From a virus, in the IMG/VR virus record IMGVR_UViG_3300010885_061583, positions 1 through 36,284 of that record: DNA of 36,284 nt; one strand, given 5' to 3'. Positions within the stretch are counted from its first letter, which is position 1. The number at the start of each line of letters is the position of its first letter. Under the pieces are notes generated by a model. The model made no database searches. It was given only the letters and a program-made list of their open reading frames with translations, and was not told where the DNA came from. Made by a program: the position numbers and the translations under genes. Below, one piece after another: positions 1-36,284 of this stretch.

Positions 1-371
1 AGAGTTATATGTGTAGGTTGACCGATTGAAAAGCCGGTTGTGCTGGAGGCAGCAGGGTATAATAAAGCACTATACTGAACGGCAAAACCGGCTCCTGAAC
101 CAGAACCGTACGGTAAACGAGATGTTAGAACGTTTGCAGATGAGTTAAGTACCTCTTTTGCTGAATAGTAAAAATATCTTTCAGCAGGGGTTGTCGGGTT
201 TCCGTAAATTTGATTAAGTTCAGTAACAGATGTAAGTAGAATAACTTCGTCTGTAGGTCCTTGGGCTGCAAAACCCGGAATAAAAACATTAGTACCGCCA
301 CCTATTAATTGATAGTTAGATAAATCTGTTTCAGTAATCTGTACTCCCGGTGAATTTATTGAACGTGCCAT
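1..371 (-). CDS. gp18: Tail sheath protein gp18, N-terminal part (cut by the window edge)
   Basis: This gene begins with ATG at 371 and stays open through base 1, giving the first 123 residues. The start MARSINSPGVQITETDLSNY, followed by a Gly-rich GGGTNVFIPGFA stretch and LLTSVTELNQIYGNP, is the classic N-terminus of T4-type contractile tail sheath proteins. These polymerise around the tail tube and contract on infection. The rest lies outside the window. A CATAAATA motif 13 nt before the start is a candidate late promoter, as expected for a structural gene. No Shine-Dalgarno sequence is visible. The identity is firm from the N-terminal pattern, although most of the protein cannot be examined. 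Confidence 0.9.
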   Translation of the reverse strand, partial: MARSINSPGVQITETDLSNYQLIGGGTNVFIPGFAAQGPTDEVILLTSVTELNQIYGNPTTPAERYFYYSAKEVLNSSANVLTSRLPYGSGSGAGFAVQYSALLYPAASSTTGFSIGQPTHIT

Positions 372-384
372 AATCTTGTATTAT

Positions 385-392
385 TATTTATG
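385..392 (-). promoter_or_regulatory. Candidate late promoter upstream of gp18
   Basis: Read on the minus strand the sequence is CATAAATA, one mismatch from the T4 late consensus TATAAATA recognised by gp55-RNA polymerase. It lies 13 nt before the gp18 ATG in the short gp19/gp18 gap. A start about 6 nt downstream would leave a leader of only a few bases. AT-rich DNA produces such octamers by chance, so the support is its position before a tail gene and its recurrence before other late genes. Confidence 0.45.
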
Positions 393-408
393 CTTTTTAT
401 GATATTTT

Positions 409-1017
409 TTATGAAAGAAGATTCACATTTAATTGAGAAAATTGAAATGTAGCTGTAGATTTAATTTGTTCAGTGTCGTTATAATCATATGTAATTCCAC
501 CTATATTTGTTATAAAAGCGTTGTGATATACAAATTCAATTGATCTTTGATTATATTCGTTTAAACCAATAACAGAAAAGTTTGTCTGATATTCTGTTAT
601 TATGCCTGAATCAAGGCGATCTTTCCAAGTTTCAAGCTTTGGCTTAGTGCCAGCGTAATAGCTTGATTCTGGATCATTTAAAATTGATAACCATTTCCAT
701 AATATCCAGTAGTTTTCAAATTTATTATCTACAATAAAACTGACTGTTATAGGTTGATAGTTAGGACGGGTGTATGATGATACGTTATAGGATTGTCCTG
801 CAAAACGAACTTCGTTAGAAGGGACTGCAACCTCAGGCACAATTGTTCCAAATATGCTGAGTTGTAATGGATTTATGCTTATAAGATTGTTATTAAGAGA
901 TTGTTTTTTTAAAACATGTGGTAAATTTAAAATTAATAAAAATTTATCTTTACCAGATCTATTAAGAACTGATTGCTGGGTTGGTTGGGGTGTTTCGCAA
1001 AGGTCGTTGTCTGCCAT
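409..1017 (-). CDS. Tail-tube-like protein (gp19 superfamily)
   Basis: This 202-residue protein starts with ATG one base after the terminase stop codon. Its core resembles T4-type tail-tube proteins. A segment around residues 65-75 (VPSNEVRFAGQSYNV) precedes a strand with QPITVSFIVDN, then an aromatic helix (YWILWKWLSIL), and the C-terminus (FVYHNAFITNIGGITYDYND, then a TATFQF strand) matches the tube or baseplate-tube fold. Its position between gp17 and gp18 supports a tail role. T4 order is 17-18-19, so a tube-like gene before the sheath is unusual. It could be the main tube protein moved, or a second tube-like protein such as a tube initiator or terminator. The family call is moderately sure; the exact role is inference. 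Confidence 0.6.
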   Translation of the reverse strand: MADNDLCETPQPTQQSVLNRSGKDKFLLILNLPHVLKKQSLNNNLISINPLQLSIFGTIVPEVAVPSNEVRFAGQSYNVSSYTRPNYQPITVSFIVDNKFENYWILWKWLSILNDPESSYYAGTKPKLETWKDRLDSGIITEYQTNFSVIGLNEYNQRSIEFVYHNAFITNIGGITYDYNDTEQIKSTATFQFSQLNVNLLS

Positions 1018-1018
1018 A

Positions 1019-2779
1019 TTACATTGGTTTCCAACCTTGCGACATTAGGTCGTCAATATCTGAATTATCAAACATTTTTTCAAGCTCTCGCTCAGTGGCT
1101 AAAGGTTGATATTTTGGTTCAGTTTCTATATTACCTAGTGTCGTAATGTTGTTACTATTACTTAAGTCTTTTAGCTTGTAAAGACTTTTATCTATTTCAT
1201 AATAATCGTTGTTAGAAATTTTAAGAGGTTTATTTTGATCATCTTTTTCGTCAACTTGAAAATATTGTTCACAAATTTCAGGTTCTAAAATAAACAGACC
1301 CCAAACAAGTCCCATAACTCTATCGTCAAAAAATTTATCACTTTGTTTTCTGTATGTACCGTTTGGATAGCGAATAAAAGTTTCAAGCTCTTTAATGGTG
1401 TCCATATCATTAACGTGAACAGTTTGTAAAAAGTTAACCCAATAGCGCATATTAGCAACACCAGCAAAGCGAAGGTTGTTATGGGATAAAATACCAAGAT
1501 GTCTCGTATTAGAAAATGAACCAATATTGGCTAAGCGCGAACAAGATACAATTTTTTCATACATATGCTTATGAAACAATGCATCAATAACTTGTCCGCC
1601 ACAATTATTTCTTTCAACAAGCAAAGGTGGGTTACCCCATTGGGAGCATAAATTGATTAGTTTATTGGCATAGTGGTACGGTTCAACTGTATTAGTGCCA
1701 TAAACAGCTACTTCTTTAATCTCTGTCAAGTCTGTAATATCAAGGACTTGAGCTACGGACGAAGCTCTCCCAATGCCTTCCCCTACATCTACACCAATAG
1801 CATAAAGCTTGTTGACATCCGGGACCTCAAAGACTTTGTACGCTCCTTCATCACTAGTATGGATAGCGGGTTTTTTATTTTCTTTAAATCTCTCAATAAC
1901 AGAAGCACCAACAGCAGAATTACCGGCATCAAGAAATGTATTACCAAACTCTTGTTGAAAAGCTTCATCAGAGCCTAAAGCAGTAACCATCTGCTTGCGC
2001 CATTTTTCACCTCTTCCTGGTACATCCCACCAATCAATTCTTTCTGCTTTCCAACCGTTTGTTTCTTTTTCAGCTCCAGAATATATTTCGTAAAACTTAT
2101 TGCCTGTTCCGTTGGGAGTAGATACCATGAAGATCTTAGTCTTCTTACCCGATGAAACAATAGGTATAACTGACTTCCAGAACTCTTCCATGAAGTGAGG
2201 ATCGATAAAGGCAGCTTCGTCAATACATAGGATAGACGCAGTATCACCACGAGCTGCTGTAGATGTCGTTGTGCTAATACCAATACTAGAGCCATTAGCA
2301 AATGTTACTCCGGTCTTACCATATTCTTTTACACCAGGCTTAAGATAGTTAGGTAACATTTCATACGCCATTCTTATTCTTTTAAAAATATTAATAGCTG
2401 TCGATTCTTTATTAGCTACAATAATAACTCTTTGGTCGTCAAAGAAGCAAGTATTCCAAAGTGCATAGATAGTACTAATTGTCGTCTTACCGCATTGACG
2501 AGAGGCTAATACACAAACAAATCTATTATCAGCAAGACTCTTAAGAGCTCTTTTTTGAGCTTTATAGAGTTCGATTTTAATTTTACCTAAATCAAGGTTT
2601 ACAATATAAAAATGATTTTCAGCAAAGTGTATAATATTTTCTTTACACTTCTTTAACTCTTTGACCATTTTAGGAGTCCACTCAAACTGAGCGTCTTCCT
2701 TTGGTACGTTTTTATCTCCTCTATAAAACTGAGAATCGTTTATAGGGTTTTCTATTATAATATCATCACTGTCACCCAT
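1019..2779 (-). CDS. gp17: Terminase large subunit gp17 (packaging ATPase-nuclease)
   Basis: This 586-residue protein is the DNA-packaging motor: an N-terminal ATPase pumps DNA into the prohead and a C-terminal RNase H-like nuclease cuts headfuls. The Walker A-like motif SRQCGKTT is at residues 93-100. Walker B ILCIDEAA, with catalytic D187 and E188, is at 183-190, and the coupling motif VSTPNGTG at about 219-226. The nuclease domain starts with GVDVGEG (D331), continues with LLVERNNCGG (E389) and ends with a DDRVMG acidic motif near 485-490. All catalytic parts are present and the length is normal for the family. A GATAAATA motif lies 8 nt before the ATG. The short acidic tail (DDLMSQGWKPM) overlaps nothing. 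Confidence 0.96.
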   Translation of the reverse strand: MGDSDDIIIENPINDSQFYRGDKNVPKEDAQFEWTPKMVKELKKCKENIIHFAENHFYIVNLDLGKIKIELYKAQKRALKSLADNRFVCVLASRQCGKTTISTIYALWNTCFFDDQRVIIVANKESTAINIFKRIRMAYEMLPNYLKPGVKEYGKTGVTFANGSSIGISTTTSTAARGDTASILCIDEAAFIDPHFMEEFWKSVIPIVSSGKKTKIFMVSTPNGTGNKFYEIYSGAEKETNGWKAERIDWWDVPGRGEKWRKQMVTALGSDEAFQQEFGNTFLDAGNSAVGASVIERFKENKKPAIHTSDEGAYKVFEVPDVNKLYAIGVDVGEGIGRASSVAQVLDITDLTEIKEVAVYGTNTVEPYHYANKLINLCSQWGNPPLLVERNNCGGQVIDALFHKHMYEKIVSCSRLANIGSFSNTRHLGILSHNNLRFAGVANMRYWVNFLQTVHVNDMDTIKELETFIRYPNGTYRKQSDKFFDDRVMGLVWGLFILEPEICEQYFQVDEKDDQNKPLKISNNDYYEIDKSLYKLKDLSNSNNITTLGNIETEPKYQPLATERELEKMFDNSDIDDLMSQGWKPM

Positions 2780-2787
2780 CGCGGAAT

Positions 2788-2795
2788 TATTTATC
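2788..2795 (-). promoter_or_regulatory. Candidate late promoter upstream of the terminase
   Basis: GATAAATA on the minus strand lies 8 nt before the gp17 ATG, and the TAA stop codon of the upstream small gene forms part of the motif. If transcription starts about 6 nt downstream, the leader would be almost absent. The similar element-to-start spacing before neighbouring late genes supports a real signal, but it could instead be a translation-initiation element. Confidence 0.42.
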
Positions 2796-3168
2796 CTTGT
2801 GGATTAATAATTCCTAGCAAAGTTGTGCGTAAGTGCTCTACAAGAGCATCTCTGTCGTGCGGATTAGACGCATGCATAATCATTGCTTTTTCTCCGTTTA
2901 TATCGTAACCAAGAATCATAAACGTATTTAAATATTCTGATACAAGTGTGTCGAGGTGTTCTAAATCTTTTACTTTATAATGTTTTAGGGTAGCATTGTC
3001 ATAAAAACGAAGAAAGGCCTGTTTAATAACTTCCTCTATTTGAAGTGATTGTTTTTCAGGTAAAAAATTATTTTCAGCATCCAGAGCACTCAACCCTAAA
3101 GCTTCAGTTTTCTTTTTACGGTAAACTTTTTTTGTAGGCTTTTTTTTATTTTTATCACTGCCTGACAT
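2791..3168 (-). CDS. Small basic N-terminus protein just upstream of terminase (unknown; possible small terminase by position)
   Basis: The protein has 125 residues. The first 22 are very Lys/Arg-rich (KNKKKPTKKVYRKKKTEA), which suggests nucleic-acid binding, and the rest looks mostly helical (for example EEVIKQAFLRFYDN and the DRDALVEHLRTTLLGI C-terminus). I do not recognise the family. In T4 the gene directly before gp17 is gp16, the small terminase subunit (about 164 residues), so that is the positional suggestion. No gp16 motif or clear helix-turn-helix is visible. An AATAAATA motif lies 8 nt before the ATG, grouping it with the late genes. The gene is well supported; the function is open. 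Confidence 0.75.
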   Translation of the reverse strand: MSGSDKNKKKPTKKVYRKKKTEALGLSALDAENNFLPEKQSLQIEEVIKQAFLRFYDNATLKHYKVKDLEHLDTLVSEYLNTFMILGYDINGEKAMIMHASNPHDRDALVEHLRTTLLGIINPQG

Positions 3169-3175
3169 ATCACTA

Positions 3176-3520
3176 TTATTTATTATTTTCGTAAGTTTGT
3201 TTACGGGAATTATAACCTGGGGCCTTATTATTAATATTATATTGTACTAGGTGCTCTACTAACACTTCAAAAGAAGAAGTAGCTATTTTAAGTCGCCCTG
3301 GAATATTTTTATCACCATCATGAAGTTCAAAATAGGTGTCACCAAAAAAAGGTTCATTTACGTAACAGGTACAAAAAACTGAAGTATTACCTGGATCAAC
3401 TATAATCGTCCACACACGAGGATCTGCTTCACTATACTCGGTAAAAAGCTTGTGAGCATAATAACCGGAATCTCTAAGCCTTTTTAATATGTAACCGAGT
3501 GTGGATAATTTATTTGACAT
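3176..3520 (-). CDS. Conserved-looking hypothetical protein, 114 residues
   Basis: I do not recognise this protein. It starts MSNKLSTLGYILKRLRDSGY, a helix with basic residues, followed by a compact alpha/beta stretch (VWTIIVDPGNTSVFCTCYVN, then a TYFELHDGD segment) and a hydrophilic C-terminal tail rich in Asn and Lys. It has no signal peptide or membrane segment. It lies between the sliding clamp and the small gene before the terminase, with a TCTAAATA element 9 nt before its ATG, so late expression is likely. Absence of frame interruptions and tight spacing support a real gene. A small cytoplasmic or virion-associated protein is all that can be said. Confidence 0.75.
   Translation of the reverse strand: MSNKLSTLGYILKRLRDSGYYAHKLFTEYSEADPRVWTIIVDPGNTSVFCTCYVNEPFFGDTYFELHDGDKNIPGRLKIATSSFEVLVEHLVQYNINNKAPGYNSRKQTYENNK
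3177..3184 (-). promoter_or_regulatory. Candidate late promoter upstream of the 125-residue protein
   Basis: AATAAATA on the minus strand lies 8 nt before the ATG at 3168 and overlaps the stop codon of the upstream gene. It repeats the motif and spacing seen before gp17. It differs from T4 TATAAATA at the first base. Confidence 0.38.
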
Positions 3521-3529
3521 ATAAAGACT

Positions 3530-3537
3530 TATTTAGA
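3530..3537 (-). promoter_or_regulatory. Candidate late promoter upstream of the 114-residue protein
   Basis: TCTAAATA on the minus strand lies 9 nt before the ATG at 3520, in the 22-nt gap after the clamp gene. It is the first of a series of similar elements running through the terminase and tail genes, so it could mark the start of the late region. The match to TATAAATA has two mismatches at the 5' end. Confidence 0.35.
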
Positions 3538-3542
3538 TATTA

Positions 3543-4280
3543 TTATTTTACAAGGGCTGAAATTATAAATTTAATTTCAATACCTTGTTCATCAATCTGA
3601 AATAATGTAACTTTAAGGTCGTTGTTAACCTTAACAGTAAACTCATTACATTTAATACCTGCCAGTAAACGAATATTCTCTAAATTAAGAGGTAGAGTGT
3701 TTTTAATTGGTTCACCGACAAATTTATCTGATGCAAGATAAGTTAGATTGTTAATATTCTGTCTTTCGAGATCATTTAATTCGCAATATACCTGTTCGTC
3801 TTTAGTGTAAAAATAAAGTTTATCTGAATCAGTGGCAATAGAGCTACCTTTAAGTATATCGCTAAACTTACTATTAAGAAGAATAAAACCTGTATCGTAT
3901 TTTAATTTTTTTATTTTTTCAGGATTAACAGGACACCTTTGCATATAACTATCCTCTAAAAGAAAATAGTTAAACTTAAACGATGAAGAAGTATACTGTA
4001 ATTTATTATCTTCAATAGTTACTGCAATTTCACTCTCTTCTACACAATCGAGTAAGCGAATAAATTTTTTAACATCAGGAATATTAATTCGGGATATACC
4101 TTTTACAGGGGTATTAGTTTTGTAAGAAGCTAAGAGAACTATTGAGCCGTCTTGAGAAGCACAAGTAGTAAATATTTCTTCATCACTAAAAGTGACTGAA
4201 ATATTATCAGCTAACTTACTAATAGGTAAAAGAAACTTTTGTACAAAGTTTTCTTTATTGAAAGAAAGAATATTAGTCAC
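3543..4280 (-). CDS. gp45: Sliding clamp gp45-like (DNA polymerase processivity factor)
   Basis: This 245-residue protein aligns by eye with the T4 clamp. It has repeated beta-alpha-beta units, an interdomain region (ILLNSKFSDILKGSSIATDS) equivalent to the T4 helix that begins the second domain, then KLYFYTKDEQVYCELND and a final LKVTLFQIDEQGIEIKFIIS strand pair. The clamp forms a trimeric ring that tethers polymerase and, in T4, also activates gp55-dependent late transcription. The start is GTG at 4280, overlapping the upstream gene by 8 nt, so translation is probably coupled. In T4 the clamp lies beside its loader genes 44 and 62; here the loader is not in the window. The assignment rests on pattern, not on a unique motif. 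Confidence 0.72.
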   Translation of the reverse strand: MTNILSFNKENFVQKFLLPISKLADNISVTFSDEEIFTTCASQDGSIVLLASYKTNTPVKGISRINIPDVKKFIRLLDCVEESEIAVTIEDNKLQYTSSSFKFNYFLLEDSYMQRCPVNPEKIKKLKYDTGFILLNSKFSDILKGSSIATDSDKLYFYTKDEQVYCELNDLERQNINNLTYLASDKFVGEPIKNTLPLNLENIRLLAGIKCNEFTVKVNNDLKVTLFQIDEQGIEIKFIISALVK

Positions 4281-4719
4281 GTTTGTTTATAATTTTATCT
4301 AATTTGTTATTAATGGAGTATAGATAGTCTACAATTAAGTCCAACTGTTTTAATGATTTTTTAGTTGTTGCCTCATCAAGAAAATCAAAAGTGAGTTGAT
4401 TAGGGTCTTGCCCGGTAAATGTTTGAGGTAAAGCCTGGGACACCGGAGATACCATAGGTTGTACTTGTAAGGGCATTGTAGGCAATGTCTGTTGAGGAAG
4501 TGGGTGCATCATTTCAGCCATCCTATTTGCGTGAGCTATTTGCTGCTGAATTTGATTCTGTTGATATTGTTGAACCCCTGGTAAAAATGATTTTGGATCA
4601 ATTCTTGTAGCTGGTCCCGTAGATGATTGAGTGATGGTGTTTCTATCAACTTCTGTAAGTGTTGAGCCGGCCATTTTAGCTACTATAGCTGTAGCCAGTT
4701 GTTCTTCTAGTGTACTCAT
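4273..4719 (-). CDS. Gln/Pro-rich hypothetical protein with a clamp-binding-like motif
   Basis: I chose ATG at 4719, 4 nt after the folE stop, giving 148 residues. A start at 4782 would overlap folE by 59 nt and is less likely. The first 35 residues (MSTLEEQLATAIVAKMAG) look helical, the middle (about 45-110) is low-complexity Gln/Pro/Met-rich, and the C-terminal 35 residues form an amphipathic helix (LDLIVDYLYSINNKLDKII). Between them lies NQLTFDFLD, which resembles hydrophobic clamp-binding peptides such as the DFL-type ends of T4 gp33 and gp55. The next gene encodes the clamp. A clamp partner is therefore possible, but this is inference. No known family is recognised. Confidence 0.7.
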   Translation of the reverse strand: MSTLEEQLATAIVAKMAGSTLTEVDRNTITQSSTGPATRIDPKSFLPGVQQYQQNQIQQQIAHANRMAEMMHPLPQQTLPTMPLQVQPMVSPVSQALPQTFTGQDPNQLTFDFLDEATTKKSLKQLDLIVDYLYSINNKLDKIINKRD

Positions 4720-4723
4720 AAAC

Positions 4724-5389
4724 TTAAGAAGCCGAGCCTTTATTGTTTTGAGCGAACTCAACAAATTTGTAAAACTCAGCACGAGATTGATCCTTGTTAT
4801 CTAAAAATGCTCCAGACATACGAGCAGTTCTCATAGTAGAATCATGCTTAATGCCTCGATTAGAACAACAGGTATGATTAGCTTCAATCATAACTGCTAC
4901 ACCATTATTCTTTTCACATACCATATTAATATGCTCATGTACCTGGGCTGTCAAGTTCTCTTGTACTTGAGGTCTACGTGAAAACCAATCTACAATGCGA
5001 TTAAGTTTCGATAACCCAAGCACTTTACCTGACTTAGAAGGAATATAAGCTACGTGTGCCACACCAGTAAAGGGTGCGTGATGATGCGAGCACATCGAAA
5101 CAACTTTAATATTATTCTGACAAACGATACCGTCATACCCATCAACGTTATCAAAAGCAGTAACTTTAGGAGGATCGGTGTAACAGCCCATCGCTAAATC
5201 AGTTACAAAAGCCTTTGCTACACGCCTTGGTGTATCAGAACTATTAGGGTCGTTTCTCCAATCAAAACCAAGAGCATCTAAATACGCTTCATATGCCTTA
5301 GCACCATTTTCAATTAACTCATTAATCTCATCTGGAGTATGAGGGTTGTTATGATTAGCGTGTTGTAATTTCTTTTTATTTCTTAGCAT
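4724..5389 (-). CDS. folE: GTP cyclohydrolase I (FolE)
   Basis: FolE converts GTP to dihydroneopterin triphosphate, the first step of both folate and 7-deazapurine (preQ0) synthesis. The 221-residue sequence shows the family pattern: TPRRVAKAF near 53-61, [12 protein letters not shown] at 98-109 with zinc ligands C100 and H103, a [19 protein letters not shown] segment at 126-144, and NHTCCSNRG at 171-179 with the third zinc ligand and the conserved turn. The length is normal and nothing essential is missing. It starts 3 nt after the gp32 stop, so it is probably cotranscribed with gp32. In a phage that also has QueF and a DpdA-like enzyme, its likely role is supplying 7-deazaguanine precursors for DNA modification rather than folate. 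Confidence 0.95.
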
Positions 5390-5392
5390 AAA

Positions 5393-6316
5393 TTAGAGAC
5401 TTGCAAGAAGTTCTTTAAGTTTGGCGTCCGTGTCATCAACAGCCGGCTTTTCTTCTTTAACCTCAACCTTAGAGATAGAAGGCTCGGTTGTTGAAGTCGA
5501 CTCTTTAATACCAGCGAAGATACTATCAAGTGCATCGTTCTTCTTAACGGCTGCAGGAGTAGGAGCTGTATCCTCATCCTCTTCTTCAACAGACGCAACG
5601 TCCTGAACGCAGAAGAAATGCTGATCGAGCATACGCTGCAATTCAGCAAAGGTCTTTGGTTTATTGAAACTATCAAGCTCATGGGCTGATTCGTAGATTG
5701 CATCAATTTTCTTAGCGTCGATACCTTCAAGCTTAGAAGGAGACATAAACTTCGAAGCCGAATAAGTTACAAATGCTTTCGAACCACCCATGCCTGTACG
5801 AGACTCGCACTTAATCTTTAAAGAGCAGCCTTCAGCAATATCAAAGATCTTAACTCCGAATTCATCAGAATCATCTCCGTCAATAGCAGAGTTAATGATC
5901 TTAGCCAACTCCTTGCCGTAACGAATAGCTTTAACTTTACCTTCGTTTTCAGGATTGGAAGGATCTGAAACAATATAAGCGTTAACAAACCAGTTCTCTT
6001 TACGGGTAATAGGTTTAATCTTTTCTTTATCTTCAACAGAACCTGTGTTGTAAGTCTTCAATACATACTGATCGATAGGGCACTGTTCACCGTAAGTAGA
6101 AGGACAGAGGGTAGTAACAAATTGCCCGGTGCAAATACTATTCCAAGAGTGGTGATAGTAATGATGCATTGTGCATTTCGGGTCAGTGACATTAGGTACA
6201 AGTCGTACAATGTAGGACTTACCGGGTTCAAACTTCATAATGTCTTTGTAAGAATTGTTATTCTTATTTGACAGTGAGGCCTTAATTTCGTTAAACATAT
6301 TTTTAGTGAATGTCAT
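5393..6316 (-). CDS. gp32: Single-stranded DNA-binding protein gp32
   Basis: This 307-residue protein coats ssDNA in replication, recombination and repair. It has a basic N-terminus for cooperativity, an OB-fold core and an acidic C-terminal tail that recruits partners. The T4-like NPENEGKVKAIRYGKEL segment lies near residues 122-138. The final KLKELLASL tail follows an Asp-rich linker and mirrors the T4 DDLLNDL end. T4 gp32 binds zinc through H64, C77, C87 and C90. The matching region here, CPSTYGEQCPID at 71-82, keeps two cysteines but has Asp in place of the last, so the zinc site is altered or uses C62 or a nearby His. No Shine-Dalgarno is seen; a CCAAATA element lies at 6322-6328. The gp59-like gene is upstream, as in T4. 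Confidence 0.93.
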   Translation of the reverse strand: MTFTKNMFNEIKASLSNKNNNSYKDIMKFEPGKSYIVRLVPNVTDPKCTMHHYYHHSWNSICTGQFVTTLCPSTYGEQCPIDQYVLKTYNTGSVEDKEKIKPITRKENWFVNAYIVSDPSNPENEGKVKAIRYGKELAKIINSAIDGDDSDEFGVKIFDIAEGCSLKIKCESRTGMGGSKAFVTYSASKFMSPSKLEGIDAKKIDAIYESAHELDSFNKPKTFAELQRMLDQHFFCVQDVASVEEEDEDTAPTPAAVKKNDALDSIFAGIKESTSTTEPSISKVEVKEEKPAVDDTDAKLKELLASL

Positions 6317-6340
6317 AGTATTATTTGGTTGTTGTTTGTA

Positions 6341-7009
6341 TTATAGATGAGTACCTGAAGTGTTCAAGTTTTTATCTACAAAAAGTTTTATGCGAATAAA
6401 TGCTTTAGAAAGAAAAGTGCGAGCTTCTTTAGAGTTCATATAACGTGTCCGGTACTCATGATAACTTCTGCCGAAATTGCCGAGTAAAAATTCTCTTTCA
6501 TCTTGAGGCATACTCGATATTGTATTAAAAAGATTCGGGAACTCCATAAGAACATACGGGTTAATTTTGTTATGTTTAATATGATATATCCAAATAGGTT
6601 CAATTGAATTTTCTCGATGTTCAGTGTAGTCGTGAAACTGAATTTTATTCTGTAAGCAGTACTTAACAATAAATGTTAATGACTCTTTAATGTCTCTCAT
6701 TTGCTGATCAGGAGATTGTTGAAGTAGTTGCTGTTTATAGATTGTATAACACTTAATAGCTCTTGGGGAGGCGAAATAAGCGAGATCAAAATGCTGAACA
6801 TCTGGGTAAAGTTTATAAGGAGCTACAAAATAAGTATCCATACAAATATCCGGATACTTTGAAAAAAAGATTACAAGTCTTTTAATAAAAGGGTATTTTG
6901 AATTACTTTCAAAGTCAGTAAAGTCTTGCTTTAATTTAAAAGCTTTACCTCTTAAAGAACGAGACACTGCTAAATGCTTGTTATAAATTCTTTTTTCTAA
7001 GTCAGTCAC
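6341..7009 (-). CDS. Possible helicase loader, gp59-like (by position and length)
   Basis: The protein has 222 residues and looks entirely helical, rich in Tyr, Phe and Lys. In T4 the helicase loader gp59 (217 residues) lies directly before gene 32, and this gene has the same place. Weak similarity can be argued across the C-terminal half (MEFPNLFNTISSMPQDERE, then NSKEARTFLSKAF against the T4 NIDSQKAKNVFIETV end), but the N-terminal half is not convincing. The start is GTG at 7009, overlapping the upstream stop as GTGA, so translation is coupled. If correct it would load gp41 onto gp32-coated forks. Structure prediction would be needed to confirm it. Confidence 0.45.
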   Translation of the reverse strand: MTDLEKRIYNKHLAVSRSLRGKAFKLKQDFTDFESNSKYPFIKRLVIFFSKYPDICMDTYFVAPYKLYPDVQHFDLAYFASPRAIKCYTIYKQQLLQQSPDQQMRDIKESLTFIVKYCLQNKIQFHDYTEHRENSIEPIWIYHIKHNKINPYVLMEFPNLFNTISSMPQDEREFLLGNFGRSYHEYRTRYMNSKEARTFLSKAFIRIKLFVDKNLNTSGTHL

Positions 7010-7314
7010 TTTTTAATCGATTTCTTAAATAACCGTTTGGTATTTTTCGATTTTAGTAGCGGTGGGTAAAGTTGCAAGAGGCCAAGTAAAGCTTCGTGCA
7101 TATTTTCTGAATTAGTTATCTCTATAAACATATCTCTAATATCTTTATTTTCTAATATAGTTACAAAAACAGCAGAAGGGTTTAAACGTTTATTATATAT
7201 TATTGACAGGAAAGAACCAAATTTCATTACACCAAGAATGTACTCTTTTGTACAAACTTGTTTGAGTGGATCATTTCTGGAATTAAAGTCATTAAGGACT
7301 TTTTCGTTAAACAT
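7006..7314 (-). CDS. Hypothetical protein between gp41 and the gp59-like gene
   Basis: The protein has 102 residues, is mostly helical, and ends in a basic tail (KSKNTKRLFKKSIKK) that may contact nucleic acid. It is translationally coupled to the next gene through a GTGA overlap. In T4 the gene before 59 encodes gp33, a late-transcription coactivator of about 112 residues that ends in a clamp-binding DFLL peptide. This protein has the right place and size but lacks that peptide, so the gp33 idea is weak. No membrane segment or signal peptide is present. I do not recognise it. Confidence 0.7.
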   Translation of the reverse strand: MFNEKVLNDFNSRNDPLKQVCTKEYILGVMKFGSFLSIIYNKRLNPSAVFVTILENKDIRDMFIEITNSENMHEALLGLLQLYPPLLKSKNTKRLFKKSIKK

Positions 7315-7357
7315 TTGTATGTAGAGTACTTACTACATATTATGCTAATAATCAAGC

Positions 7358-8713
7358 TTATGAGTCAGTTTTTGGTTCTGCTAGTTTTTCTAAAGTATTT
7401 TGAGCCTCTTGAACTGCTTGTTGGATATTTTCAGTGGCAAAATGGTCAGGGTTTACTTCAGTGAGTGTAAGAGTTTCGTACTTAACCTTAAAGGTACAAT
7501 GTCCGTAGTTAACACCAAACCTGTTCTTCTGCATACCGAGATGTATAAGTCCAAGCTCCTTATCTTCTGCTTCCTGCCAGAGAGAGCAAATAACATCACA
7601 AGTGGCAGCAAGACCAATACTCTCTGAAATGCCCTCCATCCCTGGTGATGTTGTATTAAATGCTCCACGGTTTAATTGAGACGCCGTAACAAACGGTATA
7701 TTATATTTAAATGAGAGAGCTCTTAATTGTTCAGCTATTTCTTTAATTTCAGCGTATGAATTAAGATTCTTACCAATAGGCTTTAGAAGGTTAATATAAT
7801 CAATAATAACAACCTCGGGAATAAACCCCTTATGTTTTAGTTTATCAATGTACCCGTCGACGTGGCGCACTGTAATAGTCTTTGGAGCGTACTCTTTAAT
7901 AATCAATTTTGAATCTAACTGCTTTTCAATATGATTTACTTGCTGCTTTAACTCATCTGTATAAACTTTTAATTCGTTGTGAGGTATCTGAGTAAGCTGT
8001 GCACTAATACGTTTTGCATACATAAACTGTGACATCTCTAAAGAGATAAGAAGTACATTCTTACCCTTCATTACCATATTAGCTGCTAAATTACCCAAGA
8101 AAATACTCTTACCGATATTTACTTGTCCTACTAAACACGAAAGCGTTTTAGGGAATAAGCCACCCTCGAGCCGTTCATCCAAAAACTTCCAACCCGTAGG
8201 TATTGGATTATAGATCTTGGTAAGCTCCTTAATATGTTCGTCAATATCTTCAAAGTACCACGAACCCATATCTTCTGATAAGGTTATGTTATAAGCTTTT
8301 TCAAATTGCTGCAGTGTCTCTGCAGGATCAGCTTTACCTTGAGCATACTTTTCAGCGGTCTCAACAATCGTCTTATACAAACAACGCTCTTTTAAAAATC
8401 GTTCTGTATTAACAAGAAGCTCCTCTTTATTAAACTTTGTATCAAGCTCTTTAAACTTTGCAGCTACTTCGTTAAATGCTTTCTTTTCTTCATCAGATGT
8501 AAGACGGGCCTTTAATTCAGTAACAGTAGGGCAGGCACCTCTTTCATTAAAGTATTTTGCAATAGCTTTAAAGATTGTCTTAATATTGCTATCATTAAAA
8601 TAATCAGGATCTGTATACTCAATAATTGAAGAGAGATACTCTTGACTTAAGAGAGAATTAAATAGAATTATATTCTCGTAGTAGTCGAGATCGAGTTTAG
8701 ATTGATCAGACAT
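7358..8713 (-). CDS. gp41: Replicative DNA helicase gp41 (DnaB family)
   Basis: This 451-residue hexameric 5'-3' helicase unwinds the fork and, in T4, works with the gp61 primase. The N-terminal helical domain covers about 1-150 and the RecA-like motor follows. Walker A GQVNIGKS is at 196-203, the DnaB motif LLISLEMS at 221-228, Walker B VVIIDYINLL at 301-310 and a TASQLNRGAF motif near 343-353. All are standard for DnaB/gp41. The ATG overlaps the uvsX stop by one base (TAATG), which keeps the T4 uvsX-then-41 order without gene 40. The primase gene is not in this window. Confidence 0.95.
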   Translation of the reverse strand: MSDQSKLDLDYYENIILFNSLLSQEYLSSIIEYTDPDYFNDSNIKTIFKAIAKYFNERGACPTVTELKARLTSDEEKKAFNEVAAKFKELDTKFNKEELLVNTERFLKERCLYKTIVETAEKYAQGKADPAETLQQFEKAYNITLSEDMGSWYFEDIDEHIKELTKIYNPIPTGWKFLDERLEGGLFPKTLSCLVGQVNIGKSIFLGNLAANMVMKGKNVLLISLEMSQFMYAKRISAQLTQIPHNELKVYTDELKQQVNHIEKQLDSKLIIKEYAPKTITVRHVDGYIDKLKHKGFIPEVVIIDYINLLKPIGKNLNSYAEIKEIAEQLRALSFKYNIPFVTASQLNRGAFNTTSPGMEGISESIGLAATCDVICSLWQEAEDKELGLIHLGMQKNRFGVNYGHCTFKVKYETLTLTEVNPDHFATENIQQAVQEAQNTLEKLAEPKTDS

Positions 8714-9816
8714 TAATCAATGTTATTAACTTCTTCTTCGATATCAACAGAAGATGTTGTACCGTAGCAAAGTTGTTCTTGAAGAGTCTGCTCAAGAACA
8801 GGCATAATGGTTTCCCAAAATTTAGGATCCTTTTCAAGGTCTTTTCTATAACCAAGACTTTCACCTTTGTACATTACAGTCCGTCCCGGCTTTTCAATTA
8901 CCCCGAACGCTTCAGCAATTTCAAACAAACCGGTATGTTTATCTAAGCCGGTCTTAAAGTTAAGATAAAGCTCAGTTTTGAGATAAGAAGGAACAAAACG
9001 ATTTTTAACCGTCATTGCACCAAGAGTTACACCAGAGATATTATGCGAAATTGCTACAGATTGCTCATTAGGATTTTCACTACTTTTTTCGTTTCGTGTG
9101 CTAAGCTGTACTAATACAGAAGCAAGATAAATCGGTCCTTTACCACCGCTTTGAGTTTTAACAAGTGTAGGAAACATTTCCATGCCTTCGTAAATGTGAT
9201 TGCTAAACAGGATGGGCACTTTAGCTTTAGCTGCCTTATACGTCAAAGTACGCATCATAGATTTAATAGCTTTAGCTCTTTGTCCTACATCTGAAGCCTC
9301 TTTACCAGCGGACGCATCTCTAATTTCTTTAGCGCTAGCAAGGTTACCAAGAGAATCAATAGCCACAATAAATTTAAGATCAGGGTTATCTGCTTTAATT
9401 ACATTATCGAGAAAAGCACACATTTGGTTACGGCAATCTTCAATAGTCTCAACAGGGTAATATTTAGCTCTAGACGTATCGATACCAGCACCTTCAGCAC
9501 TTTTTTTATCTACGGCTACCTCTGAATCCCAAATTACAGGTATGTAACCTTTCTTTTGAGCGTTAGCCATAATTTTATTCATAATAAGAGTCTTACCTGC
9601 CATAGAGGGACCGGCAAAACCGGTGATACGGCCACCTGGAATACCTTTATACAATGAACCGCTGATAATTGCATTGAGGGCATAAGAGCCTGTATCAATC
9701 CAATCTTCAGCGGTTGAAAGTGTACTCGCATCGAGTACAGCTGCATCAGGGTTTAAATCATCAACAGACTTAAATATGTCTTTGAGGCCGGCTAACGGAT
9801 TATCTTTTTTTGCCAT
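8713..9816 (-). CDS. uvsX: UvsX recombinase (RecA family)
   Basis: UvsX forms filaments on ssDNA and drives strand exchange for recombination-dependent replication. The 367 residues carry Walker A GPSMAGKT at 69-76, a DSEVAVDKKSAEG segment at 97-109 and Walker B FIVAIDSLGN at 149-158. A KTQSGGKGP loop then gives the DNA-contacting Gly-rich turn. An acidic C-terminal tail (DIEEEVNNID) completes it. Length fits T4 UvsX (about 390). The gene follows a 35-nt gap that holds CAATAGGTGTATG, whose AGG is one of the few weak Shine-Dalgarno-like sequences in the window. Confidence 0.95.
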   Translation of the reverse strand: MAKKDNPLAGLKDIFKSVDDLNPDAAVLDASTLSTAEDWIDTGSYALNAIISGSLYKGIPGGRITGFAGPSMAGKTLIMNKIMANAQKKGYIPVIWDSEVAVDKKSAEGAGIDTSRAKYYPVETIEDCRNQMCAFLDNVIKADNPDLKFIVAIDSLGNLASAKEIRDASAGKEASDVGQRAKAIKSMMRTLTYKAAKAKVPILFSNHIYEGMEMFPTLVKTQSGGKGPIYLASVLVQLSTRNEKSSENPNEQSVAISHNISGVTLGAMTVKNRFVPSYLKTELYLNFKTGLDKHTGLFEIAEAFGVIEKPGRTVMYKGESLGYRKDLEKDPKFWETIMPVLEQTLQEQLCYGTTSSVDIEEEVNNID

Positions 9817-9851
9817 ACACCTATTGTGAATGAACCTTTAAAGAATGCAAC

Positions 9852-10226
9852 TTAATCATCAAATAACTTTATTACCTCGGCTTGACCTTGTGGTTGCTGA
9901 GGAGCAGGTGCTGGGCCAGCTGCAAAAATTTGACGATATTGAGCTTCAAGCTTAAAGTCAAATGTCACATCTACTGCTTCAGTAATATTTGCTCTGTTGT
10001 ATTTCCAAAGAGTGCCAGTATCTTTATCAGCCAAAAACTCTTTAAAAAATAAAGGAAGAATTTGGAGCTGTAGTTGTCCGGTTTGCTGATTGGGCATAAT
10101 ATGAACAACGGCTGGATTCTTAATAGCTAGAACCGCATCATTTGTTTCAGCATCTGCTCTTTCGCCAAGAATTGTTCTACCGACAGTGTCGAAGAATACT
10201 ACGATTTTATTTTCTGTGTTTGCCAT
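9852..10226 (-). CDS. Hypothetical protein upstream of uvsX, 124 residues
   Basis: This small protein has a beta-rich pattern (KIVVFFDTVGRTILGE, VVHIMPN, GQLQLQILPLFFKEFLAD), then a likely helix with ITEAVDVTFDFKLEAQYRQIF, and a short Ala/Pro/Gln linker ending in an acidic VIKLFDD tail. The tail resembles acidic C-termini that recruit replication partners, as in gp32, though this is inference. I do not recognise the family from motifs. It lies between the queF cluster and uvsX and begins after a 35-nt gap containing TATAAATT, so it may start its own transcription unit. It is cytoplasmic, with no membrane segment. A recombination or replication accessory role is suggested only by context. Confidence 0.75.
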   Translation of the reverse strand: MANTENKIVVFFDTVGRTILGERADAETNDAVLAIKNPAVVHIMPNQQTGQLQLQILPLFFKEFLADKDTGTLWKYNRANITEAVDVTFDFKLEAQYRQIFAAGPAPAPQQPQGQAEVIKLFDD

Positions 10227-10235
10227 AATGTATAT

Positions 10236-10243
10236 AATTTATA
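10236..10243 (-). promoter_or_regulatory. Weak candidate promoter upstream of the 124-residue protein
   Basis: TATAAATT on the minus strand lies 9 nt before the ATG at 10226, in the gap after queF. It differs from the T4 late consensus only at the last base. The spacing equals that before the 3520 gene and is close to that before gp17. The neighbourhood is replication genes rather than late genes, so this may be a middle promoter or chance in AT-rich DNA. Confidence 0.25.
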
Positions 10244-10261
10244 TTTGTTGAGTCTAAAGTT

Positions 10262-11206
10262 CTACTGACCCATTGCTTTTTTTGTATAATATTTTGTATT
10301 ATACAAAACTGGTGGCAGCATATCAAAGGAGGTTGCCCGGGTTGGATTAATATCTAAAGAGCCTCTCCTAGAGTAGAGCAAGGTAACGCAACATGATTCT
10401 ACTTCAGGGTACTTCATAATTTCGGTATAAAGCTTCTCAGCACAAAACTCATGAAACTCGTTAACCTCTCTTAACGAGACTATTTGCTTAAAAAGTGTTT
10501 CTGGTTTGACCACACAATCAAGCGTATTAATTGAAATGTATGCTGCACCGGTATCTTTCTGCTTTGTATGTCTACAGCGGGATCTAAGAGCATTAGTAAA
10601 AAATTGATTCTTAAATAAAGCTTTATCATTTTTTATACTATAACCATAAGGGCTAAACTTAACTCTTTCAAACTCTAAATGGTTTTTTTCAGCATTGTAG
10701 TCATCAATAACTATATGCCCTAAATCAGCACCTAAAAAAGTTTGAAAATCAATATAACCTGCCATAGGAAATATACCGCATGCATCATCTCCTGATTTAA
10801 AAAATTTAACATCTACGTCTGTTTTAAGGGCTTCCTTAAGATCTTTCCGGACCTGGTCTTCGTAGTTAGCAACAGCTTCATCTACAGTAGATCCCATTTT
10901 ACACATATCAAATGTATTAAGATAAAGCTTAGCTGACTTTGACTCAACCATAAACTCGGAGTCAGAAGAATAGGTGTACTTTAAAGTGCCTGCAATAGGT
11001 GCACCATTCTCTAAAAGGAAAGTAGCTTCATGACAGTGCCAAGTGTCATAGCCAACGAATTCATCTCCTTTAATATCCCAGCCGTCTCGTGCTAATTTAC
11101 GAGGCATAGGGTTAAGTAGTGTTGGGTCAAATTGCTCGGTATAGACCGCATAAGATGCGGATGAACCAAGCGTTTTAGATGCAATATCGGTTAGGTTTGT
11201 GCTCAT
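10262..11206 (-). CDS. queF: QueF, NADPH-dependent preQ0 reductase (long form)
   Basis: QueF reduces the nitrile of preQ0 to the aminomethyl group of preQ1. The 314-residue sequence has the long, two-fold tunnelling architecture of E. coli QueF. The substrate motif ESKSAKLYLNTF lies at 88-99. The catalytic Cys is C211 in ALRSRCRHTKQKDTG, with the paired acid D218. A FHEFCAEKLY motif lies at 251-260 and a YSRRGSLDINPTR motif at 278-290. Every hallmark is present, so it should be active. It overlaps the upstream kinase gene by one base. In a phage with a DpdA-like enzyme, preQ1 is the likely base put into DNA. Confidence 0.96.
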   Translation of the reverse strand: MSTNLTDIASKTLGSSASYAVYTEQFDPTLLNPMPRKLARDGWDIKGDEFVGYDTWHCHEATFLLENGAPIAGTLKYTYSSDSEFMVESKSAKLYLNTFDMCKMGSTVDEAVANYEDQVRKDLKEALKTDVDVKFFKSGDDACGIFPMAGYIDFQTFLGADLGHIVIDDYNAEKNHLEFERVKFSPYGYSIKNDKALFKNQFFTNALRSRCRHTKQKDTGAAYISINTLDCVVKPETLFKQIVSLREVNEFHEFCAEKLYTEIMKYPEVESCCVTLLYSRRGSLDINPTRATSFDMLPPVLYNTKYYTKKAMGQ

Positions 11207-11751
11207 TATTTTAAATATTTTTTAATAGTTTTCATTCTCTCTTCTACAGAGCCACTAAGTCTTACTACTTTATCTCTATTCCACGGAGACATTTTATAAT
11301 CAATTAAGTCTTCAAAAATATCAATAACATCTGCTCTAAAGTTTTTATCAGTACCTCTCTCTCCGTCATCCACTAACTTCACGTCAAAAGGATCCGTATA
11401 AAAAACTAAATCAAGTTTATTAAACAAAGTACTAAACACAGCATTAAAAGCTTCTAGTACACTATGATTTACTTTCTTATTGTTAACTTGATACTTCGTA
11501 TAAACATATCCGTCTAAAATACATCTATCTAAAATTAAATTTTCTTCAGTTCTTAAATGATTCTTAATATGCTCAGCCAAAATATACAATTGAGTCTCAG
11601 ATCCACCCGCTTCATTAATCTTAACATCATAAGACTTACGAACGTAACGAGTAACTTCATCTACAAATTTATAATCTTTGTAAATTAACTTACACTCATT
11701 TAATAAAGTAGTCTTACCAGTACTCTGAGCTCCTGTAAATGATACTCTCAT
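11206..11751 (-). CDS. P-loop kinase/ATPase (AAA_28 or NadR-kinase-like) in the 7-deazaguanine cluster
   Basis: This 181-residue protein starts MRVSFTGAQSTGKTT, with Walker A at 7-14. It continues with a nucleoside-kinase-like pattern: LILDRCILDGYVYTKY around 97-112, LVFYTDPFDVKLVDDGERG near 135-153, and a basic C-terminal RDKVVRLSGSVEER. This resembles the kinase domain of NadR and the AAA_28 family. Its place between QueF and the formyltransferase, with a TAATG-type 1-nt overlap to queF, suggests it belongs to the DNA-modification pathway, perhaps phosphorylating a precursor. It could equally be an unrelated nucleotide kinase. The substrate cannot be read from sequence. Confidence 0.8.
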   Translation of the reverse strand: MRVSFTGAQSTGKTTLLNECKLIYKDYKFVDEVTRYVRKSYDVKINEAGGSETQLYILAEHIKNHLRTEENLILDRCILDGYVYTKYQVNNKKVNHSVLEAFNAVFSTLFNKLDLVFYTDPFDVKLVDDGERGTDKNFRADVIDIFEDLIDYKMSPWNRDKVVRLSGSVEERMKTIKKYLK

Positions 11752-11760
11752 ATATCTCTA

Positions 11761-12297
11761 TTATAATCTATCTTTTAAAAATTGACACCATAAATTTGAA
11801 GCTTCTCTATGAGTCTCTTTAAATATTTGATCTAAAGTATATCCTTTAACACTAAAACTATTTTCTGCTAATATTTCACCAGCATCAAGTTCAGGTATAC
11901 ATTTATGTATTGTATTACCAGAATATTCTAACCCCATATTAAATGTTCTTATTTGAGGATCTTTACCTTTTAAGAACTCATACTTAGATAAAGGAGCAGG
12001 ATGTAAATTATAAATTTCAAACTTATCACATATCTCAGGAGGTACTATTCTTAACCAGCCGTGTAATGTTACAAAGGAATTTTCAGGTATAGCTGTTAAA
12101 TACTCTTCAATTGTAGGCTTGTTAGGCGGTAAAAATATAATGCGATCAAAAAACTCATCAAGCAAGTTTTGATTGATAGTATCAATATTTTCAATAAGCT
12201 TATTCGTTATAATTACATCAGGAGCTTTTTTAAGAGCTTTAGATACATTGTAAATATCAGAGCCTGTCTGACTGAATAGTGTTACCCAGGGTCTCAT
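11761..12297 (-). CDS. Formyltransferase-fold enzyme (PurN/Fmt-like) next to DpdA
   Basis: I chose ATG at 12297, which overlaps the dpdA stop as ATGA; a TTG two codons upstream is possible. The 178 residues match the 10-formyltetrahydrofolate-dependent transferase fold. The catalytic triad of that fold is visible as N97 and H99 in YNLHPAPLSKY and D138 in PELDAGEIL. A LHGWLRIVPPE strand at 79-89 precedes them, and GNTIHKC at 127-133 matches the conserved beta strand. Known members formylate GAR or Met-tRNA. The usual C-terminal tRNA-binding domain of Fmt is absent. Coupling with dpdA and QueF suggests that it formylates the amine of preQ1, free or in DNA. That substrate is inference. Confidence 0.85.
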   Translation of the reverse strand: MRPWVTLFSQTGSDIYNVSKALKKAPDVIITNKLIENIDTINQNLLDEFFDRIIFLPPNKPTIEEYLTAIPENSFVTLHGWLRIVPPEICDKFEIYNLHPAPLSKYEFLKGKDPQIRTFNMGLEYSGNTIHKCIPELDAGEILAENSFSVKGYTLDQIFKETHREASNLWCQFLKDRL

Positions 12298-13124
12298 CGG
12301 CAAAGCTGTCTAAATTGCGTTACGTTGTAAAATGAATCAGCAATTTGTTGCTCAGTTAATTCAGCATCAATAAAGTCAATAAGTTTAACCGACCACTTTT
12401 CTGATAAGCCGTAATTAGGTTCGTATTTTTTACCTAAGATACCTGCAACAATAGGGTTAGATGTATCAATAGTTTCAATATACTCTGCAAGATCGTTATC
12501 CTTATAAAGGGCAAACTCCCATGGGACACTACACCCAAGAAGATGATGTGGTTTCTCAACATCTAGAACGTCATCGTTGTAAAGATCATTCAACAGCTTA
12601 ACACGACCTAAAGCATATTTAAACCACTTGTTTTCTTCAAGCTTATTAACATAACCCGGTAAGTTAAGATCTCCGTAAACGTAATTGTCGAGGTAATAAG
12701 AATAGTCAAAAGAAATAGCTACTTTATCTACTCTTGGTGCCACATACTGATAACAATCGACAATATCTTGGTATGACTTACCTTGAACAACACCAATCTT
12801 ACGACCAGGTAAATCAGGATACTTTGTTAAGAAGTTATTTAAAGACATGCAAGTATTAGTAACATCTTCTAATACATCCGGGATAACGTACTCGTAAGGC
12901 TTGAGCTCTTTAACCCAATATGCAAACTGATCTGGATCAAATGCTGTACCTAGCTCAAAAATAGAATTATCTAAGAGCACTCTACGTCCATGCTCGACAG
13001 ATTTAAAATAAAAGTCTTTGTACTTTTGATTCTCAGGAAGTAGATGTACTAAACAATAATCATAGTCATTGTAGCTCCAAGAGTAAGGAAGTAACGATAC
13101 GGGTGTTTCGTGTGAGATAAGCAT
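12294..13124 (-). CDS. dpdA: DpdA-like DNA 7-deazaguanine transglycosylase (TGT family)
   Basis: Enzymes of this family swap a guanine for a 7-deazaguanine base; phage DpdA proteins do this in DNA. The 276 residues show a TIM-barrel TGT pattern. RVLLDNSIFELG at 48-59 matches the DpdA 'LDNGAFE' motif with D52, and YVIPDVLED at 79-87 carries an active-site Asp (D83). IGVVQGKS at 110-117 is the 'QG' motif, KVAISFD follows at 134-140, and HHLLGCSVP at 193-201 is the 'HLLG' base-pocket motif. The zinc-binding end of bacterial TGT is absent, as in phage DpdA. It is followed by the formyltransferase with an ATGA overlap and preceded by gp43B. DNA rather than tRNA as target is inferred from family and context. 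Confidence 0.85.
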   Translation of the reverse strand: MLISHETPVSLLPYSWSYNDYDYCLVHLLPENQKYKDFYFKSVEHGRRVLLDNSIFELGTAFDPDQFAYWVKELKPYEYVIPDVLEDVTNTCMSLNNFLTKYPDLPGRKIGVVQGKSYQDIVDCYQYVAPRVDKVAISFDYSYYLDNYVYGDLNLPGYVNKLEENKWFKYALGRVKLLNDLYNDDVLDVEKPHHLLGCSVPWEFALYKDNDLAEYIETIDTSNPIVAGILGKKYEPNYGLSEKWSVKLIDFIDAELTEQQIADSFYNVTQFRQLCR

Positions 13125-13139
13125 AGTTAAAATAATAAA

Positions 13140-14654
13140 TCAATCTCCAAATAAATCAAATAAATCCGTTTGAACTTCTTTACCAATTCGAGGTATTCTC
13201 CATCCAATTGCATCATAAACAGCTTCGATAGGTGGTACAACAATTTTACCGAACATCTTATCGTAGTCAATCTTAATTTCGTGAAATTCTTTCGGATACT
13301 CACTACTAAAACCTACTGCATCTAAACCGTAAGGGTTCTTCATAGCATAAAAAAACTTAATCTTTTGCCCAGAGGTAATCTTTTCGTACTTTTTTTGTAT
13401 ATTCATCTTCTCTAAGAGAAAATTGTAAGCTAGAGCAGCTTTAACGTGACAGGGTGTACCTTTGTTAAATTTATGTAAAGAAGCTTCAGCAGAATATTTT
13501 TCTAATTCTTTAGCCGCTTTACGAAAAGCAGCTTCAGATATATCAAGCGTTTTAAAATGGTCATAAGCTTCACGAAATACCTCGTTAGTTTTTTTTACAT
13601 CCTTTGAAAGAAAAGCTGTATCAATAGTCTTCTTGATAAGAGCTTTAACCTCTTTCGGTGTTGTTGATCGAGCTAACTCTACTCCTACGTATTTAAACTT
13701 ACTAGTAGGAACGCCCTCTTCATCAAGGATATGAAGAATATAACGCTTCTTCATTAAGAATGAACCTACGTCAGCAATAGCTTCACGCTTAAACTCAAAT
13801 CTTGGATCTGCAGAGTTAAGATCAGTCTTAGCCCAATTAATAATCTCTTTGTTGAGATGATCTCCCATTGCATCAACAATCTTATGCACCTCTGGAGTAA
13901 TAACATTATCAATAGTAAGCGGTATATTAAGCTTAGTAAGAATCGGTTGAATGGTGGTATAAAGCGAGTCGGTATCTCCTGCCAGGATTAAAGACTCAGT
14001 TACCCCGAACTTCTCTTTAGCCCATTTATCAATAATAGCGGCTCCAGCCTTAGCAACGGCTTGACCTGTAAGAGTAATAGACGAAGCGTTATCAATATCC
14101 ATAAACGCTGAATGTTTATTAGCAAACGTACCGTAAATAGAGTTGAGAAGAATCTTCAACGTATATTGCAGCGTATCGAAGTATTGAATCTGAGCGACGG
14201 TTTCATTATCTTTCTTCTTTGTCTTTTTAAGCTTAATCATCTCATTACGAGCATAAACTCGCTCGTCATAGATGCTATTAATCAAATTAGGACAAACCCC
14301 TTTAAACTTTTGAGAGTAAAGAACACCTGCTTTAGATAGAGCTACATTTTCATCTTTTAAAAACGTCCTAAGTTTATCAACAGTCACTTTAAATATGCCA
14401 CCTGACTCAAGTCTAATCTCTACATCTTTGTCGTATTCAGGATCACCTGTAACAATTTTACCAAGTTTAGTCTCTGAACCAATGTTAAGAGTAATAATGG
14501 TATTAGTATACAGAGAGTTAACGTCAAACGATACAATAGCTTCTTTAAGACCTCTTTCAGGGTCTCGTACAAAACCACCCTCTAAAGACTCACGATCTGT
14601 TTCATTCTTAAAAGTAGGTATGATGTATCCTTGTTTTTGTGCCTGTAGCGTCAT
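13140..14654 (-). CDS. gp43B: DNA polymerase family B, C-terminal polymerase part (gp43B)
   Basis: This 504-residue protein is the polymerase half of a split T4-type gp43. Motif A is SFDVNSLYTNTI at about 42-53 with metal ligand D44. Motif B KILLNSIYGTFAN is at 167-179, and motif C AGDTDSLY at 225-232 carries D227 and D229. The C-terminus ends VQTDLFDLFGD, a clamp-binding peptide like the T4 gp43 SLFDMF end. Motif A reads SLYT where most family B enzymes have SLYP. It starts at ATG 14654, overlapping the gp43A stop as ATGA. The exonuclease domain is in gp43A, so the two products should assemble. Together the parts total 848 residues, near the T4 length of 898. Confidence 0.94.
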   Translation of the reverse strand: MTLQAQKQGYIIPTFKNETDRESLEGGFVRDPERGLKEAIVSFDVNSLYTNTIITLNIGSETKLGKIVTGDPEYDKDVEIRLESGGIFKVTVDKLRTFLKDENVALSKAGVLYSQKFKGVCPNLINSIYDERVYARNEMIKLKKTKKKDNETVAQIQYFDTLQYTLKILLNSIYGTFANKHSAFMDIDNASSITLTGQAVAKAGAAIIDKWAKEKFGVTESLILAGDTDSLYTTIQPILTKLNIPLTIDNVITPEVHKIVDAMGDHLNKEIINWAKTDLNSADPRFEFKREAIADVGSFLMKKRYILHILDEEGVPTSKFKYVGVELARSTTPKEVKALIKKTIDTAFLSKDVKKTNEVFREAYDHFKTLDISEAAFRKAAKELEKYSAEASLHKFNKGTPCHVKAALAYNFLLEKMNIQKKYEKITSGQKIKFFYAMKNPYGLDAVGFSSEYPKEFHEIKIDYDKMFGKIVVPPIEAVYDAIGWRIPRIGKEVQTDLFDLFGD

Positions 14655-15685
14655 TCTCCGGTTACAATCGAAACTTTACCTAAAGCTCTTTCAAAGTTTG
14701 TACATCCTTTATAAGACAGCAATCGAATAATCTTCAAGTAGTTTAACTTCTCTTCAAGCTTACGGAGTAGATCAACGTCCTGAATATTGTAGTCTACAAA
14801 GTTTTCCCAATCAGTTTCAGATAGAGATGAAAGATTCGTAGCGTTAATAGCAAGTTTACCTTCACCAAGTTCATACTCACAGATATAGTTAAGAGAAAAA
14901 GATTCGCGATCTCCTTTAGAATACGTCTTGTAAATTTCCATGTAGTCTAAACAACTAACACCCGAAATATACCAGCGTCCTACCTCTTTACCAAACTTAG
15001 CAAAGTTCTCTCTATAGTGCACCTGGCCAACGGGGGACAACTGCTTAATGAAGTCTTCTCCAAGTAAATTCTTAGCACGATTGATAATATACGGAATATC
15101 AAACTGCTCAGTGTTCCAGCCAGTTAAGATATCAGGTGGATCCTTTTTCCAAAAATTAACAAACCTCTCAAACAACTCACCTTCTGTTTTGCAGCAATAG
15201 TATGTAACATTGTCAAGCTTGGGTTTGTAGTCATCTCTAAGACCCCATGTATGAATTTTATTACTGAGTGTATCAAGCACTGTTATAAGATTCACCGGGT
15301 CTTTGGCGTACTTCGGGATGGGGAACGCACCCGGAGAATACGTCTCAATATCAATAAAAAAAACCTTAAGAGGTAACCTACTAAAGTCTTGATCGTGCAC
15401 TTGCTCTTTAAACCTATCAACAAGGAACTGCTGATCTACGGCCAGATTACCAAACAATCGAGGGTTCTTAGTTTCCTGTACAAACTTAGTACGTTCAAAG
15501 GTATTTCTAAATGTATATTTCTTAAGAGGTGTTTTAAAAATAGAGGTAGCGTCCTTACCGTCTTTGTGCTCTGTAAAGAGATAAGGGGTAAACGGAACTT
15601 CTGTATCAATACGGTGTCCGTCATCAGTCCAAGTCCTTAAAAAGACAGTACCTTCTCGTGGGTTATATGATGCGTTTCTATACAC
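14651..15685 (-). CDS. gp43A: DNA polymerase family B, N-terminal and 3'-5' exonuclease part (gp43A)
   Basis: This 344-residue protein holds the N-terminal and proofreading domains of gp43. Exo I is FIDIETY with D112 and E114, Exo II is GWNTEQFDIPYI with D196, and Exo III is YNIQDVD with Y299 and D303. The exonuclease is therefore intact. It ends with FERALGKVSIVTGE just before TGA. In unsplit relatives this segment continues into the LQAQKQGYIIPTF stretch that begins gp43B, so the break falls in the connecting region without lost sequence. The start is GTG at 15685, 14 nt after the upstream stop; no in-frame ATG lies nearby. The break could be natural or a one-base sequencing deletion. Confidence 0.92.
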   Translation of the reverse strand: MYRNASYNPREGTVFLRTWTDDGHRIDTEVPFTPYLFTEHKDGKDATSIFKTPLKKYTFRNTFERTKFVQETKNPRLFGNLAVDQQFLVDRFKEQVHDQDFSRLPLKVFFIDIETYSPGAFPIPKYAKDPVNLITVLDTLSNKIHTWGLRDDYKPKLDNVTYYCCKTEGELFERFVNFWKKDPPDILTGWNTEQFDIPYIINRAKNLLGEDFIKQLSPVGQVHYRENFAKFGKEVGRWYISGVSCLDYMEIYKTYSKGDRESFSLNYICEYELGEGKLAINATNLSSLSETDWENFVDYNIQDVDLLRKLEEKLNYLKIIRLLSYKGCTNFERALGKVSIVTGE

Positions 15686-15699
15686 TAAGGAATATGATA

Positions 15700-16950
15700 C
15701 TATCTTCCTGGGTTAGTTTCAAGCAAATATTTGCGATCAGGTGAACCTAGCGGGGTAAAATATGCCTCATGATGTTTCATAAGGTTCTTTTCATCCTCTA
15801 GCCAGAAGTTATCGGCATATGCTCTAGACTTCTTACAATAATCGGCATAAACAGACTGATTTTTTGTAGCCGTTTTAATACAATCAATAAACTCGTCTGG
15901 TGTTGAATATTTTAAGAACGCGTCTTTATACGTAACCATATCCGGGCATACACAAGGTATACCTAAAGCAGCGGCTTCGAGAAGTTTAATATTTGATTTA
16001 GCTCTATTGAAGTTGTTATCTTGAAGAGCAGCAAAAGTTAGTTGAGTACCAGAGGTTGCCATAGCTCCAGGAAATTCTGGAAGAGGTACCCATTCATGAA
16101 ATTCAATTTCCCCTCTGTCAATAAATGGCTTAAGAGGTAAAGGATAACAACCATAAAACTTCCATTTAAAATCTTTTCTAGCTTTAATAATAGCTGGTAC
16201 TACCATTTCGAAGTCATCTTTTTGCCCTGTACGGTTTGTTACATCTACGTGAGTACCTGAAGCAAAAATAGAAACAATAGGTTTCTTTTTATTTTTTTCA
16301 AAGTTCTTAACTAAATCGCCGAGATTGTAGTAACGATCAAACCACCATTTAAGGAGATAGTTTGGAATAACTGTAGCTTTTTTAGTACCAGTTTTTTCGT
16401 TAAAGTAGTCCTTCATAAAATCACATGTAACTGTGATCTCATCACACATATCAAGAATTTCTAAAATTGAATTACGAATTTCATCTGCAACGAAAGCGTC
16501 TTTATTGCGATTAAAGTCAGGAATATCTTCTCTAAAAACAATATCGTCAATTTCGTAAATAAGCTTAAAACCTGCTTGTTTAGATATCTCTTTAAGCATC
16601 TTAACAAAGTCTCTTTGAACAGGTGTAGCTTGACGTTGTATCTTAATGGCCCGCACACCTTGATAGAATCTTGGATCAAGAACCATAGTGGTAAGTTCTA
16701 GCATTACTGCTTTTTGATACAGGTTGAGCATTAGATTGGGTGCCATGCAACGATACCAAGAACAGCCTCCGTAATCGGCTAAGTAGTTAATAGCTCTAGG
16801 TAGCCCTTCACCTGGTATCTCAGGTGGAGGTAGACCAGGCCCTTGATTTACTTGAAGAACCTGGGATGTTGTTGGTATAAACGGGGGTAAACCAATAGGT
16901 GCACCCATAAGTTGTGTAATGCCGGATTGCTGGACAATATAGTTTGACAT
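15700..16950 (-). CDS. GT-B glycosyltransferase (GT4-like) between gp46 and gp43
   Basis: This 416-residue protein has a Pro-rich, probably flexible N-terminus (1-50, with LPPFIPTTSQ and GPGLPPPEIPGEG) followed by two Rossmann-like domains. The second contains KPIVSIFASGTHVD near 223-236, a FHEWVPLPEFPG segment at 284-295 and the donor-binding RAKSNIKLLEAAALGIPCVC run at 316-335, which is typical of GT4. FKLIYEIDDIVF at 128-139 is also typical. It would transfer a sugar from a nucleotide donor. It sits alone in the core replication block, 5 nt after gp46 and 14 nt before gp43A, so it is expressed with DNA metabolism genes. The acceptor is unknown; DNA, protein or glycan are all open. Confidence 0.88.
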   Translation of the reverse strand: MSNYIVQQSGITQLMGAPIGLPPFIPTTSQVLQVNQGPGLPPPEIPGEGLPRAINYLADYGGCSWYRCMAPNLMLNLYQKAVMLELTTMVLDPRFYQGVRAIKIQRQATPVQRDFVKMLKEISKQAGFKLIYEIDDIVFREDIPDFNRNKDAFVADEIRNSILEILDMCDEITVTCDFMKDYFNEKTGTKKATVIPNYLLKWWFDRYYNLGDLVKNFEKNKKKPIVSIFASGTHVDVTNRTGQKDDFEMVVPAIIKARKDFKWKFYGCYPLPLKPFIDRGEIEFHEWVPLPEFPGAMATSGTQLTFAALQDNNFNRAKSNIKLLEAAALGIPCVCPDMVTYKDAFLKYSTPDEFIDCIKTATKNQSVYADYCKKSRAYADNFWLEDEKNLMKHHEAYFTPLGSPDRKYLLETNPGR

Positions 16951-16954
16951 GAAG

Positions 16955-18751
16955 TTATGTTAATATATAAGTGAAATTATTACGCTTTTCCAGAAAAACA
17001 GTATTATCAATTTTTTCAGTTATTGCAGTACCACGGTGTGTAATTATATAGCAATTTTCGTTGTACATTTGAGCTCGCTCTCTTAAAACATCTAAAACAA
17101 GCTCTACACCCTTATCATCTAAAGAAGAGTCTAAAAGTTCGTCGTAGAAGATAGTACTAAAATGAACGTCCCCTTGCATACGGCGAATATCTAAGAACGA
17201 GAATAAACAAGCTAAATCAATTCTTTTTCGCTCACCGCCAGAAAAATTAAAATAAGACTTTTGTTCACCTTTTTCATCTGTAATTAACTCGTCAAAATAT
17301 TCATTAAATTGGCATAAACAGTTTGCATGAAGTTTATCGAGATAGTAAGCCATTCTACCATTAAGTACAGCTAAAATCTTCTTGACAATATAAGACTTAA
17401 CACCTTCTTCTGAAACTACAAACCTAACTACTTCAAGAACGGAGCAATCGTGATCTAGTTTTTCTAGTTCTTGTTTACCAATTTTAAGCTTTTCTTCTAA
17501 ATCTTTTACCACTTCTTCTAGTGCTTTATTAGACTCATTTTTAACTTGCTTAATTTCTTTTAAAATACTTTGAATATTTTCTTCAATAAAAGTAATTTTA
17601 GTACCGATATTATTATTACTGTTTATAACATCTCTTATAACATTTTTTTTGTCCTGGATATCTTTAAGTTCTTTTTCTTTTTTAGTTTGATCTATATTGA
17701 TCTTATTAAGAGCTTTTTGAGCTGTATCTAGTTCTTTGTTAAGCTCTTTTAATTTGTTAACAAGTTCTTTTTTGTTAGATTCTTTATGGTTAAGGTCATC
17801 TTTAGAGTACGCTCTTTTACAAGTTGTACAAATGGCTCCTACCTTATCAATTTCTTTTAACTGATCATCAACATGACTAATTTTACTCTTAATATCAGCC
17901 AAGTCGTTATAAGCTGCTTTATAAAGCTCCTGTATTTGCTTTAATTCATTATTAATTTCTTCTTCTTTTGTATTAAGCTTTTCAATAACATCATTGGGGA
18001 GCTGTTTAATTTCTTTTTTAAGATCTTCAATTTTTTGTTTATTTTCTTCGATGCGTTTTACAAGAGCATCAATTTTTTGTCTTTTATTTTCTTCAAAAGC
18101 ATCGAGTTGTTCTTTGTTAAAATTATACCCTTTTTCTATACCTTCTATCTTGGTAAATAAGACTTCATAATCTTTTTTAAGTTCGTTATGTTCTTCTCGA
18201 GCTTTTGATAACATATCTGAAAAGATCTCAAGACTGAGAATGCTTTCAATAAATTTACGCTTATCAACTTTAGACTGTGCCATAAAAGGAACAGTTGTGT
18301 TGATTGTCATAATGACTGAGTTTTGAAAAATCTTGCCGTTCGATAGAACTAATTTTTGAATATACTCGTTTGTTTTTGCCATTGTTGAACGGGTGATATC
18401 TTCTCCGTTTCTTGTCATAAAGCATTTTGTTGGATTAATAGATCTTACAATCTTATATTCTGATTTTCCGTTACCGTTTTCAATAACAAGAGTTAAAATA
18501 ACTTCACATTTTTTCTTAGTAAAAGAATTAACTATTAGGTCTTTACTTAGCTCTCTAATAGTTGTTCCAAAGAGTGCAAAGTAAAGAGCATCAGCAATTG
18601 TAGATTTACCTACACCGTTCTTAGAGTCTTCCTTATCGTAATTAATTCCGGTAATAACATTAACACCAGGTTGAAAATTGATAGTTACTGGTGTCTCTCC
18701 GACAGAAAGAAAGTTCTTGATCGTAAGAGATTTAAAATTTACTAACCGCAC
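16955..18751 (-). CDS. gp46: Recombination endonuclease subunit gp46 (Rad50/SbcC-like ATPase)
   Basis: Gp46 is the ATPase partner of gp47 in the complex that resects DNA ends for T4-type recombination-dependent replication. The 598 residues have Walker A SKNGVGKST at 43-51 and long coiled coils on both sides of a zinc hook C308-T-T-C311. The ABC signature FSGGERKR is at 503-510 and Walker B FYDELLDSSLD at 535-545. Length and architecture match T4 gp46 (560). The start is GTG at 18751; no better ATG is in frame. In T4 the gp47 gene lies close by upstream; here about 15 kb of glycan genes intervene. A 64-nt gap with a TATAAATT element at 18790-18797 precedes the gene and may carry its own promoter. 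Confidence 0.95.
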   Translation of the reverse strand: MRLVNFKSLTIKNFLSVGETPVTINFQPGVNVITGINYDKEDSKNGVGKSTIADALYFALFGTTIRELSKDLIVNSFTKKKCEVILTLVIENGNGKSEYKIVRSINPTKCFMTRNGEDITRSTMAKTNEYIQKLVLSNGKIFQNSVIMTINTTVPFMAQSKVDKRKFIESILSLEIFSDMLSKAREEHNELKKDYEVLFTKIEGIEKGYNFNKEQLDAFEENKRQKIDALVKRIEENKQKIEDLKKEIKQLPNDVIEKLNTKEEEINNELKQIQELYKAAYNDLADIKSKISHVDDQLKEIDKVGAICTTCKRAYSKDDLNHKESNKKELVNKLKELNKELDTAQKALNKINIDQTKKEKELKDIQDKKNVIRDVINSNNNIGTKITFIEENIQSILKEIKQVKNESNKALEEVVKDLEEKLKIGKQELEKLDHDCSVLEVVRFVVSEEGVKSYIVKKILAVLNGRMAYYLDKLHANCLCQFNEYFDELITDEKGEQKSYFNFSGGERKRIDLACLFSFLDIRRMQGDVHFSTIFYDELLDSSLDDKGVELVLDVLRERAQMYNENCYIITHRGTAITEKIDNTVFLEKRNNFTYILT

Positions 18752-18815
18752 TTCTATGAGTATAGTGGGTTTAAAGGTTAAATCAAATTAATTTATAGCT
18801 ATTGTATGTTGCTAA

Positions 18816-20390
18816 TTAAAGAATATTAAGAGTACTCTCAAAATATTCTTTCCAATAGTTATATGTCTGATAATCATCCGGTGTACCCCAACAAATATAA
18901 TTAGAGACTTCAAAAACTTTTATATTAAGGCCTATTTTAATACATTGATTAATTACATCATCAACATAATATTCGCCGTTAGTTGTAATATTTTCATTGT
19001 AATTTTTAAATAATCCTTCAGAAAAATATTTTGCCTTCCTAAAAAACATAGTACCAATAATAGCATGAGTCTTAAGAGGATCTTTCCCTACAAACTTCTT
19101 GCACGATACATTCGTTACATTATTAAATTCATCAACTTGTAGCCACGAATACATACCCGGGTTAACTTTACTGGTCTGATTATTTCTAAACGACCATACA
19201 ATTACATCAACCGTTTCATTATCTACTAGCTGCTGATATGCTACTTCATCATACGTTACTCCATTATCACACGCGGAGATTTGAATCGGTGTATTACTAT
19301 CTATATTAGCTTTACTAATACCTAATTCACATGTACATGCTTGACCTGAAGTTGTTTCATTAATTTCAATAATAAGTGTATTTGTAAAATTATTATGCAA
19401 TTCCTCTCTTAAATTATACCCATTTAAATGATCTTTAAGACAAATAAACACTGATGAAGAGCATTTTGGTAAGCAGTTAACAGCTTGTACAATCATAGGT
19501 AAACCATCAACATCTAATAATGGTTTTGGTTTTTTATAATTTTGTTTTGAAAAACGACTACCTCGCCCAGCCATCGGTAAAATCAGTACAGTACCGGTAG
19601 GGTTTATGGCTTTTTTTTTCTTGGTATATTTTTCTTTAAAATATTTGAGCCATGATTGAAATACTTCTAAATCATATGGTGTACCCCACTGTAACATTTT
19701 TTGAATTTCAAAAATGCCTACATTTAAACCATCGCGTACAAGTAAATTATAAACTAAACTTACATAATACTCTCCATTTAAACTTAGCCCCTTATCCATC
19801 GCCTCCTTAAAATATTTCTTAAGCATGCTTCCACTCTTAAAATAATAGGTTCCGTTGGATGCATACTCACTCATTTTATCTGCAGTGAATGGTTCTTTTT
19901 CTTTAATTTGAATTAATACTTTGTTTTCTTCTTTGCAAAAAGCGTAGTTATCACTTCCAAGCATATGTGGATGAAATCCTGTATAACACGGTATCATGCC
20001 GTCGTAGTTTTTTACTGCAGATAAAAATTTCTCAAAATCCCAGACAGTCCCGTAGTCGCAATAACTTACAATAATCTCGGCTGTATTATCAATATAATCT
20101 CTTACTTGGTAAATAGCATCAACTGGGCCTTTTCGGTTCTCAGTTGATACTTTTACGATTGTACAGTCTGGCATAATTTCCCGTAATTTAGCTTCAATAT
20201 CATTGTTTTTAATATGCTCTTCATTGCATATAAATAAAACGCTATTAACACCAGGAAATAAATTTACTACATAATCAATAATCGGTTTATTGTTAATTTT
20301 TATGAGTGGTTTCGGGTCAGTGTAACCGGCTTCAATAAAACGCTTACCTATACCTGACATGGGTATTACTAGTTGTATATTTCTCGACAT
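18816..20390 (-). CDS. Tandem sugar-nucleotidyltransferase (two NTP-transferase domains)
   Basis: The 524 residues contain two copies of the sugar-phosphate nucleotidyltransferase fold. Domain 1 begins with IPMSGIGKRFIEAGYTDPKP at 9-28. Domain 2 begins with LPMAGRGSRFSKQNYKKPKP at 271-290. Both carry the G-x-G-x-R-F nucleotide loop and a Pro-Lys-Pro that contacts the base. Each has an acidic motif (SYCDYGTVWD and SACDNGVTYD), a NGEYYV segment and a closing WGTP-D motif. The duplication is therefore complete and both halves look active. The enzyme would make one or two NDP-sugars for the island's glycosyltransferases. Sugar and nucleotide are not readable. It starts 59 nt from the divergent TylF-like gene, so the gap holds divergent promoters. 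Confidence 0.88.
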   Translation of the reverse strand: MSRNIQLVIPMSGIGKRFIEAGYTDPKPLIKINNKPIIDYVVNLFPGVNSVLFICNEEHIKNNDIEAKLREIMPDCTIVKVSTENRKGPVDAIYQVRDYIDNTAEIIVSYCDYGTVWDFEKFLSAVKNYDGMIPCYTGFHPHMLGSDNYAFCKEENKVLIQIKEKEPFTADKMSEYASNGTYYFKSGSMLKKYFKEAMDKGLSLNGEYYVSLVYNLLVRDGLNVGIFEIQKMLQWGTPYDLEVFQSWLKYFKEKYTKKKKAINPTGTVLILPMAGRGSRFSKQNYKKPKPLLDVDGLPMIVQAVNCLPKCSSSVFICLKDHLNGYNLREELHNNFTNTLIIEINETTSGQACTCELGISKANIDSNTPIQISACDNGVTYDEVAYQQLVDNETVDVIVWSFRNNQTSKVNPGMYSWLQVDEFNNVTNVSCKKFVGKDPLKTHAIIGTMFFRKAKYFSEGLFKNYNENITTNGEYYVDDVINQCIKIGLNIKVFEVSNYICWGTPDDYQTYNYWKEYFESTLNIL

Positions 20391-20436
20391 CTTTTATAAG
20401 AGTAATTTAAATTAGTGTATAATCCACTGAAAGTAT

Positions 20437-20444
20437 TATAAATA
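20437..20444 (+). promoter_or_regulatory. T4-type late promoter before the TylF-like gene
   Basis: TATAAATA on the plus strand is an exact match to the T4 late consensus. It is in the 59-nt divergent gap, 5 nt before the ATG at 20450. A start about 6 nt after the motif would give an almost leaderless mRNA. It is the only candidate on the plus strand and drives the only plus-strand gene. Confidence 0.5.
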
Positions 20445-20449
20445 AGTGT

Positions 20450-21091
20450 ATGAGTTTAGAATCTATTATACACAAACAGCGCTACGACGTAGTTCAACAT
20501 AATGTTGACTTTTTAAATAATAAACTATATCTTGAATTTGGTACACATCATGGCGCATCTATGCTTGAGTATTATAGTCTATATAAGGAGTTCGATATAA
20601 AATCTTTTTTTTATGGATTCGATTCATTTCAAGGATTACCGCCCGAGCCAACTGATACTTTAAGTCATAAAGTATGGGAACCAGGTGATTTTAGTACAAA
20701 TAGTAATATTAACCCTGAACTTCTTAACAAACCAGGGTTAAAAATTGTTGATGGTTGGTTCTGTGATACACTAACCGATGATATTGCAAAAGAATTTGGG
20801 GATTCTAAAATTGGATTATTACATATTGATTGTGATATATATACTTCTACAATGCAAGTATTAGAGTTTATTGTAAAAAATAAATTACTAGTAGATGGCT
20901 CTATTGTAGTTTACGATGATTGGGGTGGTTGGCGTCAGGCAGGGTTAACAGAAGATCAACAGTATGATATAGGCGAAGGCCGTGCACATCGTGAGATTTG
21001 TGAGAAATATAATTTAAACTTTGAATTAATTAATAAGGTTGTACCTGCAACAGATTTCTACGAAATTGCGACATTTATATACAGAGCTTAA
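20450..21091 (+). CDS. TylF/MycF-like O-methyltransferase (macrocin O-methyltransferase family)
   Basis: This 213-residue protein is the only plus-strand gene. It matches the TylF family of metal-dependent sugar O-methyltransferases. The SAM loop YLEFGTHHGASM is at 27-38, and a GFDSFQGLP motif at 56-64 is typical of the family. LLHIDCDIYTSTM at 123-135 gives the acidic metal site and VVYDDWGGW at 153-161 gives the paired Asp. Family members methylate sugars on macrolides; related enzymes in capsule loci methylate polysaccharide sugars. It lies convergent to the class II aldolase, sharing a TTAA stop overlap, and is fronted by an exact late promoter motif. Reverse orientation inside an otherwise uniform cluster suggests it arrived or is regulated separately. 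Confidence 0.9.
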   Translation: MSLESIIHKQRYDVVQHNVDFLNNKLYLEFGTHHGASMLEYYSLYKEFDIKSFFYGFDSFQGLPPEPTDTLSHKVWEPGDFSTNSNINPELLNKPGLKIVDGWFCDTLTDDIAKEFGDSKIGLLHIDCDIYTSTMQVLEFIVKNKLLVDGSIVVYDDWGGWRQAGLTEDQQYDIGEGRAHREICEKYNLNFELINKVVPATDFYEIATFIYRA

Positions 21092-21744
21092 ACTAATATA
21101 GACTGTCTATATATTTCTTTTTGATCGGTTTTAATAGTCTGAACACTCAAAGAGTCTAGGCTATTTGTTTTTACGAGTAATTTTGTACCTAAAAAAATTT
21201 CTGCTGATTTTTCACATATTTCACTTGCAAATATACATTGTTTATATGAGTTAGCAGCGCATATTATACCGTGATTTTCTAACAAGATTACTTTTGGAAA
21301 ATGCTGTTCAATTTCTATAAAATTTGTAACGCTATATTTAATTCGGTTAAGTAAGTCATCTCCTGGCATTGCGTACGGCACTATACAAGATCTCTCACCA
21401 TTATATACTACTTGATCGGGAAATAATCTTATTTGAGCAAATTCTTTAACAAAATCTGAACATAATATCTTTAATGTGTTTGTAGGATGAGTGTGAGCAA
21501 TAAAATTAATGGAAGGGTGTTCATATAGCCATGCGTGAAACCCTGTCTCTATACTTGGCTGTTTATCACTACTATCAATTTTTTGGCCTCTATTATCACA
21601 TAGTACAATATCATTAATTGTAAGTACTCTCATATCAGATCCACTAGCTTTAATCGCGAATCCGCTATTTGTTCTTTCTGATACATTTCCTTCAGCCCCT
21701 ACTACAAGCCTTGAAACGCTAGATGCTAGCTTTATTAAATTCAT
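21088..21744 (-). CDS. Class II aldolase/adducin-family enzyme
   Basis: The 218 residues fit the class II aldolase fold, whose members cleave or epimerise sugar phosphates (for example L-fuculose-1-phosphate aldolase). The motif GNVS is at 19-22, IKASGSD at 31-37 and SIETGFHAWLY at 64-74. Zinc ligands are H84 and H86 in HTHP and H158 in ENHG. All zinc-binding residues are present, so it should be active. It lies last in the HAD-GDPD-GT61 run, 2 nt from the upstream gene, and shares the stop tetranucleotide TTAA with the convergent TylF-like gene. A role in making or salvaging a deoxysugar precursor is inferred; the substrate is not readable. Confidence 0.9.
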   Translation of the reverse strand: MNLIKLASSVSRLVVGAEGNVSERTNSGFAIKASGSDMRVLTINDIVLCDNRGQKIDSSDKQPSIETGFHAWLYEHPSINFIAHTHPTNTLKILCSDFVKEFAQIRLFPDQVVYNGERSCIVPYAMPGDDLLNRIKYSVTNFIEIEQHFPKVILLENHGIICAANSYKQCIFASEICEKSAEIFLGTKLLVKTNSLDSLSVQTIKTDQKEIYRQSILV

Positions 21745-21746
21745 TA

Positions 21747-22724
21747 TTAAATGGTAGCACCTGTTAATTCAGTATCAACTATTTGATATGTGAATTTAGC
21801 ATTCTTAAATTGATTGATAATTTTTCCATTATTAACAAGATGGTTATATTCCCCAATAAATTCAGAACCTACTATATAAACAATTACTTCTTTACACTTA
21901 CCTGATATATAAATAAAATTTTTCATGAACGTGGATCCCCATGAGCATATTAATTTTTCGCAATTACTAATCATTTTAATTAGTTGAACCTCATTAAGCT
22001 CAGAAGGTTCAACTAACTGTAAATTATGTTTATTGCAGAAGTTACGTGCTGTATCAATACTAATTGCTCCCATTGAGGAAGATATACAAGACCCGTAATG
22101 TTTTAAAATAGCTATATTTGTTACATTATCGTTAATATTATATTCATCCGGAAGAGTATAATCAAATATATACTGCTGCAGGATTTCTGATACACTATCC
22201 CGTATTGATGTACTCTCAAAATAGCTATGTAAAGTATTAGGTATTATGGTAATACTACGAAATTTGTAAATAATATCATGTTCAAGAAATATAATTTTTG
22301 TCTTTATAACACCGATTTGCTGAAAGTGTTTGATAATATCATGCATACCTTTTTGCGATCCTTGGTATAATGCTATTGTTTTACCCTCATATATATTAAG
22401 ATGATTAATATAATTCGTTAGTATACTAAGTATTCCTGCATATCCATGAATAGATGCAGGAAAAGCAGTTATAAACGGTATAATGTCTTCATCAATAAAT
22501 TCTGCGCGTTGGTTATTTTGTTTAATATAATTTGAAATCGGTCCCGCATCTTGATAACTTCCATCACCTATTAGGTACAACCAATCATTCGAATGCTGTA
22601 TAGTGTCGTAACTATCTGTAACACCTAAACACGCATATCCTTTTCTCACACAGCTATAATTTATAAAAAAGAAAGCATTATTGTGAGGTAATAGCTCAAT
22701 ATAATCTGTTGTGTTGTTGCTCAC
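21747..22724 (-). CDS. GT61-like glycosyltransferase, second copy in the island
   Basis: This 325-residue protein starts with GTG at 22724, overlapping the GDPD-like stop as GTGA. Its C-terminal part resembles GT61 (DUF563) enzymes. An IAILKHYGS strand at 204-212, a segment with NLQLVEPSELNEVQLIKMIS at 234-253 and the glycine-serine donor loop LICSWGSTFMKNFIYIS at 258-274 correspond to the 'YVSRR' and 'GAIGGGL' regions of the first copy at 28608. The usual Arg pair of YVSRR is missing (HYGSC instead), so it is divergent. It may be a glycosyltransferase with a different acceptor or an inactive relative. The match is moderately sure. Confidence 0.6.
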   Translation of the reverse strand: MSNNTTDYIELLPHNNAFFFINYSCVRKGYACLGVTDSYDTIQHSNDWLYLIGDGSYQDAGPISNYIKQNNQRAEFIDEDIIPFITAFPASIHGYAGILSILTNYINHLNIYEGKTIALYQGSQKGMHDIIKHFQQIGVIKTKIIFLEHDIIYKFRSITIIPNTLHSYFESTSIRDSVSEILQQYIFDYTLPDEYNINDNVTNIAILKHYGSCISSSMGAISIDTARNFCNKHNLQLVEPSELNEVQLIKMISNCEKLICSWGSTFMKNFIYISGKCKEVIVYIVGSEFIGEYNHLVNNGKIINQFKNAKFTYQIVDTELTGATI

Positions 22725-23164
22725 ACTTTAACATAATCGGTACAGACACCATATACATAGTTAATATGTTTAAACTCTCGCATATCCGACTCTGACAGAA
22801 GTGGAATTATACAGTTAGTATTAAGTGTTGTAGTTAGGTCGTGTACCCATAAATGTCCAGTACTGGTAATAATGTACGGGTCAGCGGTATGACAAAAGTA
22901 TTTTGAACCCACAATCTTTTTTAATTCGTATACTGTTTCAATATTCTTGCAATGAAGCCACAACCTTTCTTTGCGTAAATTGATCCATGTATTAGAAACT
23001 TCGTAATCTGGCGTGTCATGACCGAGCCAAAACTTATTATTTATAAACCTAATATCTATCTCAACATCGTAACCGAGTTGTAGAGCGCAGTCTATGTAGG
23101 ATGGACGATTCTCTTTTGACTCAATAGGGCCTATTATATTTCCTCTATGAGATATAATCTTCAT
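22721..23164 (-). CDS. Compact GDPD-like phosphodiesterase
   Basis: The protein has only 147 residues, against about 240 for usual glycerophosphodiester phosphodiesterases. The N-terminal motifs are intact. HRGN at 6-9 gives the catalytic H6-R7, KENRPSY at 17-23 matches the family 'PENT' motif, and VEIDIRF at 34-40 gives the metal acids E35 and D37. LGHDTP at 47-52 supplies the general-acid H49. The end YGVCTDYVKV matches the family's final 'TDYP'-type strand, so the middle of the barrel is shortened rather than the end lost. It could cleave a phosphodiester in a glycan or lipid. ATGA and GTGA overlaps couple it to the HAD and GT61-like genes. Confidence 0.75.
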   Translation of the reverse strand: MKIISHRGNIIGPIESKENRPSYIDCALQLGYDVEIDIRFINNKFWLGHDTPDYEVSNTWINLRKERLWLHCKNIETVYELKKIVGSKYFCHTADPYIITSTGHLWVHDLTTTLNTNCIIPLLSESDMREFKHINYVYGVCTDYVKV

Positions 23165-23454
23165 ATTTCATCAATTCTTAGCGTTTTATCATCAACAAAA
23201 AGATCATAATACGGTTTATCTACTTTTAGTTCGCTATATTTTGCGCCCCATTCTGCTAACTGGTTTTTTGTTAATTCATACCAATCTATTTGTTTACGAC
23301 TACCTCTCGATGTCCAATAAACAACTGTATTGCCTTCATCATATAACTTATTAATTTTTTCAATATTTTCTTTTATTGGAATTGCTTCTGCGTATTTTCT
23401 ACTATGCGGGCTCGTGCAGATTGTTTCATCTATATCTACATAGATAATTTTCAT
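23161..23454 (-). CDS. Minimal HAD-family phosphatase
   Basis: This 97-residue protein is a capless HAD enzyme. Motif I is DIDET with nucleophile D7 and general acid D9. Motif II is YWTSRG with T48 or S49, the lysine motif is in KVDKPYYD near 77-84, and motif IV is FVDDKT with D88 and D89. Small proteins of this type occur in capsule and LPS loci, where they remove phosphate from sugar phosphates. It begins the four-gene subcluster HAD-GDPD-GT61-aldolase behind an exact TATAAATA motif and couples to the GDPD-like gene through ATGA. All catalytic motifs are present. The substrate is unknown. Confidence 0.85.
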   Translation of the reverse strand: MKIIYVDIDETICTSPHSRKYAEAIPIKENIEKINKLYDEGNTVVYWTSRGSRKQIDWYELTKNQLAEWGAKYSELKVDKPYYDLFVDDKTLRIDEI

Positions 23455-23467
23455 ATTGTATATAATA

Positions 23468-24937
23468 TTATTTATAATTTACTATAGGTAATGGCAAGTT
23501 TAAAATAATGAATGAGATATAATCATAGTAAGAATTAGATTTAGGTATATTTTTATTAAAAATAAAATCTACTAATTGATATTCTTTGAACGTAAATTTA
23601 TAAAATTTACCTACTACTTCTAATTCGTATTCTAGTTTTACCTTATTGAATATCTCTAATATATTATCTATATTATACTTTCTATCAACTAAAACTTCTA
23701 AACTGACAGACTCCTCCTTACTTAAATCATCAACTAAAACAGTGTCATACGAAAAAAATCTAATTATTACATCAGCATATTTTTTTTGTGGTAATATATG
23801 AGTGTAATAATCTTCCTCTCGCTTAGCTATTGAACTTAAGACTTGCTGTATTGTATAACCTCTTTCATTTACATCTCTTTTAACCTTCCATTTTGTTTTA
23901 AGAGAGCGCTCAGTGTCCATAAAGATTTTTAAATCATATATAGATCCTTGATTGATATATAAACTATGTAACCCGCAAACGATTAAATTATCTGATGAAT
24001 TAACGGGCTGCGATGTAGTAAACTTACCAGAATCGTGATTATAATCTACTTGATATATGGTATTGCCCATTTTTAAATTAAAAACATCGCTTTGCATTTT
24101 GGTTATATGGTTTGCTGTAGGGTTTAAATGTGTTATTGTTTTCCAACTATCATCTGATCTTTCCCATTTATGATATCTATCGCCTTCAAGTACTACAGAA
24201 TTACAAAACAATTTTTTTAATATATTACTTAGAACGCTCTTACCTGCACCAGAGTCTCCACAAATAGCTATAGTATTACACTTTGATAAAATAAAAGAAT
24301 ATTTTATATCCTTAAGTTCGTATCGTATATTTTTGCTAGTTAAATGATAATACAAGAGTGTTTCAGAGACATTTCCATATGTTAATATTAAATGTTTAAT
24401 ATTTTCAAATATACTAAAGTAAAGATTCATTGCCGAAGAAGGACCATAAGCAAAAGCATCACATAAATGTGGATCTTTAGGTTTTAATAATTTACTATTA
24501 TCTATTTTACTATCGTGCGGTACGGTAATTACATCACTTAGCTCGTCAAAGAAGTCTAGATTCTCAAGAGAAATATCTGGTCTATATCTAACCACAAGAT
24601 CATATTCCTTACCGGTAATTTGTTCGTTTATGCATTTAAGAGTGTTCAATTTATATAGTTTAACCCAATGATTAATCGTGTTATTTGATGCTCTATCATT
24701 AGTGTATAAAATATTTGATTCTGTTATCACTGATATAGGAGACAATATATCAGTTATTTGTTTAAAATCTTTTTCTTCTTCAATTAAGTTAAAATATTTG
24801 TCTTGATTATTTTCATCTTTAGTTACATGTAAGTAAACATCTACCTTACTATACTTTTTAAGTAGACTTTCTTTTATATACTCTACATTAATAGTATAGT
24901 TTCTCAGATAACCTGCAATTAAAAGCGCAACTTTCAT
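23468..24937 (-). CDS. Fusion of glycosyltransferase-like domain and PRK/uridine-kinase-like P-loop kinase
   Basis: The 489-residue protein joins two domains. Residues 1-215 resemble small glycosyltransferase-like proteins (MKVALLIAGYLRNY at the start and YDLVVRYRPDISLEN at 112-126). From 222 a P-loop kinase follows, with Walker A GDSGAGKS at 227-234 and EGDRYHKWERSDDSWKT at 251-267. Then come IYQVDYNHDSGKF at 294-306, CGLHSLY at 321-327 and the lid KRDVNERGYTI at 353-363. These are marks of the phosphoribulokinase/uridine kinase family, where the Asp/Arg segment binds substrate. A further 90 residues of unclear type close it. The order suggests a phosphorylation step tied to a transferase step. 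Couplings are ATGA upstream and a promoter-like TATAAATA at its end. Confidence 0.82.
   Translation of the reverse strand: MKVALLIAGYLRNYTINVEYIKESLLKKYSKVDVYLHVTKDENNQDKYFNLIEEEKDFKQITDILSPISVITESNILYTNDRASNNTINHWVKLYKLNTLKCINEQITGKEYDLVVRYRPDISLENLDFFDELSDVITVPHDSKIDNSKLLKPKDPHLCDAFAYGPSSAMNLYFSIFENIKHLILTYGNVSETLLYYHLTSKNIRYELKDIKYSFILSKCNTIAICGDSGAGKSVLSNILKKLFCNSVVLEGDRYHKWERSDDSWKTITHLNPTANHITKMQSDVFNLKMGNTIYQVDYNHDSGKFTTSQPVNSSDNLIVCGLHSLYINQGSIYDLKIFMDTERSLKTKWKVKRDVNERGYTIQQVLSSIAKREEDYYTHILPQKKYADVIIRFFSYDTVLVDDLSKEESVSLEVLVDRKYNIDNILEIFNKVKLEYELEVVGKFYKFTFKEYQLVDFIFNKNIPKSNSYYDYISFIILNLPLPIVNYK
23469..23476 (-). promoter_or_regulatory. T4-type late promoter before the HAD-GDPD-GT61-aldolase subcluster
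   Basis: TATAAATA on the minus strand is an exact consensus match, located 14 nt before the HAD ATG at 23454 and overlapping the last codons of the upstream fusion gene. This is the largest gap for many kilobases in the island. It would permit separate late transcription of the four downstream genes. Confidence 0.5.
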
Positions 24938-25830
24938 TCTAGTAGTTTATCAAAACATTTTATATTTATATCTTGCATCCCTTTAATAATTTCTTTAAGT
25001 TTTGAATTAGTAAAAATTTTATTGAAATAATATTCGTAGTTATCAGCTACATCTTTTACTGTTTGTGCAATATTATCATACTTTGACCATACAATGTATT
25101 CCCCATAAGGAATTTTTTCTTTTAAAGGTACATCTTCACTCACTACTATAACTCCATTAAGTAGAGCTGGTAATACTCTTAATTCTTCAAATGTATGATG
25201 ATAATCGGTTTGGTGAACGTTTATCAATATTTTTGCACGCTTATATATATCATAAAGACAATCGTTTGTGTAGCAGTTACTTATTGACGTATGCTCAACG
25301 CTAAGCTGTTTCAGGTAGTTTAATATCTTTAATCTTCTCTGATTTGAATTATCGGTAAACAGTGTGATAATGTTTTTTCTTTCTTGTGAAAAAAAGTTAT
25401 ATGCAAAGAGTAGCGGTGATATGTATATATTTTTATCTAAATATTCTTTAAATAAACTATTTGTTGATAAGTTATATATATTAGGCAAACTATACTCTAT
25501 AACATAATCGAGGCTGTTGTAGTAATTAAAATTATCTACTCGTATCAGATACGTACCGTTATCGTAGGGTACATTGCCGTATATTAATTGCTGCACGGAG
25601 CGACCGCCCACTTTAACTAATGTGTGTTCACATTGTATATCAATTTTTATTGTTTTATTTGTATTATTAAAAGTGGGGCTGTAGTTACCTACTATAACAT
25701 TAATACAGATATTATTTTTAGCTAACCACGCTTTAAGTAAATTGACGGTGTAATTATAATACTCTTGTATTATAACGTTGTAATTATAATCATATACTAT
25801 AACTGAGTCTTTAACTTGTTCAATTACCAT
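24934..25830 (-). CDS. GT-B type glycosyltransferase, 298 residues
   Basis: The C-terminal half matches the donor-binding domain of GT4-like enzymes. A DIYKRAKILINVHQTDYHH stretch at 194-212 leads into TFEELRVLPALLNGVIVVSE at 213-232, where the FEELRVLPALL helix resembles the 'EGFGLVVLEAMA' type sugar-nucleotide loop with altered residues. The first 150 residues are divergent and rich in Asn and Tyr. It is shorter than full GT4 proteins (about 370), so the N-terminal domain may be reduced. It overlaps its upstream neighbour by 7 nt and its downstream one by ATGA, within the long operon starting at gp47. It would add a sugar to an unknown acceptor. Confidence 0.72.
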   Translation of the reverse strand: MVIEQVKDSVIVYDYNYNVIIQEYYNYTVNLLKAWLAKNNICINVIVGNYSPTFNNTNKTIKIDIQCEHTLVKVGGRSVQQLIYGNVPYDNGTYLIRVDNFNYYNSLDYVIEYSLPNIYNLSTNSLFKEYLDKNIYISPLLFAYNFFSQERKNIITLFTDNSNQRRLKILNYLKQLSVEHTSISNCYTNDCLYDIYKRAKILINVHQTDYHHTFEELRVLPALLNGVIVVSEDVPLKEKIPYGEYIVWSKYDNIAQTVKDVADNYEYYFNKIFTNSKLKEIIKGMQDINIKCFDKLLE

Positions 25831-26588
25831 TGATCTGTAGTATTTTCAGTTCTTTGATGAGCTCTTTTTACAAAATAAGTAGGGGTTGTTGAGTTTACAA
25901 TATCAACAGTATGACAATTATAATACTGATCAAGATTGCTTATGTTGCCGTCTATGTCGACATTGATATAATTGTTTAATTCCCATAATATTCTTGCTAA
26001 ATATCTTTCCGATACCTCTCGTTCTACACTTCGCTGTATAGTTAGTTGCTCAAGATAACCTAGTAGTTGATGTACTTTTACAGTTGCAACAATAAAACTA
26101 TTACACCAACAAAAGGTGATTTTATCTAGATTATTGTTTAGTCCTAAACTCTCTAAAATAGCAGTTGAGGCTTGCTCAAATAAACCGTCTTGATGGAATG
26201 AATTAATAGTGCATGCTGTTGTATTTTGTTTGTTTAAGATATTAAAATCATATTTGTTTTTAAGTACAAAAGTATCTTGCGTGCATACAATATACTTGTA
26301 GTCGTCTAAAATATTATTATCTATTAGATATCTCATACCAACTCGATACGCCCCTATTTCGAATTTACAGTTAATATTATTTGTTAATAGTATAAGTCGA
26401 TCGCTCTGTTCTAATGTCTGAAAAACATCGATAGTATAATTAGAGTTATTATCGACTACTACAATTAGGGATTGAGGGTAATATTTTCTAATATTCTCTG
26501 TATAATACTTCAAATAAGTAGCATGACCTCTAATATATTTGTGTGCTATAATAAAAACTATTTTATCGTTTACGTCAATATTTTCCAT
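25824..26588 (-). CDS. Putative GT-A glycosyltransferase-like protein, 254 residues
   Basis: The N-terminus (DKIVFIIAHKYIRGHATYLK, then SLIVVVDNNSN at 40-50) has the first strands of a GT-A nucleotide-sugar fold. Later, IVCTQDTFVLKNKYD near 99-113 takes the place of the metal-binding DxD region, but with QD in place of the usual acidic pair. An Asn-rich middle and a HTVDIVNSTTPTYFVKRAHQ C-terminus follow. No other family mark is visible. It lies inside the glycosyltransferase operon, overlapping both neighbours by a few nt. A glycosyltransferase is the best reading; low motif conservation leaves the possibility of an inactive or different enzyme. Confidence 0.5.
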   Translation of the reverse strand: MENIDVNDKIVFIIAHKYIRGHATYLKYYTENIRKYYPQSLIVVVDNNSNYTIDVFQTLEQSDRLILLTNNINCKFEIGAYRVGMRYLIDNNILDDYKYIVCTQDTFVLKNKYDFNILNKQNTTACTINSFHQDGLFEQASTAILESLGLNNNLDKITFCWCNSFIVATVKVHQLLGYLEQLTIQRSVEREVSERYLARILWELNNYINVDIDGNISNLDQYYNCHTVDIVNSTTPTYFVKRAHQRTENTTDQW

Positions 26589-27382
26589 TTATTTGATTTT
26601 GTTATGTTGTATTTTTTAATAATATAATTGTACTGATTAGCGACATCTTTATAAGATGACCCGTATTCAGTAATTAATTTATCATTCGGAATTATCAACT
26701 TGCCGCCATGTGTTATGTGTAAGAACACATATTCATTAACACATTGAAAATAACCACACTCTTTAACATTACTTGAAAATAGTTTATATACATTATATTG
26801 CTCGCAAAAATACTGAACATCGATGCCCTCAATAGATCTATATGTTTTATCTTTAAACGTGCTTAATATGTGTATTAAAACCTCCCGTTTCCAGATGGAC
26901 GGGTTCACATTGTATATGTAATTCTCAGGTTTTGTTTGCTTAACAAGGTATAACCTATTTTTATAGATTTTATCCGTAAAAATGTCCCGCTGGTTTATAT
27001 TATTCTCAGACGTTACGTCTACTAAAATACTATTTTTATCGATAGCTGCATATTTTAAATCAACCCGGTCCCAATTGTGTTGCTGCGCTAGTTTAATTAT
27101 CTTAGATATACTATCTTCATGTACACTAATAACAATATCTATATCGTGTGTTAATAATATGTAATCATCATTAATCTGTAATAAACAGCTCAGTAGTCTC
27201 GTTGCATAAGTATCTTCATCATTGTAAAATATAACTCTATCGTATTGTTTAATAATATGATCTATATTATGTGTCGGTTTATTAATAAACAGGGTATGTT
27301 TTCCGCCATTACAGATATGATCGGTTTGTATTTCAAGAATATCTAAATAGTCTGTATGACTATAAACTGTGAAGTTTAGCAT
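26570..27382 (-). CDS. Putative GT-A-like glycosyltransferase, 270 residues
   Basis: The protein contains a LLTHDIDIVIS stretch at 76-86, in which D80-I-D82 looks like the DxD metal site of GT-A enzymes, preceded by a DRVIFYNDEDTYATRLLSCL segment. A NVNPSIWKREVLIH stretch around 164-177 resembles the acceptor region of small galactosyl- or capsule-type transferases. No family can be named with certainty. The gene overlaps its upstream neighbour by 7 nt and its downstream one by 19 nt, in line with a cotranscribed cluster. The function is inferred from one motif and context. Confidence 0.5.
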   Translation of the reverse strand: MLNFTVYSHTDYLDILEIQTDHICNGGKHTLFINKPTHNIDHIIKQYDRVIFYNDEDTYATRLLSCLLQINDDYILLTHDIDIVISVHEDSISKIIKLAQQHNWDRVDLKYAAIDKNSILVDVTSENNINQRDIFTDKIYKNRLYLVKQTKPENYIYNVNPSIWKREVLIHILSTFKDKTYRSIEGIDVQYFCEQYNVYKLFSSNVKECGYFQCVNEYVFLHITHGGKLIIPNDKLITEYGSSYKDVANQYNYIIKKYNITKSNKWKILT

Positions 27383-28608
27383 ATTTTTATTTTTTTAAAT
27401 TTTTTCATATTAATATACCACGGGGAGTTTAATCCTTCATCTAACTTTTTAATGTTTTGTTTAAGTGCTGTAACCGTATCATATTGAATATCATTATTCC
27501 AGCCAGCAACTATAGATTTTGTATATGATATAGTAACTGTATCGTTATTAATTGCAATAATCTCGCCTACGATATTATCTATTGACACTCTCATAAATAG
27601 TTTAAATTCATCATTACTCTCATGATACGTATCATTAAAAGGAGTGTAGTTAACAAGCTTAAATGAATATTCAAAACGTTTGTTAATATCGAGAAAACCT
27701 GGAGAGTTTAAAGATATAAGTTTACAACTGTTATTAGAGTATACCATGTTGCATAGCCCTCCCCCTATAGCGCCGATAACATGACGAGCTCTAGCAAATA
27801 AATGTATTTTTTCTATAGTGGTAAGGTTTTCAGTAAATACTTCTAAATACTTATTTTTTTGTAAATAGTCTACTAATTTGTCTTCATTCACTAACCGACG
27901 TCTTGTTGTATAGTTGGTACCCATGTTTGATAAATTACCGTGCACCCAACTTCTTCTTGATACATATATATTGCTGGCAGTGCCTGGAGCATTACTGTTT
28001 CGTAGTACCCGTTCAGTGATTGTATTATATAGTTCATAAACTTCTCGTCGAGGTGGTAAGTTAGAATCAATACCGTGTGTATATGAGTCTGAAATATAAA
28101 GGTCCTTATAAACAGTATCATTTTGAACTATTTTAATATCTTGTTTTTTAATATTAAGTAGTTCTAACATTTCGTTAACAAAATTATACTGAATATTCTT
28201 TGTGCTATTAGGAAAATTCATTAATAGTTTTAGTTCCGGGGCCGTCTTACGTAAATACAGATATGATACTAAATACGGTAAAGTATGATATACAAAGTGA
28301 TAGTAATTATCTGTATTATATATGAAAAAGAAACAAGGATCTTTATCATATAGAGTTATATTTTGATTGGTAAATTCGGCTGTCGATACTGGTCTAATAC
28401 TCTTTAATGACATTACTTGCTCATTAATAAGATTGTACATTTCATTAGTGTCTTTAGAGTACGCTAAAATATTAGGATAATATAAATTAGATCCAGTAAA
28501 TACTACAGATTTAAGAATGTATATATTAATTTCTCTACCGTTTTCATCTATAGGTAAAAAATTAGCTTTACTTTTTATAGAATGTATATCGTTGATAGTG
28601 TATACCAT
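27376..28608 (-). CDS. GT61-family glycosyltransferase (DUF563-like)
   Basis: This 410-residue protein shows the GT61 pattern. NYYHFVYHTLPYLVSYL at 101-117 is the family 'NYYHWL' helix, NIYVSRRS at 213-220 gives the Arg pair and RRRLVNEDKL at 236-245 the next motif. FARARHVIGAIGGGLCNMVY at 271-290 is the donor-binding Gly loop. Members of this family add xylose, GlcNAc or other sugars to glycans and proteins. Unlike the second GT61-like gene at 22724, all key residues are present, so it should be active. The C-terminal 100 residues are additional and may bind acceptor. It is part of the operon with 1-nt gaps and small overlaps. Confidence 0.88.
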   Translation of the reverse strand: MVYTINDIHSIKSKANFLPIDENGREINIYILKSVVFTGSNLYYPNILAYSKDTNEMYNLINEQVMSLKSIRPVSTAEFTNQNITLYDKDPCFFFIYNTDNYYHFVYHTLPYLVSYLYLRKTAPELKLLMNFPNSTKNIQYNFVNEMLELLNIKKQDIKIVQNDTVYKDLYISDSYTHGIDSNLPPRREVYELYNTITERVLRNSNAPGTASNIYVSRRSWVHGNLSNMGTNYTTRRRLVNEDKLVDYLQKNKYLEVFTENLTTIEKIHLFARARHVIGAIGGGLCNMVYSNNSCKLISLNSPGFLDINKRFEYSFKLVNYTPFNDTYHESNDEFKLFMRVSIDNIVGEIIAINNDTVTISYTKSIVAGWNNDIQYDTVTALKQNIKKLDEGLNSPWYINMKKFKKIKIC

Positions 28609-28609
28609 A

Positions 28610-29404
28610 TTATACCCACCCTTGATCAGGGTGCATTAAGTACTGATGAACATTGATAGCGTTACCTCTTAAGAGTGTAGCCCATATGCTGCAGTTACCT
28701 GTATGTGTAACAAGATGTTTACATTGAGATACTATACTCGTTACACTTAAAACTCTTTGTGCAAACTTATGTCTTTGATCAGGACTTATTACATGCTGTA
28801 AAGCTATACTTCTATTGCTATATATGCATGGCATTTCTTCAAAGAAGAACGAGTTTTTGAAATTTTGCTGAAACTCATCTCTAAATTCCATCTCATCAGT
28901 TTGAATAAGAAATTTAATGTGTTTATTTTTATTGTAAATTTGTTGACATTTAGTAAAAAATTCAGCATAGGTTGCAATCCCTGTTTCAGATAATTTGTCG
29001 TTGCCGCGATAAAAAACTGAAACTGTATTATCATATTCAATATTATATTTCTCTTCTAATTTTTTATTATATGCTTTAATTGTGTCACTTAAACTAAAAT
29101 ACTTGTGTATAAACGGTGTTATATTTTTGAAATCTAATTCATTATATACCGTAAATTGATGATTATGGTGATAATTAATTTCTTTAACAAACTCAATATT
29201 GTAGTTTTGTATTTCTTTAAACAGTATCGGGTTTAAATCTTCATTAGGGTCGTGTGGGTTAATTTTATACGAAGCAAATTGGAAGCTTGAATTTATTGAC
29301 TCTGGTAGGCGTTTGTGAGTGTTAAAAAAATTTATAATATTGTATAGTTTAACTGAACAACACGAAAAAAATCCGGAGTTATGGGTTATAATTAACTCAC
29401 TCAT
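28610..29404 (-). CDS. Putative fucosyltransferase-like GT-B enzyme
   Basis: The 264 residues show the pattern of the GT11/GT23/GT65 fucosyltransferase superfamily. NTVSVFYRGNDKLSE at 126-140 resembles the HxRxGD-type GDP-fucose motif, with the sequence shifted to FYRGND. KFLIQTDEMEFRDEF at 164-178 is the matching 'IATDD' region. VTHTGNCSIWATLLRG in the last third resembles the final 'S-N-x-S-x-W-A' motif. These are partial matches, so activity and donor are uncertain. Its neighbour at 29972-30823 is a GT10 fucosyltransferase, which makes fucose use in this island plausible. Confidence 0.6.
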   Translation of the reverse strand: MSELIITHNSGFFSCCSVKLYNIINFFNTHKRLPESINSSFQFASYKINPHDPNEDLNPILFKEIQNYNIEFVKEINYHHNHQFTVYNELDFKNITPFIHKYFSLSDTIKAYNKKLEEKYNIEYDNTVSVFYRGNDKLSETGIATYAEFFTKCQQIYNKNKHIKFLIQTDEMEFRDEFQQNFKNSFFFEEMPCIYSNRSIALQHVISPDQRHKFAQRVLSVTSIVSQCKHLVTHTGNCSIWATLLRGNAINVHQYLMHPDQGWV

Positions 29405-29405
29405 A

Positions 29406-29975
29406 TTAAATCCCTTTTTGTCCGCCTGGACTTATATTGATAAACACTTTTGTATTTTTATTTACAGAACAAGCTACGGACGGGTGCAACATTGCGCATT
29501 TTATATCTTTGCGCGCTCGTAGCGTCTCGATTAATAGGTGATGATCCCCTCCTCTGTAACTGCCCTCCTTAGCTTCTTGATACTTCTCGTTACATCTTAA
29601 CACCCAGTCACTAACAAATGAAATTACTTCCTCACAATACTTAAAAAATATTAATGCACTATGCGGGGTTTTCATATCGTGTATTCTCGTCACAGCTGCC
29701 ATACCATAATCAATATTGTCCATCTCAATAGGTAATTCGTTAACTACACAGTCTGCGTCTATCCATATAATGTTTTGCTTTTGGGTTTTAAGTGTTTCAA
29801 GAATAATTGATGGCTTAAGTAGGCAGTTATCATTATACGTACCGTTGAGTTTAGGTGTATGTATAAGTATTCGACCACCTAATTTCTCGATTGTTTGTTT
29901 GAGAGTATTCGCTGATTTTTTATAATATAGAGTACTATCATAATCATAGTAAAATGTAGTAAATAATGTTTTCAT
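29406..29975 (-). CDS. GT-A-type nucleotide-diphospho-sugar transferase (small)
   Basis: This 189-residue protein has a compact GT-A fold. The DxD metal site is D73-A-D75 in NIIWIDADCVVNE, and a later RGGDHHLLIETLRA at 141-154 gives the second conserved Gly-Asp-His motif of nucleotide-diphospho-sugar transferase-like proteins (compare PF03407). It is shorter than most but no key motif is absent. It overlaps the GT10 gene by 4 nt and lies 1 nt from the fucosyltransferase-like gene, so it belongs to the same operon. It probably transfers a sugar to a growing glycan. Donor and acceptor are unknown. Confidence 0.75.
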   Translation of the reverse strand: MKTLFTTFYYDYDSTLYYKKSANTLKQTIEKLGGRILIHTPKLNGTYNDNCLLKPSIILETLKTQKQNIIWIDADCVVNELPIEMDNIDYGMAAVTRIHDMKTPHSALIFFKYCEEVISFVSDWVLRCNEKYQEAKEGSYRGGDHHLLIETLRARKDIKCAMLHPSVACSVNKNTKVFINISPGGQKGI

Positions 29976-30823
29976 AATGCATTAATACATTCAAATAAGT
30001 AATCATCTGATGTTTTTAGGGACTTTAAAATTTCTAAATTATTTCGCACATATTGCAGTTTTGTGTTGTAAAGCTCGGGGGTTAAGCTATTTATAATCTC
30101 ATCTTCTTTACCTGGTTCGAGTGTAATAATGCCATTAGAGTCAAATATTTCTAAAACTTTTTTTGAACCTCTGTAGATAGGTATCGCTCCTGCCGCTATA
30201 GAATCAGTGATTTTTTCTGTAAAATAATTTTCTGTAATTCCATTTTCAACTACTATATGGAACATATAATCTCGTATACCATCAATTTTAGTATCCCATA
30301 GAGATAAATGCGGTTGAGGTGCTGAAACTATACCTCCGTATACATCTATATTTTTTGACATTGCATATCTTGCTATTTTATGTCTATAAATATGTTCTTC
30401 TGTCACAATTTTATGTGAGCAAAACATTGAACACAGTTTTGACTTCGGGTAAACAGCCCATAAGTCTTTTTTAATCCACGGGTAATTGCTACCCGAGTAA
30501 GCGTATACAAAATTACTATTTAAATTTAATAGCTCTTGTTCACATGTAAAAATTTTATAAAAATACTTATCAAATAAAATTTCATAATTTTTAATTAACC
30601 AATTAAACACATCCGGTATTACAAATTTAGACTCACAAACCCATCCAAACCGCTTTTGTATATCTACACTTAGATCTGGAGAACGGGCCTTCATACCGTT
30701 ATCAATATAGATATTATAATCTCCGTACCACTGAGACCATTTGAAGTTTTTTGGTATTAAATCAGAACATGAAGAGTGTTCAGGATTAAATGGCATACCT
30801 ATTCCTTTTAAAGTTATACTCAT
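29972..30823 (-). CDS. GT10 fucosyltransferase (alpha-1,3/4 type)
   Basis: GT10 enzymes move fucose from GDP-fucose to GlcNAc-containing glycans. The 283 residues carry the full family motif: MFHIVVENGITENYFTEKI at 187-205, with E193, N194 and K204, followed by TDSIAAGAIPIYRGS at 206-220. The N-terminal half holds the acceptor-binding domain, including DYNIYIDNGMK and PKSKLCSMFCSHK. It ends with a C-terminal helix. It overlaps the next gene by 4 nt (ATGA-like). Bacterial GT10 enzymes often decorate LPS or capsule for antigen mimicry, so this gene may have come from a bacterial glycan locus. A GDP-fucose source must be in the host or elsewhere, as none is in the window. Confidence 0.93.
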   Translation of the reverse strand: MSITLKGIGMPFNPEHSSCSDLIPKNFKWSQWYGDYNIYIDNGMKARSPDLSVDIQKRFGWVCESKFVIPDVFNWLIKNYEILFDKYFYKIFTCEQELLNLNSNFVYAYSGSNYPWIKKDLWAVYPKSKLCSMFCSHKIVTEEHIYRHKIARYAMSKNIDVYGGIVSAPQPHLSLWDTKIDGIRDYMFHIVVENGITENYFTEKITDSIAAGAIPIYRGSKKVLEIFDSNGIITLEPGKEDEIINSLTPELYNTKLQYVRNNLEILKSLKTSDDYLFECINAL

Positions 30824-30824
30824 A

Positions 30825-31628
30825 TTATTTCCAAGTTTTTATATATTCTTTTAAGTCATTTTTTGACATTTTGAGTATTTTTAAATACTCATTTTTATTA
30901 TCCTGATAAGCAGGGTGCATATGTTCTTTATTTTTATTAATTGTATTTACATGTGGTAAATGAAACAAATACGGTTTAGCGGTATTAATATAATAAATTG
31001 CAATGTCCAGTTTATTTGCTCGCTGTATAATCTCATTATCTTCATATCCCCACCCATTAAAATGAGGATTAAACCCACCGATACTTTGAAACACTTCTTT
31101 ATTACCGAACAAAGAACCTCCAACTGCCTTAAGATTAGCAACATGATAATTCTCGTTAGTGTAAAGAGGTGTTATTTTAGTTTTATCAATAAAACTATCT
31201 AACCAATCGTAAAGTTTAATATTTAAATTATTTTGTATAATCTGTCTTTTAAGGCTATAATCGAAATAAAAACATGTACCATTATAACCTATACATATAC
31301 CATCAGTTTCATTTACAGTCTTTAAAGATTGTTTCAAATTCGTGTTACTAATAATACAATCGATATCTATAAAAAAAACTATACTATCTGTGCATTTTGA
31401 AAGACCGTAATTGTAGCCCGTACATTTATTGTAAGAGCCTGTATTGTGTATATAATAGTATTCTATATCTTGTTCAGCTGAAAGATATTCAAAATTCTTT
31501 ACCTTATCATCTTCAACAATTATAAACTTACAGCCAGGAGCAATTTTGCGGTAATACGGTAAAACTAAAGATAGATTAATTGCTCTTTCTTCTGTATCTT
31601 TTCGTATATGGGCTATAAATGTAACCAT
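30825..31628 (-). CDS. GT-A glycosyltransferase with GT7 C-terminal motif
   Basis: The 267 residues contain a DID metal site at 88-90 in SIVFFIDIDCIIS. The strong GT7 C-terminal signature is ANLKAVGGSLFGN (164-176) followed by GGFNPHFNGWGYEDNEIIQR (184-203). The GWGYEDNE core is typical of galactosyltransferase family proteins that add galactose, GalNAc or xylose. The N-terminus (MVTFIAHIRKDTEERAINL) is a fair GT2-like nucleotide-binding start. Spacing to both neighbours is 1-5 nt. The transferase class is clear; the sugar is not. Confidence 0.86.
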   Translation of the reverse strand: MVTFIAHIRKDTEERAINLSLVLPYYRKIAPGCKFIIVEDDKVKNFEYLSAEQDIEYYYIHNTGSYNKCTGYNYGLSKCTDSIVFFIDIDCIISNTNLKQSLKTVNETDGICIGYNGTCFYFDYSLKRQIIQNNLNIKLYDWLDSFIDKTKITPLYTNENYHVANLKAVGGSLFGNKEVFQSIGGFNPHFNGWGYEDNEIIQRANKLDIAIYYINTAKPYLFHLPHVNTINKNKEHMHPAYQDNKNEYLKILKMSKNDLKEYIKTWK

Positions 31629-31633
31629 ATAAA

Positions 31634-32230
31634 TTAAACGTGTAGTATACCGATACCCATATCTTTAGATGTAATAATCTCTTCGTGTTTATAGTTGTTT
31701 TTAATTTCTTTCCAAAATCTTGGACCGCCATCTTCATTTTCCGCAATATCATGAAAAGCTATTATTCCTCCTTTACGAACAAGCGGGGAGTACATATTAT
31801 AGTCTCTTAATATTGCATCATACCTATGATCTCCGTCTATAAATAGAAAATCTATTTGTTTATCGTTAATTATTTTTTTAACGCTATTTAATGTTGAATC
31901 ATAAAATGAATGAACTGGAAGCAAATATAATTTACAATTTTTATCTTTAGCCCATTTAGGCCAATCATTTTTGTAGCAACTTTCTTGTCTTTTAACTCTC
32001 CAATCATTAGGGCCTACGAACTTACTAACTGGCAAATCAATAGATATAGCAGTAGAGTTATCTTGACTATAATGTATAAAGTGTTGTAATGTCCATCCAA
32101 ATAAAGAACCAATTTCAATAAACGCGTTAACTTTTAAATCTATATAACGCTCTAATAAAAATTCAAATTCTTCTATTATTTGACTTCCACCATCGTTTTC
32201 TCTTAATATTTTAGCTATTGTATTATTCAT
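31634..32230 (-). CDS. Class I SAM methyltransferase (Methyltransf_24/cephalosporin-hydroxylase-like)
   Basis: This 198-residue protein has a Rossmann methyltransferase fold. NAFIEIGSLFGWTLQHF at 35-51 is the SAM loop, and AISIDLPVSK at 61-70 holds the acidic strand end. DFLFIDGDHRYDAILRDYN at 127-145 is a hallmark of the Methyltransf_24 group, and GGIIAFHDIAE at 154-164 closes it. The FIDGDHRYD motif provides metal-binding Asp and His. Related enzymes methylate sugars or amino-sugars in antibiotic and surface-glycan loci. It lies between two GT genes with 3-5 nt gaps. Together with the TylF-like gene it gives the island two methylating enzymes. Confidence 0.87.
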   Translation of the reverse strand: MNNTIAKILRENDGGSQIIEEFEFLLERYIDLKVNAFIEIGSLFGWTLQHFIHYSQDNSTAISIDLPVSKFVGPNDWRVKRQESCYKNDWPKWAKDKNCKLYLLPVHSFYDSTLNSVKKIINDKQIDFLFIDGDHRYDAILRDYNMYSPLVRKGGIIAFHDIAENEDGGPRFWKEIKNNYKHEEIITSKDMGIGILHV

Positions 32231-32233
32231 TTA

Positions 32234-32980
32234 TTAATGAGTAAAATTGTTTGTTATATTGACATTTTCATACTTTAATTGTGTTTTTTTAAAAAGTTTA
32301 TATTTTTGTTCGTAAGCGTGTACATAATTTATATTATTATGGGTGCCACCAAAATCAATACCAGTATCTTCTTTAGATGCATTATGTTTATTTTTATACC
32401 AACTCATACCTTCAAAATGAAAATAATATTTACCTAACAGATCGATATCTCCAATTTTTAAATTAGCATTTTTAATATCTTCAAAAAACGTTGAACCGAT
32501 ATCGTATATTTTATCGGTTTTAAAACTTTCTTTCATTTTTGTTTCGTTAAAAAAAACAATATTATTATTTTTTATTGTTTCAACATCTATAAAACAATGC
32601 CAGGGGTTAACTCTGTTATAGATAGATTTGCTTCCTCGATCTCCTTCTACTTTACCCATTACAGTTAAATCCATATCTTTAAATTGTTTAAAGATAACAC
32701 TATGATCTTTTAAAAAAATAACATCAGTATCAACAAGAAGAGCATATTTTGTTTTACATAATTTTAAAGCTTCATTAACTCCGTCACCATGACTCATACC
32801 AGGGTTTGATGTATACGGAACTTTATGATCATATAATAAATCTTTTGTATTATTATTTGTAGAATTATCACATAATACAAGTCTTTGTATTTTATTGTGT
32901 ACATGCATCCATGATTTTAACATCGTAAGTGTTATATCGGGTGTGTTATAAGAACACGTTAATAAGGTTAGATCATCCAT
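32234..32980 (-). CDS. GT2-family glycosyltransferase
   Basis: The 248 residues begin with a GT-A fold: MDDLTLLTCSYNTPD at 1-15, RLVLCDNSTN at 33-42 and a LLVDTDVIFL stretch at 81-90 with the metal-binding DTD. The GMSHGDGVNEALKL run at 61-74 matches the GT2 nucleotide loop 'N-x-G-x-a-x-A-x-N-x-g'. The C-terminal third (FHFEGMSWYKNK, near residues 192-203) resembles rhamnosyltransferase-like acceptor regions. It overlaps the upstream GT2 gene by 8 nt. Its N-terminal DDLTLLTCSYNTPD start is well suited to ATG at 32980. Donor and acceptor cannot be read. Confidence 0.85.
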   Translation of the reverse strand: MDDLTLLTCSYNTPDITLTMLKSWMHVHNKIQRLVLCDNSTNNNTKDLLYDHKVPYTSNPGMSHGDGVNEALKLCKTKYALLVDTDVIFLKDHSVIFKQFKDMDLTVMGKVEGDRGSKSIYNRVNPWHCFIDVETIKNNNIVFFNETKMKESFKTDKIYDIGSTFFEDIKNANLKIGDIDLLGKYYFHFEGMSWYKNKHNASKEDTGIDFGGTHNNINYVHAYEQKYKLFKKTQLKYENVNITNNFTH

Positions 32981-33791
32981 TTTTTATTTTTTTTAATATA
33001 TGTATGACCTCTTCTTTAGTGAAGAGTGGTGGTTGATTCGGGTAATGACCGTGCTTTTGTAGATAGTACTCACGTCCTTTATTGACGTTTTCAAACCATT
33101 CTCGAGTTTGTTTGGCTATTGCTGAATTATTAATAGCACCTTCAACTTCTCCAAGATATTTGTGGCTGTCTTCAATATCTGCAAACCACCAAAATGGCGG
33201 ATGATAGCCAGCCTTTATTATGCGATACGTATGATCAACATGATCCCAGGCATTATAAAATTGCTCATCAATATAACCTACTTTTTGTAATACTTCTTTT
33301 GTAAAAAAAGAAAACATGCCGGCAACATGTGTGTATAGAGAAATTTTTATTTTACCGTAATCTATAGTAACACGCGGATCGGGCTCTGAGTTTTGATTTA
33401 ATTCATGTCGATTGTGAAGATCAAACTGTACATTTTGTTTACGGTTAAAGGGGGAACCGGGACCGTAATTAAAATGTTGAATACCGGTAATTTTAGAAGC
33501 TTCAATATATTTTTGAAATACATCTTTATTTTTAATAATAACATCGTCTTCAATAATAAAAATATAATCACAATCTTTAAGATATTTTAATGCTCTATTT
33601 TTAGTACTACCGACTCCCTGTCTAGATGGTATATTGTTGTATACTTTTATATCACCGGCGTCTATTTTACTCTGTCCGTCATTAACAATGTAAAGGTCGT
33701 CTATAAAAACATCTTTTAAAGAGCTAATTAATTTTTTAAGGTAATCAGGTCTATCACAAGTTATAATTCCTACTCCAATTTTAGTGCTCAT
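32973..33791 (-). CDS. GT2-like glycosyltransferase, first gene of the glycan island
   Basis: I place the start at ATG 33791 (MSTKIGVGIITCDRP), overlapping gp47 by 11 nt; an upstream ATG at 33821 would add 10 residues and overlap gp47 by 41 nt. The 272 residues start with a GT-A strand-loop, then DDLYIVNDGQ at 31-40, RQGVGSTKNRALKYL at 57-71 (the GT2 nucleotide loop) and YIFIIEDDVII at 76-86 with the acidic EDD metal site. Later, a GYIDEQFYNAWDHVDHTYRI run matches the acceptor domain of small GT2 proteins. Overlap with gp47 means the glycan genes are translated from the gp47 mRNA. The function is addition of one sugar to an unknown acceptor. Confidence 0.86.
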   Translation of the reverse strand: MSTKIGVGIITCDRPDYLKKLISSLKDVFIDDLYIVNDGQSKIDAGDIKVYNNIPSRQGVGSTKNRALKYLKDCDYIFIIEDDVIIKNKDVFQKYIEASKITGIQHFNYGPGSPFNRKQNVQFDLHNRHELNQNSEPDPRVTIDYGKIKISLYTHVAGMFSFFTKEVLQKVGYIDEQFYNAWDHVDHTYRIIKAGYHPPFWWFADIEDSHKYLGEVEGAINNSAIAKQTREWFENVNKGREYYLQKHGHYPNQPPLFTKEEVIHILKKIKNG

Positions 33792-34842
33792 TTGTAGTTT
33801 GAGATATCCTATACAGGTCAATACATTTATCTAATATATCTTTTTTTGGCACGGGTGTATCTAAAAGATTTACAAATTCATGCAAAGCAGTATCAATATC
33901 AATGCTAATTTCATTTAATTCTGTAGCAGATAACTGCACTGATTCAAAAATATTAAAATCTGTACGGACGTGTTTAGGCTTGTATTGATTAAATTTAGAA
34001 AGCATTAAACTAAGCACTTGCTCATTAACGTTTCTATCAACACAAAGACTGACAAAATTATTTGATAGTTCTTCTGAAATATTTTCTAAAGATATTTTAC
34101 CATCTAAAAGATCAGATATTTTAATTTTTTTATGTTTGGGTGTTATATTATTTTCAATTAACTCTAAAGATAAATCATCAGTATTTAAAATTGTAAACCC
34201 TTTTGTTTGTTCTCTATCTCCAAAATCTAATTCATATGGAGAGCCAAGATATATAATAGATTTACCATTGGTATATTTTCTATGATCCCTGCAATGGAAG
34301 TGTCCGGACATAACAAGTTTTGCTTTGTTTAATAATGACACACTTTCTATTCCATGATCACATACTTTATGAGAATTCATTTTAAAATTAAGAATCTCAA
34401 AATGGCCCACTAATACATCACATACAGGTATTTCTTCTAGGCCTATACCCCAAGGACAGAAAGTGTATTTTTTACCGTTGATAGTATGAGATACAAGGTC
34501 TTGATATACCGTTATATTTTTGTAACCGTCGAGAATAGAAATAGAATTAATATCAGATTTATCTTTATAATAACAATCATGATTGCCAGTAATAGCAACA
34601 ATATTATATTTTGACAATATATTAAAGAATTCTCGAGCGCAATGTATTGTATTAACACCAATCTCATGCCGATTGTGAAATATATCACCAGCTATAATGA
34701 TATCTTTAATGTCTCTAAGCTTTAACTCTTTATCAAGCCAACGAGCAAAATCTAAAGCAATGTTGTGCCAAGATTGGGAGTTTTGGTGAACACCTAAATG
34801 TATATCAGATATACAAGCAACTTTATTAGAACTGAATTGCAT
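33781..34842 (-). CDS. gp47: Recombination nuclease subunit gp47 (Mre11/SbcD-like)
   Basis: Gp47 is the metallophosphoesterase partner of gp46. The 353 residues contain SDIHLG at 12-17 (D13, H15), AGDIFHNR at 51-58, TGNHDC at 85-90, VGHFE at 145-149 and SGHFHCRD at 179-186. These five blocks supply the two-metal active site, and none is missing. The C-terminal 130 residues bind gp46 or DNA. The length is close to the T4 protein (339). The ATG overlaps the gp55 stop by 1 nt as TAATG. Its stop lies inside the first glycosyltransferase gene, so it is the last core gene before the island. In T4 gp46 follows closely. Confidence 0.96.
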   Translation of the reverse strand: MQFSSNKVACISDIHLGVHQNSQSWHNIALDFARWLDKELKLRDIKDIIIAGDIFHNRHEIGVNTIHCAREFFNILSKYNIVAITGNHDCYYKDKSDINSISILDGYKNITVYQDLVSHTINGKKYTFCPWGIGLEEIPVCDVLVGHFEILNFKMNSHKVCDHGIESVSLLNKAKLVMSGHFHCRDHRKYTNGKSIIYLGSPYELDFGDREQTKGFTILNTDDLSLELIENNITPKHKKIKISDLLDGKISLENISEELSNNFVSLCVDRNVNEQVLSLMLSKFNQYKPKHVRTDFNIFESVQLSATELNEISIDIDTALHEFVNLLDTPVPKKDILDKCIDLYRISQTTNEH

Positions 34843-36284
34843 TATTCGTTTTCTACTACATATGATCCATCATAATCGGTGTCAAATTTTGTATTCTTTT
34901 GAAAGGGTAATTGACCTGATTCCGTTAAAAGAGAGTATACTTCATTTTGATAACGGTGAATAGTATCATGCTCTTTCTTTTCTTTTTTAATTCTATTTTG
35001 AAATGCTCTATAAGCTACTTTAGTAAAGTAAGAAAAAGGATTATAACCGGAATTACATTTAAATCTTTGGCGTGTTAATGCAGTAATCATTTTAATAATT
35101 GCATCCCCGATCATTTCTTCCTTGTAAGAATTACCCGTTATATGAACGTACTTACCCCTTCTGCAGACAAAAGTACCATATTCAGTTTCAGGGCACCAAA
35201 TTTTACCTGTATATTTGAAAGTGGGTTTATTAGGGTGTTGTTTTTTACCTTCTTGTTTTGCCAGCTTCGAACGATAATCGCCGCCAGGTCTAGGTTTTGC
35301 TCCATGCATATTAATAGATTCTCCACGAACTGTTAATTTAGGCTCTGAAAAAATATTTACTGTGTAATATTCTTTATTACTAAAGAGAGAAAGGTTTTTA
35401 ACTTTTTTTGTTGATGTTGTTAAACCAGCTATAGTACAAAGAGCAATAAAGTTATCTATATGTTTTTTATCTCTTTGATTGTAAGACCAATTTGTAGGGC
35501 CTTTAGTAAAGAATTGTTTTCTAATATGCCCGTCTCCATCGACCATAGCTTTAATAAGTTTAAGGCGTTGTTCTTGTGTTAATTCAAGAATAAACTCCAT
35601 TGATAAAATTTTATCTTTTGCAGCTTTAATAATATTATTAGCAATATCTTTTGTAATTCTAAAGCATTTTATTTCAGGGTTTGTCCAACTATATTCTTTA
35701 TATTTTGCTCCTACTGTTTTAAGAAGCTGTCTAATTTTTTGAGCTTTTGTCCCCTCTTTTTGAAATATTTGCACGCAATGAGTTCGTTTACCATAAACGT
35801 AATTACCTTCTGTAACAGCCCATCCAACAATTTCTACAAATTCATCTGTATATATAGGTTTCTTATCTTTAACGGGGTTTCCTATTAAAATTATATCTTC
35901 CTGTGCTTTAATATATTCAACCGGCTTAATACCGTCTTGTAAAGATACAAATTTATGATTAGGTGTTACTAGGCTGTCAAGACCTTTCATATCAAGTTTA
36001 AACATAAGACCGTTATAATCCCCAACAAATATATCTTTTATCCTACTCCAAACAAGTGTTTTAGTGCTGACGTTATAAGAAAGAATTTTGTCGGTTAATT
36101 GAATATCTTTATATGAAAGCCACCCCCTTTGGGTCAACGCCTCTGTTTGTTCATCAACACAGTAATTGATAAAGTTTTGTGCATAACCAAGCCGGGTTGC
36201 GATTTTTTGAATCATATCAGCTAAATCAGAGGGAATATCTTTACCGCCTTTTTCGTAATAACCGATAATAAGTTGCTCCATCTC
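34842..36284 (-). CDS. gp55: Late sigma factor gp55 interrupted by a homing intein (5' end outside window)
   Basis: Gp55 directs host RNA polymerase to late promoters and works with the clamp. The frame is open to base 36284 and the first visible Met is at 36281; T4 gp55 has about 14 more residues before the same LLQAII helix (here EQLIIGYYEK), so the true start is probably upstream. Numbered from that Met, residues 1-40 are the N-extein, ending LGYAQNFINY. Residues 41-384 are an intein. Residues 385-479 are the C-extein, starting SYKEEMIGDAI and continuing NPFSYFTKVAYRAFQNRIKK, which matches T4 gp55 region 2 ([20 protein letters not shown]). The C-terminus, DYDGSYVVENE, lacks the T4-type LDFLYE clamp-binding peptide. 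Without splicing the sigma factor should be inactive. Confidence 0.93.
   Translation of the reverse strand, partial: EMEQLIIGYYEKGGKDIPSDLADMIQKIATRLGYAQNFINYCVDEQTEALTQRGWLSYKDIQLTDKILSYNVSTKTLVWSRIKDIFVGDYNGLMFKLDMKGLDSLVTPNHKFVSLQDGIKPVEYIKAQEDIILIGNPVKDKKPIYTDEFVEIVGWAVTEGNYVYGKRTHCVQIFQKEGTKAQKIRQLLKTVGAKYKEYSWTNPEIKCFRITKDIANNIIKAAKDKILSMEFILELTQEQRLKLIKAMVDGDGHIRKQFFTKGPTNWSYNQRDKKHIDNFIALCTIAGLTTSTKKVKNLSLFSNKEYYTVNIFSEPKLTVRGESINMHGAKPRPGGDYRSKLAKQEGKKQHPNKPTFKYTGKIWCPETEYGTFVCRRGKYVHITGNSYKEEMIGDAIIKMITALTRQRFKCNSGYNPFSYFTKVAYRAFQNRIKKEKKEHDTIHRYQNEVYSLLTESGQLPFQKNTKFDTDYDGSYVVENE
35130..36161 (-). mobile_element. Homing intein in gp55 with LAGLIDADG endonuclease
   Basis: These 344 residues (41-384 of the precursor) begin with catalytic Cys41 in CVDEQTEALTQRGW, block A. 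Block B is DSLVTPNHKF with T106 and H109. The C-terminal splice region reads WCPETEYGTFVCRRGKYVH and ends ITGN, with Asn384 followed by Ser385 as the first extein residue. The penultimate residue is Gly, not the usual His. A LAGLIDADG endonuclease is inserted between the splicing blocks: VGWAVTEGN at 152-160 and KLIKAMVDGDG at 241-251 are its two helical motifs, with acidic E158 and D248-D250. Both splicing and homing parts look intact. Joining residues 40 and 385 gives a continuous T4-like gp55. Confidence 0.93.

Follow-up and report, generated by a model that had tools for sequence, protein, structure and literature searches.

A recurrent phage cassette predicted to place formylated preQ1 in DNA, with a kinase as its near-constant partner

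Four adjacent genes in an IMG/VR virus record are likely to encode the late steps of a phage pathway that modifies DNA with a 7-deazaguanine and yields DNA carrying formylated preQ1. Judged from the proteins that these genes encode, guanine in the DNA of this phage is very probably replaced by a 7-deazaguanine with a formyl cap. One of the four genes encodes a P-loop kinase, which belongs to the core of the system and is not a bystander. Loci of the same kind suggest that preQ1 formylation is spread widely, as a cassette, among uncultured phages, and natural variants with or without the formyl step predict different DNA chemistries.

Formylated preQ1 in phage DNA is a chemistry reported before and would not be new in kind. 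Cui et al. 2023 (NAR 51:9214) reportedly found 7-(formylamino)methyl-7-deazaguanine (fdPreQ1) in phage DNA, are said to have proposed a formyltransferase, DpdN, and reportedly defined a DpdA3 subfamily for which guanine replacement is complete. The likeness to that system lies in the same predicted chemistry: a DpdA and a formyltransferase with 7-deazaguanine pathway genes. DpdA3 is the subfamily name that presumably applies to the transglycosylase described here.

The gene set and its transglycosylase

The window, that is, the whole IMG/VR record of 36,284 bases (32.6% G+C), encodes the four genes and FolE:

12294..13124, minus strand: DpdA-like DNA (or nucleotide) guanine transglycosylase, 276 aa; AlphaFold model matches TGT and DpdA 7ui4
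11761..12297, minus strand: single-domain 10-formyl-THF-type formyltransferase, 178 aa, candidate preQ1 formyltransferase, DpdN-like; Formyl_trans_N
11206..11751, minus strand: P-loop kinase of the AAA_28 / NadR-kinase / deoxynucleoside-kinase group, 181 aa; AAA_28 and fold matches
10262..11206, minus strand: bimodular QueF, predicted NADPH-dependent reductase of preQ0 to preQ1, 314 aa; QueF_N and QueF
4724..5389, minus strand: FolE, GTP cyclohydrolase I, which starts preQ0 synthesis, 221 aa; GTP_cyclohydroI 3.4e-48

A first-pass annotation of this DNA had described the DpdA-like, formyltransferase, kinase and QueF genes as an adjacent set with three overlapping or nearly overlapping junctions and with FolE about 5 kb away. 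This description held. The four open reading frames make up one minus-strand run in which the DpdA-like and formyltransferase genes overlap by 4 bp, the formyltransferase and kinase genes are 9 bp apart, and the kinase and QueF genes overlap by 1 bp; FolE is 4.9 kb off, and its position near gp32 is kept in relatives. The sequence of the first overlap is ATGA, through which the formyltransferase is translationally coupled to dpdA. For the formyltransferase start, the ATG at 12297 is better than the TTG at 12303 given by the mechanical ORF list.

The DpdA-like protein had no sequence match in Pfam, NCBIfam or PDB. Because a sequence profile comparison with E. coli TGT and the DpdA of phage 9g gave a signal too weak to use, a fold search was needed. 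With the AlphaFold model (pLDDT 94) as query, tRNA-guanine transglycosylases were the top matches (E 2.4e-7, probability 1.00), with the solved DpdA 7ui4 in eleventh place (E 6.5e-6); the 276-aa protein is thereby predicted to have a TGT/DpdA-type fold. D52, D83 and D220 are invariant among 28 diverse relatives and Q114 is nearly so, and the order of the motifs suggests that these correspond to the catalytic and base-binding residues of TGT. The homologue in the Flavobacterium phage immuto carries a DpdA annotation, and those in Campylobacter Firehammerviruses are hypothetical proteins. The protein is acidic (pI 4.67), which might argue against DNA binding; we rejected this reading, as the DpdA of 9g, with a pI of 5.64, and E. 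coli TGT, with one of 5.97, are acidic too.

The window also contains T4-like replication genes (DNA polymerase B, RecA/UvsX-like, DnaB-like helicase and gp32) and a T4-type terminase; 12 kb of it compared by megablast with phage records gave no match. The polymerase, at 13140-15685, is divided between two ORFs that overlap (344 and 504 aa), whether naturally or through a sequencing error, and in the related contig L048 a single 863-aa ORF is found in the same place. Sugar-related genes lie at 15700-28608: a glycosyltransferase-like gene, a two-domain nucleotidyltransferase, a TylF-type methyltransferase, a class II aldolase, a PRK/uridine kinase-like gene and a GT61.

The formyltransferase, QueF and the predicted base

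The formyltransferase matched Formyl_trans_N (1.6e-11). As the first-pass annotation had claimed, its catalytic N97-H99-D138 set is intact (numbered from the ATG at 12297), and the three residues are invariant in 30 diverse relatives. The annotation was also right that the protein has no tRNA-binding domain, since a length of 178 aa leaves no room for a C-terminal one. A Formyl_trans_N fold with the Asn-His-Asp triad, as expected of DpdN, is thus predicted. Compared with the curated NCBIfam models of known formyltransferases, the protein scored under every cut-off; the best model was PurN, with 38.8 bits against an equivalog cut-off of 150.1 bits.

One possibility is that this enzyme acts on a different substrate: GAR in purine synthesis, an amino sugar or a tRNA. 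PurN is its best model, though far under the cut-off, PurN-like genes are present in cyanophages, and sugar-related genes occur in the same window. We consider this very unlikely, however, as the protein reaches the cut-off of no known formyltransferase model, the ATGA overlap couples its gene to dpdA, the gene travels inside the cassette on unrelated backbones, and it is missing together with QueF in one clade (see below).

QueF matched both QueF_N (5.6e-22) and the QueF domain and could be aligned with solved bimodular QueF over almost the full length, while its score against the NCBIfam equivalog was 162.8 bits, under the cut-off of 293.45. The active-site residues C211, D218 and H252-E253 and the NADPH motif ESKS at position 88 are present, so that the Cys, Asp and His-Glu of the predicted active site and the NADPH motif are all accounted for. 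With these motifs intact and the alignment with the solved enzyme running nearly end to end, QueF should therefore make preQ1. In phages with QueF homologues, dPreQ1 has been demonstrated in DNA (PMC6884629).

The remaining preQ0 genes, QueD, QueE and QueC, were not found within the 36,284 bases, and the phage may still encode them elsewhere. In the longer related contigs, QueD was found in 17 of 20, QueE in 16 of 20 and QueC in 11 of 20, and no QueC was found in the nearest relatives (contigs of 75-112 kb). QueD and QueE are probably located outside the 36 kb fragment, as in relatives.

In the pathway that we propose, FolE (encoded here), QueD and QueE (probably outside the fragment) and QueC (from phage or host) would make preQ0, which QueF would reduce to preQ1. 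The formyltransferase would cap the aminomethyl group of preQ1 with formyl from 10-formyl-tetrahydrofolate, and its acceptor would be preQ1 as the free base, as a nucleotide or in DNA. DpdA would swap guanine for the modified base, and formylation may come before or after this insertion. DNA with formylated preQ1 would be expected to resist nucleases that read guanine, a protective role for the modified base; 7-deazaguanines shield phage DNA from restriction (PMC6884629).

Recurrence of the cassette

We scanned IMG/VR with alignments of DpdA and of the formyltransferase and with single sequences, and kept the best loci. A search of other phages for the same gene pair, suggested in the first-pass annotation, recovered it from immuto and from IMG/VR contigs. 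The whole order DpdA-formyltransferase-kinase-QueF recurs in immuto and in dozens of IMG/VR contigs, and the cassette is found on at least three unrelated phage backbones. When the neighbors in 34 representative loci were clustered, only DpdA, the kinase, QueF and the formyltransferase were broadly common, and the flanks belonged to several unrelated backbones. The same gene order on unrelated backbones therefore argues for a functional cassette, which behaves as a single unit, not for chance.

The closest named example is immuto (vB_FspM_immuto_2-6A cluster, NC_055915, here L001), where FolE, QueD and QueE are upstream of the same four genes and the protein identities are 44% for DpdA, 47% for the formyltransferase, 32% for the kinase and 35% for QueF. 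It differs in its backbone, with DNA polymerase A instead of B, and in having a PRA-PH pyrophosphohydrolase two genes upstream of DpdA. In the Campylobacter Firehammerviruses CPt10 and CP220, DpdA belongs to the same family (38-40% identity) and the same kinase comes after it, with neither formyltransferase nor QueF beside them; dADG has been reported in the DNA of Campylobacter phages (PMC6884629). In CPt10, an HD phosphohydrolase fused to a P-loop domain is encoded directly upstream of DpdA (L002:6867-7898). The dG+ system of Enterobacteria phage 9g (DpdA1) is similar in having FolE, QueD, a QueE-like gene, a QueC-type gene and DpdA. In contrast, its DpdA is only distantly related, no QueF or formyltransferase is annotated near DpdA, and no homologue of the kinase was found in the whole 9g record.

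Among the matches listed, 93 distinct rows of the DpdA tree were obtained: 65 with formyltransferase, kinase and QueF, 23 with kinase and QueF, four with the kinase only and one with formyltransferase and QueF. Since these rows share ancestry, the counts show how constant the gene content is and should not be read as independent trials. Presence of the formyltransferase requires about four changes on the DpdA tree. All 66 of the listed rows with a formyltransferase also had QueF, and the four listed rows without QueF had no formyltransferase either. A formyltransferase without QueF was seen once, in a MAG contig (L192) with DpdA and the formyltransferase and with no kinase or QueF in the ~7 kb downstream.

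One clade (L045, L047 and L048) has kept DpdA and the kinase and has neither formyltransferase nor QueF. L048 retains the backbone of the window, that is, the polymerase, DpdA, kinase, a 125-aa gene, RecA and DnaB. The occurrence of the formyltransferase only with QueF (the MAG contig excepted) and the clade that lacks both therefore support preQ1 formylation. Taken with the predicted active sites and the coupling to dpdA, this recurrence and joint loss are consistent with the formylated preQ1 first put forward for this locus.

As a separate observation, a Hint/intein domain interrupts the RecA/UvsX-like gene of L048 (L048:9926-10753).

The kinase

The first-pass annotation was correct in listing a P-loop kinase; it gave the protein no role, yet no other gene accompanies DpdA as constantly. 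It accompanies DpdA in 92 of the 93 distinct loci among the matches listed, including loci without formyltransferase or QueF. Among the listed loci that were picked up by DpdA alone and had at least 3 kb downstream, 58 of 59 had the kinase, at a distance of 3 kb or less in 55; three of four MAG loci had it as well. The protein matched AAA_28 (5e-16), as did all 45 of the kinase relatives, and the fold matches of its model were dCK, dNK, dTMP kinase and the NadR kinase domain. Although the fold is similar, the score against the NCBIfam dTMP kinase was 17.1 bits, with an equivalog cut-off of 83.25. In tblastn searches the operon kinase matched only Campylobacter, Flavobacterium and Streptomyces phages, and QueF-bearing Vibrio phages were not matched. 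Streptomyces phages of the Karimac type have a related kinase with no DpdA or QueF annotated around it; the kinase family therefore exists also outside the cassettes.

Most likely, the kinase would phosphorylate a (deoxy)nucleoside or nucleotide of the 7-deazaguanine pathway. To our knowledge, the scheme of Cui et al. 2023 has no role for a kinase. We found no discussion of a kinase in 7-deazaguanine DNA modification in the literature searched, and the word "kinase" is absent from the main text of Hutinet 2019 (PMC6884629).

One possible role bears on the route of the base into DNA and does not conflict with formylated preQ1. DpdA might swap the base of a mononucleotide, or a deoxynucleotide of the modified base might arise in some other way; the kinase would then carry it towards the triphosphate and the polymerase would insert it. 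Formylated preQ1 would enter as a modified analogue of dGTP and take the place of every guanine at replication, unlike in post-replicative DpdA systems. A post-replicative transglycosylase needs no kinase, and the constancy of the kinase beside DpdA, even where the formyltransferase, QueF or both are missing and in CPt10 as well, would be accounted for by such a route, as would complete replacement of guanine. Phages T4 and SPO1 load modified nucleotides and encode dedicated dNMP kinases. The predicted fold, shared with deoxynucleoside and dTMP kinases, fits the same role, as do the lack of a kinase homologue in the DpdA1 phage 9g and of tblastn matches in the Vibrio phages with QueF. A modified-dGTP route is mentioned as proposed for Campylobacter phages in Hutinet 2019 (PMC6884629). 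On the other hand, the known substrates of TGT-family enzymes are polymers, and the fold here is of the TGT/DpdA type. Insertion is, in the published view, post-replicative, and no conserved dGTP-removing enzyme was found in the related records. We regard both entry at the nucleotide level and replacement of all guanines at replication as unlikely. The near-obligate kinase nevertheless points to an unsolved step, namely how some phages replace guanines completely, and it makes nucleotide-level replacement directly testable.

A companion dNTP-removing enzyme like that of Z-genome phages was considered and rejected, the HD, MazG and PRA-PH domains not being conserved. PRA-PH was present in four of 22 records, which make up the immuto-like group; these (MazG-like) pyrophosphohydrolases lie near DpdA (L001:11273-11797, L187:8173-8673 and L188:4390-4884) and could act on a pathway nucleotide.

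Another possibility gives the kinase no part in base insertion: it would be a nicotinamide riboside kinase of the NadR kind, or else a general dTMP/dNMP kinase, and would serve to raise NAD(P)H for QueF or to enlarge the dNTP pool. The kinase has the AAA_28 family and the VDDGxRS motif in common with NadR, a second paralogue is found by QueD-QueE, sometimes near an NMNAT-like gene, and another copy in CPt10 is beside the dUTPase. However, the operonic copy remains with DpdA where QueF is lost, which speaks against NADPH supply for QueF, the Vibrio phages that have QueF were not matched by tblastn, and a general enzyme need not track dpdA so closely. We find this explanation doubtful, if somewhat easier to entertain than entry at the nucleotide level. 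A phosphorylation step within the 7-deazaguanine pathway is the role that we favor.

The second AAA_28 paralogue was observed in contigs with a separate QueD-QueE cluster (L174-L185), where it adjoins QueE or is one gene off, next to QueD, in 11 of 12 (for example L174:2288-4321 and L175:3881-5905). In some of these contigs an NMNAT-like (CTP_transf_like) gene is near QueD (L174:1302-1928, L175:6220-6831 and L176:5975-6589). The short N-terminal leaders on these NMNAT-like genes resemble the leaders of several small neighboring proteins; perhaps they direct proteins to the capsid for packaging with the DNA.

Follow-up and report, generated by a model that had tools for sequence, protein, structure and literature searches.

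The gp43 locus and its two reading frames

The window, a linear virus fragment of 36,284 bases from IMG/VR, carries a T4-type gp43 DNA polymerase in two adjacent reading frames, which raises the question whether the phage makes a two-subunit enzyme or whether an ordinary polymerase gene has lost a base. The N-terminal and 3'-5' exonuclease portion (the exo ORF) is located at 15685..14651 on the minus strand, has 344 aa with a GTG start and matches PF03104 (E=3e-22), and the polymerase portion (the pol ORF) at 14654..13140 on the same strand has 504 aa with an ATG start and matches PF00136 (E=6e-27). The exo ORF ends with ACC GGA GAA TGA, encoding VSIVTGE before the stop, the pol ORF begins with MTLQAQKQGY, and the TGA of the former overlaps the ATG of the latter in the four bases ATGA at 14651..14654 (minus strand). 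The overlap at 14654-14651 and the protein sequences on either side of it, as given in a preliminary description, are thus confirmed by the sequence. A mis-called start of the exo ORF was rejected, since the GTG is conserved in the relatives and these carry stops just upstream of it.

Against PHROG 262 (T4-type gp43) the exo ORF spans model positions 19-355 and the pol ORF 363-850, together covering 19 to 850 with few unmatched model positions at the junction, and therefore no domain is missing.

Comparison of the junction with relatives

Two protein searches of IMG/VR gave 144 loci, 142 of which cover the junction, and all 142 loci aligned across it are in a single frame there (85 distinct junction sequences). 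Adding a profile search of IMG/VR plus bacterial and archaeal genome contigs widened the set to 240 loci that span the junction in one frame, with 191 distinct translations. A split at the site seen in the window was found in 0/240 of these, in searches that may omit records very near the window and could overlook a closely related contig divided in the same way. Two further loci, from Methanobrevibacter, have an in-frame alignment gap at the junction and no split like that of the window. The genome contigs yielded only relatives of about 24-33% identity, none of them with an informative split, and the exact junction 20-mer has no match in IMG/VR.

The closest relatives are unsplit gp43-type family B polymerases from uncultured T4-like phages (IMG/VR; among them loci L004, L002 and L003), which are about 90% identical at the protein level (86-92% for the pol ORF) and have the same neighbouring genes, but they have a continuous 848-aa frame, whereas in the window a single base is missing at residue 344. 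Near relatives encode Thr-Gly-Ala-Met-Thr-Leu-Gln across the junction, and in every close relative Gly and Met are separated by the three bases of an Ala codon (GCN). The window reads ACC GGA, two bases, ATG; this two-base remnant at 14655..14656 (minus strand), one base less than the Ala codon, is the site of the loss. In the whole-gene DNA alignment the window has 2546 bases against 2547 in G001, G003 and G004. With a base of the Ala codon missing, the window acquires the terminal Glu of VSIVTGE through the shift. The two halves had been described as contiguous in the same way as in unsplit relatives, which is correct in that no domain is missing, but the residue before MTLQ in the relatives is Ala and not Glu. 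An added A, also proposed, does restore a single open frame, but the relatives carry Gly-Ala-Met and have no Glu-Met junction.

The ATGA split is not a conserved gene arrangement, and a split shared by related genomes, as would mark a natural one, is seen at this place in none of the 240 loci. Of the two options offered in the preliminary description, a one-base deletion is clearly favoured over a coupled two-subunit polymerase by the 240 unsplit relatives, and a private deletion, either an error in the consensus or a recent mutation, is very probably the best explanation of the split. The one-base loss, within the conserved Gly-Ala-Met stretch of an ordinary T4-type gp43, is private to this one metagenome contig, and as the missing base belongs immediately ahead of an in-frame ATG with an A after it, its absence creates a TGA overlapping the ATG and mimics a coupled gene pair.

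Translation signals at the junction

ATGA or GTGA overlaps are also present at five further gene junctions of the window, which makes translation of both halves conceivable, but unsupported, and these junctions count in favour of the alternative that the exonuclease and polymerase are made separately by translational coupling at the ATGA. The ATG of the junction is the Met of the unsplit protein and is kept in all close relatives. The nearest Shine-Dalgarno-like sequence, a GGAG one base before the ATG, is also present in some unsplit relatives, which speaks against a coupled two-subunit polymerase; with the ATG, and in some cases the GGAG, already there in unsplit relatives, no part of the junction has the appearance of a recently evolved start signal. 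Should the deletion be a real mutation, ribosomes halting at the TGA could begin again at the ATG that overlaps it.

Slipping back by one base at the TGA would bring a ribosome into the pol frame, and a programmed -1 ribosomal frameshift could in that way join both frames into a full-length gp43. No X_XXY_YYZ slippery heptamer precedes the stop (14651-14665), in agreement with what had been noted earlier, the RNA fold around the junction is no better than that of shuffled sequence (z = 0.27), leaving the pair of a heptamer and a downstream stimulatory structure absent, and the relatives need no shift. Programmed frameshifting was consequently rejected and is extremely improbable.

Comparison with other divided polymerases

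In the Aeromonas phages 44RR and 25 the T4-type polymerase likewise comes from two adjacent genes, and the 43A and 43B proteins of phage 25 co-purify with polymerase activity present (PMC2988022). That the halves in the window reassemble like gp43A and gp43B of phage 25 is nevertheless unlikely, as the split is unique to this contig and differs from that of the Aeromonas phages in its site and in what lies between the genes. The Aeromonas 43A has 498 aa and the cut of 44RR maps about 140-150 residues downstream of the cut in the window. In the structure that AlphaFold2 predicts for the unsplit L004 (mean pLDDT 87), residue 344, which corresponds to the cut position, lies inside a helix of residues 337-351, a further point against a two-subunit enzyme. 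The Aeromonas halves are separated by intercistronic sequence (44RR) or by a homing endonuclease gene (25), whereas the window has a 4-base overlap with nothing inserted between the two ORFs. A coupled two-subunit polymerase, if present at all, would have to be a condition that this single lineage reached very recently. We consider it improbable that a viable phage recently split its gp43 at the exonuclease/polymerase boundary by a single deletion, with the ATGA coupling balancing the two halves; if true, this would be a polymerase seen shortly after its gene divided, with no mobile element required.

Polymerase genes in pieces, as in the window, are also found where PolB is interrupted by inteins, as in Pseudomonas phage MIJ3 and in the relatives L053, L129 and L141. 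The interruption in these three relatives is near DTDS and consists of intein sequence, and in PolB of MIJ3 a split intein is accompanied by an endonuclease, whereas the cut in the window has neither intein nor endonuclease. Among the related polymerases, L053 (~5000-5430) and L129 (2482-2957) carry in-frame mini-inteins at the DTDS motif, and L131 (3908-4406), L127 (2374-3778) and L141 (1716-3187) have apparent split inteins at the same motif, with an endonuclease-like ORF between the polymerase halves in L127 and L141. In L218 (4345-5346) and L233 (397-1625) the exonuclease part of gp43 contains insertions of about 1-1.2 kb, close to DIE and to the second of the exonuclease motifs.

Polymerase motifs and selection

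The three exonuclease motifs (DIE, GWNxExFDxP and YNxxDV) are present in the window, as are KxxxNSxYG and DTDS, alongside the Pfam and PHROG domain matches. Motif A (DxxSLYP in T4-type gp43) is the exception, reading DVNSLYT where SLYP is invariant in the relatives: codon 50 of the pol ORF (14505..14507, minus strand) encodes Thr, against Pro in 81/81 distinct relatives. The claim that all exonuclease and polymerase motifs are intact accordingly holds for every motif but this one. SLYPS also occurs in the T4 and yeast polymerases (PMC4120765). The Thr is the sole residue of the window, in either ORF, that departs from a column conserved to at least 97%, and a degenerate nucleotide pattern encoding the SLYT form had 0 matches in IMG/VR viral contigs. 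The change is located about 150 bases from the deletion and may be another error, another mutation or a variant that the enzyme tolerates; the loss of this Pro also argues against a two-subunit enzyme.

Pairwise dN/dS against relatives is about 0.03 for the exo ORF and 0.05 for the pol ORF, with saturated dS, so the values are informative only for constraint, and dating the split by them was dropped. The strong purifying constraint on both halves, which would also suit two separately made subunits, indicates that the frame either remained intact up to a very recent time or continues to be used. The dN of the window is raised relative to that among relatives, 2.45-fold in the exo ORF, 1.46-fold in the pol ORF and 2.35-fold in uvsX, and since uvsX is likewise raised the elevation is not specific to gp43.

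A decaying gp43 copy, with its function relaxed or lost, could account for both the frameshift and the Pro to Thr change in motif A, these being two private changes close together with one of them in a motif invariant among relatives, and the raised dN of the two ORFs points the same way, although that of uvsX does too. The motif A Pro is, however, the only deviation at the highly conserved columns, internal stops are absent, and a lytic T4-type phage needs its polymerase, with the proviso that the window is a 36-kb fragment and a second copy may lie elsewhere. Decay is very unlikely; the selection data exclude a pseudogene of long standing, though a break of recent date is compatible with them.

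Nature of the one-base loss

A private one-base deletion being the preferred reading, the chance that it is an error in the assembled consensus is about even, and a real, recent frameshift mutation is a possibility that we hold more tentatively. No other frameshift was found in the conserved genes of the window, and most of its other predicted genes were matched in the 13 related contigs fetched. The absence of frame changes in the other conserved genes points to a single event, and a sequence-poor contig was rejected on the same ground. A chimera or recombination breakpoint at the junction was also rejected, as the identity to relatives is flat across it. Isolated breaks occur elsewhere in gp43 in at least three contigs of the relatives, namely L036 (a frameshift), L043 and L221 (one stop each), and from these a background of about 2% broken copies is expected in such data. 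The description of a phage pan-genome tool notes that gene calls are commonly fragmented by indels that create early stops and new starts (PMC8351571).

When all one-base deletions were simulated in the gene of an intact relative, the resulting stop overlapped an in-frame ATG in 111/2538 cases (4.4%), and in 20% such an ATG lay within 30 bases, so the tidy overlap, which can arise by chance, is not strong evidence of design. Three observations count against the deletion: the loss is located outside long homopolymers, it adjoins an in-frame ATG at a chance of only 4.4%, and the ATGA or GTGA overlaps at five other gene pairs indicate that the phage uses such an arrangement. If the deletion is real, the phage would offer a natural test of whether a family B polymerase tolerates a cut in the helix joining exonuclease and palm. 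As it stands, the case is mainly a caution that a single private base in a contig from a metagenome can pass for a two-subunit enzyme, an illusion that a survey of relatives dispels.

Other features of the window

A late sigma factor gene (gp55-like) at 34842-36281 on the minus strand is interrupted by an intein at about 35130-36161. The intein extends from Cys41 to Asn384, is followed by Ser, and is inserted exactly between the Tyr and Ser of continuous relatives. The best match of the gp55-like product in a cultured phage is in Synechococcus phage B23 (44% identity), and because the alignment spans query residues 16-431, B23 may share the intein. QueF-like and GTP cyclohydrolase-like genes are located near replication genes, at 10262-11206 and 4724-5389 respectively, which by their predicted products suggests 7-deazaguanine synthesis, perhaps for DNA modification. 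The region 20450-29975 is a poorly conserved gene block containing a glycosyltransferase 61, a member of the phosphoribulokinase/uridine kinase family and unknown genes, and it is absent or of low identity in most of the close relatives fetched.
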